NCBI GenBank assembly: GCA_964030475.1
Contig: CAXIPT010000050.1
Coordinates: 62,001-126,000 of the forward strand
Direction: 5' to 3'
Source: Tethya wilhelma
Taxonomy: Eukaryota > Porifera > Demospongiae > Tethyida > Tethyidae
Length of the DNA stretch: 64,000 nucleotides
Both the position numbers and the translations under genes were made by a program. Shown here piece by piece: positions 1 through 64,000 of the stretch. The notes under the pieces were generated by a model. The model saw only the letters and a program-made list of their open reading frames with translations. It was not told the origin of the DNA and searched no databases. Position 1 is the stretch's first letter; every line of letters begins with the position of its first letter.

Positions 1-261
1 AGTGTGTGCATGTTATCAAGAGATTAATGCTTAAGAAATTCACCTGATTTGCATCAATAATGAGGCTCTTGGTGTAATTACGTATTGATCAACAATTATT
101 AACTGGCCATACTAATTTTTATAAGTTTTGTGTGTAGGCATAAGAAACAATATTATGACATTGTGTATTGACTCACCATTGATCATAGAGGTCAGATCCG
201 GAATGTTCTTCAATGTTCCAATCCTGGGCTGTGGCCTTCTCTAATTGATCTCACTCTCTCA

Positions 262-880
262 ACCAGGCTCTTAAACTCACTAATATATGCACACTCGCAA
301 CTATATAGGCTCTTTGTGTAAGTCTCATGCACTGACTCTCAGGCTCTTCAACTCACATGCATACTCAGGCTCTTAAACTCATACACTCAAACAGGCTTAT
401 GCTTCAACTCACACTGTGATACACACACACAACCAGGCTCTTGACTCACACACTCAATTAGGCTCAGGCTTCAATTCACTTGCACTCTCTTCATCTAATA
501 AACTCAAACAGGCTCTTCAACTCACATGCACACTCAGGCTCCTCAACTCACACACTCAAACAGGCTCAGGCTTCGACTCACACTGTGACACATACACACA
601 GTTACCAGGCTCTTCAGCTCACACACTCAAACAGGCTCAGGCTTCAATTCACATGCACGCTCTTTATCTAATAAACTCGAACAGGCTCTTCAACTCACAC
701 ACTCAAACAGGCTCAGGCTTCAACTGGCACACACACTAGGTACTCAGACTGACTCTTCACTCACTATGACATGCACTCAATATAGGCTCAGGCTCTTCAA
801 CTGACACACTCAATAAAGGCTCGGGCTCTTCAACTCACATATTCAAGCAAGCTCTTTAACTCTCTCACCCCTTCATCCCC
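262..880. repeat. Degenerate tandem repeat, about 20-25 bp unit
   Basis: Units of the type CAGGCTCTTCAACTCACAC recur many times with variable spacing and point changes. ORFs read through this block (416-739 and 480-671) are repetitive Thr/His/Ser/Leu strings with no domain, so the block is treated as non-coding minisatellite-like DNA. Confidence 0.8.
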
Positions 881-1033
881 CTTCACACACACAACCAGGC
901 TTTCAACTTGCCCCGGCACTGAGGCTGAAGCAGGCTCTTTAAATCAGGCACATTCACAACTAATTGTATGCTCCCCTTGATCCTAATACACACAACAAAC
1001 ATACAAACGTATACAAAAACAAAGATAAACAAG

Positions 1034-1100
<67 letters not shown>
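1034..1100. repeat. Poly(A) tract, about 67 bp
   Basis: An uninterrupted run of A. A minus-strand poly-Phe ORF over it is an artefact. The run could be the tail of a retroposed element, but no target-site duplication or source element could be recognised beside it. Confidence 0.9.
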
Positions 1101-1101
<1 letters not shown>

Positions 1102-1225
1102 AGCAACAAAAGAAACTAAAGAAAGAAAATTAAAGTAAAACAAATAAAAATGTCCAAACAGTCTAACCAAACTATGAGATGAAGCCAATCCAACATAATT
1201 ATAGCCGTATACCCGGCTACGATGA

Positions 1226-1546
1226 GTAGAGATCACCAGTACTAGCACTAGTGATACCCCAGCCTGTGTACAGAGACCACCAGTAGCACTAGTGATACCC
1301 CAGCCTGTGTACAGAGATCACCAGTAACACTAGTGATACCCCAGCCTGTGTACAGAGATCACCAGTAGCACTAGTGATACCCGAGCCTGTGTACAGAGAT
1401 CACCAGTAGCACTAGTGATACCCCAGCCTGTGTACAGAGATCACCAGTAGCACTAGTGATACCCCAGCCTGTGTACAGAGATCACCAGTAGCACTAGTGA
1501 TACCCCAGCCTGTGTACAGAGATCACCAGTAGCACTAGTGATATAC
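1226..1546. repeat. 41-bp minisatellite, about 7.5 copies
   Basis: The unit reads AGAGATCACCAGTAGCACTA followed by GTGATACCCCAGCCTGTGTAC and repeats head to tail with very few substitutions. The first unit carries a small insertion and the last one degrades. Each unit contains the 8-bp palindrome CACTAGTG. From about 1550 to 2200 nothing else is recognisable. Confidence 0.9.
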
Positions 1547-2207
1547 CCTGAGCCCACCTCACTATGACATGTTGAGTCATGTACTGCATGGTACCAGTAA
1601 GATGTAAGTCTGTTATAAAAGTCTTTACTATAGAGCTGGTTTGTCTTGATTCAGTTACATAAGAAGTTGAATGACTTTGTACATGTACATATGTTATGTT
1701 CTAGTTTGACATGAATGTCACAATTTGTGGCCACTGTAATAGTTAATATTATATGACATTATTGTCTGTACCTCGTGTATACGATAGAATGTGATGTACT
1801 GCATGTACAGTAGTGCCCAAGAATATATAGGTAAGAACTCTTTAACGTCACGATCAATTTATTACCAATATTAATACCAAGACCATTACTTTTACAAAAG
1901 AAACCATAACGTTTTTGAACAAGTTTATACCACCATTTACCATAATAGTTAGTACCTTTGACCATAAATTCTTACAACTCGAATATGTATAATAATTATA
2001 ATTATATGTCCCATTATTTATCTCAGATCATATACCGGTAACACTACAAGTTTCACCATAATAATTTCAGACCATTTCACTGACTCTTGTAATTATACGT
2101 ACAGATTGACAGTTTCAATTCTTTACCGTATGCATGTGAACCAACCAAATATGTATACCATATTATGACAAAACAACCTCTTCCCCCCACCTACCCACCC
2201 ACCCACT

Positions 2208-2208
<1 letters not shown>

Positions 2209-2252
<44 letters not shown>

Positions 2253-2253
2253 N

Positions 2254-2290
<37 letters not shown>
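2209..2290. repeat. (CT)n then (CA)n microsatellite containing an N
   Basis: A CT run passes into a CA run. The ambiguous base at 2253 marks an unresolved or joined position inside the microsatellite, so its length is not reliable. The stretch from 2290 to 2940 holds no supported gene; minus-strand ORFs there have no recognisable domain. Confidence 0.9.
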
Positions 2291-2950
2291 GCTTATACCA
2301 TACCTTAATACTGTAATGGATTGCGTGATATTATAACCGGTATATTTGGTGAGCTGGAGATGCACGAATTGATTCTTAGTACTCGTATGTCGATATGTAC
2401 ACATGATGAAGACGAAAAAAGGACGATAGATGAAATGTGTGTACGTGCGATCGATGTGTACGATTCAGATGCTTTGGTTGGATAAGTGTATGAGACACGT
2501 AGAAGTGTTGTCGTATTCAAACGGTACCATTGTACATGTACTCATGAAGTTGCGTAGTAATATTGACATAATATTATGTTGTCCCATTGGACAATACGTA
2601 TAGCTGTATCGTATAGGACCAAGGTTGCTTTGAGAAACCTGTATGGGTAAAAACAGTATAATGAGCACAAGTACTAGTGCTAGTGCAGTTAGTGTAAGCA
2701 TACAGGGAATTCTAGCCTAGCTTAAATCTAATTCAGTGAATTTTAAAAAAAAATATCAAACTGCAACTGCCAAGGGTATTTATAGTTCAAAGAATTACAC
2801 TCAGTTATTGCATATAATTATGGACATGCATGACTACATGTATATTAGCTGTACACTTTTGAAAGCAAGCTCTGGTATACATCAAACACACAGGCAATAG
2901 CTATAAAGCATATATTATTATGTACAATAACAAAATTTTAATGGACTCAC

Positions 2951-3047
2951 CTGCAATGATGGGTTGCCTCTGGATAGCAGTACTGCCTGGCAGTGTCGCG
3001 GCTTGAGAAGAACTAGGCAGTTGGTTGGTTACACGAGCAGTCAGCGA
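2951..3047 (-). CDS. Possible internal or first exon of a minus-strand gene
   Basis: On the minus strand a CAG acceptor just above 3047 and a strong donor (CAG then GTGAGT) just below 2951 bound a 97-nt open stretch. It translates to a Ser/Thr/Gln/Pro/Ala-rich peptide without a stop. No partner exon was found at lower coordinates, no homology is recognised, and an in-frame stop lies a little upstream of the proposed acceptor. This is a weak candidate, listed because the donor is so close to consensus. Confidence 0.22.
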
Positions 3048-3410
3048 CTGTGTCAGGAGTATAACTCAGTTTGAAGTTGACTGAACCAGTTGGGCGTCCA
3101 GCGGATGATAGACTCCAAACACTGAGCCATACTGAGGTGAACACTTTCTTCACTGGCAGCTAGCTGAAGAGCCTGAGTAGACTACTTCAGTTGACTTGTA
3201 GCTTCGTGAATGTTGTCTTGAAAATGCCCACCACTTCTTGAGTGAATGACAATGGCATGCTTTGGCAGGAATCTGAACAAGAAAATGAGCAAACTGAGAA
3301 TTTAGTTGCTGCTATTATTAGATTCCCGCGCGCGCGCGCGGGGGACATATGCGCGGCAAATGACGTTATTATTGTAAATTGTACGCATGCGCAGACGGGT
3401 AGACAGCACC

Positions 3411-4370
3411 ATGGATATAATCGAGCTGCGCTGCAAAAGCATAATGATATCTTTGGGAATTCCTGAAGAAATCCAAGTTGTTCTTTCCTCTATTAGTAGT
3501 GAGAATCATTGTGACCCTGTTTGGAATTTTGCCAAACAAAGAAATGGCTACAGTTTGAAACTCTTCTGGCCTAAAAGAAGAAAAGAGGTCTCTACCAGTA
3601 CTCCAAGTAATGCCCACTCTGCTATGGCCTCCACTTCAGGCAGAAAGAACAGAAGCATGAGGAGGCTGGAAGTTTTCTTAGCAAAGAAGAGGGCTGAACC
3701 CAGCTCTTTGAAGCAAGAAGCTGTTCCCAGTCAAAGTGATATTGTTCCTCCTGGAGCCCAGCCTGATCATGATCATACCTCTATCCTTAAGTCTGATCTA
3801 ATTGATGGTTCTCTCTTAATTTCTGTTGGAGACGATGAGTCTACCAGATCGCCGACACCAACTGATGTTATTCATAGTGATAAAGTGCATAAGAACTGTA
3901 ATGAAGATCACAGTGTTGCTGCTACCATGGCTCACTGTTCCGCTGAGCCTAAGTACCCTGGTGCTAAGAATCAATATGAATCAGCTAAAAAGGGCAGTCC
4001 TCCTTATTTACTTAGATCTAAGGTTCGTTTTTCTGAATCCACTGCGTCTGAGTCACTTCAACTAAAGCTTCCGGATGAGTTTCAGAACTGCACACAACAT
4101 TATGTTGATTTTGTGAAGTCAGGTGATATTGACACAGCTAGCAAGGTCGCTGATTTGATGCAGGATCATTGGTCTTCTATAGTCAAACATGGCCGGAAAG
4201 TTAAATTCAAAGTGTCAGGAGAATTAGTCGATGGAGTTGTGGACCAAGCCCATTATATTGCTAAGCTTTCCTCTGATGGTTACTATTTTTATTCCACTGC
4301 CAAAGCAGATATTCGAGTCAGTGATCGTCTTGTTAAGGAAGTTCAGTTCAGAGATTTATGTTTAGTTTAA
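3411..4370 (+). CDS. Unknown single-exon protein, 319 aa
   Basis: The function is not recognised. The start at 3411 is preferred over the in-frame ATG at 3387 because its context (ACC ATG G) is a good Kozak site and a small structured N-terminal region begins there. The first 60 residues are compact and include a WNF...SLKLFWP stretch. The middle (about 60-210) is a low-complexity Ser/Thr/Pro/Lys-rich linker with basic clusters such as KKRAE. The last 100 residues look folded (YVDFVKSGDIDTASKVADLM, then a beta-rich tail ending at DLCLV). The lack of introns beside intron-rich neighbours makes a retrotransposon-associated or lineage-expanded family plausible. A CG-alternating run lies about 70-85 bp upstream (3326-3344). 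Confidence 0.55.
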   Translation: MDIIELRCKSIMISLGIPEEIQVVLSSISSENHCDPVWNFAKQRNGYSLKLFWPKRRKEVSTSTPSNAHSAMASTSGRKNRSMRRLEVFLAKKRAEPSSLKQEAVPSQSDIVPPGAQPDHDHTSILKSDLIDGSLLISVGDDESTRSPTPTDVIHSDKVHKNCNEDHSVAATMAHCSAEPKYPGAKNQYESAKKGSPPYLLRSKVRFSESTASESLQLKLPDEFQNCTQHYVDFVKSGDIDTASKVADLMQDHWSSIVKHGRKVKFKVSGELVDGVVDQAHYIAKLSSDGYYFYSTAKADIRVSDRLVKEVQFRDLCLV

Positions 4371-4630
4371 GTTTATGTTCCATGTATGTTGTACCCCTCC
4401 CCCATTGCACCTCTTGTTGGTGTGTGTATATCAATATCAATATCAATTAGAGACTACGTACCCTCTAATATCTATGACAGCACAATGACCAAAATCTGCT
4501 ACAAACATTTTATTGCATTATTGCATTCATTACTGCATGCGTATCTTGATACTGACAACATGCTGTGAAATGAAACGACCTTGTTGTTAATTCGCAATCC
4601 ATATCGTGTCAAGAAGCTCATTAAGTTGAC

Positions 4631-4641
4631 GGGAAATTCCC
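4631..4641. promoter_or_regulatory. NF-kB-like site (GGGAAATTCCC)
   Basis: A perfect 11-bp palindromic kB consensus lies about 110 bp upstream of the start codon of the Death-domain/kelch gene, followed by a second half-site (GGGAAACT). The rest of 4375-4750 is plain AT-rich intergenic sequence. Function is inferred from the consensus and from the position. Confidence 0.5.
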
Positions 4642-4750
4642 TGGGAAACTAACTTTCACATGCATCCACGTGCCATAAATTTTTGAAACGAAGAGAAGAC
4701 ACCTGAGTCTGTGAAAGTATTAACTTAAAACTGCGGCGAGAGATTTAGCA

Positions 4751-7700
4751 ATGTTCTCCGTCAAAACATCAAAGCTTTGTAATGGTAAATCTAGTTCAGG
4801 CTTCGATCTCCACTCCTCCTGCTACAGTGACTTCTTTCTTCTGAGGACTCCCATTACCATCAATGGACGTCCAACTGTGATCAAGGCACTCAATGGAGAG
4901 CCAGTGTTGAGAGATACTCGAAGTGTTATTTCAGTCAAACTATCAACCATCCTGCAGCAAGCAATTACACCTGTAACAAGACAACATGGAGTGTTTTCAG
5001 TCGACAAACACTACCACGAGAGAGTGCCTCTGTTTGTAGTCAATTTTCAGTCAAAGTCATGCCTAAAAATTTTCTTGGATGACTGTGACAAGCAAGCTGT
5101 ACAGGAAGAACTTTCATTGGCCATTGCTGGACTCTTTGAGCATGTAGCAGAAGAGCGGCAACAATTCCAAGTTTCGATTGAGGTAAAACTTTTCCTGATA
5201 TCACCTACCGTGGGAGAAAGACAACAACCAATGGTCAGTGAAATCAAACCCAAGAACTATCAGCTCGTGAAGTTTCAGTGGGAGAAAAGCAAGCTCTTTA
5301 CTTTCACCCATGATATGTTTACTAACCATACAGAATGGCATCAACCTGGTGAGTATACAGTCATGTATACATGTGTGCTTGAATAAATTAATAAATACAG
5401 GTAACAAGTAATAGTTGTACTATGGTTTTTCAGGGATCTGGGTGTATGGGATTTGTAACCTGAGGGCTGTGGCTACAGCCCAAAGGTTACAACCCTTTAC
5501 ACCCTGAAAAACCATAGTACAGCTGGCTTGTACCATGGTACATAGTAGAGCTTGTTCGGTGTGCCTATACAAAGTACACTAGGGTGTATTGGCTCATGCA
5601 CCCTGCATGGGTTGTGTACGACTTCAAAGGCTTGGATAGGGTATACAAATGAGTATTGTAGTAGCTGCTTTTCCTTTAATGTGTAGCTTAACCATGGTAC
5701 CCAGTTAGCCTCGTTCCCAGGCTCCTCCCTTGCAAATATTTCCTACGAAAATTAGGAGGGAGAGAGCCTGGTATCAAAATTTAATATCACGTGCGTGACG
5801 TACGCATTTTTGAATATTCATTTGTATGTGGTTGAAGTTTTCCTGGGAGTTACTGCAAGCAGGACTGAATGGACAAAAACGCTTGAAAAACTGTTGTACA
5901 CTTGTCACGAGCGTTTTCAGCTTGCGAAGACTAAAGAATAAACCTTCTGTTCAGTATTTGTGATCGTCAGTTTGTCTGCGTGTCTTGTTGAGGGCTGACT
6001 GAAAAATCGAGACTGAACTCTGAACTGAAAGAGCTGATACGAGAGGCTAGTATTTATCTGTCGTCATATTGACATTCATTAAAGGCTACTAAGGTCCTTG
6101 ATCTTCTTTAATCCCATCTTCATCCACTCGTAGCTCTCTCAGTGTTCTTAGACTGGCAAAAACGATGCTGAAGCCCTGAGCTTGGTCACATTGAATGTCT
6201 TGTTGCAGTCTTTACCACTTAGCTCGCGTCCACCTTGGGGTCCACCTATACGTCACGCACGTGATATTTGATACCAGGCTCTCTCCCTCCTTATTTTTGT
6301 AGGAAATATACGCGAGGGAGGAGCCTGGGAACGAGGCTAGTACCCAGTCACTTTCCTGTTTTCTTGCCACAAGCTCCTTCCCATCCATAGCTTTACTCTA
6401 AACCACTAATTAAAGTCTAATCATTAATTTAATTTAATTTGACCTTTCATACCAGGTTCGAGCTCTGAAACTTTGTTCTTGGCATGCCTTTTTGCTCACT
6501 TCTGCCTCGCTCAAGTCGCCGATGGTTATCTATACAAAATTCTCACTTTATACTTTTTGTAATTTTTATTTGCATTTAAACAGACTCTCGAAAAAACTCG
6601 TGTCAGTAATAGTGGAGCGAAAAATGGTTCTATCTCGATAGACTAGATTGATACAAGCCTCCCCCTCTCCCACCCCAAAGAAAACCAATAATAATATTAT
6701 ATTTTTAACAAAACTATACTGTACTACTGACAACCTTATGTATTCATGCAGTTTAAATCAAATTTTTACTATTAGCAAATGAAAATGCCGAGTTGGCTGA
6801 TCTTGAAGTTGAGCTGACGGAAGTTGTTAAGTGGTTTGATCTGGGTGTCCAGCTAAAAATGCCCACTTACGAATTGTTGACCATTCGTAAGGACCATCGT
6901 TACACCAAAGAATGTCGATTAGAGATGCTGATTCGATGGGACCAACTGGAGAAGCCTACTTGGAGGAAACTAGTCCCAGCCCTGGCCAACATTGGCAGGA
7001 GAGACCTCGCTGAGAAAATAGCAAAGAAACATGGTAAGTATAAGCTATAGAATCAATTATCAATGTAGTTAGTGATGTCTTAACCGAAGCAAAAAGAAAG
7101 CTTCTAATAGTTGTTCTGGATTGAATTCTGGCCAAAGATGACTACTTTATGTGTTGCTACTAAGTAAGTACGCAAAAATTTATTACAAGCTAAAAAATAG
7201 CGCATTTTATAACCTACGCGTAAATTTCGCGAGACAAAAAAAGGGGGTGCAAATGCACCTTTAGCACCCCCCTGGCTACGCCACTGAACCCTTTACACCC
7301 TGAAAAACCATAGTACAGCTGGCTTGTACCATGGTACATGGTAGAGCTTTCGGTGTGCCTATACAAAGTACACTAGGGTGTATTGGCTCATGCACCCTGC
7401 ATGGGTTGTGTATGACTTCAAAGGCTTGGATAGGGTATACAAATGAGTATTGTAGTAGCTGCTTTTCCTTTAATATGTAGCATAACCATGGTACCCAGTT
7501 AGCCTTGTTCCCAGGCCCCTCCCTTGCAAATATTTCCTATGAAAATTAGGAGGGAGAGAGCCTGGTATCAAAATTTAATATCACGTGCGTGACGTATGCA
7601 TTTTTGAATATTCATTTGTATGTGGTCGAAGTTTTCCTGGGAGTTACTACGAGCAGGACTGAATGGACAAAAACGCTTGAAAAAACTGTTGTACGCTTGT

Positions 7701-10700
7701 CTTGAGCGTTTTCAGCTAGTGAAGACTAAAGAATAAACCTTCTGTTCAGTATTTGTGATTGTCAGTTTGTCTGCGTGTCTTGTTGAGGGCTGACTGAAAA
7801 ATCGAGACTGAACTCTGAACTGAAAGAGCTGATACGAGAGGCTAGTATTTATCTGCCATCATATTGACATTCATTATAGACTACTAAGTGCATGTCCTTG
7901 ATTTTCTTTAATTCCATCTTCATCCACTCGTAGCTCTCTCAGTGTTCTTAGACTGGCAAAAACGATGCTGAAGCCCTGAGCTTGGTCACGTTGAATATCT
8001 TGTTGCTGTCTTTACCACTAAGCTTGCATCCACCTTGGCGTCCACCTATACGTCACGCACTTGATTTTTGATACCAGGCTCTCTCCCTCCTTATTTTCGT
8101 AGGAAATATACGTGAGGGAGGAGCCTGGGAACGAGGCTAGTACCCAGTCACTTTCCTGTTTTCTTGCCACAAGCTCCTTCCCATCCATAACTTTACTCTA
8201 AACCACTAATTAAAGTCTAATGACCTTTCATACCAGGTTCGAGCTCTGAAACTTTGTTCTTGGCATGCTTTTTTGCTTACTTCTGCCTCGCTCAAGTCGC
8301 TGATGGTTATCTATACAAAATTCTCACTTTATACTTTTTGTAATTTTTATTTGCATTTAAACAGACTCTCGAAAAAACTCGTGTCAGTTATAGTGGAGCA
8401 AAAATGGTTCTATCTCGATAGACTAGATTGATATAAGCCTCCCCCCTCTCCCACCCCAAAGAAAACCAATATAATAATATTATATTTTTAACAAAACTAT
8501 ACTGTACTACTGACAACCTTATGTATTCATGCAGTTTAAATCAAATTTTTACTATTAGCAAATGAAAATGCCGAGTTGGCTGATCTTGAAGTTGAGCTGA
8601 CGGAAGTTGTTGACTGGTTAGCTCTGGGTGTCCAGCTAAAGTTGCCCACCTACGAATTGTTGACCATTCGTAAGGACCATCGTTACACCAAAGAATGTCG
8701 ATTAGAGATGCTGATTCGATGGGACCAACTGGAGAAGCCTACTTGGAGGAAACTAGTCCCAGCCCTGGTCAACATTGACAGGAGAGACCTCGCTGAGAAA
8801 ATAGCAAAGAAACATGGTGAGTATAAGCTACAGAATCAGTATATTCGATTATCAATGTAATTAGTGATGTCTTAACCGTTTTTTTTTTGTTTTTTTTTGC
8901 ATGATTGTGTACACATGCAGGAGTACCACTACCTGAGGCAAAGGTTAACAATGATAAGGTGAGCTAGAATATACATGTCACATGCAGGTGTATATTGGCA
9001 TTATAGTATAGAAGAGGAATTTTTGGTTCTAAAATTTTTGCTTGTTTAAAATTTTTGCCCGATTTTCAGTATAGTCACACTAGTGGCAAGCATTTACCAG
9101 TCTACCGTATAGCTCAGTTTGACGATTTGCTCTGTAGAATGTAAATAAAAATATTAACTAATTTAAATTTGATGCCTGATTTGTGCTTTATACATGCATA
9201 TACGGCGGCCAAAAATATACTTGGCAGATTTAAATTTGACAATTTTGACTTTGATCGTCGAACCGTCAAATTAAAATCCCCGTCAATATTTCTGACATGT
9301 ACGGTATAATAGGTACATGTATGGTATAAGGTTTCCATTACTATAATAATTATTACTATTTATTATCTATTCAACAAAGGATTCTGATTCTCACTCTGCT
9401 TGGACAGGTGATCGACTATTTCCAACTAAGTCAGACTTACAAAAGTCAATATGTAGGCAGTCAGATCTGGAAGGTCAACTGAAGAAAGCAACTCAGTCGC
9501 GAGATGCACTGAGTGAACAGTTAACGATGCTCACAGAGGAGACAATCCCACAGCTGAAGGGGAAAGTGTCATCCCTCGAGACTGAACTAAAAAACCAAAA
9601 GGAACACAGTTCTAAGATAGAAGAGGAACTTGCTCAGACTAGACGTCAACTAGTCGACAAGGAGAAAGAATTACGTAAGAAGATAAAGGAGTTTGATGCG
9701 GCTTCAGCTCGTGTGTGCAAGGTTGAAAATGAACTAGAGAAAGCCAGACAAATTGTTATCAACCAACAGGAAGAAATATCCCAGGAAACCTTTGAATCAA
9801 TGGCACTAGAGCACTCGTGTGCCGGGTACCTATTGGAAATAGAGGTAATTAATGCAATAATAACGATTACAGTATTGTTTGAGAAAATTATTCTAATACA
9901 TGCAGATTCAACGAGACATTGCTGAGAAGGAGATGGACAAGCAAAAAGAAAATATCCAGTGCTACACTCGAGAACTGACAGATAAGACCGAACGTATCTC
10001 TCAACTTTCAGCCAAGATAAGGGAAGCTGTGAACAAATATGAACAGCTACACTCAGGATTACTGAAAGTGGGAAAGCTTCAGTTAAAGAGAATAGATTTA
10101 CAATTTGAGAAACACCATGTTGAATTGAAATTGGAGAGATCAAAGAAAATTGTTAAGAAATGTGAAGCAAAACTTGTAAGTTCCAAATAGCAAATGATTG
10201 AGCTATGATTTTACTTTTGGCAAAATTGTGGCTTTAGGCCAAAGCTGGTGCAAAGCAGGGTCCAAGGTTAAGCAGCCAAGTTGTGGATTCAGTTCAAAGT
10301 TCAAAGGTCAGTGGGAAATTTGCCAAACTACTGGTGAGTTGGTTTGCCAACTCATTATGCTGTGTAGCGATAGATAATTTATTGGACGAACTTGTAGCAT
10401 ATACAGTTTGAATTTAGCTGGATTCAAATGCTGGGCTAGCCTCGTTCCCAGGCTCCCTCACTGTTAATATTACATGCTAAAAAATGAGAAGGGAGAGAGC
10501 CTGGTACGCGAAATCACATGAATGATGGAATGTGTATTTGGTATACTATAGTAGAAAAACCATACAAACTCTCTTTACTGTCTCTCTATGGGCAACGTCA
10601 TTCATGCATGTGATTTTTGCGTACCAGGCTAGCTCACAGGAATAGAGCCTGGGAACAAGGCTATGCTGACCAATGTCATACTTCATAGTGAGTCTTAATT

Positions 10701-13105
10701 TAGTGCTGTATTATTGTATCATTATATTTACATGCACCGTACCTTCAGGTTAGTCAAGGACCAGTTGCAATCACATGTCTTCCATCAGAGCAGACTACAA
10801 GCTCTACCTCAGCAGGAGTCCATAACCTATTCACTCGAGACAGTCAGACTAAGAGCTCATTTCACTCCATAGGCAAAGCTACTTCTGAATCAGTCAGTGT
10901 AAGTTATACACTCCTAAAGATACCATTGTTACAGTATGTCTTTATACACATGCATGTACACATTCCTACACTCAGGACAGTCAGCCTGTTGCGCTTCTTC
11001 AACCAAAACAGATTGACGAATTGCCAAAACAAATTAAGAGCTCATGCCATTCCAAAAACAAGCCCACCTCAGTCACTGTAAGATATTATTTGCTTGTATA
11101 CTTCAACTTTTAAAAAAGAAAGTATATAGTTTCATATACACACCAGTATTAGTGCAGGGTCTTACAGGAAAAGAAAGGGGCTGGGGATTCGGGGGGGGGT
11201 GGGAGGGCAGTAACAACCAAAAATTGGGCCAGAAATACTAATGTGGTCGGTATCAGGCTGCCTTAATAATTAATCACTGTATCATCATCTATAGAGGTCG
11301 GTTCGTCTGTGTATAAAACTATACATGTCAGTGATTATAGCGACTATGCAAAAATAGATAACAAAAGAAACCAGAGTGATATTTACGTTATTATAATATG
11401 TGCTAAAATTTAGACATCTCCTGATTAATTTTCATTAATTTTTAAGCACTGCATGCCCATTCCTTTAAACCACTTTCTTTTCTTGATGACATCTTTTGTT
11501 GCATATTCCTACACTCAGGACAGTCAGCCTGTTGCACTTCTTCAACCTAAACAGATTGACCAACCACCAAAACAAATCAAGAGCTCTAAGAATTATAGTT
11601 TCAAAAATAAAGCCTCTAAAATGACTGTAAGCCATGCCATGTGTGCAAACATGTCATTATTGATGGACATATATTTGTGTGTATAGATCTTTAAATATCA
11701 TACATATGTATAGTAGGAAATTCTTTCCCATAGACACAATACAAAATGTTCATGCGTATAAAACTTGAAAAGACAGCTATTTACCTTAAAGGAACTGTGT
11801 CACTATTATAAGCGGTGTTTTGTTACCAAAAATAAAATGCGTGACGTTTTATGACATTTTTTGTTGACAAATGCGCAATATACATACATGCATACACGGG
11901 GCTAATACCCGGGCCTGGTACCCAGATCACGCAAGAAACAAAACAAAAAACGTCACAAACGGTCATAGAACATCATAAAACGTCACACATTTTATTTTAG
12001 TAACAAAACACCGCTTATATAGTGACACAGTTCAGGTTTAGAGCCTCACTTAGAAAGATTTCTTACTGTATAATGAATATGAACCAACAAACTCATGAAA
12101 TATGAATTAGATGATTTTTGTTAGACTTTCTGCATGCTAGTATATATTCACAGCACAATGTCATAATTGTCATGTTTTTTTCCTTTTTTTTAGGATTTCC
12201 CAACTATTAGTTTATCTTGGAGAATTGCTCAACATGCACCTGCTAAGATAGCAAGATGGACGGATGCAGCAGTTGATGGTGACATCGCATACTTTAGATA
12301 CTTTCAGTATATCTATATGTACAATTCAACAAGCAACACCTGGTGTCAGCCTTTTAAGCCTTCCTCTTCTAGTGGTAACCACTCTGCTATTGCTGTTATC
12401 AATGGCTCATTGACCACTGTTGGAGGTGTCCAAAAAAATGGAGAGAATGTAAATCAGCTCTTCAGTCTTGTTCAATGTGGACGCAACATTTGGAGATGGA
12501 AGGAGAAATTACCTTGTATGCCAAACGGTCTAGAAATGGGACACACAAAAGTAGCTTGGAGTCATGATGGAAAACTAATAGTCGCTGCAAAGTATACATC
12601 GACAATTCTAATATTGAGTGTGGAGCGTCATCTGTGGTTTGAGGTGTGCAATCAACCCGTTCAACCGTGTCTAATGAATACAAACTCCTGGCTTCATAGT
12701 CTAGTGGCCTGCGGAGAACATCTATACTTGATTCACGTTGACAACCGAATGTTTAGATGTCTAACACGTGACCTTTTTGAGTCTACTTTGAAATCGAACC
12801 AAAAAGGAATTTGGACCGAACTAAAGCACAAAGGCTGTCCCTCCTACTCTACTTTTGTATCGTGTGGGGGTCGTCTCATGTCTGTTGGAGGGAAAATTGA
12901 TGATCGGCCCTCTTCTGCCATTAAGCTTTACTCTCCAACCACAAAGGCATGGAATGAGACAGGACACATGAAGACACCCCGATGGTACTGCTTTGCAGCT
13001 GTCATCCCAAACAATCGTTTACTTGTGGCTGGTGGGCACACAACTGGTGAGACGTCTGATTGTACAGACGAAGTGGAAATTGGAACTATTCAATTCAGCA
13101 CGTAG
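4751..13105 (+). CDS. Death domain x2 / coiled-coil / kelch protein, 11 exons, 1084 aa
   Basis: Model: 4751-5348, 6776-7033, 8559-8816, 8921-8958, 9380-9844, 9906-10175, 10238-10333, 10749-10898, 10976-11077, 11519-11626, 12194-13105. Every junction is GT-AG and the reading frame stays open throughout. Residues 1-199 are an unrecognised domain. Two near-identical Death domains follow (about 200-371), then a short linker, a charged coiled coil (about 385-629), a Ser/Gln/Lys linker (630-781) and a kelch propeller (782-1084). Known roles of the parts suggest a cytosolic adaptor: Death domains assemble homotypically and kelch repeats bind partners. No enzyme is visible. The two Death-domain exons and the 10976/11519 exon pair are internal exon duplications, so isoforms may use one or both. 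A kB-like site lies 110 bp upstream. Confidence 0.75.
5417..5520. repeat. Palindromic foldback sequence in intron 1
   Basis: Perfect 19-bp arms (GTACTATGGTTTTTCAGGG and its reverse complement) flank a partly self-complementary core. The right half recurs at about 7287-7320 as the left edge of the duplicated Death-domain exon unit. It may have been a breakpoint for that duplication. Confidence 0.7.
5708..6337. repeat. MITE family 1, full length (630 bp), TA flanks
   Basis: Terminal inverted repeats read GCCTCGTTCCCAGGCTCCTC inward from both ends, with a subterminal GAGGGAGAGAGCCTGG palindrome. TA dinucleotides flank both sides (5706-5707 and 6338-6339), as expected for Tc1/mariner-type target sites. 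No transposase ORF is present. Confidence 0.8.
6776..7033 (+). CDS. Death domain exon 1 (part of the gene at 4751-13105)
   Basis: This 258-nt phase-1/phase-1 exon encodes 86 residues with a Death-domain pattern: LTEVVKWFDLGVQL in helix 1, then TYELLTIRKDH, the conserved EMLIRWDQ...PTWRKLVPAL (helices 4-5, with the typical LxxWxxxxxxxTW spacing) and DLAEKIAKKHG in helix 6. It differs from the second exon mainly in helix 1 (KWFDL against DWLAL), with further single changes near AN/VN and IG/ID. Confidence 0.85.
7502..8137. repeat. MITE family 1, copy inside the duplicated exon unit
   Basis: Same TIRs and TA flanks as the element at 5708 and collinear with it. It was copied along with the Death-domain exon rather than inserted independently. 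Confidence 0.8.
8559..8816 (+). CDS. Death domain exon 2, tandem duplicate
   Basis: The length (258 nt) and phases (1/1) are identical to the exon at 6776, with one continuous frame, so cumulative or mutually exclusive inclusion would both keep the protein in frame. Conserved residues of Death-domain helices 2-6 are unchanged; the changes cluster in helix 1 (VVDWLALGVQLKLP). The 3' donor is GTGAG where copy 1 has GTAAG. Confidence 0.85.
9380..10175 (+). CDS. Coiled-coil exons of the Death-domain/kelch gene
   Basis: Two phase-0 exons (9380-9844 and 9906-10175) joined across a 61-bp intron. They encode about 245 residues rich in Glu, Lys, Gln and Leu in heptad-like order (for example LKGKVSSLETELKNQKEH and EEELAQTRRQLVDKEKELRK). 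This is a typical oligomerisation coil between the Death domains and the kelch repeats. A minus-strand ORF at 9646-10143 is its shadow. Confidence 0.75.
10439..10661. repeat. MITE family 1, short copy (223 bp), TA flanks
   Basis: It begins GCCTCGTTCCCAGGCTCCC and ends GAGCCTGGGAACAAGGC, with TA on both sides. It is an internally deleted relative of the 630-bp elements and lies in the intron between exons 7 and 8 of the Death-domain/kelch gene. Confidence 0.75.
11791..12034. repeat. MITE family 2, palindromic (about 244 bp)
   Basis: Left end GGAACTGTGTCACTATTATA and right end TATATAGTGACACAGTTC form inverted repeats that continue inward through an AAAATGCGTGACGTTTTATG-type stem. It sits in the last intron of the Death-domain/kelch gene. 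Related copies are at 48815 and 58227. Confidence 0.75.
12194..13105 (+). CDS. Kelch-repeat exon, last exon of the Death-domain/kelch gene
   Basis: This phase-0 exon encodes 303 residues and ends at TAG. Kelch-type blades are visible through repeated hydrophobic-GG and W signatures: INGSLTTVGG, CGGRLMSVGG, NNRLLVAGG, with NTW, NIWRW, HLWFEV and KAWNET between them. About five to six blades can be counted, enough for a single beta-propeller. The part from 12401 onward is repeated exactly at 20550. Confidence 0.8.
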   Translation, partial: DFPTISLSWRIAQHAPAKIARWTDAAVDGDIAYFRYFQYIYMYNSTSNTWCQPFKPSSSSGNHSAIAVINGSLTTVGGVQKNGENVNQLFSLVQCGRNIWRWKEKLPCMPNGLEMGHTKVAWSHDGKLIVAAKYTSTILILSVERHLWFEVCNQPVQPCLMNTNSWLHSLVACGEHLYLIHVDNRMFRCLTRDLFESTLKSNQKGIWTELKHKGCPSYSTFVSCGGRLMSVGGKIDDRPSSAIKLYSPTTKAWNETGHMKTPRWYCFAAVIPNNRLLVAGGHTTGETSDCTDEVEIGTIQFST

Positions 13106-13490
13106 CTAGATCTGTGTGCAGTCTCATTATTTGAGTTTGTCCATGCAACACACTGTTAATTGTTGTCATAATAGCATAATGTATACACGTATAGTACTGT
13201 TTATACACATGATATTTGCCAGCTCAGGCTGGCAAATATGGACTTTACATTATCATCATCATTATGCGGTAGTTGGTTTAGACAATGAATATTCTTGTGA
13301 TTTTAGTTATTGTTACCCTACAGTTATAGATCTATTTAACTTCCAAACTGTAACCACTTTAGAAGTATTACTAAATTTTCATGTTTAATAATAATACCAG
13401 CAACTATTTCTGTTGGAAATGGTCATCAAAGTAGTTTGCTCTTTATTATTATTAATATCCGGAAATACACAAAACAATTTACAATTATCC

Positions 13491-13568
13491 GGATGTGTGG
13501 TTTAGTTGACAGCTGGGAAACAAAAGGACACGTACTCAGGGCTGTTTTGATTCATGCAGAAGACAAAA
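13491..13568 (+). other. Putative 5' leader exon in front of the first Cys-rich gene (approximate left end)
   Basis: A conserved block (CTCAGGGCTGTTTTG... ending ACAAAA then GTAAGC) has a good donor at 13569. Homologous blocks lie at about 17610-17686 and 21640-21717, each before a gene whose first coding exon lacks an obvious promoter. It looks like a shared non-coding first exon. The transcription start is not determined. Confidence 0.4.
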
Positions 13569-14097
13569 GTAAGCTTATAACAGTGAGTCTTTGCTTTACC
13601 ATAGTAATTATTATGCTTGATTGTTTGTAAAAATACTACACATAGCCTCTACTGATAGATCCATTTTTAAGACACATGGCTCAGCCTGACACTATATCGT
13701 GAGACAGATATTTTTATGTTAATTGTCAGATGGTGCTGTTTTGCATTTGGTACCTTATGGGGTTTGTATTATAAGGATAAACCTTCAGTTCTTAGCACTA
13801 GCCTGGCATGCGTGCACATGGGCTAAATTCAGGTAAAAGTCAAAGAGGCTTTATGCTTGCTCAAAAAGACAAATAAAGTTTTTTTAGGAGTCAGTATAAT
13901 TATGATTCCACAGCCCATGTATGTATATGTAGTCAGGATGTGTCTCAGACTGGTTATACATCAGCAAAAACTGAATTCATTTTGCTGTTGTTTATACTGA
14001 AAGGTGACCTTCCAAAACCACACACACTACAAAACAAACATCCTGCATGTTCGTGGCTTTATCAGATGTTTGTACTATCACTCTGTTGTGTTGTAGA

Positions 14098-14183
14098 ATG
14101 GCTGGACCAAACAACCAGCAGGAGGAATCTAATGTCCACACAAGATTGTCGGAAATTGATCAATACAAGACTATCCTTCAGAT
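14098..14183 (+). pseudogene. Truncated first coding exon of the DED gene
   Basis: A TGTAG acceptor is followed by an ATG and 28 codons identical to the DED gene start at 22247. The sequence breaks at 14184 and runs into an inverted repeat, so no death-fold domain is encoded. It is a by-product of the 1,783-bp duplication. Confidence 0.8.
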
Positions 14184-14184
14184 A

Positions 14185-14445
14185 ATAATAATATTATACA
14201 GGGTTTCATGCACGTATATACATGATTTAAGTTCTTGATCAGTCGATAATTATTATAATCATTTTTCTACAGATTTTACTACTTGTAATATATAGTTGCC
14301 CTTTTTTCATCTATCATGATGTTGTCATATGGAAAAGTCATGCAGCTGTAGTAAAATCTGTAGAAAAATGATTATAATAATTATCGACTGATCAAGAACT
14401 TAAATCATGTATATACGTGCATGAAACCCTGTATAATATTATTAT
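14185..14445. repeat. 98-bp perfect inverted repeat at the duplication breakpoint
   Basis: Arms at 14185-14282 and 14348-14445 are exact reverse complements around a 65-bp loop. The right arm has its homologue in normal orientation at about 18255-18360, so the left arm is an extra inverted copy placed exactly where the 1,783-bp duplicate ends. Confidence 0.85.
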
Positions 14446-14541
14446 ATACTTACAGTATGTATACTCTGTCTATAAAATTTATTTTTATACATAAGGAAGT
14501 TAATTTTTTGTTTGTCTGTTTGTCTGTTTGTTTTATTTCAG

Positions 14542-17272
14542 AATTCCCAAGAGTTCTGTGCCTCTCAATGTGCCCAGCTTGTTGTGGAAGCCTTTTATGA
14601 TTGTGAATCAAAATTTGGTTCAGTTCTTTCAATTATATTTAGTTCCGAACTACTAAACACCACTTATGCACAGATGCTTCAAGCAGGTAAAGCAATAATA
14701 ACAATCATTATTCTCATTGCATTTTGTGACTGTATTAATAATATAACTTAATCATGTTTTGCATGCTGTATGATGGTCATGCTTATAAATCAGTTATGTA
14801 CCCTACTATCTTTCCCAAACTGTTTACTCCGATGAAGCTAGACATGAAGGGAATATTAATTTTATACTAGCTAGTCAAGTGATTTATTATACCGTAGTTT
14901 TTGGGGTGGTAAAATTTTTGTGGTCTTTGAAAATTTCGCTGGTTCATAGAAAGAATTTAATGGTTACATAGGGCGTATACAGGTTAACCACACCCCAGCC
15001 CTTATTTGTGGGTAAATATTTTGTGGTTTGTCATTTAACCATGCAAATGCATAGGCTGTCAAATCACTTGCAATTGAAGGCAATTGTACCCAAGAAAATT
15101 ACTAAATTAATGATGTGCATATACCTCTGATATCTTGGCTGGTAGATGCATGCATATAATATATAATTCGTCAATAGATCAGAATTATATTTGACTGTAT
15201 GTGTAGGGTATAATATTCTTATCTTACTCCCAAATATTGTAAATTCGCTAATGCAAGTATCGAATATTATCTTGTAGGATGTTCAAAGGATAACTTGGAT
15301 CCATCTCGTGTCTGCTTTAATCTGATTATTGATGATGAGAATTCTGCAACTATGATTGGAGAGGCTGCATCATCAGAGGCTTGTCAACAGTCACTGCAAA
15401 ATGGTGATTGTGATTCAACTTGTGAGGCAGCCATCAACTCGGTATGTTCTCCATTTCCCTTTTAAATTTTAAGTTATCAGTGAATCACATGTGTGCAAGG
15501 ATGCATGCATGCAGTGATCATATACTCATAGTTATAAACATCCTGCTTATTATTACTTTGTGTGTGACGCAATTACTTGACTAGATTGTGTAGGCTTCCA
15601 TTAATAAATAAATGTGTGGGTATGTCACTCTCTTCACTTAATATGTAAAATTATACAGAACTTATCAATTAACGCTAGTATGTACTGTTATTTTAACAGT
15701 ACATGTATATACTTAAAGTGGTTAGTGCATGACCCTATCTGTACTATAGAAATATGTTAATTAACCATTTGTCCATGCCACATATACTACATCTATTATC
15801 AAGTTTCGCCCCCATACATTTTAGGAAGTTTGTGAGGTTAACCTCTAGTAGGCGTTTGTTCAAATTGGACAAACCTAGTCCCACAATGCATTTTATAGGA
15901 AGTTAGCATCACGTCCAAGTAACCTGCATTCTGAGGTCACTATAACCTCGATCAGCCTTTTTTTTTTTCAACTGTGTATTATTATTATGACATGTACAGA
16001 TTATACGTAGAAGTACCCACGCACTTTAGGAAGCTAACTATTGCATGCTTCCTAGAAAGTTAACAATCAAGCCCAAGTGACCTGCATTCTGAGGTCACTG
16101 ACCTCAGCCATTTTATTTTCCAACTGTGTAGGACATGTACCCATCATGCCTAAGTGACCTGCATTCTGAGGTCACTAACTTCAGCCTTAAATTGTTTTCA
16201 ACTGCATGTGCATGACATGTGCTGATTATAGATTTAAGTACCCATGCATATGTTATAGGAAGCTATATAGCTATTGCTTGCAACATGTAAATTAAAATTA
16301 TTAGGTAACAGTTAATGCTTATAGTAATCTAATTTCTATAATTTGATTAGACAGCTACAACATAACTCTTTCAGAGGTCTCTATGAGTTGATGTGAAATA
16401 GTCGGAAGAGTGCATAACTACGTACTACACACTCTTATTTATTAAATTTTAAAAGAAATAGTCACGTGCCCAAATTAAGGCATGCCTTGCGCCAAATTGA
16501 GACATGCCTTGCATGTTGGTTCTTTCTGAATCTATACTTCTTAGTAATACCGTACGTGCATGGCATGCCCACAAAAATCTCTGCTATTGAACTATAATAG
16601 CTAAATCCAAGTTCTTTCAAAGATGTTTTTTTGAAAATGTAAGACTTTTCAGGCCCGTAGGGAGTGGGGGGGGGGGTGCAAGGGGGTGCATGTGCACCCC
16701 CCTTTTGAAACAAAAAGAAGAACTAAGATTTAGGTACAATCACAAAACATTAAGTTTTAAAATCATGAAAAATGCTCCAAAATTCACCTAGATTTTCCAC
16801 TTTTCTATGTGACCTTTTCAGTAGTCAATATGCACCCCCCTTTCAAGAATCCTGGCTACAGGCCTGGCTTTTGTGCATAGGTTCACCAAGAGGGATCCTT
16901 CAAATCTCTAATAATACTGAAAAAATTCTTCCCTTTTGTGCTTTGCACTGTTGCTACAATTATATATGAAACAGCGCATGACCGCGTCTCTACTATACTG
17001 AATTATTTTGTGGTTTTCTTCATTTTCTTCCAATGCAGCTCAGTTGTTGTACCGGCACAGCATTGATTGAGCTATTTGACTTTCCCAACAAAAACAGCGT
17101 ACGACTGTTCCGTGACTACTGTAACCACCAGGCGTGTGAGGTTCCCTTTCCACTGGGTACCACCATGGCTCCAACTACAATGGAGGATGACAAGGCAACC
17201 ACAATCCATGGCACTGTTGCTGTGCTGGTGATGATATTTGCTAGCCTGAGTGCTCTCATGATGTACTTTTGA
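14542..17272 (+). CDS. Cys-rich, probably GPI-anchored surface protein (N-terminus not found)
   Basis: Exons 14542-14686, 15278-15441 and 17039-17272 join in frame (180 codons plus stop). Exon 1 has CASQC...YDC, exon 2 GCSKDN...VCF...EACQ...GDCDSTC, and exon 3 LSCCTG...YCNHQACEVPFP. A Thr/Met-rich spacer and a C-terminal hydrophobic run (VAVLVMIFASLSALMMYF, ending directly at the stop) follow, which is typical of a GPI-attachment signal. The regularly spaced cysteines suggest a secreted disulphide-bonded domain. No ATG or signal peptide lies in exon 1; the first coding exon must be upstream or was lost. The family is not recognised. Confidence 0.6.
15830..16290. repeat. Intronic tandem-like repeats containing GACCTGCATTCTGAGGTCAC
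   Basis: Units of about 100-180 bp each contain TTTAGGAAGTT/AGCTA, then an AAGTGACCTGCATTCTGAGG-type motif, then TCAACTGTGTA. Three units are seen here and two more in the homologous intron at 19590-19940. The core TGACCTGCATTCTGAGGTCA is a near-palindromic pair of GACCT/AGGTC half-sites. Confidence 0.65.
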
Positions 17273-17609
17273 TTAATATTAATTGTTTGAATAGCTAAAG
17301 CACCCATTCTTTGGTCTTAGTTTATTTAGTTTTGAACTTTTGAATATTCTTATAGATATAAAAATTTAATACAATGTCATTAATCGTGTAGTTTTAGTAA
17401 AAGACTTTAAGTTATCATGATATTGTACTGTTAACCCTACACTTATAATTATATATCTACTAGGTTAGCTTTCAAACTTTCTCCCTATGTAGCTATATGT
17501 ACGTTTGTGATAGTATTAAATTTTTTAAATGGCAACAACTGTTGTTGGAAATGGGAAATGGACATCAAATTAATATGCTCATGTTATCCGGACACGTACA
17601 CAAGCAATT

Positions 17610-17686
17610 ATCCGGAAGTAAATTTGTGTACTTGAGAACAAAAGGACGATCACTCAGGGCTGTTTTGCTACAGGCAGGAAACAAAA
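17610..17686 (+). other. Putative 5' leader exon before the second Cys-rich gene (approximate left end)
   Basis: Diverged homologue of the leader at 13491-13568, ending ACAAAA with a GTAAGC donor at 17687. Flanking sequence from about 17330 to 18180 is also homologous to 13290-14100, showing that promoter and leader were duplicated together. Confidence 0.35.
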
Positions 17687-18421
17687 GTAAGCTTTATATA
17701 ACATGAGTCTTTACTTTACCATTGTAATTCTTATGCCTGCAAGTTTGTAAAATATCTACACATATTATTATATACATGGTAAATTCATTATTATGACAAG
17801 TGTCACATAAAATTTAATCAAGACACAATGCCATGGCCCAGAATGCTCAGAAAGAAGCATGTATGACAGATAATTTTTTATGTTGATGGTGCTGTCTTAC
17901 AATCAGGACCTTAATTGAAAAGTTTGTATAATTTATGGTTCTGAAAAAATAATTAAATTTTAGTTGCTCAACACTTGTCCAAGCATTTTAGAGAACTTAC
18001 GTATTAGTGAAAGGACTGATAAATTATGCTTCTGTGATTCATGCAGGTCTAAATCAAGTCCTTATAGCATTTTAATAAAGCTCTTTTGCTATAATTATTT
18101 CAGTTTTACCAGAGGCAGATAATTGTCAAGTTTTGGGGACTCAGTATTAATTATTATTCCACAGTATAGGCCATGGACTACCTGCATGCTTAGTATACCA
18201 TAATATAGTTGCCCTTTTCATCTATCATGATGTTGTCATATGGAAAAGTCATGTTTATAGCTATTAATAGTAAAATCTGTAGAAAAATGATTATAATTAA
18301 TCTACTGTACGTAGTGATTGATCAAGAATTTAAATCGTGTACATGCTTGAAACCCTACGTATAACTCTGTCTATTATCATACATAAGGAAGTTTTTTGTT
18401 TGTCTGTTTGTTTTATTTCAG

Positions 18422-20549
18422 AATTTCCAAGAGTTCTGCGCCTCTTAATGTGCCCAGCTTGTTGTGGAAGCTTTTTATGATTGTGAATCAAAATTTGGTT
18501 CAGTTCTTTCAATTGTATTTAGTTCTGAACTACTAAACACCACTTATGCACAGATGCTTCAAGCAGGTAAAGCAAAAATAATAACAATCATTATTCTCAT
18601 TGCATTTTGTGACTGTATTAATAATAATGCTTAATTATATAACCATGTTTTGCATGCTGTATGATGTCATATCCTACTATCTTTCCCAACTGCATGTTCA
18701 CTCCGATGAAGCTAGACATGAAGGGAATATTTAAACTAGCTAGTCAAGCAATTTATTATACCATAGTTTTCGGGGTGGTAAAGTTTTCGTGGTCTCTGAA
18801 AATTCCGCTTGTTCATAGAAAGAATTTAATGGTTACTGTTACATAGGATGCATACAGCTAGGCTATAGCCATACCCCAGCCCTTTTTTTGGGTAAATATC
18901 TTGGTTTATAGATGCATAATTTATGTAGGGTATAATATTCTTATCTTATGAATAAACTGTTGTGTATATAATTATAATAGTTTATAAATATATTATATTA
19001 TTATACTCCCAAATATATTATAATTTATTGTCAATTCGCTAATGCAAGTATCAAATATCTTGTAGGATGTTCAAAGGATAACTTGGATCCATCTCGTGTC
19101 TGCTTTAATCTGATTATTGATGATGAGAATTCTGCAACTATGATTGGAGAGGCTGCATCATCAGAGGCTTGTCAACAGTCACTGCAAAATGGTGATTGTG
19201 ATTCAACTTGTGAGGCAGCCATCAACTCGGTATGTTCTCTTTTTCCTTTTAAATTTTAAGTTATCCAAGAATCGCAGGCATGTGTGCAGTGATCATATTC
19301 ATAGTTTAATAGTTATAAGCATCCTGCATATTATTATATTATAATGTGTGTGATGCAATTACTTGTGTAGGCTTCCATTAATTAATAAATGTGTGGGTAT
19401 GTCACTCTCTTCACTTATATAAAATTATATAGAACTTATTAACACTATAGTACCTACTGTTATTAGCAGTACATGTATATACTTAAGTGGTTAGTGCATG
19501 ACCCTAACTGTACTATAGAAATATGTTAATTAACCATGTGTCCATGCCACATTTACTGCATCTGTTATCAAGTTTCGCCCCCATACATTTTAGGAAGTTT
19601 ATGAGGTTAACCTGTAGTAAAAGTTTATTCAAATGGGACAAACCTAGTCCCACAATGCATTTTGTAGGAAGTTAGCATCACATCCAAGTGACCTAGCTGT
19701 ATTCTGAGGTCACTAACCTCAATCAGCCTTTTTTTTTTCAACTGTGTATGACATGTACAGATTATAGAAGTATACCTAGGCATGCACTTTAGGAAGCTAG
19801 CTATTGCATACTTCCTAGAAAGTTAGCAATCACACCCAAGTGACCTGCATTCTGAGGTCACTAACCTCAGCCTTTTTTTTCTTTTTACAGCGTAGGACAT
19901 GTACAGATTATAGAAATACTCATGCATGTTGTAGGAAGCTAGCTATTGCATGTGTCATGGTGTCCATTATGCAATATAAATTAAATATTAAGTAATAGTT
20001 ATACTGCCTAGAGTAACCACTTAATCTAATTGCTAAAATTTAATTAGACATGTACAGCACTGTTTTCAGTTCAATGTAACAGTTATACTGGGTTCAGTGT
20101 GTATAGCTAATAGTCATGTGCCAAAATTGAGACATGCCTTTCATGTTTGAAAGTTGTTTCACACACGTACACAAGTTCTTTCAAGACCGGGTGTTTTTTT
20201 TTAAATCTAAGACTTATTGTAAGTTCACCAAGACTTAGAGGGCCCCTTCAACAATGTCATCTCTAGTAATACTAGTATTTAAAATTCCTTTCCTTTCTGT
20301 GCATTGCACTGTTGGCTATAATTATATGGAACAGTGCATGACCGTTTCTCTACTGTACTGAATTATTATGCGGTACGTTTCTTCATTTTCTTCCAATGCA
20401 GCTCAGTTGTTGTACCGGCACAGCATTGATTGAGTTATTTGACTTTCCCGACAAAAACTACGTACGACTGTTCCGTGACTACTGTAACCACCAGGCATGT
20501 GAGGTCCCCTTTCCACTGGACAAGGCACATACTATCCATAGTGGCACAC
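18422..20549 (+). pseudogene. Second Cys-rich GPI-type gene copy, pseudogene
   Basis: Exons correspond to 18422-18566, 19066-19229 and 20402-20549. Exon 1 has an in-frame TAA at 18446-18448 where the first copy reads CAA. Exon 3 has lost 33 nt of the linker and is broken at about 20549, where it runs out of frame into kelch sequence, so the hydrophobic GPI signal is missing. Exon 2 is almost unchanged from copy 1 while the introns differ clearly, so the exons were under selection before decay or were homogenised. Confidence 0.8.
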
Positions 20550-21254
20550 AATGGCTCATTGACCACTGTTGGAGGTGTCCAAAAAAATGGAGAGAATGTA
20601 AATCAGCTCTTCAGTCTTGTTCAATGTGGACGCAACATTTGGAGATGGAAGGAGAAATTACCTTGTATGCCAAACGGTCTAGAAATGGGACACACAAAAG
20701 TAGCTTGGAGTCATGATGGAAAACTAATAGTCGCTGCAAAGTATACATCGACAATTCTAATATTGAGTGTGGAGCGTCATCTGTGGTTTGAGGTGTGCAA
20801 TCAACCCGTTCAACCGTGTCTAATGAATACAAACTCCTGGCTTCATAGTCTAGTGGCCTGCGGAGAACATCTATACTTGATTCACGTTGACAACCGAATG
20901 TTTAGATGTCTAACACGTGACCTTTTTGAGTCTACTTTGAAATCGAACCAAAAAGGAATTTGGACCGAACTAAAGCACAAAGGCTGTCCCTCCTACTCTA
21001 CTTTTGTATCGTGTGGGGGTCGTCTCATGTCTGTTGGAGGGAAAATTGATGATCGGCCCTCTTCTGCCATTAAGCTTTACTCTCCAACCACAAAGGCATG
21101 GAATGAGACAGGACACATGAAGACACCCCGATGGTACTGCTTTGCAGCTGTCATCCCAAACAATCGTTTACTTGTGGCTGGTGGGCACACAACTGGTGAG
21201 ACGTCTGATTGTACAGACGAAGTGGAAATTGGAACTATTCAATTCAGCACGTAG
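20550..21254 (+). pseudogene. 5'-truncated duplicate of the kelch exon
   Basis: It is identical to 12401-13105 and still open to the TAG, but lacks the first 69 codons of the exon and all upstream exons. The preceding Cys-rich exon enters it in a different frame. A long plus-strand ORF (from 20430) bridges the junction in the kelch frame, but no splice site or promoter supports a protein. Confidence 0.75.
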
Positions 21255-21639
21255 CTAGATCTGTGTGCAGTCTCATTATTTGAGTTTGTCCATGCAACAC
21301 ACTGTTAATTGTTGTCATAATAGCATAATGTATACACGTATAGTACTGTTTATACACATGATATTTGCCAGCTCAGGCTGGCAAATATGGACTTTACATT
21401 ATCATCATCATTATGCGGTAGTTGGTTTAGACAATGAATATTCTTGTGATTTTAGTTATTGTTACCCTACAGTTATAGATCTATTTAACTTCCAAACTGT
21501 AACCACTTTAGAAGTATTACTAAATTTTCATGTTTAATAATAATACCAGCAACTATTTCTGTTGGAAATGGTCATCAAAGTAGTTTGCTCTTTATTATTA
21601 TTAATATCCGGAAATACACAAAACAATTTACAATTATCC

Positions 21640-21717
21640 GGATGTGTGGTTTAGTTGACAGCTGGGAAACAAAAGGACACGTACTCAGGGCTGTTTTGAT
21701 TCATGCAGAAGACAAAA
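21640..21717 (+). other. Putative 5' leader exon of the DED gene (approximate left end)
   Basis: It ends GACAAAA with a GTAAGC donor at 21718. The next acceptor (CACTCTGTTGTGTTGTAG) directly precedes the ATG at 22247, giving a first intron of about 530 bp in the 5' UTR. Confidence 0.4.
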
Positions 21718-22246
21718 GTAAGCTTATAACAGTGAGTCTTTGCTTTACCATAGTAATTATTATGCTTGATTGTTTGTAAAAATACTACACATAGCCTCTA
21801 CTGATAGATCCATTTTTAAGACACATGGCTCAGCCTGACACTATATCGTGAGACAGATATTTTTATGTTAATTGTCAGATGGTGCTGTTTTGCATTTGGT
21901 ACCTTATGGGGTTTGTATTATAAGGATAAACCTTCAGTTCTTAGCACTAGCCTGGCATGCGTGCACATGGGCTAAATTCAGGTAAAAGTCAAAGAGGCTT
22001 TATGCTTGCTCAAAAAGACAAATAAAGTTTTTTTAGGAGTCAGTATAATTATGATTCCACAGCCCATGTATGTATATGTAGTCAGGATGTGTCTCAGACT
22101 GGTTATACATCAGCAAAAACTGAATTCATTTTGCTGTTGTTTATACTGAAAGGTGACCTTCCAAAACCACACACACTACAAAACAAACATCCTGCATGTT
22201 CGTGGCTTTATCAGATGTTTGTACTATCACTCTGTTGTGTTGTAGA

Positions 22247-25200
22247 ATGGCTGGACCAAACAACCAGCAGGAGGAATCTAATGTCCACACAAGATTGTCG
22301 GAAATTGATCAATACAAGACTATCCTTCAGATGAGAAATCTCTGTCTCCTTGCCACTAGTATCCTTCCATACACTCAGGTGTTTGGTAAAGAATCCATCT
22401 ACAATGTGTTGAATCAATTGAAAGAAAAATACACGTATAGACAAGCACTTGAATTGCTCCGAATAATGATGGAATTTGCTGTATTTGCCAAAGATCGTTT
22501 AGCCCGTCTCTCAACAACAATCAATGAAGATGACACTAAGAGAGCTGAAGGTGGTGGAGACTGGAACATTGATGAAGAGCTAGATCCTGTGTCAAATATT
22601 GATTTCTCTTATCAGTGTTTGTTGGTTTTCATAGCGGACAGATTGAATGACGAAGATGCAAAGAAGGTTGCTTATTCTTTGACCGATAAAGAAAGAGGAA
22701 TAGCTGCTGAAAGAATCGCTACAGTACATGATCTAATCTATCAGATGACCCTTACAAGAACAATAGAAGCTGGGAATTATGATAAATTGACAATTTTTGT
22801 GACAAAGTTTAAAGCAGTAGGATTAAGAGCACTGGCTGATGATTTTAAGCAGAAAATTCAAGCTGCTGCTGCAGATGTTGAATTTGAGAGTGAAGATGAA
22901 GCATCAGAGGAACGTCATCGTGAAGGAGGTACATAGAATAATAAATATGTACATACATACAATGTCACATGCAATGCTAAACTGATATAATATGGGTATG
23001 TGAACAGCTAACAACTATAAGAAGTCTTTATTGTTGATTCAGAAGTGTTACTCTTAATTATTGAGCCTCTATCTTCAATCCTAGTTTATACACTTGTTTG
23101 CCAGGCAGCTGCCCATCTCTCCATGCTTGGCTTGGCCAAGGAGTAAAAGTGAAGGGGAGGCAAAAAAAGAAGCTTGATGCTCAAGAAGCAAACGTATTCA
23201 AGTTCGAGGAGCCTTGTATAACCAATAAATGGAGTTGAGAGCATGCTGGTGCTACCTTAGTTTTGTTCCCAGGCTCAGAACTTCTCATGGTGATGCAAAC
23301 TTTTTTGCTACTGACTATCTTTGAAATAAATGTGAAGTGCTTACCATCTGCTGCTGCTGTGAGGACTCCAAGCTGCCAGCAGCCTGGCACTTTTGTCCAA
23401 AACTGCTGTAGTCCACACTATCTTGTAGCATAGTTAATTTTTGCGCGTATTTGTGATCTGTTTGTGCTGCTGTTTGTGGCTTCATTACGTAATGCAATTT
23501 TGAGTTTACTTCTGCTTCCGTGAGAGAGTGCCTTTAATCCTCTTTCTTCTGTTTTGTAGGAAAGAACAGGGTTCTCCCCAGGATGACTTGATCAGAGTGG
23601 TGCCAGGAAAAACATAAAAGCATTATTGTGGTTTTAATTCATTCTTTCAATCAATCAAAGTAGATTTAGCATGACCAAAATAGTGTGGCACCACTCTGAC
23701 AAGCTTTAGGGAGAACCTTGAAAGGGAAGGGGGGGCAGGGGAAGCTAGCATTGTTTTTCATGCAGGCTTCTTCTTCCTTGCATTCATGAGAAATTAAGGA
23801 ACCTGGTAATGAGGCTGGATCCAAACAGAGGAGGTATACGACACACAAGGGTCAATTCTTCAAATCATTTTCTGACTCAGTATGCAAGTGCATGTGACCA
23901 AATCCAGTAGCAAACTGAAGTGGTCACACGATTGGAATACACTAATTGACACTTGAATGCATGTCGTTCCTCCTCTGGGAAGCAAATATGCAATCAGCAT
24001 TGCACCAAGAAGGGAAGGGGAGCCTGGGTACAAAGTTAGACTTACATGTACCATGTTGTTATTCTACTTTGTTTTCAGACTCAACTGAAGCTAGTCGATT
24101 GGTGAGTGCTGGGAAAGATGGCAAAAATGGTATGTTCGTATAGTAATTCTTGTAACGTTCACATAATAATGGTCATTATCCAGAGGAGGGAGGACATGCT
24201 TGACCTTTTGGTAATGAGGTCGCTAATTAGAAATTGCGGTCTGGCATACAGGAGGATTTTTGAAGACTGTAAGCATGATATTCAAACTAAGCACCCTTGC
24301 TTAAATTAGATGTCACTCTATTTTTTCCATTTGGGCTCTCAGTAGGGAATAATTTGGCATGCCAAAAGGTTAATTAACATTCCACTAGCATTCTATAGTC
24401 CTGTAGCAGGAAAACAAAGGCTCTGTGAATGAAAAAAAGAGAAGAAGTCCCCTCTAAATCAATAGTGATAATTTCAGAAAAACCTTCAGAATACTTCAAA
24501 AACCATCGCTTTTGAACCAGTGAGCTCAAGGGTGTCCTCCTCTGCATGGTACATGTACATGCAAGCAAAATAATTTCTAAAATTCGGCAAAGTTCAAACA
24601 CAAGTATTATTATTATTTTTATTTTGCGCCAAATTTTGGAAGATGTACGGACTTATGATGGGATAGATTAGAGTGATAATATTTGCACATAATTCTTTCA
24701 ATGCAGAACTAAGTATAGAAAGACCCCCTGGATATAGGGATCCCCATGGTATGTAATTTCAATATGTATCATTGTGTAAAACCACTAGAGTTCAGCTGGT
24801 TTGAGAATGCTGCGGAAGTGAGTTAATAACCATACTTTTTCTATGGGAAAAAATAGCTAACCTTTGATTGGTAAGGTGCAGAAAGCTGAAAAGCAACCAA
24901 AAGGACGGAGAGATCGAGCGCTTTCCAATGATGCTTGAAATTTTGAAATCGGTTGGGTTTTTCTACCACATTCTCAAACCTGATGGACTTTAGCATCAGT
25001 TTATTAATTTGCATAACATTCTTACAATACAGATAGGTTGTATTCATTTATTATGTATATATATATTATACAGATAAAAATAGATGTGATTGCAAATGTA
25101 CACCGCAAACAAAGCGCCTTTGCTGCTGCTTTGGTATTTCCACCTTGATCATAACTTTAATAATCCTTCTCGGAGCTCTGTCGAGCGATCTGTATTATTC

Positions 25201-26119
25201 AGTTGGACGTTCTCCTAGTGTTCAAGGTGAATCTTTCAATCTTTATCGAAATACCACATACCTTGCTTTCAACAAAGGAATTGATACGACCTTCAATGAG
25301 AAGGTATCGTTCAATGTTACACCTCAGGGTGAAAGTCAAGACTTCGATGTGCACATCTGTCAAGTGGATTGTACAATTAATGAACCTTTAACTACAACTA
25401 AACAGCTTTACTACAGTCAAACTGTGAGTGCCAAAACACACAGATATAGGGAACTAGCTCAGTTTACATCCTACATGGACTATCATGGCCAGCCTGCTCT
25501 TGTAAGTGTCTACATGCTTGCTGGTTCGAATCTTTCAATTTCCGCAAACTTCTCTCGTCAAGATCCTTCAAATGTGCCATCCTTTTCTCTTCTTCTCTTT
25601 AACAGCATCACAAGCTGTAGGAACTTTTTTTATGAAAGTTCAGGGCCTGCCGTCAACGCTGTCAAAAACTTCACATTCAACAGTGGCAATGATCCCACAC
25701 CTGTCTTATATACCGCAGATTCTGATAGCTACTATTGTGGTGTGTGGGACATCTTTCCCATCGAAGCTACAGCCTCTAGTTTCACCTTTGAGTACGAAAT
25801 CACATCAGTTGTTCTCTCTTATGACATTTCGTACTATTTGGATCAAACGCCTTCGGTGTGTTCCCAGTATGGAACAGGTTATAGCTCATTCAATGTAGTC
25901 CTGAAAAGGAATTTGTTTCACAAAGCTAAGGTTTGTCTTTTGTTTTACCAAAGTTTCAATACTAGTGTGAATATTTTTGTAAATGGCGATGTTGTTGTCG
26001 CTAAAACAAAGAATCTTGGTTTTATTTTTTCTACTTCGATTTTAGTTCTTGGATGTATTTTGATTGTTGGAATTATTGTTAGTCTTTGTTTGTATTTGTG
26101 TTGGAAGATTTGTTGTTAG
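22247..26119 (+). CDS. DED-like two-pass membrane protein, 606 aa
   Basis: Model: 22247-22928, 24079-24129, 24707-24748, 25074-26119; every intron is phase 1. Residues 1-100 form a helical, possibly DED-like domain. Residues about 118-205 match the death effector pattern (LLVFIADRLNDEDAKKVAYS, then NYDKLTIFVTKFKAVGLRALADDF). Two mini-exons form a linker. A cysteine cluster (CDCKC...CCC) precedes TM1 (about 280-300). An extracellular loop of about 270 residues with several NxS/T sequons and paired cysteines follows, then TM2 (about 574-600) and a very short tail ending WKICC. Topology is probably N-in/C-in. The membrane module resembles those of the caspase-like genes at 41939 and 50151. Inferred role: a receptor that recruits death-fold partners. 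Confidence 0.75.
23258..23812. repeat. Foldback element in DED gene intron 1 (approximate ends)
   Basis: Ends resemble the MITE family 1 terminus (GTTCCCAGGCTCAG...CTTCTCATG against the reverse complement of CATGAGAAATTAAGGAACCTG). An inner inverted pair is formed by GGGTTCTCCCCAGGATGACT and AAGCTTTAGGGAGAACC with AGTGGTGCCA/TGGCACCACT. Confidence 0.5.
25074..26119 (+). CDS. TM1-ectodomain-TM2 exon of the DED protein
   Basis: One exon carries the whole membrane module (348 residues), as in the caspase-like paralogues. The ectodomain has the order: N-terminal beta-rich part, a YMLAGSNLSISANF element (compare YLVQDSTVNFEL in the gene at 37303), an LLLFNS element (compare IELFEN), an aromatic DSYYCGV-type strand, and a final KVCLLFY strand before TM2. 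These parallels are seen by eye; homology is likely but not tested. Confidence 0.6.
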
Positions 26120-26215
26120 TATTAGAATGTAATTTTGATTGCATCATTATAAATTTTATTTATAGACATCCGCTGGGCGGGGCGATTCAACACGTGGAGC
26201 GAGCCTAAAATTAAA

Positions 26216-26374
26216 ATGGCAACTAGAGCAGATCCAAATCAAATCAAGACAGAAAGTCCGTTCACCAGTGAGCCAAAGGGTTCCACTGAGGAAGAAACTT
26301 CAGACTCTATTCAATATACAACATTTGTGAAGAATTTTCCTCGTCTTGTGAATGCCTTGAAGTGTTTTGTATTT
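26216..26374 (+). pseudogene. Truncated start of the CARD-like gene
   Basis: An ATG with about 50 codons nearly identical to 26547 onward, then a break at about 26372 into the second repeat unit and an immediate stop. It keeps the promoter but encodes only the first helices. Confidence 0.7.
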
Positions 26375-26506
26375 TAGTTCTTGGATGTATTTTGATTGTT
26401 GGAATTATTGTTAGTCTTTGTTTGTATTTGTGTTGGAAGATTTGTTGTTAGTATTAGAATGTAATTTTGATTGCATCATTATAAATTTTATTTATAGACA
26501 TCCGCT

Positions 26507-26528
26507 GGGCGGGGCTAATCAACACGTG
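26507..26528. promoter_or_regulatory. GC-box (GGGCGGGG) and E-box (CACGTG) before the CARD-like gene
   Basis: Both motifs lie 19-40 bp upstream of the ATG at 26547 and are also present in the duplicated promoter at about 26176-26197. Role is inferred from consensus only. Confidence 0.4.
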
Positions 26529-26546
26529 GAGCGAGCCTAAAATAAA

Positions 26547-28022
26547 ATGGCAGCTAGAGCAGATCCAAATCAAATCAAGACAGAAAATCCGTTCACCAAT
26601 GAGCCAAAGGGCTCAACTGAGGAAGAAACTTCAGACTCTATTCAATATACAACATTTGTGAAGAATTTCCCTCGTCTTGTGAATGCCTTGAAGTCTTTTG
26701 TGGGTCAAGTTGCCGTCGAAGCGTTTTCTAGACAAATGATCAGTGATGGCAACCTTTCCAACGCTTCAAACGGCAACAAAGACGGGTACCAACGAGCCAG
26801 TGAGTTGCTCCAAGTGATAATGACCAGGATAAAAGATGACACTTCTCACTATGACAAGTTTGTGAGTATTATCCGCGAGTTAAGGTTCACCGAGCTTGCT
26901 GACGAGCTAAAGGCAGCTATTCCTGTCCCTCCCGCCCCACCTGAACCTGAGAGTCCTCCAGGAGCAGAGAAACCCTTCGCCCCTCTTGGTTTTCAATGTC
27001 CCTGTGGAAACTGTAGCATGGAAGCTTTTTTCGAAGATAAATTGAAATGTCCTAGATTTAGAACGGAAGCGTTTCCACATCTCAAAGTGGACTTCCTGGC
27101 CAGAGACGATAAGGAAACACTCGACCATCAGCTAATTGACGACGCTAATAAGATCATTAGAGAGTTTCAAAAGCTTTTACGAGCCGTTTTCAAGTCTTTA
27201 CAAAATAACGAAGTTCAAGTACAAAAACTCAAAGAAACAGTGTTTTTTTCAGCCGGAGAGGGTGGTGCTAAAGCCATTCAAACTTCACATGGTGTGGAAC
27301 TGCGAAAATTTACCACTGTATCTGACGTTCAGTTCTTTCTGATTCAATACAAGTACATCTCATTCATCAACTACGGAATCTTGGAAGAAATAATTGACAA
27401 TCATTGCCAAGATTGTCAAGCTGATGTCGATAAGTATCTTATAAAATTCCAAAGTTTTGCGAGAAGAAACGTGTTCGAAGTACCCTCTGATATTCTCAGC
27501 TTATGTTCCTCTGTCGAGCATCTTCTCGTGGTTAAAGTAAATGATGAAATATGGTTTGGTGCTGAACGGGACACACCTAACTCTCTCTTCACATTGAACG
27601 GCATCCGAGCTGTAGAAATCAAAATTGCTGAAGTGATTGAACACAATCGACGGTTTATTCATCTAGTAGACATCGGCAAGGGGTGCTTACAGCTGTCGTA
27701 TATGATTGGTCCATGTTACCCAAAATCTATTTTTCCCCTCAAAGATTCGCAACTGAGCGAGTTAAAAAGTCGTGGTGTTACAGTCATACACCAGCCAAAG
27801 GTAGCCTCATCCCCAAGCCCTTCCCTCCCTGTAACCAAGACTACACCATCAGTACAACCAGCATCATTGCCACCAGAACCGTTGGAACCCTCAAAATCAC
27901 TACCATTAGTGCCTGTAGATACATCAGTACCAGTAGAACCTAAAGCTTCAAAATCAGAAGGATCTCAACCAGCACCCAGTTTGGATCCGAAGCAAACTGA
28001 TAGGGCCCAGTCAAGTACATGA
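26547..28022 (+). CDS. CARD-like protein with sponge-type C-terminal domain, 491 aa
   Basis: A single exon. Residues about 34-128 fit a CARD or other death-fold pattern: FPRLVNALKSFVGQVAVEAF, then ASELLQVIMTRI, then YDKFVSIIRELRFTELADEL. A Pro-rich spacer leads to a CPCGNC cysteine motif (about 150) and a domain of about 230 residues with helical LIQYKYISFINYGILEEIID and KFQSFARRNVFEVPSD motifs followed by beta-strands. From memory, similar domains recur in sponge and cnidarian death-fold proteins; that is recollection, not a search. The last 90 residues are Pro/Ser-rich and disordered. Probable cytosolic adaptor. Neighbouring partial copies at 26216 and 28847-29690 show local duplication. 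Confidence 0.65.
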   Translation: MAARADPNQIKTENPFTNEPKGSTEEETSDSIQYTTFVKNFPRLVNALKSFVGQVAVEAFSRQMISDGNLSNASNGNKDGYQRASELLQVIMTRIKDDTSHYDKFVSIIRELRFTELADELKAAIPVPPAPPEPESPPGAEKPFAPLGFQCPCGNCSMEAFFEDKLKCPRFRTEAFPHLKVDFLARDDKETLDHQLIDDANKIIREFQKLLRAVFKSLQNNEVQVQKLKETVFFSAGEGGAKAIQTSHGVELRKFTTVSDVQFFLIQYKYISFINYGILEEIIDNHCQDCQADVDKYLIKFQSFARRNVFEVPSDILSLCSSVEHLLVVKVNDEIWFGAERDTPNSLFTLNGIRAVEIKIAEVIEHNRRFIHLVDIGKGCLQLSYMIGPCYPKSIFPLKDSQLSELKSRGVTVIHQPKVASSPSPSLPVTKTTPSVQPASLPPEPLEPSKSLPLVPVDTSVPVEPKASKSEGSQPAPSLDPKQTDRAQSST

Positions 28023-28676
28023 CTGATTTGCTGTTTGTATATAATTATAAGATGATGTTCATGTCCTTACTAAGGAGCACTGTTATGAAAGTGGCATGTA
28101 TACACTTTTTGTCATTTGTATTTTGTGCAAATTTTTTATTACCATTATATACATCTCAGCTATGTATGCGGTGCAGATAGAATTCCCCGGAAATGGAAAT
28201 CCAGCGAGATTGAGTATGTGTTACAAATTTTTACAGATACTAACGTTTGATATTAATTTTTTGCGGATTGCTCCAGAAACATTCCCGTAAAAATTTACTT
28301 TTTTTAGGAGCAAATTGTAATGAATATCATTAAGTTGGTCCCTACACTCTACAAGCCACTTCACCACATCATGTGTAGACATATAAACCACACATAGCTA
28401 TGTGTGCAGCATGTATATACTTCATGCTGTAAAGTCCTGGCTCCTCCTCATATACTACTGTGCTAAGATTAATAACACTTTGGCTGCAATAACTTCCAAT
28501 AAAATAGCAAAATTTAATACCAGCTAGTAAAATACATAGAATCTACATCCGCAAAAAAAAAAAAAAGTACTTGCAAAAATATTAAGGTATGCTTCAATGA
28601 AAATCATAGAAAAACTAAAAACTAAAATGATGTATAAAATGTGAACAATTTGAACTGGTCTAAATCTACACACACT

Positions 28677-29714
28677 GCTAGCCTGGCCTTATCATGAGCT
28701 ATCTTTTGGTACCAAAAGGTTGGATCTACATAGCTTCCTCAGATGCTGTGCACTTTTCAATGAATTTCTTTGCATCCGGAATCCCATCCACATCCTAGCA
28801 CTATAATAGATACTTCAAAGTCCCCACCACACTGCAAGAAACTTCAGACTCTATTCAATATATAATGCTTGTGAAGAATTTTCCCCGTTTAGTCAATACC
28901 TTGAAGTCTGTTGTGGGTCAAGTGGCTGTCGAAGCGTTTTCAAGACAAATGATCAGTGATGGTAATTAACCTTTCCAATGCTTCAAATGGCTATAAAGAC
29001 GGGTACCAACGAGCCAGTGAATTGCTGCAAGTGATAGTGACCAGGATAAAAGATGATCCTTCTCAGGTTCAGCGAGCTTGCTGATGAACTAAAGGCTATT
29101 CCTGTCCCTCCCGTGCCACCTGAGCCTAAAAGTCCTCCAGGAGCACCAAAACCCGTCGCCCCTCTTGGGTAAGAGGAGCCCAGGTACTTCATGAAGCTAG
29201 CCTGGCCTTATCATGAGCTATCTTTTGGTACCAAAAGGTTGGATCTACATAGCTTCCTCAGATGCTGTGCACTTTTCAATGAATTTCTTTGCATCCGGAA
29301 TCCCATCCACATCCTAGCACTATAATAGATACTTCAAAGTCCCCACCACACTGCAAGAAACTTCAGACTCTATTCAATATATAATGCTTGTGAAGAATTT
29401 TCCCCGTTTAGTCAATACCTTGAAGTCTGTTGTGGGTCAAGTGGCTGTCGAAGCGTTTTCAAGACAAATGATCAGTGATGGTAATTAACCTTTCCAATGC
29501 TTCAAATGGCTATAAAGACGGGTACCAACGAGCCAGTGAATTGCTGCAAGTGATAGTGACCAGGATAAAAGATGATCCTTCTCAGGTTCAGCGAGCTTGC
29601 TGATGAACTAAAGGCTATTCCTGTCCCTCCCGTGCCACCTGAGCCTAAAAGTCCTCCAGGAGCACCAAAACCCGTCGCCCCTCTTGGGTAAGAGGAGCCC
29701 AGGTACTTCATGAT
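28677..29714 (+). pseudogene. Two tandem 519-bp units with CARD-like gene fragments
   Basis: 28677-29195 and 29196-29714 appear identical. Each carries a piece homologous to 26626-26990 of the CARD-like gene. An insertion after GATGG (TAATT in place of C) shifts the frame and creates a stop, and a stretch before CTTGCTGATGAACT is deleted. The right end of both units includes GGTACTTCATGA from the adjacent GTPase fragment, so the duplication happened after the two pieces were joined. The span 28023-28676 shows no gene. Confidence 0.85.
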
Positions 29715-29792
29715 AGAATCTATCATTCACAAATCGTTGAACCAGACTAGTCTTTCCCACTTTGGAATGTCCAAGGATGACAATTTTTCGTG

Positions 29793-29796
<4 letters not shown>
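29707..29796 (-). pseudogene. P-loop (G1) exon fragment of a Ras/Rho-like GTPase, inverted
   Basis: On the minus strand this reads RKIVILGHSKVGKTSLVQRF then VNDRFYHEVP: beta-1, a Walker A motif GHSKVGKT (GxxxxGKT) and the start of switch I, exactly the N-terminal signature of the Ras superfamily. It has no start codon of its own and runs into the CT/GA microsatellite at its 5' side and CARD pseudogene sequence at its 3' side. The matching C-terminal half is on the opposite strand at 29845. Confidence 0.75.

Positions 29797-29843
<47 letters not shown>
29794..29843. repeat. (CT)n microsatellite between two GTPase halves
   Basis: About 25 CT dinucleotides. On the plus strand they could act as a pyrimidine tract for the following exon. 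Such runs are also frequent sites of assembly misjoins. Confidence 0.9.
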
Positions 29844-29844
<1 letters not shown>

Positions 29845-29847
<3 letters not shown>

Positions 29848-30150
29848 ATTCTCTTAGCGGGAAACAAGAAAGATCTGTTAAGCAAAGGAAGGAAACAGAT
29901 GACTACCTCTGAGAGCGGTGTGGAGGGGTTGGAAAGTGACGAAGAATCAAGTGACAAAGTGACAATTTCACTAAGAGCAATATGCCATTTTATCGAACAA
30001 CAGAAGCACAAGAACTATAAGTTTTTGCCACCAAAGGAGTGCAGCTCTTTAACTGGAGAAAGTGTCGATGATGTGTTCATGTCTATGGCAGCTGCACTTG
30101 CTGACGTACCAGTTGGTGACAGGAAGACAGCTCCTTGTACAGCTCTGTGA
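29845..30150 (+). CDS. C-terminal exon of a Ras/Rho-like small GTPase (partial)
   Basis: It reads PILLAGNKKDL (G4 motif NKxD), a 45-residue acidic/Ser insertion, then PKECSSLTGESVDDVF (G5, compare the usual CSAxTGxxVxxVF) and ends CTAL-stop, a CaaX box expected to be geranylgeranylated. G2 and G3 are absent. The long reading frame from 29710 runs through the CT repeat and is not credible upstream of 29845. An AATAAA signal lies at 30192. Whether the gene is functional depends on the missing exons. Confidence 0.65.
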
Positions 30151-30413
30151 CTCAGGGTTTTTTTATATGCTGTAAAAAATAGGATAATGATAATAAAGAA
30201 TATTTATGTTATTAATTTTTTGCTAATTTTCTGTACCAGCATTATAAAATTCTTGGAATGTTTCAATTGTGCTTGTTGGTCTATTATGACAATAATGTGG
30301 CTATGTTTGTAAGTGTTCTAAAAATAAAGTAATAAATATGTCATAACAAGGCAGTTCAAAGCAACGTCCACGTGGTCAAGTGTTTTCTATTAGCAGAGTC
30401 TTGGAAATAACCA

Positions 30414-30424
30414 GGGACTTTCCC
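30414..30424. promoter_or_regulatory. NF-kB-like site (GGGACTTTCCC)
   Basis: Exact match to the classical kB core, about 215-225 bp upstream of the ATG at 30639. A second site follows within 55 bp. Confidence 0.55.
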
Positions 30425-30467
30425 TGGTATAACGTCACCTATGTAGAGTAGCTTGGGGAAACATCTA

Positions 30468-30478
30468 GGGAATTTCCC
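30468..30478. promoter_or_regulatory. NF-kB-like site (GGGAATTTCCC)
   Basis: Palindromic kB consensus, about 160-170 bp upstream of the same ATG. Flanks are G-rich (CAGGGGG). The two sites sit roughly five helical turns apart. Confidence 0.55.
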
Positions 30479-30638
30479 AGGGGGCTACACTATACTCTGG
30501 GCCTCCAACTCTCATGTATAAAGCAAACGATCGAAATCCCAAAAAGCAGAAAGCAAACGGCAAGAAATCATTTGGAGATCAACAATAAGTTGGAAATTTT
30601 AATTACAAAATTCTATCAGCAATTTCTTTACCCAAACA

Positions 30639-32263
30639 ATGGCGGCTGCAACTCTGTCCTTCTACCAAGAAGTCTGGCTGTCTGCTAAAGCTCTCACAGA
30701 TCTAGCTGCTATACTCCTCTTCATGTGGATGAGCAAACTCGTCCTGGACGCAATTTATTCCGCCTTTGAACACCACACAGGATACACCCCTGCCGCTCAA
30801 ACCGAGAGCATCAGGTCAATGATGAACCTTACACCTGCAGAACAAAGAAGTGATTCAGACTATACTGGCAGCTATATCATCATCAACTTGCAGTATTGGT
30901 GCAACCCTTCGTGCTTTGATGATGGTGATATTACCCGCAGTGCAGTATTGCCATTGGCCATGGGCTTGAAACCGTCTCGTGTTCGTTTGAGCGATATTAC
31001 GATCGATTCTGGTACTTCCAGTCAGAGTGGTAGTGGATCGGAGTCAGGGGATGATGGTGATCAGTACCTATTCTCACAAGCAGATTTACGTAACCTTCTC
31101 AAGGACGAACTCAGTGTAAGTTTGTTTGTTATCTTTTTTTGCAAGTATGACTTGTAATTGGCTATTATCATGATCACGGAAAAAGACGGGACACTATAGT
31201 ATGTATGCCATTATAATTACACATGCATACCTTTCATTATATGCAGATTTTCACAGAAAAGAACTTATCTGTTTTTATGAACGTTACTAAAGCCAGTGGT
31301 TCCTTCATGGGAAAGGTGTGCCCAATGTGTTTTCCCGTTGTGGAGGGGTCTACTAGTGATGATATGCCCTCTATGTCACCACTTCCTGTGGTTCAAGTCA
31401 CGTCGATCTCCTACCTAAACATTGTCAATACTAAGAAGGAACCATTTCCCAATACAAAGGATGTAGTATTAAAGGCATTGAGAATGCACTGGATGGGCCA
31501 ATGCATGTAAGTTGTTCAGAAAAATTAATAGATAAATATTATTACAGTAGAACCTCTGATAGTGGACCCTCTGAGAGATAGGGACACTGTATTGTAAACC
31601 TCTCAACATAGGACAATTCGAATTCTTGGTTCCCAAAAATTACAATTCCCTATTGAAGCAATACAAACAGGAAGAGGACAACCTCTCCACAAATGGACAA
31701 ACAAGCCAAATTTATATTGTCCACAAATAAAGTGTCCTTTGTTTGGAGATTTACTATAATCATTTTGAATTCAAATGAATTAATAGAATTGAATTTGATG
31801 CTTGCTGTAACTTTAATTTTATGTACATAATTATTTGTACATAATAATAAATAAATATTATAATTATCAATACACCCCTAGCTGTGAAAGTGTGTCTTTA
31901 ATGGCAAAATTGCCCTCTGGAAATCTATTATACTTTATACACTTTCTGATTTAAAACCATGCCCCTTTTTCATCAGGCCAGAGTAGGATAAAAAAGTCGG
32001 GTTTGTCGCTTGATACACTAACTCATCTCAACCACTATAGTTATACTGACACCATGTTTTTATTAGATACAAATTGTACATGCACTACATGCATGCATGG
32101 CCGAAATTCATGCATAGTTGAATCAGCAACACAATATAGAATACCACATGGGCAGACTAGCTCATATATAGTCTACATGAATTCGAATGTATCATAATGT
32201 TATTATTATTGTTACTACAGTGTGTACGTGCACTCTTCAGATGAACAAACCATCAAATATTGA
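30639..32263 (+). CDS. Unknown three-exon protein, family member 1 (259 aa)
   Basis: Exons 30639-31115, 31247-31506 and 32221-32263, phases 0 then 2. The N-terminal third has a hydrophobic helix (LTDLAAILLFMWMSKLVLDA) that could be membrane-associated. The middle is acidic and Ser/Gly-rich. The rest aligns by eye with the genes at 35379 and 62306: the same phase-0 junction after a DLRNLLKDELS-type helix, an NLSVFMNVTKAS strand, a VTSISYLNIV strand and a 43-nt last exon beginning with V-Y. If exon 2 is read through, a TAA follows at once, so the third exon rests on the family parallel. The family is not recognised. Two kB-like sites upstream suggest inducible expression. Confidence 0.6.
31540..31760. 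repeat. Repeat fragment of the CAGTAGAACCTCTGATAGTGG type
   Basis: Alternating AACCTCT and GGACA motifs resemble blocks at 49890-49975 and 58108-58560. Probably a degraded, low-copy element inside the second intron of the preceding gene. 32264-33198 holds only AT-rich DNA with no supported gene. Confidence 0.35.
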
Positions 32264-33198
32264 TATCGATCTACCGCCTTGTCATGTTGAGTACTCTGTA
32301 ACTCTGACTACAATGGCCCCTATTGTGTGTTTGGCCGAAATACTTATATACCAGGAAGTGAATTATTGATACCATGTATGTACCCATGCTACAATCATAG
32401 TTGAGTAACACAGTTGTACAGAGTAAAGTATAAATTTTGTATGCATATGTGTATTGTGTGAAAAGATTGCACTTAAGAACTAATTTTTACTTCCTATATA
32501 ATGTTCATGAAAAATTAAACCACAGGATTAATAATTTTTATACAGTTTTTTTTATTAAAATGTGTACTAAATTTTATAGACATGACATTGTAAAATTAGA
32601 ACATAAAACTGCGGATGCTCTACTAAAGTTTCTACTCAGCAAACATTGATGATGTCTAAAATTAATCACAATATACACATGTGTCAATCCAGTTAGTTTG
32701 TCAATTAACTGTAATTATAATATTATATTGGGGGTTCCAGAAAATTTTATTTCATGGTTTAGCTCGAAACAGTAAACACCTTTCAGAGCAAATACTGACT
32801 GGACATCATTACAGCATATGCTATATAGCATGCATGCAATCATGCTTGGTCAGCTTGGATCAGCACATGTATACATGCATCCAGTTGTGCCAGCCTTGCC
32901 AAATTAACAATTATTCCCTAGACATTAAATTGTGGTGTTTGTGCAGTGTGTGTACAATCATAGGCTATAATAGTTTGTTTGTGCATTGTTTTCCAAACTA
33001 ATGATAATCAATGGACAATACAAATATTCATAGTTTGTGCACTGCATGAAAATAAATACAATTATGATCTATTTGACATGAATATTTATACTTTTTCTAC
33101 TTGTACCTCATAAATATTATATAAAATGTCAGATGACAGACATGTGACTATAGCTTTGAATAATTATAGTCAATCTTAAAACCTAATATCTGATATAT

Positions 33199-34938
33199 AT
33201 GATCAAGATGGTAGCAAAGCAGAGCCTGTTACCAGCTGTACTTGCATTTGTGTCACTCTATGTCAATCATGTGGGAGCCCAATTCCCTCCCCCTCCGACC
33301 TCAGCTGCTCTGGGGGTCGAAGTGGGATCAAGACCCCCCGCCTTCTGTGATGTAGTGAAGGACTCACGACCCTTCATCGACGAACAAGGCAATGCTGTTG
33401 CCGTGGACGATAATGGATGGCCTAAAGCCGATGGAAAGATGGTGGTGTTTGACCTTCGACCTGCCTTTGCTTGGAAACCACCCATTGATGACCCAGAGAA
33501 AAAAATCCCCATGAATCTAGATGGTGTTTGGAAACTTACGTTTTCTGGAATAGCAAATGTTTCTGTAGCTGACAGCTCCTTCAGTGGCACCATCGCTAAC
33601 GTTCAGTTTGACAACAGCACCAATGTGACGACTGCAGACATTAACTATCCCAAAGGGGAAGCACTGATGGTGTTGTACTTCAACAACACACAACGTACAC
33701 CCTCAGATCCTGTGGGAAGTGGTCTGGTGAACATATCCATCATAGCACCTTACTGCGATCAGAAGAATCCGACCGTATTCACACCAGCCTTTATCAAAGC
33801 GTTGGAACCTTTCGACCACATGCGATTCATGGGTATACTCGGTACCAACTATCAAGCTGGTTACTATGGTGATAAGGGTAATCACATTATTAGTTGGGAT
33901 CAACGAAGCTTCCCCAACGATTCAGTTCAACACGACTGGACGGATTTGAGACTCGGAAAACACGGTTGGGCTTGGGAATACGTCATTCTTTTGGCGAACC
34001 AAGTCAATAAGGATATATGGATAAACATACCCATTTCTGCTAGCGGATGCATGCCATATCCGGAGCCAAACTGTGAACAAGATACTAGCTCCTACATATA
34101 CCAACTTGCTCTTCTCTTGAAGAGTGGAAACGAGTTCACAGGCAAAAAAGGTCTCAACAATAACTTGAAGATTTACATAGAGCACAGCAATGAGGTGTGG
34201 AACTTTGGATTCAGTCAGTATACATGGAACAAGCTGAATGCTGTAGATAGGGTAAAACAGAATCCTAATATCGCCATAGCAATGAACTCTACGGACCAGG
34301 AGGTCTGGGCAAGACGTAACCATTACATGAGGTTGAAAGAAATTGGCAAAATATTCTCGTCTGTATTTGGCTCCTCTGCTTACAATCGAAAGATATTTCT
34401 TATTTTTGGCGAATGGACAATCTTTCCACAACACTACGATACAGTGCTGAACTGGGCCAATATGGCATTTGGCATAGCTCCTAACAAGTACTTGTACGCA
34501 ATTGCCCAGACCCACTATTTCAGCGACAGTGATGCACCTTCAAATGCCAATGTTGAGCAAATCATTGCTGCCATCAAGAACAGCAGTGACACAGGCTACA
34601 TCAACACACTTGCTATAGGTGAGATTGCTAGTGTTTGGGGGCTCAAACTAGCTGCTTACGAAGCAGGTCCTGGTATGAAAGTTGGCAATACGACAAATAT
34701 TGGAAATCGGATCGAAGCTCAACGAAATGCAGCAATAAAGCAAGTCGTCATTGATGATGTGCTCAAGAATTGGTTTGGGCTGCCTCGTCCTGGTGATATA
34801 TACAACTATTTTTCCCTGAGTGGTGCTTATTCTCGTTATGGATGTTGGGGTGCCACGGATGATATTGCTGACTTGAGCACACCTAAGTATCAAGCCATAA
34901 TGAAGATCACCAAGACCCTGAAAGCAAGAGGAAAATAA
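33199..34938 (+). CDS. Secreted glycoside-hydrolase-like protein, intronless, 579 aa
   Basis: A 28-residue signal peptide (hydrophobic LLPAVLAFVSLYV, probable cleavage after HVGA) precedes a Pro-rich start. Residues about 70-200 are beta-rich. About 200-579 look like a TIM-barrel hydrolase: FDHMRFMGILGTN, WEYVILLANQVNKDIWINIP, and YIEHSNEVWNFGF with an Asn331-Glu332 pair typical of clan GH-A acid/base sites. Candidate nucleophiles are Glu405 (IFGEW) and Glu475 (AIGEI). Sequons (NVS, NDS, NTT) fit secretion. From memory the WEY...SNEVWN pattern resembles large bacterial cellulose-binding or GH-like proteins. The absence of introns in an intron-rich neighbourhood supports retroposition or horizontal gain. 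The minus-strand ORFs inside are shadows. Confidence 0.7.
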   Translation: MIKMVAKQSLLPAVLAFVSLYVNHVGAQFPPPPTSAALGVEVGSRPPAFCDVVKDSRPFIDEQGNAVAVDDNGWPKADGKMVVFDLRPAFAWKPPIDDPEKKIPMNLDGVWKLTFSGIANVSVADSSFSGTIANVQFDNSTNVTTADINYPKGEALMVLYFNNTQRTPSDPVGSGLVNISIIAPYCDQKNPTVFTPAFIKALEPFDHMRFMGILGTNYQAGYYGDKGNHIISWDQRSFPNDSVQHDWTDLRLGKHGWAWEYVILLANQVNKDIWINIPISASGCMPYPEPNCEQDTSSYIYQLALLLKSGNEFTGKKGLNNNLKIYIEHSNEVWNFGFSQYTWNKLNAVDRVKQNPNIAIAMNSTDQEVWARRNHYMRLKEIGKIFSSVFGSSAYNRKIFLIFGEWTIFPQHYDTVLNWANMAFGIAPNKYLYAIAQTHYFSDSDAPSNANVEQIIAAIKNSSDTGYINTLAIGEIASVWGLKLAAYEAGPGMKVGNTTNIGNRIEAQRNAAIKQVVIDDVLKNWFGLPRPGDIYNYFSLSGAYSRYGCWGATDDIADLSTPKYQAIMKITKTLKARGK

Positions 34939-35206
34939 CAGGACTAAATATCTTGACATGTACACCTCATCTTTGAGTTATGTATTTTGACAGCTACTGC
35001 ATGCTTGTTGTTGTGTTTTGTGGTAAAGTTTGCCCATACACAGTCTATTGTGAATATTCTATTAGCATACCTAGAAACAGTAGAACTGTGTTTGTCTCTT
35101 TAGATTCGTCTAGCTTTCATAAACAATGAGTATTTCACAATGACAAAGCAGTCAGCATTAGTCATTTAGCTTGATTTGTGTGATGCTAGCTCAGCTAACT
35201 AATTTA

Positions 35207-35217
35207 GGGAAAATCCC
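35207..35217. promoter_or_regulatory. NF-kB-like site (GGGAAAATCCC)
   Basis: It lies about 160-170 bp upstream of the ATG at 35379 and is conserved in the duplicate at 62135. The interval 34939-35378 contains nothing else recognisable. Confidence 0.5.
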
Positions 35218-35378
35218 CGGTAAATTTATTTGTAGTTATTAACAGATACCACCCACACACCATAATTACTCTCTGTCTGTGTTTCAGCGTGCATAAAAAG
35301 GTGTTGCTTTTCGATGACTTTTCACCCTTCTGAAATCCAGTTCTATGTGATCAGCTATATTATATTTTCTGTGGTCAA

Positions 35379-36703
35379 ATGTCTTCCAAACAACCTCCCG
35401 TCGAAATCTTGAACGGTCAAGTGCAGCAAGCGCTGCCTCCCTTCGTTCCAGGTGTCTACTGTTTGAGGTTGCAGTGTCCAGAGTCGCTTGGTGTGACCTC
35501 TTCGGTTCTTGAGAAGCTCCTGGACGCTCTAAAAAGCGTAAGCCAGCTCTATATACTCTTGCTGTATTTATAAAAAATTGTCCTTGATATTTTAATTAGT
35601 GATTGCTTTTTTGATAAAAGCATAATTAACTATTGTTATTATCAGATAATTTCTGTGATAAAAGTATAATGCACTGCATGATCACTTGCACAAATTATAT
35701 AGGACACTGGCGCTCATCTTGATAACATTCAATGGACGGTCAGTGCTAATATCACCCACGATGATCCACCGAAGCTAAAAAAAGCTAAAAAGACACTGAG
35801 GCTAGAACAAAACGGCTCCGTTCCAAATGGCCATGCTTCAAATGGCGTCTCTACAAGCTCTGATAGTGATAATGAACCAGACACTATCCCTGAGATGGAG
35901 CTTGCTGCCCCACTTCCAAGATACTTTTGTAAGACCGTTCCAGCTAAGGCACCGCGTGAAGATCAAAAGGTTGGGAGTCCTACCGATAAATCGGTTCTTG
36001 TTGTGACACAACCAACGGAGACTATTCTGGTTGAGATGTGGTATAAGGACCACCGTGGCTCTGACACAGCCAACGCCAACCGTGTCGCTGAAGCTGTGAG
36101 GGGTCACATCTCGAACACCCTGAACCCCAGCGGCGATGGCTACAAGTAAGAGCCTCTCTTTGTTATTTTTATGTTGTTATTGTTGGTATTATATGTGTTC
36201 TTTTCCAATCTAAGATAACTATCAAAGCAATTTAGAGTACACACTGAATATGTGTATTGTTGGTTTTGCTGTTCCTGTTATGGTGTCAAGTTGAAACCAC
36301 TTTATCTATGATAATGAATATTATGAAGCAGACAATCACATCTGGTCTCTCCCTCTGGTTTGCTTTGGAGCTTCAATGCTTGGCTTGTGGTTATTCCCCA
36401 AATTGATAGTATCATTATGGGAGAGTGGGTAGTAGAAACCCCATTGTTCATTCATTATGAATTGTTCTGGTGATGGGTTTACCACAAACTGAAATAACTC
36501 ATTGGGATCAACACTATAGTCTTCCAGACATTTTGTCATGGATTTGGATTAGCCTCATACTACCTCAGTGCAGGCCCAGCTTCCCTTTGACTTTACACTA
36601 ATTGTAGATCATGGACTGTTTTGATGATATTATCATTATTTTTTGTTCTCTTTTTTACAGTGTGTATTTGCTCAAGTACAATCTTGTCAATGCAACCATG
36701 TAA
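35379..36703 (+). CDS. Unknown three-exon protein, family member 2 (214 aa)
   Basis: Exons 35379-35537, 35703-36145 and 36661-36703 (phases 0 and 2). Exon 1 encodes a folded start (VYCLRLQCPESLGVTSSVLE) and a helix. Exon 2 has DNIQWTVSANITHDD, a Ser/Asp/Glu-rich linker, LPRYFCKTVPAK, and TETILVEMWYK with a C-terminal helix. The 14-residue last exon ends NATM. No signal peptide or transmembrane helix is visible, so it is probably cytosolic. It is about 70% identical by eye to the gene at 62306 and a distant relative of that at 30639. It lies directly downstream of the GH-like gene, and the pair was duplicated as a unit. Function unknown. Confidence 0.65.
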
Positions 36704-37302
36704 CTACCGATCTCCACCATAATAAGACAAGATGTAATAATGAGAAGTCTATAATAATGTTGCTGTTCTTCAAAACTTGTTGAATGTTTTTGTCTCCTTC
36801 GAAATTAATTTTCGTCAATGCAAGTTCCGTTTTGACATTGCTATTATGCGCACGCGCGAATTCTAACCTGCATAGCGCGCGCATGCAGCCATAGTAGACT
36901 ACGTGACATGCTCAGCTAGCTCAGGGCTCCGCCTAAACCACCCCTACCGTCATGCCATGGATGGATGATCCAATCATATTCAGCCAGCGCTCCATTCGCG
37001 GTGCCATTGTGATTGTTGGTGATCTTATAAGGTATGTTTACCATAATCTATTTGATTCTATGTACCAATAGTATGGTGATTATGTGAACAGATCACTGAA
37101 CCTATAAAATTCCATGATGCTATGATGAGTAGTAAAGTTTTAGTCCTTTTCCCGGCATAGACTTTACTATTAAAGAAATAGAGCTGATTGATAAAGTGAA
37201 TAAACCTTTAGCCTCATAGAGATTGGTAATTGTATCAGAGTTCAAAAGTAGGTATTAAACTTCATTTCTCCCCCTAAATGGCAGCCAGTTTACAGAAGAA
37301 AC

Positions 37303-40300
37303 ATGAGTGACTATGAATCCAGTAGCGAGTATAATCCTTCAACCACAGTACAAAGGAGAAGAGGAACTCAACGACGACTAGAGCAGTGCAGTGAAGGTAT
37401 TGTGTAACTTGAACTGCATGTTGCTTCTCTTGTTGTCATCATAGTTGTAATGATCACATAAACTGTGTGGTGTACAAGATACTGAAAGAGAGTCTGGTAT
37501 TGTAAACAACGTGACTTGTATATGATGAAATGGAGTGGTAGCCTTATAATAGCATTATACACAAGTGTACAAAGTGGGAAATGCCTTCTTGGCTTACAGA
37601 CACGAATGACAAAGTGAACCAGTGCCTTACTGTTCTGTCAAAACTCAAAACTAGTTTGTGAATTGTACCACACCCCAAGTTTCAAGTTACATATAGAGAT
37701 ATGAATAATAATTTTGCACAATGTCTATTGCAAAGGTATACATTATGATTTTTGTTAGTAATAATATTATTAAGGAAAAAAAAAATACAGTAGTAAATCT
37801 ACTAATTCATATATATTATGCCCAAATAACCAAGTAAGCCACGTGATCTTTATATGCCCCATCCTAAAATCAGCAGAGGTGGGAGCTGCTAATTCTCAAG
37901 AGTTCCTAAAATAATTGATTACCAAAATTTAATATTGATATTTCAACCCAACCGTGAATATTGTACCTGTAGACATGCTTACACAAGTTATACTAGACTT
38001 TAAGATTGATTCAATATGGTTCACATTGCATTTTTGATTGTATTGCTCCTACAGATGTGGATAATGGTCAAGATCCTCTGCTTCAACAATTCCGTAGAAG
38101 TAAACGTGAGCTACGTGTATTTTTTTATGCTGCTGTGTCCTAGTGTTGCTGTTGTACTGAAGATTAATTTGCCATACTACATGGGCACATGCTATGTATT
38201 TCCTTATGTCTGTACTATCTAATTATTTTACTCTACTTGGACTTTCTATGTGTTTATAGATCACTTAAACAATTCGGAATTTCCTCAACTCCAAAGTAAG
38301 ATAATATTTACTGTGTGTTTATGAACACTATATGAATTGTGTAACATGAAACCCTTGTCATTTTGTCCATTCCTGTCCCTTATAATACAATTGCCTTTCT
38401 ATTTAGCATCCATATGAATGCCAGATGGTATCATATTGTGCCATGGTATCATTGGGCATATGTAGCTAAAGTTTGTCTAAACGCATGTATCGCCAGATAC
38501 ATTTAGATACATTTAGACATCATTATTTTTCTCATAACCATACAGTGACCATAAGAATTCATAGCCTCGTTCCCAGGCTCCTCCCTCACATATATTTTCT
38601 TCGAAAGTAAGGAGACAGAGAGCTTGGTACAAATTATCACGTGAGTGACGCAAGGTAGACGTGGCCTAGGTCAGCGATTTTTCCCCATCATCTCAGCCCA
38701 CGCCCACTTTGTTTCTTTCACTCTTGTAAAGCCTTTGGTAAGGGAGCTAGCTGTAGATGCTACATTATTATGACCCATTATTGCTATTTTGTTGAAACTC
38801 ACCCTGTATTGACCAAAATTTTTCGTATCCAGAAATCGCCCATCATTTTTTAGAGCACAAACGGTTACAACACGCTGTCAAAGCATCTTTCATAGTTGAG
38901 CAATCACTAAAACAATTTCTCAGATTGTAGATAACAAAACCTGAAGCCTGTCTGTTGTTCTTTTCGACTCTTGGGCCTCTAGGAGCAACAAAGCTAGTTC
39001 GCGGAAACACACGGTAAAAGGCTTACGTAATTGCTCATTGAAAAAATCCAAGCACGTCATTGATTGCATCACTCTCGTGATAAAATGTACCAAGCTCTCT
39101 CTCTCTCTCTCTCCTTGTTTTTGAAGAAAATATACGCGAAGGAGGAGCCTGGGAACGAGGCTAAAGAATTCATATAACATTTCTGTGGTGAATTTGTATG
39201 GTTTACTTTACCAGTTTTCCATGTTCGTTTTTTGTAGGTGTTCATCTACAACTAGCAAAGGAACCTAGACCTGCCACTGCCAAAGAAGAGGGTATGTTTA
39301 GAGTATGTGTTGCTATGGTTTTAAAGTGAAAGTTGCCATAAGGACTTTGTTGTTATAGTACAAGACATAGTGTTGTATTGATTATCTGCAAAGATTATTG
39401 TCTTAGTTCTTGGAGTTATCATCAGTACTCTTGTGTACACAGTACACCATGCAACCACACCACTACATAATAGTATTTCTTTTTCTTTTACAGGTCAAAG
39501 ACTGATAGAGGGTGCACTCAGCAGGGACCCTGATTCAAAACAGTTTGCCCTGGTTGTGATCGGTAAAGAATTGCCTGAAAATGTCAAACAAACACACAGC
39601 ACTGTCTCTTGGGCAAAAATTAATGGGGAAGAAACAGAAAGAATTTTGGATGATGCTTTCGCCTTCCTGGGTTCAGCTAGACTGATTCTTCATAACCCTA
39701 CTGTTGAGCTGCTGATATCTGTCATTGCCTTGCTTCTCGATTACCTTCGTAGAAAGAGCAAAGGGCGTGTTACTACCTACTTCATGGGACACAGTGTTAA
39801 TGGAAGATTCTTCCTCGAAAATGGATCTATCAACATTGCTGATGAAGTCATCACAAAATTCAATAACTGTTCGACAAAAATGGATCAAAAAAATCAGAAT
39901 GATCAGGAATTACAAAATTTCCATTATATCGATTGCTGTCGAATTGGAGAATATTTCTCTTTTCCTGCCAACTGCCTCAAGGGAGATGCTGCAGTTATCT
40001 ATTCAACACAGCCGGGTCAAATTGCCTACACTGGAGAGCTTGAGGGTGTACAACAGGATATCGCGAGAGGATCGTGGGCCAGTGATGGAGTTGGTGTGTT
40101 CACAAGAGAGTTTGCACAGTTGATCAAGACTCATGATGGAAACTTTGAAGAATTTGCTTTTGAGTTGCGCCGTAGGACGAAGGACAAGTTGGAGGAATTG
40201 GACCCAGAATTGAAAACGGATGTCTGTCGAGTAATAACACACTCCACCAACATTCAAAGGATAAATTTCAAGGAAGAAAAAGAGAATGCCAGTAAGAATT

Positions 40301-40817
40301 TATACCACAAGGCATGCATGCGTAAACTATTCATTTTCATTTCTGAGTTGCAATGAGCTTAATATTCTTAATCACATGGAATCCTATGTAATATAATATT
40401 ATATAAGTTGTTTATCAAGTATATACCGTATAGCTAGAAATCTTCGAGGAATAAAATTTTTGCGGAAAGGCGATTGCCAAACTTTTCGCGATTTTTTAAT
40501 TTTCGAGGATCGAGCAGCCCCACCCATATATTGCAATGCGATCCTGAAAATTTCGCGGGTAAAATTTTCGCAGATCGGCCGTGATCCGCGAAAACAGCGA
40601 AATTTATACTCCTCGAAAATTTCTAGCTATACGGTATGCCTTAATTGTGTGGAATTAGTGTGTTCAGGTGGTTAGTGAGCCTTTTACGTACCTGGCATTT
40701 TTCAATGTTTACATGCCTATTGGGTAACATAAGGAAGTTGTGTTGATAATGGCATATGATGTGTGATGAAACACCTTATTGCATGTACATGTATATTATG
40801 TGTTGTAAAAGTGGTTC

Positions 40818-40851
<34 letters not shown>

Positions 40852-42930
40852 GTGAGTCCTAGTGATCTTGAAGCTCAACTCAACGACAATGGCTACTCTG
40901 CTACTTTGACAGTTCAACAACCACCTGGTTTAGTCACTGACCACAGATATTCAGTACAGACCCACAGACCTCAAATATGCAGACAAGGCAGTGATCAGTG
41001 GGAAGATATTGGGGGAAAGTTTAGAGTTACATTCACTTCTGGAAAAACACAAGCTTGTGTATACAGAGTAGAACTTACACAAAATGTGACCCTGTTTGGC
41101 AGTACGGTGAAGTTCAGGATACTGGCTGAGACTGGAGACCCATTCACCAAGCTCTACAGCAAACCCATCTCTGTGGAACTACCTCCAATGAGTATGTGTC
41201 TACACTTACTAAGTATCATTTACTGTTCTTTCTTCAATACAAGCCTAGTTGCTGTAGCTAGGTAGAATAGACTTCCAATTACATCTTTGAACCTTTCTTA
41301 CTTATGATTGTGCTATAAGTACGGCATGCCACTAGTTATTGTCTGTTGCAATTAATTTTATTTGTTGTTACTATTCTCCCCATTACAGCTCTACCAGTGT
41401 TGAAATTAGAAAGCAGTCAAGAGCGCCGTCCATTTCTCGCGAAAACAACAACTGTATCTTGGAGTGACATCCAACCTCCAGCTACTTCCAAGCAGAACCT
41501 GGCTGAAGACACCAACCATCCTGCATCTCTGCCCAATTTTGATGGCTACAGTGTTAAGGTTTACAAGCGACACGAAGAACTACAAGACTGTAATGAAGAG
41601 ATTGATACAAAACGATTGCAGATTGAGATTGATCAAGAGAAACGCACGGCATCATTCAAGACTGGACCAGGAGAATATGAGGTGTGTGTCATTGCTAATT
41701 TTGAAGGAGGAGAATCAGTGGCAAGTGAATTGGAAAAAGTTGTTGTCAAAAAACGTAAGTATATAAATTTCAATAGCCATGTACTACGTACAGTTCAGAC
41801 AGTATGATGTTTTCCAAATAATGCCTACTTTGTATGTAAGATAATGTTTATTTGTTATAACCATGTACTGTACCTAATGCTTAGAGCTACAGTAGCTTAT
41901 TCTGTTTTTTGTTGTTGTTGTTGTTTTGTTTTATTCAGCTCGCTGCACGTATTGTGGTTTGTTTTCATTGGTATTTCTACTCCTCCTCTTCTTTCTGGCA
42001 CTGACTGCCTTCTTAGCAGTAGCTCTGATACCTACGCCACTCTATCGTACACAACTCTATGGAAATGACGTCGTTGAATGTGCCGACAGCAGTCCATTCA
42101 TAATCCGCTTTCTATATTCAACCTGGAAGTTTACCGAGTGTCCGAATCCTCTAGAGTCCGCTTACAATGACATCAATGCAACTGTGATACCAATCAATGG
42201 AGGGAAAAAAGGAGAAGTGTTCGAAATTGTATCAAAAAATGGAACATTCTCCTCAGGGCAATACCCCTTGCCTTATCCGTCCATAGAGCCTACTTACGTG
42301 TTTGACAGATACCTTGTACAGGATTCAACAGTCAACTTTGAGTTGTGTGCAACCACAAAGCAGTCAAGCTCCTCTCCTATTGTTATCGAACTCTTTGAAA
42401 ATTTCACTGACTTTGCAAGTTTCGTACGTACAGGAAGCGAGAGAAACATTCTTGAAACATTTCAAGTTTTTCTTACACAGACTGATGATGTTTGTCAAAA
42501 CATTTCGTACTTAGTTAAAGAATCAACCTACCTCTATTTTGCATTTTACACCCCTGTTGATATCTCGATGAATATAACCACGGTGCTTGGTGAAAGGAAA
42601 TACCTAAACTCAAGTGGAAGTTGGAAGTACAAGATACGCCAAGAAACTGGTGCCGTAAGTGTCCCGATAAGTTTATTCAAGAGAGAAACAGTTCTCTGTT
42701 ACAGTAACACCATCAACTATGGTAGAGATCGTACCCACATCTGTGCTACTCCATCACTAGGACCTGTGGCACTGACTGCAATTGGGTTGCTGTGGTTGGT
42801 TGTCTCGGTGACTGTGGTTGGCTGTTACTGCTGCTGCACTGGGAAATGCAAGAGGAACAAGAAAACTAGTAGAGCTAGATATGGTAGAGGCAACTATAGA
42901 AGATTACCCAATACCACCGTGCAAGTGTAA
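37303..42930 (+). CDS. Membrane-anchored caspase-like protein A, 8 exons, 909 aa
   Basis: Exons 37303-37396, 38055-38105, 38260-38295, 39238-39291, 39494-40291, 40853-41191, 41389-41754, 41939-42930; all seven introns are phase 1. Residues 1-78 are a flexible tail built from mini-exons. Residues 79-344 are a caspase-like (C14) domain with His178 and Cys227 as the likely dyad. Two Fn3/Ig-like domains span 345-579. TM1 is about 584-608, a glycosylated ectodomain about 610-850, TM2 about 853-879, and a basic 30-residue tail ends TTVQV. The lack of a signal peptide puts the caspase part in the cytosol. Expected role is ligand- or membrane-controlled proteolysis; this is inferred. The small exons between 36950 and 37300 are probably 5' UTR (a donor at about 37031). 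Confidence 0.72.
38564..39161. repeat. MITE family 1 (598 bp), TA flanks
   Basis: TIRs GCCTCGTTCCCAGGCTCCTC and GAGCCTGGGAACGAGGC with TA on both sides. It lies in intron 3 of the caspase-like gene A. A (CT)n run interrupts its right subterminal part. Confidence 0.75.
39494..40291 (+). CDS. Caspase-like domain exon of gene A
   Basis: One exon encodes the whole 266-residue domain. Core strands: FALVVIGK, ARLILHNP, VTTYFMGHSVNG with the catalytic-type His (codon 39790), FHYIDCCRIGE with the Cys before Arg (codon 39937), AAVIYSTQPGQIAYTG, and WASDGVGVFTREFAQLI near the C-terminus. The H...DCCR layout fits the caspase/paracaspase fold. The His is followed by Ser-Val where the other two genes have a Gly. 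No p20/p10 linker with Asp-rich sites is obvious. Confidence 0.75.
40424..40636. repeat. MITE family 3 (about 213 bp)
   Basis: Inverted ends TACCGTATAGCTAGAAAT and ATTTCTAGCTATACGGTA enclose imperfectly palindromic AAATTTTCGCGGA-type sequence. In the intron after the caspase exon. A related element is at 56838 and a fragment at about 14890. Confidence 0.75.
40822..40852 (+). repeat. (CA)n microsatellite forming a splice acceptor
   Basis: The CA run ends in CACAG, which is the acceptor of the first Fn3-like exon (exon start 40853). It occupies the position where a pyrimidine tract is expected. Confidence 0.7.
40853..41754 (+). CDS. Two Fn3/Ig-like exons of caspase-like gene A
   Basis: Exons 40853-41191 (113 aa) and 41389-41754 (122 aa), both phase 1/1. 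The second shows the usual beta-sandwich features: TTTVSWSDI, YSVKVYKRH, ASFKTGPGEYEVCVIANFE. They match the two domains of gene B (46241-46570 and 47833-48165) in order, size and phase. Their place on the caspase side of TM1 implies a cytosolic location, unusual for Fn3-type domains. Confidence 0.6.
41939..42930 (+). CDS. TM1-ectodomain-TM2 exon of caspase-like gene A
   Basis: 330 residues. RCTYC precedes TM1 (LFSLVFLLLLFFLALTAFLA). The loop has six sequons (NAT, NGT, NFT, NIS, NIT, NSS) and shares YLYFAFYTPVDISMNITT and ETVLCYS...DRTHIC with gene B (YLYFALVVPINTTLTVT, EVVLCRT...DRTHIC). TM2 (ALTAIGLLWLVVSVTVVGCY) leads into Cys-rich and Lys/Arg-rich residues that fix the tail inside. Confidence 0.75.
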
Positions 42931-43228
42931 TATTACTTGAGAAATCGTCACTTCGGATTCTGCAGCGAGCCTATGCATATGTTCGAACTGCACTGCTGCT
43001 GACAACTCAACATGTAATACAGATGACAACTGTTTTAATGCATACTGATATTTAGGTCTAGATGTAAATACTAGTCTCCTAATATCAACTACATAATAGC
43101 TATAATTATACTGTGGTTTTTGTTCAAATAATTTATGGTACATTGTTAGCCTCGTACCCCTGCGTTTAAAAAAATTAAACTTGTGGTAGTTACTAGTACA
43201 TTGTATAATTATCTATACTATCAATCAT

Positions 43229-43634
43229 GATAACGCTGACGCAACTAATTACGTAATTATTATTTTATAACTTCACTGATGAGTGTGTCGTGCGAGGCAA
43301 GCAAACATCCGCGCACATACCACGCTCAATCCGCGCAGTTGCATTGTTGAGGTGACATCTATTGTCTCAGTGACTGCATGTGGTTGGCTGTTATTGGCTT
43401 ATTACTGCTGCACTAGGAAGAGCAAATCTAGAAGGACTAAGAAGACTAGTTGAGCTAGATATGGTAGAGCCAACTATAGATTACCCAATACCACTGTGCA
43501 AGTGTATTACTGAAGTTTATAGTATGTAATACCCAATGCATCTGCGCGGATGTTTGCTTGCCTAGCTCGCGCGACACACCCATCAGGTGATAATTACGTA
43601 ATAATAATTTTAGCTGCGTCAGCATGCTGAGGTA
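43229..43634. repeat. Inverted-repeat element enclosing a copied gene fragment
   Basis: Arms of about 85-95 bp (GCTGACGCAACTAATTACGT ... GGCAAGCAAACATCCGCGCA on the left, its reverse complement at 43537-43634 on the right, about 80% identical) surround 43375-43510. That interior is a degenerate copy of the 3' end of gene A (TM2 and tail, compare 42805-42932) in the same orientation. Confidence 0.7.
43375..43510 (+). pseudogene. Captured fragment of caspase-like gene A 3' end
   Basis: It matches GTCTCGGTGACTGTGGTTGG through the end of the reading frame of gene A with substitutions and a TGA replacing an Arg codon in the tail (ACTAGTTGAGCTAGATATGG). It has no start and no splice partner, so it is non-coding. 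Confidence 0.75.
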
Positions 43635-43789
43635 TATGTATATAGGTCCCCGCAACAACTGCACAACAACTGAGCCGCTAGCTTGACAGACATCCGAATG
43701 TGATGTCCACTCAGGACAGAAGCTTTCTCCTTTGGCTTTGTCCTTACACTACTGAAGAAGTGGAAGCTTTCTAGTAAAATTAGCTAGTT

Positions 43790-44592
43790 ATGGACTCTGA
43801 CTCGGAGCTATCTATGATGCGAGGTGCTGTAGTTGGTGTTGCCACGGCTACTGTTGGTGCACAGGATGATATCGCATCAAAACGTAAGTTCCAACTTTAT
43901 TTATACACTGTCATTCACAGGCAGGTTCCCTTTTAGTGAGCAAAAATCACAGGCCCGGAGCCTCCTCAGGATGAGTGATACGGCCTGCATATCGCCGCCG
44001 AAGGCGGTGACTCAAGCTAGGGGGGTCTGGGGGCATGCCTCCCCAGAAAAAAATTTGCGTTTTGCACGTTTTTAGGTGCACGTTTTTAGGTGAATTCTGG
44101 GGCATTTTGAGGCATATTTCAGTCTTAGTTTCCAACGCTTCAGTCTTATAGATTTACTGACTTGATTCTGCTGAGATAGAGTTAGTGAGGATGACTGGCT
44201 TAGCAGAATACAGTCTGCTCAAGACATGTACATTCAAGCGTATTGCTAAGTACATTCAATAAGCTATAGCGCTAATAGTTTTAGCTACGTAGAATAAGTG
44301 GGAGGGGCTACCGAAAGAGGGTGTAACAGGTGTGCGTTAACAAGAGAATTAAAGTGAAAACGACTCTGAGCGTGTACGTAGCTTGTAGCTGTTGAAAGCT
44401 TCTAATTTACACAGCACAAAAAGAGCAGCATGAAAGTAAAGTAAGATCTTTTGCTTTTAAGAAGCTTAATCTTCCAAAATAGGTACGGCCATGGCCTTAG
44501 CTGCCGCACCTATGCCGCCGGCCCTGAATCACTAAGTTGAAAATGGTGCCTTGTCACGGTACAGAGAGTTGCTGAGAGTAGTCATTTGTCTA

Positions 44593-44631
<39 letters not shown>

Positions 44632-47600
44632 GATTGATAATATCTCTAGAGAGGCAGTTTTTCAGAATTCTTAGAAACCCATTGTCACTGATGAGATGTT
44701 ATGCTTTTAGAAGCTATAGGTTATTAAAACTCAGAATTCTATAATAATTATAAAGTTTTTTTTATGTGTGTTCTAAATGCAGTAAGTTTTGCATGAGGTC
44801 ACGCCTATTGATCTAGCAATAGACATGTATAATGCATTTATTAATCCTCAGCATGTGTACATAACATGTCCAGAGGAACATCCTCACCATCCTTCCATGT
44901 AGGATCATTTCCAGGCTCTCTCCCTATACACACTGAAATAGGAAGGGAAATATTCGAGAGCCTGGTACGTGAAATCACATAAAAGACGTTGTCCGTAGAT
45001 AGACATTAAAAAGAGTTTTTATGGTTTCTCTACTAGTCTAAGAGCAATTAAGTAATTTTTCTACATGCTACGTCATTTACGTGATTTCATGTACCAGGCT
45101 CTCTCCCTTTCTTGTAAAATTTTTTTTGATGAGCTGGCCAAAAAAGGGGGGTTCGTCCGAACCAAACCAACTACCCCTGGATCCGCCACTGTAAAGTGCA
45201 TTATGGACAGCATTAAGCACACATATAATTATATAAGATGATTCAGGTTTATGCTTGGTTGCTAGAGCTACTGGGTAGTATTATTATACATGTACATATA
45301 TATAGATGATAATGGATTTGTTTTCTTATCCATAGTTGCTCGAAGAATGCTTCATGATGCTCGCAAGAGTAACGTTTACTCTGATGAATTAGATTTCATT
45401 GTCATCTGTGGAAAGTTTCCAAGTGATGAGTTATTGGGCTTTCTAAAAATTTCTCAGCAACGATTGGCGCATATTGATCAAACTAAAGTTGAAAACCTCC
45501 TAAAAAGCACCTGTAAACCGAGGGGAGTAGCTAGTTTGATTCTACTCAACCCTAGTATTGAGTTGTTTAATGCTGTCATGGATGAGATTGTAATGTGTCT
45601 TGCTAATAATCATCAAAAGTGGTATCGTCGGCTCAGTACGTACTTCGTTGGTCACGGTGCTCGTGGTTTTGTCTGTATCAATGACAAAGACACTATCGAA
45701 ATCAATGAAGTTATTAAAAGGTTGAATATGCCAAAACTACGGGAGATTCAACGCATTCTTTATTTTGAATGTTGTCGTTCAGGAGAAGAATCTTCCATTG
45801 AATATCCTGAGGAAGGTAATGTAGCTATCTTCTATGCTACACATCCTGGTAAGATATCTTACACCGGAAAGAAGGATGGCATAAGTGGCACGAGTGATGG
45901 CATTCCTATTTTCACAAGAGTGTTCTGTGAACTGGTAAAGACGTTTGAAGGTAGTTTTGAAGAGTTTGCCTGTGAGTTGAGCAGACTAACTGAAGTTGAA
46001 TTGAAAAATCAAGACTCAGATGAGTGTCAGCAGCCAATACTAGTATCCCACAACACTATTACCGGCAAGGAAGTGAATCTTGTAAACAAAAGATATCATC
46101 ACTGTGAGTTTTTTTATTTGTTGTTTGTCTAATAGTATGCATGTCAAAAGCATCATTGTAGTGATCCTCGTTACTTCTCAGTTTTCTTGTGTGCATAACT
46201 AATTTTTATTTCAGTATCATTCACTGATTTAATTTTGCAGTTCAACCACGAAACGTCAATGTTGAGACGCTGAAATCACATTCTCTAAGTGAAAATTTCA
46301 AAGTCACTTGGGAACTCGATCTCCCTACCCCTCCCCGCTTGCCTATTCTTGATGACATCCCTGTAATCCCCCCGCCTACATTGAAATCCCTCACTCTGGA
46401 GATGAAGTATGGAGAAAACTGGCAAATACTAATGGAAGTTGACCCACCAGAAAACAAAGAAGCTGTATTTTCACTTCCGTGTGGTGGAAAGTATTTGATT
46501 CGCTTGGCAGCTTATTTTGAAGAGATTGAAGGACCGGTCTATAGCGAAACTAGAGAAGTGTTCTCTGAATGTAAGTAATTTCAATTAATGCCCACTATAA
46601 CCACCCTCGATCGGCCTTGAGTTGTATTATATATACTGCAGGGTGCTTCTATTTTATTTGTAGATAGTGGTCGACCAACCAGATTGACTATTGTCACAGT
46701 CTTAACAGTGGTTGGTAAATAACGTACTGTCTGGCCATTATGATAACTGACAGCTGACTGACTTGTTACCTCTTTATACTTATATGTTATAAGCCTCGGT
46801 TCTGTGTGCTTGCCATTCTGTTTGCACATTGTCAAGTGATTCGCCTATCAACCAATTAAGCAACTTATTAATAATTAACCTTCCACTCTATTGACCAGTT
46901 TACAATTAACAAAGACATTGGGGGACGTATCAACACTTCGAAAAGTGTTAGAGATCAATTTTTGATATGTAATAGTTATAGTCCGTTCGAGCGGAATTTA
47001 CGTTGCCATAATTCTGCTCGAATGGACTATAGATCCCATCACTGATTGGTCTACGAGCGGCGCGCACTACTGATTTGCCTAGAAACAGGCTGATGTTTAT
47101 TGTCGTTTTCATTTTTTCAGAAAGAACAGAAGATAAAAATACTATATACCTGCTTTCTATCCGTCATTAATTTTTAGCAATGCCAAAGTCCACCACTGTA
47201 TTACGACCAGGAAGACGTAAGAGGTAGGCTCCTCCCTTGTCCAGAAAAAGCGCTCGAGCATGAGCAAACTTCAACGTATCCAGAAAACTAATCTCTGCTT
47301 GTTTCAGAATAAGTGTGGCTTAGTTTCAATAGCCTACGCTAAGCCAAAAACAGTTGACAGTAAACTCTCTTTCAGAAGTAGCGCGTGGTGCAGATTCGTT
47401 TTGTAATAGTCCAAGGTTCAAGTTTGCAAACCCAACCCACTTGTTAATAATGGCTTCAAATTCAATGCTCTACAGTATTCCAAAGGAACATTGTGTATAA
47501 ATTTTTATCCATGCATCGTGTCACTATAGGCTTGTGTAGAGCTAGTTTGAAAATTGTTTCCAAGGAAGATAATTTTTATTCCTACATGGATGTACAAGCT

Positions 47601-50600
47601 ATATCAAGCCAACAAGCAGAAATCATTTGAATATGCAAATTACTACCCTGAGGGTGGAATTATGGCCATAACCACCCTGCTATTTTGTCAGAGGGTTGGA
47701 ATTATGAGCCATAACCACCACTTCCATATGGGAGAAAATGTATTAGATGGGATTTATGTATGCACATAAACATAAACAGTATAAAAATATCCTTGTATAC
47801 TTACATACACACACATGTACATGTACACATAGTGAAACCTGTACTACATGTAAATCTTGACCAGAAATGGTTGCCTCCCTGCAAGAATATTGTCAAAGTC
47901 TCTTGGACCCACACCCTCCCTCCTGCTCCTGTTGATGATGGCTCTAACGTAGCTCAGCTAGAGGAGTATATCGTAAAGACCAAACTCAGGAGTGGTGACA
48001 ACCAGTGGGAGACTCCTAAAGGAATTCAAGTTAACAGGGACAATAAGGAGGCATTGTTTCAGCTTCAAACACCTGGGGAGTATGATGTGCGAGTCTTGGT
48101 AGGATTCAGTGAAGCAACTAAAGAACCTGTGTACAGTGAGGTGGAACAAATCGAGGTTCCGAAACGTAAGTGAAATTTTGCTTACATCAGGAGCTTAAAT
48201 AATAATATAAATACTAGGGTACACATGGTACAAATCCTCGCTCAGCGTGCACGCCTTTTTCTTTTGTTTTCAAGTATTTAGAACAAAGTCAGGGTCTTCA
48301 ATTTCGAAAACGCAAATCAGCTCATTTTGGGGAAAGCCGGCTAGAAGCAGAAATCTGACTTATAAAGCAAACTCGATGAGTTTTACATCCATAGCAAATC
48401 TATACTACCAGTTTTTTAGAGCTAAATTGAAGTAAAGAGAAGTTAGAATTCAGTCTTGGGTTGTCAATTTTGAAAACTAAAATCAGGTGATTCGTGCTGG
48501 CGTCGAGACAACCAGCTGGAAGCAGAATTTTGATTTATACAGAGAACGTAGACAGTCCTACCTTAGATGTAAGTGAGCACACGAAGTTATTCCGTCTGAA
48601 CTTGAAGCTAGAGCGACTTAGAGGGACTTTCAAATTTTGCCCAAACACACCACCACCACCACCACCACCACTTTTCTCTGAAACCTGAAACCTTAGAGTT
48701 TTAAGTGTGCATTATGCAAGCTACTTAGGCTTATAATAACAGCTGACCACGTATTATTAGGTGGTATTATTAGGCGAGTAACAGTAATATGGGCAGTAAT
48801 TGGTACAACGTATAAACAAAAAACGTCAGAGAATAGGAAAAAAATCATAACTTTTATTTTAGTAACAAAACATTGCTTAGAATAGTGACACAGTTCCTTT
48901 AATTACCAGTTTACTATGGATACTTGGCGATATGTACAGTACAGGACTACTGGTTTACAGTACACATTCTATAGCAAAGTGGTTTACATTACTACACATG
49001 GTGTATATGTCTTACCTGAGTTAGCACTCACTTTTCTGTGAATAACTCACAAACAGAAAATGCAAATTGGACAGGACTTGGACGAATCTGCTCAGCTCTC
49101 CAGCCCAAACAAAATATATAAAAACGCTTTGCTGCTCTTCTTGAAACTTGGAGAAACAAAACTCACCATACAAAGCAATGCGAGCCGTTTAGCATTCTTT
49201 CTAATTAACGCTGCTCTCACCTTTGAATCATGTGACATTTACTAGAGCATCCGTAGAGCTCACGTGCACTTTGTTTATCCTGCTGCATATTCTTCGCATT
49301 CATCACATGGACGGTCAACCAGATGGACTACTCAGCTCAGACAGAGTATAGTGAAGTGGTTTGTATACCATGAGGAGATATGATACGAGCAACCATTTGC
49401 CAGCTCAGCAAAGGCGCACTTGTATCGTACCTCCTCTAGGTTTGTACATTGCTTGTACCTTTTAGTGATATTCCTTACAGTTTATTCCGCAAAAATTTGT
49501 ACCCTGACCTATAAATTGTTAGTGTCACGGTCGGTCACTTACATTAAAATCAATGCACTCACCAGAATATTGGGGGGAGCCTGAATATATCATGCACAGG
49601 CATGCAGCTGTATCACTCACAAACTGACCACGGTTGTAATTGTTTGTGCAGAGGAGCAAAATATGTATACAAACCACTCCAAGCTTTCTCACATAAACAC
49701 AATATCAATTAATTCGGGGCCTTAATGATGTACTGTACATGTCGCCAAGCTAGTATCTATAGATCTATAAATCTAACCCAAGTTCAGTTCATTCAACAAA
49801 AATGAATTTTGTAGTTCATATAATGCTGTCTTTCAGGTTAAAAATAGTAAATAAACACAAAATAGAGGTGGTACACTGACTGTTACAATAACACCCCAAT
49901 AAAGGACATACCCTGAATAACAGACACCGGGCTGTGTCTTAAGGGTCCGCAATTCGGAGAGTCTACTGTACATATACACATGCATACTAGCTAGCACACG
50001 CATGCATGCAGAATGGTATTGGCTTTAATAATTATTTGTTACTATATATACACAAACTTTCCTCAGGCTCGCCGCGGGCATCATTTTGATCCCACTAGTT
50101 TTGTATGATTAATTTTGTATGTGTCATCATCAAGTTATTAATTCCTGTAGGTTGTTCTAATTGGTGGTGTTGTCTTTCTGTGATACTTCTGCCCCTGTTC
50201 TTCTCTGTCGTCGGGTTTGGTCTAGTAGCGGGATTGTTGAAGGGTAACCCAACAAAGGTCACTTATTTCCAGATGTATGAGGATAGCACCATTGAGACCT
50301 CAAATAGCTTGTCATCTCTCGATCGTTACTTGTACTCTTCTTGGAATTTAAGTGAATGTCCTATTCCTCCTGAAAATCCCTACAACAACATCTTTTGTGC
50401 TGTTTTTCAAGAGAATGAAGTCACCAAGTATCAAAGCAATTTTAGTGACTCTAATACTGCTACCTGTCAGTTTAAGGCTAATGATCGTTACATACTGTAC
50501 CCATTTAGAAGAAATATGTGTGCTGGAAATGATTGGCCGAACACTCTCACAGAGATCTATATGGCCAAAGGTTCCACAGCTTACTTTGAACTCAAGCTTT

Positions 50601-51208
50601 CTTTATTTCTTCAGCACACAAACTTGCTATCTTCTAAAGTGTACATCTTCTACAACTACAATGACTTTAACAACTTTGTTCTCTCAGGAAAAAAAATTAA
50701 TGTGGTGAAGATGCTTATCCCATCTGAGTCTGTCTCTGATAGAAAACCACCGGTGGTTCTCTTCAAGTACACGGTTCAGAAATCGTCCTATTTGTATTTT
50801 GCCCTCGTTGTTCCCATTAATACCACTCTCACTGTCACTTCAAATCTTGTGATATGGCAATACAATGAAGACTGGGGCAACAGAATTGAGTATCAGATCG
50901 ATAAAGAGAGTAATACAACAATCCCTATTGACAGGAATCATGGAGAGGTAGTATTGTGTCGTACTCCTGCTGCTATGGCAGATCGTACTCATATCTGTGT
51001 CACAGGTGTATCTGGGAAGTTTATTCTTATGATTGGGGGTGGTGTGTTTGCTGGGATAGTTTTTATTATTGTCACGGTGTGTGTTTGTGTTATAGTTCTA
51101 TTTTTAAAAGCTAAACTATGTAAGAGGTGTACAACCTGTGGTATTGGAGGAGATGATGACTCTAATCATGAAGGAGATCTTTTATTACCACCCTGTGATG
51201 ATAACTGA
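43790..51208 (+). CDS. Membrane-anchored caspase-like protein B, 5 exons, 860 aa
   Basis: Exons 43790-43883, 45336-46103, 46241-46570, 47833-48165 and 50151-51208; all four introns are phase 1. Residues 1-31 are a short acidic/Ala tail. The caspase-like domain covers 32-287 (His138, Cys178), two Fn3/Ig-like domains 288-508, TM1 about 515-540, ectodomain to about 795, TM2 about 797-829, and an acidic tail with DDDSN and PPCDDN follows. A 39-nt phase-1/1 candidate exon (47178-47216) could add 13 residues between the Fn3 domains. Same architecture as gene A, 860 bp downstream in the same orientation, so tandem duplication is likely. The tails differ strongly (basic in A, acidic in B), suggesting different cytosolic partners. 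Confidence 0.72.
43946..44524. repeat. Probable DNA-element copy in intron 1 of gene B
   Basis: The left end (TCACAGGCCCGGAGCCTC) and the reverse complement of the right end (GCCGCACCTATGCCGCCGGCCCTGAATCA) are weakly inverted. The interior contains AGGGGGGTCTGGGGGCATGC, which I recall from dispersed invertebrate repeats. Boundaries and class are uncertain. Confidence 0.35.
44584..44632. repeat. (GTCT)n microsatellite
   Basis: About eleven tetranucleotide units in intron 1 of gene B. Confidence 0.9.
44908..45112. repeat. MITE family 1 relative, degraded
   Basis: CCAGGCTCTCTCCCTATACA on the left and GTACCAGGCTCTCTCCCTTT on the right surround an inverted GTGAAATCACATAAA/ACGTGATTTCATGTAC pair. 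The outermost TIRs are worn. The following sequence to 45190 includes a CTGGATCCGCCACTG-type repeat fragment. Confidence 0.5.
45336..46103 (+). CDS. Caspase-like domain exon of gene B
   Basis: 256 residues, phase 1/1. It begins ARRMLHDARKSNVYSDEL, nearly shared with gene C. The active-site elements are STYFVGHGARG with a GHG His (codon 45653) and ILYFECCRSGEE with Cys before Arg (codon 45773). NVAIFYATHPGKISYTG and GTSDGIPIFTRVFCELV follow. Both dyad residues are present, so activity is plausible. Confidence 0.78.
46982..47028. repeat. Short perfect-type hairpin in gene B intron 3
   Basis: TATAGTCCGTTCGAGCGGAA pairs with TTCTGCTCGAATGGACTATA around a short loop. Possibly a solo end-to-end remnant of a palindromic element. 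Confidence 0.6.
47178..47216 (+). CDS. Candidate 39-nt cassette exon of gene B
   Basis: A TTTTTAG acceptor and an AGAC/GTAAGA donor bound 39 nt, which is phase 1 in and phase 1 out, and would insert 13 residues (MPKSTTVLRPGR core) without changing the frame. Gene A lacks a counterpart here. It could also be chance. Confidence 0.3.
48815..48897. repeat. MITE family 2, half element
   Basis: It matches the right half of the element at 11791 (AAAAAACGTCA..., TTTATTTTAGTAACAAAACA, AGTGACACAGTTCC). No left arm is visible. The rest of the 48166-50150 intron has no recognised feature apart from a (CCA)n run near 48650. Confidence 0.65.
50151..51208 (+). CDS. TM1-ectodomain-TM2 exon of caspase-like gene B
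   Basis: A CSNWWCC cysteine cluster precedes TM1 (LSVILLPLFFSVVGFGLVAG). The loop has sequons (NLS, NFS, two NTT) and shares YLYSSWNLSECPIPPENPYN with the YSTWKFTECPNPLESAYN of gene A. The DRTHIC motif lies just before TM2 (GGGVFAGIVFIIVTVCVCVI). The tail has CKRCTTC and is acidic at the end. Confidence 0.75.
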
Positions 51209-51259
51209 ATTTTGTACATTTCCTTTTGTCAATTGCTCAGATGTTATTATACCTGTCAA

Positions 51260-51261
<2 letters not shown>

Positions 51262-51305
<44 letters not shown>

Positions 51306-51306
51306 A
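51262..51306. repeat. (CT)n microsatellite in the gene B 3' region
   Basis: CT dinucleotides about 55 bp after the stop codon. The reading frame over it (51138-51443) is an artefact. 51310-52050 is AT-rich with nothing recognised. Confidence 0.9.
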
Positions 51307-52054
51307 GCTCTCTGACTTCTCCGGCTTTCAGTCTGTGTGTATTAGCTATATCATTATACCTTTTTGCACAATGTTTTTATTGTAATTTTTATCCCCATTA
51401 CGGTATTGTTCTGTGTGCAGAAATATTTTTTTTATACTCATGAAATTTTTTAAAATTCACGCATGGTTACATATATACGACTCTATATAACTATGACCGA
51501 TTGATCTATATAATTATATTATATAACACAATGACATATATAAATATTATACACTGTATGTGTGCAAAATTAATGTGCATGATATCTCTCTTGACCAGTC
51601 GAATTGCCAATGTACACATTTAATTTTTAAACCAGAAGTCGACCACACCCCTATGAATATTTGTCAGTTTTCTGAAATTGTCTTGCCTTGTTTTCTGCAG
51701 ACAATATATATCTCCTAATTTATAACCTTCTTTGGGTGATCTCCTTGAAGCTTGCACCACCAAGTTTTACTACTGCTGTAGTCTAGTAATGAAATGCATT
51801 TTATACAGAACTATGTTGGCAAAATTGTCTTCAGCAGCAGCTTCACAACATATCAACCAAAGTGAAACTGAATTTAATTAGCTGTGTTTTCACCCTCTGA
51901 ACAGCAGTTTGCAGGAAATTAGGAAATTGATAATCCACAAACTGATATAGTGTAATGGTAATGCTAACAAATCATAAAATAAAATTTTTGTTCCCATTCT
52001 CCCTTGCTGCTACTATATTAATTGGTGTACTGCACTGAGAATGAGGTGACACGG

Positions 52055-52215
52055 CACCGACTGAGACGACTCCACTACTTGTACCTCCTCAACTCCAGAG
52101 GTGGTAGAGAAACCAGAGTTCTATCTTGGAAGGGCTGAAGATGACTTCATGGCTATGTTTGATGGTGATAACATGTACCCATCAGAACATCTGTATACAG
52201 TAGGAGGCGTAGTTG
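52055..52215 (+). CDS. Isolated coding-like stretch, possible exon
   Basis: An open frame of about 53 codons follows an in-frame TGA and ends at a good donor (GTTG/GTGAGC at 52216). It reads EVVEKPEFYLGRAEDDFMAM then FDGDNMYPSEHLYTVGGVVG, which looks protein-like rather than random. No partner exon or family was identified. It may be a remnant of a lost gene. Confidence 0.28.
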
Positions 52216-52529
52216 GTGAGCTGTTTCTAGAAGATTCCATAGTATACCTGACAGAAACAAGACATTGAAAATTGCTTATAGCATTTCATTTTGCATCAGA
52301 TTGTATTAAGATAATATCAATAATTATACCCATCATAATTCTTTTGTTGTAAATGAGAGTTAGGAGATGGGTAGGATTGGGTGACAAAACTTAAAGGGTG
52401 AAGTGTAGCTAGGTATGCGCGGATAATTGCTTGTTCTCTTTCTCTTTTTTGCCTCCACTACTGAATGGAGGAAGAGCAGTTAACTGACGAACTATTTGCA
52501 AGGGAGAGTTTTGTGGACCATGCAGGTTT

Positions 52530-52589
<60 letters not shown>

Positions 52590-52590
52590 C
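52530..52590. repeat. (TG)n microsatellite
   Basis: About 28 TG units followed by TG/AC-rich sequence to 52705. Several reading frames through it on both strands are artefacts. Confidence 0.9.
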
Positions 52591-53080
52591 ATGTGTGTGT
52601 GCCTGTATACATGTGTGTGTACACTCATATCTATACACATGCACACATACAATATTATGTACATACACACACACATGCGCATCATATATATACACACACA
52701 CACAAGTAAAATTTAGTTTTGTTCGGCACCAATCACTGCTGCACTGTGCTATAATTTTTATCCCAGTACATATTTATACATATCATGTTATTTTTATATG
52801 CAATTATATGCTCATTACATTGTGTTAATTGTTTGATTACTTCTGTTATAAATTAAATTAAAACATTAACACATAAAGTAATATTGATATGACAACTGTA
52901 CAATGAAATGTTGAATTCATGTGTGTCTGCGCGGATTCCGACATGCGCGGATAATTGTTTGACACTCCCTTGTCACCTGACCATGAGATTACGTCATGAA
53001 AAACATGCAGTGCACGCAGCTGGTTCTGAGATGTGATTGTCTCAGCAGTAAAAAAAGGCTGAGCAGTACCATAGAGTACC

Positions 53081-56000
53081 ATGGCGCAAAGAACTGGTAA
53101 GGATAACTTATACGCGAACGTCATATGAAACACTTATCTCTAGACCTATCATAATTCGTTTGTGTCACATGTGTGCATGTGTAGTGTAGTACTTTACTGT
53201 GCACTTGTACAATTATGTAGGTGTGAGTAGTGTACCAACTTCAGGGCCTGTTCCCAATTGTAAGTTTATAATTTACTGTGTGGTAGTACTTTATGTACCC
53301 TTTAGGCCATATAATCCCCCAAGGTTTGTACATCTTTTCACTGAAGTCAAATTAACCTTTATTGTTGCAGATCAAAAGCCATTCAAAAAACAATATTCAA
53401 AACGTAAGTCAAAGAACATTCTATGTGCATGGACCTTGTTGGGAAATGTGTTTGTATAAAAACATAGTAATTGGAGCCCTATAGATCTATTGCAGGTACT
53501 AGCTTCAAGGGATCTAGGAGTAAATTACAAACAATTTACAGAGAAAATTTTGAGTGTACGGAGATTAGCCCCGCCCATTAGAGGACAAAAGAATGCATAG
53601 ACAATCTCCATAGCAGCTGCTACAAATAGCCTCATTCCCAGGCTCTCACCTTTGACCTTACACTCACGGTAAGGAAGGAGAGAGCCTGGTTGGAAATATC
53701 ACGTGAATGACATGGGGATAGACACTAGGGTAGACACGTCCTTTGACCTCTGCAAGCTGCAGTGAGTCTGAACTAACGCTGCTACCGTTCATTAATTGAT
53801 TTTAAGCTGCCAAAACCATGACAATAAGCCAGGTAAGTACAGTAAAATTACTTACTCTCGGATTGTTTGTGCTAGGCACTTGTAAAACATGATTGTGGCA
53901 GAGGTCAAAGGTCACGTCTACCTTCGTGTCATCAATGACGAAATTCACATGATATTTCCGACCAGGCTCTCTCCTTCCTTACCGTGAGTGTAAGGTCAAA
54001 GGTGAGTGCCAGGGAACGCGGCTAGCTGCAAAAGTTCTGATTTTTCAGTATGTTTTTTTTCTAACAATAGCCTGAAGATCGGAAAGAATTGTTCTTGGAG
54101 CTCTTGGCATAGTCCATTGTAACTTCTAACTTGGAAATTTAAATTAGCATAATTATAGGCACTCGCTGTACAAAGTTGTCCTCAATTCATGTCATGGGAC
54201 GTGTGATGTTACATGCAATGAGTCTATAGCCTCTACTTGTCAGTATTACTAATAAAAACTAGACAAGAAATAGTTTATGGTAGTGCATACAAATTAAAGT
54301 TTGACCTAGCCTTTAATATGTGGCTCATATCTTTGGTGGGAGAAAGATTCCTACCCCGGAGTTTCTTCCACATGCATAAAAACACAAAACTACTGTCTCT
54401 TTCTTAGTGGTTATGATACATTGTATATTTGTGTGTGTGTGCAGTTTAGATTCATATGCCGTAAATTTGGAAATTTGCGTACTAACTACTAGCAGCTCAT
54501 AAACAAGAAAAGAGCCCTTCAAAAAAATCTCGCTTAGAAAAACAAGCAACTAATGGAATAAATTTTTCAAACCTTAAAATTCATAAAACTCACTAACCGT
54601 CCATGATTAGGCCTAGTCTCAAGTAGCCAGACCCCTTTCGCTCCGCCTATATGGCTCCGTGGGAAAGGGGTCTGGTCTATCACGCATGCTAAACTTGTGC
54701 AGAGGCCAGGAATTTCGGCCTGACCAATGAAATCACAGAACACGTAATTATCGCTCTGTGATTGATCGATAGCTTTTGTGCATGTTAAATAGAATCAATG
54801 CACAACGGAGTTTTCAAATGAAATTGTCAGAAAAATTGAGAACCATCCAAAAAACTCAGAAGCAACAGCTAAGCTAGGCTGCCAGGACTTGACACAGGTA
54901 CGAATGAAAGCCGCGGTGTCATTCTTGAATGTGAGAGATGCGTATGTGTCTTTGCTAAATACCCGTCGGCTCTTAGATTAAATTCACGTATTTTTAGCGA
55001 TGGGAGATCTTTTCAACAGTTTATGGCAACCAAGAGCAGCTAACGCTGCCATACTCTGCTCTCTCAAGAGTGAGAAATAGGCTCGAGAAGACTGTGTATT
55101 TACTTACCCTGCCCAAAATTTTTTTGAAAATTCCACTTTGTTATGCAATAATTGCATTCCATCTGCACAAGTTTAGCATGCATGATAGACCAGACCCCTT
55201 TTCCGCAGAACCATATAGGCGGAGCAATAGGGGTCTGGCTACGTGAGACTAGATTAGGCCACCAATTTTTTTCTGAGTGCTTCTCTCTATCACAGAGCCA
55301 TATAGGTGGAGACTACTTTAGAGACTCTCAAAGGCTTTTTGCGTGTTCTTGTTCAGAAGTATGATTTCCAACCTTACCCTCAGGTTCTGAGTGCTTAATT
55401 GGAAAAAGGCTCCGACAGTCTGTTTGTGTTATTTTTAGAACACCATGTGCAAAGTACTAGCTCCATATGACATCCTACCAGGAAGTAATTCAAAACTAGC
55501 CGAATAAAATGCAATTTTAGACCAGATATATGTACACATATTAAGTACCTGACCACAAACGTAGTAGTATTGCATATGTGTAGTGATGTAGCGGTTTGTA
55601 TGAATATCATTATCTACAGACTGTGCGTTTACTATAATTATATGCGTTGCTATGTCCGGGCACCCTTAATAATATATTCATGTTTTATTTTTCCGCTTAT
55701 CTAGATTTTTCGTGGCCTCGAACTACAAAATATAAGTGGTAGCAAAATTTCTGGATTTACTACAATAGTTCACTTTTTTATTTCTGCAGCTATTCAAGAA
55801 TCGGACAATGTGCCTGCAGATAATGCCATTCTTGAAGCAGGTATATACCAATGTTGTTTTAGTTAACCCTCAAAACTTTTAGTTAGTTATTGATTAGTTA
55901 CTAAACTTCAAGAAAAATTTTAGTTAGTTTTAGTTTAGTTAACTAAAAGTAAAAATGGCCTAACTAAAAGGGTTTTAGTTTTAGTTAACTAACTAAAACT

Positions 56001-59000
56001 AGGTATTTTGGGCATTTTTTGATTTAGTTTAGTTGCTATTTTGGCCAACACTTTATGATTTAGTTTTAGTTAGTTAAAAAAAGGCCATTTTTGCTAAAAC
56101 TAAAAGGGTTTTAGTTTTAGTTATAGTTAACTAAAACAACACTGGTATATACACACATAAAATTAATACTTAGTCTAATGAGCAGTTTTGTATACCATCT
56201 GCTCAAAGTTTGCTGTAATTTTGATGATATGTATGGTCAATCCGAGTTATAGAGAAAAAAAAAATGAAGCTAAGGTGAATACAAATCGATTTCAGCTCTG
56301 TAATGTAACTATTTCCGCAAACTTACGTTAGAGTACAAGTTCAAATTTCTCTATTGCCTTTCATTTGTATCGAAAACATGCTATTTTGGCTTACACATCT
56401 ACCAGACAGTAACTATTGTATACCCACTTGATTTCTCTTTAGTATTTTCGAGAAGTTGTCAGTATTGCTGCATGAGTATGTAATGTACATTTGTACGTAC
56501 TAAGTCTTGATCACTATTTTTCAAAATGATTTATTTTACAGCTCCCCTAGTGCTGCCTGCAAATACTTACAGACCGGTTATATCAAAGCAGAGTGCAACT
56601 AAAAGTGCTACTTTGAAAGGTACAGCTATATTTTACATCCAGTCTATTAACACACTCATATCATGGTGTATACTGATGCGCTGTCAAAATTAGCCTCGTA
56701 TGTACCCAGGCCCCACTCTCCTTATTTTTCAAGTAGGGAGTGCTGTCAAGTTATCATAACAGTATGTACTATGTGTGCACTCAAGGCGTCTATTCTGAGC
56801 CTTTTCGAGCCTTTGCTTTGAGGCCATGCCTCTTGATCTACCATATAGTTAGAATTTTTTGAGGAGTAATATTTTCTTGGAAAGGTGATTGCAAAACTTT
56901 TTTCAATTTTATTTTCGAGGATAGAGCATGCAGCCCCATCCCATATACAATACTTAATTTTTTTTCATTTTTCCCGGATTGCTGGCAATCCACCACAACA
57001 GCAGAATTTATCCTGCTTCAAAATTACTAGATATACGGTAGACATATGATATTGTGCATTATATCTAGAATCCTGTTAATTTATATCCGAAGACTGGTGG
57101 TCGAATGCTTATATGCTCTTAAAGTTTATCATTAATTTTCACTTGTTAGTATAGTAAATGTATTTTATAAGTTATATTTTTCCATTATTTCAGCAAATTG
57201 AAAACGGGCTGACATTAGACTATCACATGAAGACTTAAAAGGTACAGGGGCAGATAGAGGAGGTGGGCTGCGGGGGGTTGTAGCTCTCCCCCTTTAGCCA
57301 GAAAATAGTACACAAATTTTACCACAAAAAAAAGTAGAAAACCAATTGTCAATGATGGATTCTTACATGTAATATATAATTTAAAAGAGAATTTAGGTGA
57401 TAACTGGAGCACATATATAATAAGAAATAGGGAGAAGGGGAGAGTAGCCTCGTTCCCAGGCTCCTCCCTTGCAAATATTTCCTACGAAAATAAGGAGGGA
57501 GAGAGCCTGGTATCAAATATCACGTGTGTGATGTAGGCATTTTGAATATTCATTTGTATGTGAATGTCTTGTTGCGGTCTTGTACCGGTAAACCACTAAG
57601 CTCTCGACTCTCTCATGGCTCTCCTCTGTTGACTGTCTGTTCATCATCGCTGCCAAATTCGACAAGGTAGCTATGGCGTTATGTAAGTTTATGTCTACAC
57701 TGTAGGGTTTATTCAATATTACCATGTGTATTTCATGTAGAGCCCTGGTAGGCATGTTCTAACCAACTTGTATTATAGCACTTCTGAGTTCTCACTACTT
57801 TCTCTCCAGTTTTGAGTATAGTGTAGGTTCAAGCAGAATCTTAAGCACTAGAGTTCTTTTTTCACTGGATAGTTCTTGGCTTTTTTCATGTGCTGTGTAT
57901 ATTCCACCGGATTTCCTGTAGAATATCAAGGTATTTCCGTGTGGTTGAACGTCAGTATCTACAACTGATATTTCCCTGTCAGCACCTTTGAAAGTATGGC
58001 TTCCTATGATACAAAAATAGTAATGCAACTCCCGCGATTCTCCCTCCTCCCCTTCTCCCTTTTTTTCTCGTTATGCACTCCTTGTGATAAAATAAGCCTA
58101 GAAAGTATACGGTGGAACCTCCGAACAATGGTATTGTCTAGAGACAAGCTTCTTCACTTTTGTAAAGAGGTTGCCCTTCTTGAAAGGTTTTGCTTAAATA
58201 CTGGCCTAGGATTTGATGTTTTTTTAGGAACTGTGTCACTATATAAGCACTGTTTTGTTATTAAGAATAAAATGTGTGACGTTTTATGATGTTCTATGAG
58301 CTTTTGTTACATTTTTTGTTTTGTTTCTAGCGCAATTTGGGTACCAATTCCAGCTACTAGCTCCATGTACATGTGTATAAATTATGCACATCATCAACAA
58401 AAAAGTCACAAAACGTCACACATTTTATTTTTGAGTGTTGTCAGTAGAGAAGTGCCACTTATAGAGGTTTTTATGTAGGGTATATGGAATAAATTCTATT
58501 TCACGCATTGTGCCCATTGTAGAGAGTCTGGCTGTTGTTTGGAGGCCCGTTATAGAGGTTCCACAGTAGATTTGTACTTGCACAAAACAGCTAGTCAGCT
58601 AGTGACAGCTACCTAGTGTGAGTGTTAAAGTAGCCATGTATGTTGATCATCTGGCTTTCTTTTATCTCTATAGAAGCTCGAAAAAAGATTCATGATGCCC
58701 GTAAGGGGAATCTTTACTCTGATCAATTTTTACTTGCTGTCGTCAATGGAAAGCCGCCAGATGAAGCTACTCTGAGTGATCTGGAGATCACTGATACAAG
58801 TAGGTGGGCACAGATTGATGATACTGCAGTCTGCAACCTCCTAAATGAGATTTATGATGAGATGGGAGTGGCAAGACTGATTCTGGTCAACCCTACTATC
58901 GAGGAGCTTCTTGCTGTCATGAAAGTGATCCCGGAGTGTCTTGATTCGAAATGGTATCGTCGGTTCTGTACCTACTTCATCAGTCACGGAGCTTGTGGTT

Positions 59001-59426
59001 GCGTCTTCATAGGTGCTGCAGATCGTCTCAACATCGTTACTGATATTGTTCAAGAGTTTCGCACTCTCAACATGCAATGTGTTCACTACTTTGACTGTTG
59101 TCGAATATACGATGAGGCATTTAATTGTCCATTGGATAATGCAGCAGTCATCTATGCCACCCAGCCTTACCAGATTTCTCACACAGGAATAAAGAATGGT
59201 CAAAGTGGAACCAGTGATGGAGTCACTATCTTCACAAGGATGTTTGCTGAATTGATAAAGACTCACGAGGGAAATTTGCACGATTTTTTCTCTGAATTGG
59301 CCACTCGGATCGAAGCTAAATTGAAGGAATTGGCACCTGATTTGCAAACGGAAAAGTGTCGTCCATTATTGTGCACTGGTCCTATTACACATGAGGTGAA
59401 TTTCAAGAAAGAAAGATACTATCACT
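53081..59426 (+). CDS. Caspase-like protein C, 3' part missing (6 exons found)
   Basis: Exons 53081-53096, 53221-53259, 53371-53403, 55790-55840, 56542-56619 and 58674-59426; all junctions are phase 1. The ATG context is strong (TACC ATG G). Residues 1-72 come from five mini-exons and are flexible, comparable with gene A. Residues 73-323 are the caspase-like domain (His177, Cys215). The last exon ends with a proper donor (CACT/GTGAGT), so more exons are expected. No Fn3 or membrane exons were found in 59427-60626, and the sequence then meets an N. The remainder is therefore either in the unassembled gap or lost. Confidence 0.65.
53629..54022. repeat. MITE family 1 variant (394 bp), TA flanks
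   Basis: GCCTCATTCCCAGGCTCTCA on the left and the inverse of GGGAACGCGGC on the right, TA on both sides, with a long inner stem (CTTTGACCTTACACTCACGG and its complement). In an intron of gene C. Confidence 0.7.
54616..55249. repeat. MITE family 4 (634 bp), TA flanks
   Basis: Inverted ends GTCTCAAGTAGCCAGACCCC and GGGGTCTGGCTACGTGAGAC, continuing inward through TCCGCCTATATGG and GCATGCTAAACTTGTGCAGA stems. TA on both sides. No coding capacity. A degraded tandem piece follows to about 55330. Confidence 0.75.
55638..55760. other. Intron sequence, nothing recognised
   Basis: From 55330 to the exon at 55790 there is AT-rich intronic DNA without a supported feature. Confidence 0.5.
55838..56150. 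repeat. Foldback element made of TTTTAGTTAACTAAAA repeats
   Basis: Outer arms GGTATATACCAATGTTGTTT and AAACAACACTGGTATATAC enclose many short TTTAGTT/AACTAAA palindromes. The left arm begins at the donor of the exon ending at 55840, so the element abuts the splice site. Confidence 0.65.
56838..57041. repeat. MITE family 3, second copy (about 204 bp)
   Basis: TACCATATAGTTAGAATTTT on the left pairs with AAAATTACTAGATATACGGTA on the right. More diverged than the copy at 40424. In the last intron before the caspase exon of gene C. Confidence 0.6.
57447..57565. repeat. MITE family 1, left half only
   Basis: GCCTCGTTCCCAGGCTCCTC after a TA, followed by the usual GAGGGAGAGAGCCTGG and ATCACGTG motifs. 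The right terminus is absent; 57566-58220 shows no other recognised feature. Confidence 0.65.
58227..58445. repeat. MITE family 2, third copy
   Basis: GGAACTGTGTCACTATATAA at the left and an AAAACGTCACACATTTTATT-type right arm. It is followed by a repeat of the AACCTC/GGTTCC type up to 58565. Confidence 0.65.
58674..59426 (+). CDS. Caspase-like domain exon of gene C
   Basis: 251 residues beginning ARKKIHDARKGNLYSDQF. CTYFISHGACG has the classical SHG histidine (codon 58985) and VHYFDCCRIYDE the Cys (codon 59099). AAVIYATQPYQISHTG and GTSDGVTIFTRMFAELIKTH follow. Closest by eye to gene B. The dyad is intact. Confidence 0.78.
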
Positions 59427-59492
59427 GTGAGTTTTATTGTCAATTGTGTGTGACCAAAAACCATCACAATTAATCAACATAATTTATTAATA

Positions 59493-59552
59493 GCCTCATC
59501 CCTAGGCAGCTCCCTCCTTGAATAGTAAGGAGGAGAGGCCTGGGGAGGAAGC
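59493..59552. repeat. MITE family 1, minimal 60-bp copy, TA flanks
   Basis: Little more than the two TIRs back to back (GCCTCATCCCTAGGCAGC ... GGCCTGGGGAGGAAGC), TA on both sides. Confidence 0.6.
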
Positions 59553-59993
59553 TAATTTTCAAGACCTACATATATATACATGTTTTTTTTGTTTGTTTTT
59601 TCTGGGGACAAGAACAACAGAAGGTTTGGGATGCCATTGCTCCATTGCTGCTCAACCAAATGTTAAATAAATTTTGTTCCCCTATCATATAACGGAAAAG
59701 TTTCACAGTCTCCAACTTTTGTGGATGTCTCTTGTTAAGGGTGGTCGGTCATAGCAACACGCGAATAGCGCGCGAAGAGCGCGGGCAGGAAGAATTGCGT
59801 CATAATTTTGTAGTTTAACATCACCACAAACCTCAACCGGAAGTATAGAATGATTGCGCATGAAGATTCTGCGCGGGATCTTACAACTAGACAGCTGGCT
59901 ACTTTTTTGTTGCTTTTTTTACAACACAACAAGCCCTCATCAAAGGGAAAGAGGTCTTCAAAAGAGGCTGACACCAGGTGGCAAGTATTCAAG

Positions 59994-60202
59994 ATGCCTG
60001 GAAGCAACAGAAAAAGTTTAATAGTACAACTATACACATCAATAACCAGTAATTGGGTAAGTATCAAAATTGAATGGTTTGTATTCCAGAAGTATAGAGC
60101 TAGTGTAAATATTAATCAATGCCAGAAAATAAAGTGTCTATGAACTGGCTGGCTTTCAGGTGGACCACCAAGACGACTCTGATACAGCAACAGAGCTGGA
60201 TG
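59994..60202 (+). CDS. Possible first exons of an unknown gene cut by the gap
   Basis: An ATG at 59994 opens 21 codons ending at a GTAAGT donor (exon end 60056). A CTTTCAG acceptor leads to 60160-60202 in the same frame (VDHQDDSDTATELDG core) with a GTATAA donor. The frame is also open upstream to 59850. A CG-rich patch at 59760-59790 might be a promoter. Too short to assign. Confidence 0.3.
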
Positions 60203-60626
60203 GTATAAGTCTATGCTAAGACCGAACAGATGGATGCTAAATCAAACTTGAAACTCAATGACGAGGAACTGTGCTGTTGAGGAGACAAAGTACGGTCCAA
60301 AAGACTCCAAACAAAGGTGAATTTCTGCCAATATAGATTGTGGTGTACCACAAGGTAGCTGGCTTGCAGCCTAATGTTAGTAGAAATGACAAAAAGTTTA
60401 GCATTGTACGAGATGTATAGTTTTTCACTTGAAAGTCAGTCTTGAGAAGTGGCTTCAGAATCAAACTGTATCTGCTGTTTGTTATCAGTGGCTTAGTTAC
60501 CATCCTATTTGTACTGCATGTGATCAATTTCCAGTTGTTAAATGACTGTGTGTAATGTACCTAACAAGATAAAGAGCATGTAATTGGATAGCACTGCCCA
60601 CTTTCCTTCTTACTGTAACCACTGCT

Positions 60627-60627
60627 N
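60627..60627. other. Ambiguous base at an apparent assembly join
   Basis: Homology to the GH-like gene starts at the very next base, in the middle of the coding sequence, and the preceding 1.2 kb has no relation to that gene. The N probably hides a gap of unknown length or a misjoin. Confidence 0.7.
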
Positions 60628-61652
60628 CCAACGATTCAGTTCAACACGACTGGACAGATTTGAGACCTGGAAAACACGGTTGGGCTTGGGAATACGTCAT
60701 TCTTTTAGCGAACCAAGTCAATAAGGATATATGGATAAACATACCCATTTCTGCTAGCGGGTGCATGCCGTATCCGGAGCCAAACTGTGAACAAGATACT
60801 AGCTCCTACATATACCAACTTGCTCTTCTCTTGAAGAGTGGAAACGAGTTCACAGGCAAAAAAGGTCTCAACAATAACTTGAAGATTTACATAGAGCACA
60901 GCAATGAGGTGTGGAACTTTGGATTCAGTCAGTATACATGGAACAAGCTGAATGCTGTAGATAGGGTAAAACAGGATCCTAATATCGCCATAGCAATGAA
61001 CTCTACGGACCAGGAGGTCTGGGCAAGACGTAACCATTACATGAGGTTGAAAGAAATTGGCGAAATATTCTCGTCTGTATTTGGCTCCTCTGCTTACAAT
61101 CGAAAGATATTTCTTATTTTTGGCGAATGGACAATCTTTCCACAACACTATGACACAGTACTGAACTGGGCCAATATGGCATTTGGCATAGCTCCTAACA
61201 AGTACTTGTATGCAATTGCCCAGACCCACTATTTCAGCGACAGTGATGCACCTTCAAATGCCAATGTTGAGCAAATCATTGCTGCCATCAAGAACAGTAG
61301 TGACACAGGCTACATCAACACACTTGCTATAGGTGAGATTGCTAGTGTTTGGGGGCTCAAACTAGCTGCTTACGAAGCAGGTCCTGGTATGAAAGTTGGC
61401 GATACGACAAATATTGGAAATCGGATCGAAGCTCAACGAAATGCAGCAATAAAGCAAGTCGTCATTGATGATGTGCTCAAGAATTGGTTTGGGCTGCCTC
61501 GTCCTGGTGATATATACAACTATTTTTCCCTGAGTGGTGCTTATTCTCGTTATGGATGTTGGGGTGCCACGGATGATATTGCTGACTTGAGCACACCTAA
61601 GTATCAAGCCATAATGAAGATCACCAAGACCCTGAAAGCAAGAGGAAAATAA
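60628..61652 (+). CDS. Second GH-like gene copy, 5' part missing
   Basis: It matches 33914-34938 with only scattered changes (Leu-Arg-Leu to Leu-Arg-Pro near the start, Asn to Asp and Lys to Glu replacements) and stays open to the stop. It keeps SNEVWN, FGEW and IGEI, so the catalytic half is intact. The first 715 nt, including the signal peptide, are absent because of the join at 60627. It is thus partial in this assembly rather than demonstrably a pseudogene. Confidence 0.75.
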
Positions 61653-62305
61653 CAGGACTAAATAAATATCTTGACATGTACACCTCATCTTTGAGTTATG
61701 TATTTTGACAGCTACTGCATGCTTGTTGTTGTTGTTTTGTGGTTAGTAGTTTGCCCATGCACAGTCTATTGTGAATATTCTGTCTTAGTATGCATACCAC
61801 AAAACAATGAATAATTAGTTATTAACATACCTAGAAACAGTACAACTGTGTTTTTCTCTTTTGATTCGTTTAGCTTCTAAACAATGAGTATTTCACAATG
61901 ACAAAGCAGTCAGCATTAGCCATTTAGCTTGATTGTTGTGTTAGCTCAGCTTTATTGGTAGTTATTATTATATTTATAGTTAGATACCAGTTATTAACAT
62001 ACCTAGAAACAGTACAACTGTGTTTTTCTCTTTAGATTCGTCTAGCTTTCATAAACAATGAGTATTTCACAATGACAAAGCAGTCAGCATTACCATTTAG
62101 CTTGATTGTTGTGTTAGCTCAGCGGGCTAATTGAGGGAAAATCCCAGGTAAAGTTTATTGGTAGTTATTAATAGATACCAGTGCCACCCACACCCGGTAC
62201 CCCATGGTCTTTGTCTGTGTTTCAAGCGTGCATAAAAAGGTGTTGACTTTTTACACTTTGAAATCCCGTTCTATGTGATCAGCTATATATATATCCTGCG
62301 GCCAA
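61653..62305. repeat. Duplicated intergenic region with an extra internal repeat
   Basis: Homologous to 34939-35378, but an ATACCTAGAAACAGTACAAC-containing unit of about 170 bp occurs twice (about 61828 and 61999). The kB-like site is kept. Confidence 0.7.
62135..62145. promoter_or_regulatory. NF-kB-like site (GGGAAAATCCC)
   Basis: About 160-170 bp upstream of the ATG at 62306. It is identical in sequence and position to that at 35207, while much surrounding sequence differs. Confidence 0.5.
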
Positions 62306-63535
62306 ATGTCTTCCCAACAACCTCCCATGGAAATCGTCAACAGCCAAGTGCGGGCTAACGCTTCGATATCAGAGTACTTTCCAGGTATCTACTGTTTGAG
62401 ACTGCAGTGTCCAGAGTCACTTGGAGTGACTTCTTCGATTCTTGAGGAGCTCTTGGATGCTCTAAGCAACGTAAGCAAGCTGTGATGAGATAAATTGCTT
62501 TGATAACTTTATGATGATTAATTTTTTATAAAAATTTAATTGGCTGATAAATGCATGTCTGGCCTACGTGTGCATAAAACAACATATACAGGACAAAACA
62601 CCAGACGTTCCACTCACCAACATTCAGTGGACAGTCAGTGCCAATATCACACATGATGATCCACCCACCCCTCAAAAAGCTGAAAAAACCCTAGCAACTA
62701 TGCCAATTAAGCAGCAACAGAATGGCTCTGTCTCAAATGACCACATTTCTAATGGTGTGTCAACAAGCTCTGATGGTGAAAATGAACCAGACACCATTCC
62801 TGAGACTCAGATTGCTGCTCCACTTCCAAGGTACTTTTGTAAGACAGCTCCAGCAAAGGCACCACTTGATGGTCAATCGATTGGCAGCCCTTCTGGTATT
62901 CAAGTGGTAAAAGAACGCACAGAGACAATTCTTGTTGAGATGTGGTATAAACCTCATCGTGTAACTGACACACGTCGCATTAATGATGTTGCCGAAGCTG
63001 TGAGGAAGCATGTCCACGCAACTCTGGCTCAGAATAGCACCAAGTACAAGTAAGAGCACACTAACTTCTAACTGATGTCTGCATGGAAGGCAATTGCTAT
63101 ACACTGATCAAATAAGAATTATTGATAAAGTATGTGAAACCTCAAAGCCCAGATAGAGCCATGAGTTTCAACATGATTCTTTCCTGGAAGTTCCATAATT
63201 ACAGTTTTGGTAAAGTTTGGTGGTTATTGAGGTGCCAGTGTGTTGACCACAGTATAGCATGGTTTATTCCCCAAATTGATTATGTTATGGTAGAATGGTT
63301 ATAGTAGAAACCCATTAGTCAATGGAATTGTTTGTTTTATGGTCTGCAAACTGAAACTGTGGATTAGTAATGAACTTCCCCAACCTGCATTAGACAGTTT
63401 GCCACATTTACTGGCCATCATGATTAATAATACATAATATGTTACAGTGAACTGCTTGATCATCTATATGATTTCTTTTCTTTTTCCTACAGTGTGTATA
63501 TCTTAAGATATAATCTTGCCAATGCAACCATGTAA
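62306..63535 (+). CDS. Unknown three-exon protein, family member 3
   Basis: Exons 62306-62470, 62592-63049 and 63493-63535 (phases 0 and 2; 221 aa). Same layout as the gene at 35379: a start region with IYCLRLQCPESLGVTSSILE, then NIQWTVSANITHDDPP, a Ser/Glu-rich linker, APLPRYFCKTAPAKAP, TETILVEMWYK, and a short last exon ending NATM. Substitutions concentrate in the first 25 residues and the linker, whereas the core is preserved. That pattern suggests two functional paralogues. 63536-64000 shows no further supported gene. Confidence 0.65.
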
Positions 63536-64000
63536 CTCAACTCCACCAAATCCACTGAGACATTTTTTGACTCTGTCTATTTGCACATATGTGTACATGT
63601 ATTTTACCAGTAATTCTCTTTATATTATTTGTTTGTTTATTACACATTGTAAAAGTTTGTTTTTGTGTGCATCCTTGCACCCGCGAATTTTATAAGACTC
63701 CACCCCTATAAATCATGCGCATGCGCGTATATGTTAGCTACTTCTCAGAGGCCACACTGTAATAAGCACAGCCGTCAAACAGCTATTCAGAAAGTTCAAG
63801 CAGACTTTAAAGTAAGAAACATATACGCCACACATTGTTATGATCTGTATGGGGGCTTTGGCTAAAATTTAATTCATAGACCTTTCTGTCAGTCTTGGGT
63901 GGGAGATTCAAAAAAAACGGACTTATCTCTGCGTTTACCTTTTAATACATGTGCCACTGAAAACGTAGGCTAGCCTCAAGTTTCTGAGTTGTACTGTTGT

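Follow-up and report, generated by a model that had tools for sequence, protein, structure and literature searches.

A tandem family of predicted two-pass membrane proteins with a built-in caspase-like domain in Tethya wilhelma

Introduction

A receptor joined directly to a caspase has been described in amphioxus, where Brafl1_82667 is reported as a predicted TNFR-caspase transmembrane protein with cDNA support and is proposed to act as a shortcut (PMC2575513). This published case speaks against the premise of an earlier note on the present DNA that known animal caspases are soluble. Another odd animal caspase is caspase-X of Acropora (PMC4715348). Among the wider relatives, paracaspases are divided in PMC5978004 into type 1, with an N-terminal death domain and Ig domains, and type 2, which have the protease domain only and are reported from Porifera. 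Among prokaryotic orthocaspases and type-I metacaspases, TM domains are reported to occur widely (PMC10896300). Here, two neighbouring genes, their copies and their relatives were compared with these systems.

Materials and methods

The window, i.e. the whole stretch of DNA analysed (64 kb), corresponds to positions 62001-126000 of contig C50, and the genome searched comprised 124.6 Mb. Only the best candidates were scored in the genome exon searches, so that all counts of copies are lower bounds. The second-source search was run on a database 5.77 billion in size, with 8000 candidates scored for the ectodomain and 4157 for the caspase exon. Caspases of the own genome were represented by five of eight loci (L001-L004 and L007), L005, L006 and L008 having yielded no frame that passed the filter, and the His of the L007 row was left out of the motif comparison.

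Results

Gene models

Gene 1 (37303-42930, plus strand) was modelled with eight exons and 909 amino acids, and gene 2 (43790-51208, plus strand) with five exons and 860 amino acids (Table 1). Both consist of a single open frame with no internal stop, and all introns (7/7 in gene 1 and 4/4 in gene 2) are GT-AG and phase 1, which bears out, at the level of gene models, the earlier reading of two complete genes. Internal exons are symmetrical (1-1), so the frame survives skipping. The gaps separating the caspase, first module, second module and membrane exons of gene 1 measure 561, 197 and 184 bases, and the phase-1 junctions on either side match. An AATAAA resembling a poly(A) signal is located at 40450, within the gene 1 intron 3' of the caspase exon, and an ectodomain remnant directly 3' of gene 1 was detected in the genome search with the gene 1 ectodomain exon. 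The ectodomains of gene 2 and gene 1 share 30% identity.

A sibling model in the same window places a DED-like exon upstream of a TM-ectodomain-TM exon (3/3 introns phase 1), with a DED match (E 5e-4) under the Pfam cut-off. Any kinship of its ectodomain is remote (hhalign 31% to the family profile and 2% to the APD set). Two-pass ectodomains within these 64 kb may thus be joined to caspase-like as well as to DED-like units.

Table 1. Predicted features and their positions in the window
Feature	Position	Strand	Remarks
Gene 1 exon 1	37303..37396	+	ATG, GT donor phase 1; KD scan: no N-terminal hydrophobic stretch
Gene 1 exon 2	38055..38105	+	AG/GT, phase 1
Gene 1 exon 3	38260..38295	+	AG/GT, phase 1
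Gene 1 exon 4	39238..39291	+	AG/GT, phase 1; similar short exon 5' of the caspase exon of the C49 copy
Gene 1 caspase-like exon	39494..40291	+	dyad His in GHS, Cys in DCCRI; Pfam C14 E 2.8e-4
Gene 1 first beta-like module	40853..41191	+	conserved in C49 copy (54%) and copy E; no Pfam match
Gene 1 second module, Fn3-like	41389..41754	+	profile A10 against PDB Fn3 domains, E ~0.005
Gene 1 TM1, ectodomain, TM2, tail, stop	41939..42930	+	KD peaks 2.99, 2.35; six loop sequons
Gene 2 exon 1	43790..43883	+	ATG, GT donor, phase 1
Gene 2 caspase-like exon	45336..46103	+	GHG, ECCRS
Gene 2 first Fn3-like module	46241..46570	+	exon model; belongs to profile A10
Gene 2 second Fn3-like module	47833..48165	+	exon model; belongs to profile A10
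Gene 2 TM1, ectodomain, TM2, tail, stop	50151..51208	+	KD peaks 2.48, 3.29; four loop sequons
Copy D caspase-like exon	58676..59426	+	44% identity to gene 2; donor GTGAGT kept, at 59427
DED-like gene: DED-like exon, two short exons, TM-ectodomain-TM exon	22247-22928, 24079-24129, 24707-24748, 25074-26119 (gene 22247..26119)	+	in-frame model

Copies in the genome and in a second source

The gene 1 caspase exon was found in at least five places of the own genome and its ectodomain exon in at least ten, including the remnant after gene 1. Three of the five caspase loci (gene 1, gene 2 and the C49 copy) carry, after the caspase exon, first two module exons and then a TM-ectodomain-TM exon. DNA identity of the C49 copy to gene 1 is 72% (caspase), 68% (module 1), 71% (module 2) and 83% (ectodomain), and amino acid identity 62% in the caspase exon and 54% in the first module. 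Its frame is open across five exons, with a first gap of only 108 bases. The joins 40291/40853, 41191/41389 and 41754/41939, taken from the earlier note into the gene 1 model, recur in this copy, where the acceptor preceded by a CA repeat is conserved too.

Comparison of gene 1 with the C49 copy gave a dN/dS of ~0.25 for the caspase exon (0.253/1.020), ~0.46 for module 1 (0.353/0.766), ~0.25 for module 2 (0.249/0.980) and ~0.23 for the ectodomain (0.121/0.528), ratios that demonstrate purifying selection on the two predicted coding sequences. Intron identity was 0.72, 0.59 and 0.53 (shuffled 0.47, 0.49 and 0.46); the first intron compared spans CA repeats, which blurs any argument from intron decay.

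Downstream of the caspase exon of copy D lies a partial duplicate of a neighbouring gene (60573-61652; 98.8% identical over 341 residues), and an Fn3-like exon and an ectodomain exon, presumed to belong to the copy, are located past it, beyond the 64-kb window; this split counts against the explanation preferred below. Copy E comprises caspase and first-module exons, with no further exon found in the remaining <0.9 kb to the contig end. At five ectodomain exons (three on C23, one each on C1 and C6) no caspase exon was detected among the best candidates scored, one C23 locus having a long N gap. Profile comparison (hhalign 97.8%) shows the ectodomains on C1 and C6 to be clearly related.

The ectodomain-exon profile matched two second-source proteins (E 3.4e-87 and 6.2e-84; 51 and 53% identity to gene 1) and the caspase-exon profile matched one (E 3.1e-96; 38% to gene 2). 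A longest contig of 2,066,014 bases is given for all three, so that linkage of the three exons is likely. As far as the donor, the second-source caspase protein is similar to gene 1, and by eye the letters compared beyond it show no likeness; alignment A5, whose window rows end at splice sites, is uninformative on where the likeness stops. The full-length protein query gave no match at E 1 or better in this search, as expected if the second source holds exon-wise predictions.

Modules, membrane topology and ectodomain

In the profile search, module group A10 matched PDB Fn3 domains with E 0.0049 and 0.0056. Of the two Fn3/Ig-like domains described earlier, the Fn3 likeness therefore holds for the A10 modules, but no Fn3 was found in any module by Pfam, and gene 1's first module could be assigned to no fold.

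Two strong hydropathy peaks enclose the ectodomain in gene 1 (592-610, 856-874), gene 2 (516-534, 807-825) and the C49 copy (510-528, 774-792), in agreement with the TM-ectodomain-TM order of the earlier note. Its placement of sequons in the loop likewise stands: the three proteins have 15 in their loops (~745 residues), against six in the N-terminal parts (~1615 residues) and three in the tails. A third KD peak in gene 1 (1.95) falls within the caspase domain. Both TMs have basic residues on their outer sides, and genes 1 and 2 are without a hydrophobic N-terminal peak, so that the pattern is most naturally read with the N-terminus inside. A protease inside and a loop outside are consistent with the hydropathy, the basic flanks and the distribution of sequons, and we infer orientation, surface location and glycosylation of the proteins accordingly from predicted features. 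The three tail sequons, cytosolic under this topology, count against it. The tail after TM2 is ~35 residues long in genes 1 and 2.

Two loop cysteine columns are conserved in 8/8 ectodomains. The AF2 model of the ectodomain has a helix, a beta-rich loop and a helix (mean pLDDT 59.7, pTM 0.40), with fold matches to the common beta-sandwich only, and the Pfam scan of six members gave no TNFR, no APD1-4_N/_M and no significant match. A likeness to the APD1-4 ectodomain was suspected. The own genome has 13 PF16041 matches, and the ectodomain profile aligned to eight of these APD1-4-like exons with hhalign 92.6% (E 4.4e-7, 180 columns; C1/C6 pair, 69.3%). These profile alignments are suggestive of a kinship with the APD1-4 ectodomain.

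Fold and active site of the caspase-like domain

The Pfam C14 score was 21.1 bits for the gene 1 caspase exon (cut-off 21.4) and 28.1 bits for gene 2; the genome's list of 54 C14 matches includes gene 2 but not the gene 1 exon. The dyad motifs align with those of own-genome caspases in hhalign, and the best 50 fold matches listed for the predicted structure are all caspase entries. Pfam, hhalign and predicted structure together establish a caspase fold, and the earlier claim of a caspase-like domain built into a two-pass membrane protein is supported, with the Pfam score of gene 1 just below the cut-off. The structure predictions suggested in the earlier note returned the caspase fold and the beta-rich loop between helices, at the same mean pLDDT (59.7) for each model; pLDDT is <50 in the stretch containing the catalytic Cys of the model (residue 146).

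The dyad had been called intact, and all aligned members (6/6) indeed have its His and, as its Cys, the second residue of the CC pair. GHG is found in 5/6, gene 1 alone having GHS, and QACxG is replaced by DCCR or ECCR throughout (6/6). In caspases, Asp specificity is conferred by the S1-pocket Arg of the W-R motif. At this position the family has T (5/6) or V (1/6), as compared with W-R in 5/5 own-genome caspases, so cleavage, if any, is argued not to occur after Asp. The distance from Cys to Y(A/S)T is 18-21 residues, compared with 46-49 in L001-L004 and 35 in L007, and the absence of a long intersubunit linker that could be cleaved argues against p20/p10 processing. The active site departs from that of canonical caspases, and gene 1 may be impaired.

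A canonical C14A caspase would share the fold and dyad found here, but QACxG, S1 Arg and long linker are absent. For a type 1 paracaspase, the ~79 (gene 1) and 32 (gene 2) residues before the caspase exon are too few to hold both death and Ig domains, and the Fn3-like modules come after it. Legumains were the best sequence matches in the profile search of PDB (E 9e-4), but gene 2 reached 20.3 bits for Pfam C13 against a cut-off of 22.8, with C14 ranking first, and C13 was not listed for gene 1. As regards a specific kinship with type 2 paracaspases, the entries listed in this PDB search were legumains, caspases and chance matches (E up to 1).

Discussion

The gene models establish, at the level of prediction, the exon structure, the domain order, the dyad, the TM-loop-TM arrangement and their recurrence in copies. 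We regard it as slightly better than an even bet that the locus holds a tandem family of N-inside two-pass membrane receptors with a built-in single-chain caspase-like protease. The cytosolic part would consist of this protease followed by two beta-sandwich (Fn3-like) spacers, and the membrane part of TM1, a glycosylated beta-rich ectodomain remotely like APD1-4, TM2 and a short Cys/basic cytosolic tail. A ligand, or contact with another surface, would cluster the ectodomains; caspase-like domains brought near each other under the membrane could then dimerise (activation by proximity) and cut nearby substrates, not after Asp. Such adaptor-free coupling of sensing to proteolysis is plausible. 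Speaking against this explanation are the AATAAA at 40450, the GHS of gene 1, the split of copy D, the ectodomain exons with no caspase exon among the best candidates scored, the full-length query without a match at E 1 or better, the pLDDT of the structure models (mean 59.7) and the tail sequons. More tentatively, and with odds we would put below even, the DED-like gene may point to a wider class of animal receptors in which APD-like two-pass ectodomains were combined with varied inner cell-death modules (caspase-like, DED-like) by phase-1 exon shuffling, giving tandem, diversifying surface receptors that trigger proteolysis directly, possibly in microbe or self/non-self recognition.

Confidences in the rival explanations are not mutually exclusive. 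The main rival accepts the membrane protein as real and takes the caspase-like domain as a pseudoprotease or scaffold to which caspases or other partners bind at the membrane, a role like that of c-FLIP for caspase-8. This is strongest for gene 1, with its GHS in place of GHG, and the loss of S1 Arg and QACxG in 6/6 members speaks for it throughout; it is nevertheless the less likely explanation in view of the His and Cys kept in 6/6, the GHG in 5/6 and the purifying selection on gene 1 against the C49 copy.

That the caspase exon belongs to a different gene from the Fn3/membrane exons, or that the caspase is mostly a truncated soluble protein (intron retention, early poly(A)), would suit the AATAAA at 40450, the frame kept on skipping of symmetrical 1-1 exons and the five ectodomain exons lacking a detected caspase exon among the best candidates scored. 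The short gaps of gene 1 with their matching phase-1 junctions, conserved in the C49 copy (first gap 108), and the exon order shared by three complete copies make this improbable.

A lumenal or extracellular legumain-like protease of reverse topology, for which the best PDB profile matches and the sub-threshold C13 score of gene 2 can be cited, is very unlikely given the top rank of C14 for gene 2, the caspase entries among all best 50 fold matches listed, the lack of a hydrophobic N-terminus in genes 1 and 2, the crowding of sequons in the loop and the basic outer TM flanks. An assembly or gene-model artefact, conceivable from near-identical duplications on the contig (a single N inside one), is hardly credible when frames, junctions and selection agree among divergent copies and second-source relatives exist.

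If the models of a receptor with a built-in protease are right, an animal lineage joined a caspase-fold protease directly to a surface receptor. This makes testable how far adaptor-free receptor proteases extend among animals, whether membranes are a site of action for single-chain caspases that lack Asp specificity, and whether an ectodomain type otherwise linked to plant E3 ligases has found a second use in an animal receptor.

The earlier note knew of no described family of this kind; the exact architecture was not found among the titles and abstracts listed in searches of the open PMC literature. A transmembrane caspase from amphioxus has been published. Metazoan C14 caspases, including L001-L004 and L007, share the fold, the His/Cys dyad and the p20 and p10 elements, whereas the present family is without QACxG, W-R and the long linker and is membrane-tethered in the models. 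Paracaspases are alike in the single-chain caspase-like domain with beta-sandwich neighbours, as in MALT1. They differ in that no membrane part is described for type 1 or type 2 in the available text of PMC5978004. Orthocaspases and type-I metacaspases with TM domains are, as reported, also membrane-anchored caspase-fold proteases; here the gene is animal and has a two-pass loop.

Plant APD1-4 RING E3 ligases (PF16040/PF16041) have the layout TM-loop-TM-RING. The ectodomain profile resembles the APD1-4-like exons of the genome, which match PF16041, whereas the family has an N-terminal caspase and its ~35-residue tails are too short for a RING, reported as 40-60 residues (PMC6118397). The amphioxus TNFR-caspase, as described, is likewise one predicted TM protein, with its receptor part outside the cell and its caspase domain inside. 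It has a TNFR ectodomain and QACXG, whereas the present family has a two-pass beta-rich ectodomain, an N-terminal protease, Fn3-like spacers and DCCR/ECCR without S1 Arg, and differs in layout from this one animal case found in print.

Neighbouring features in the window

The Kelch-repeat gene is taken in only partly by a 1784-base stretch that is present twice at 100% identity, reflecting either a very recent duplication or assembly redundancy. In the DED-like membrane gene, a TM-ectodomain-TM exon is joined in phase to a DED-like exon, and the gene may encode a death-effector membrane receptor. One long open frame, whose 5' end is overlapped by a 332-base tandem repeat (copies 97% identical), has a start which, by eye, looks CARD- or death-fold-like; the Pfam scan of this frame gave no match above cut-off. 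The large-frame gene, also without a match in the Pfam scan, would encode a secreted protein, judging by eye. Its partial copy (98.8% over 341 residues) lies inside the would-be intron of copy D, a further caspase-like exon of the gene 1/gene 2 family.

Coordinates of the neighbouring features
Feature	Window position	Note
Stretch present twice	12400-14183; 20549-22332
DED-like membrane gene	22247-26119
Tandem repeat	26039-26370; 26371-26701
Long open frame	26547-28019
Large-frame gene	33187-34938
Decayed remnant of gene 1 last-exon end	43310-43504	a short way downstream of gene 1
Partial copy of large-frame gene	60573-61652

Frames elsewhere in the genome

Downstream of an ectodomain exon on contig C23, a frame (L038:1334-2254) appears protein-kinase-like by eye and is probably a separate gene. 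APD1-4-like frames with hydrophobic stretches occur in clusters on contigs C11, C1 and C8 (loci L048-L051). The Pfam profile PF16041, which belongs to the plant RING E3 ligases APD1-4, has 13 matches in Tethya wilhelma, an animal genome.
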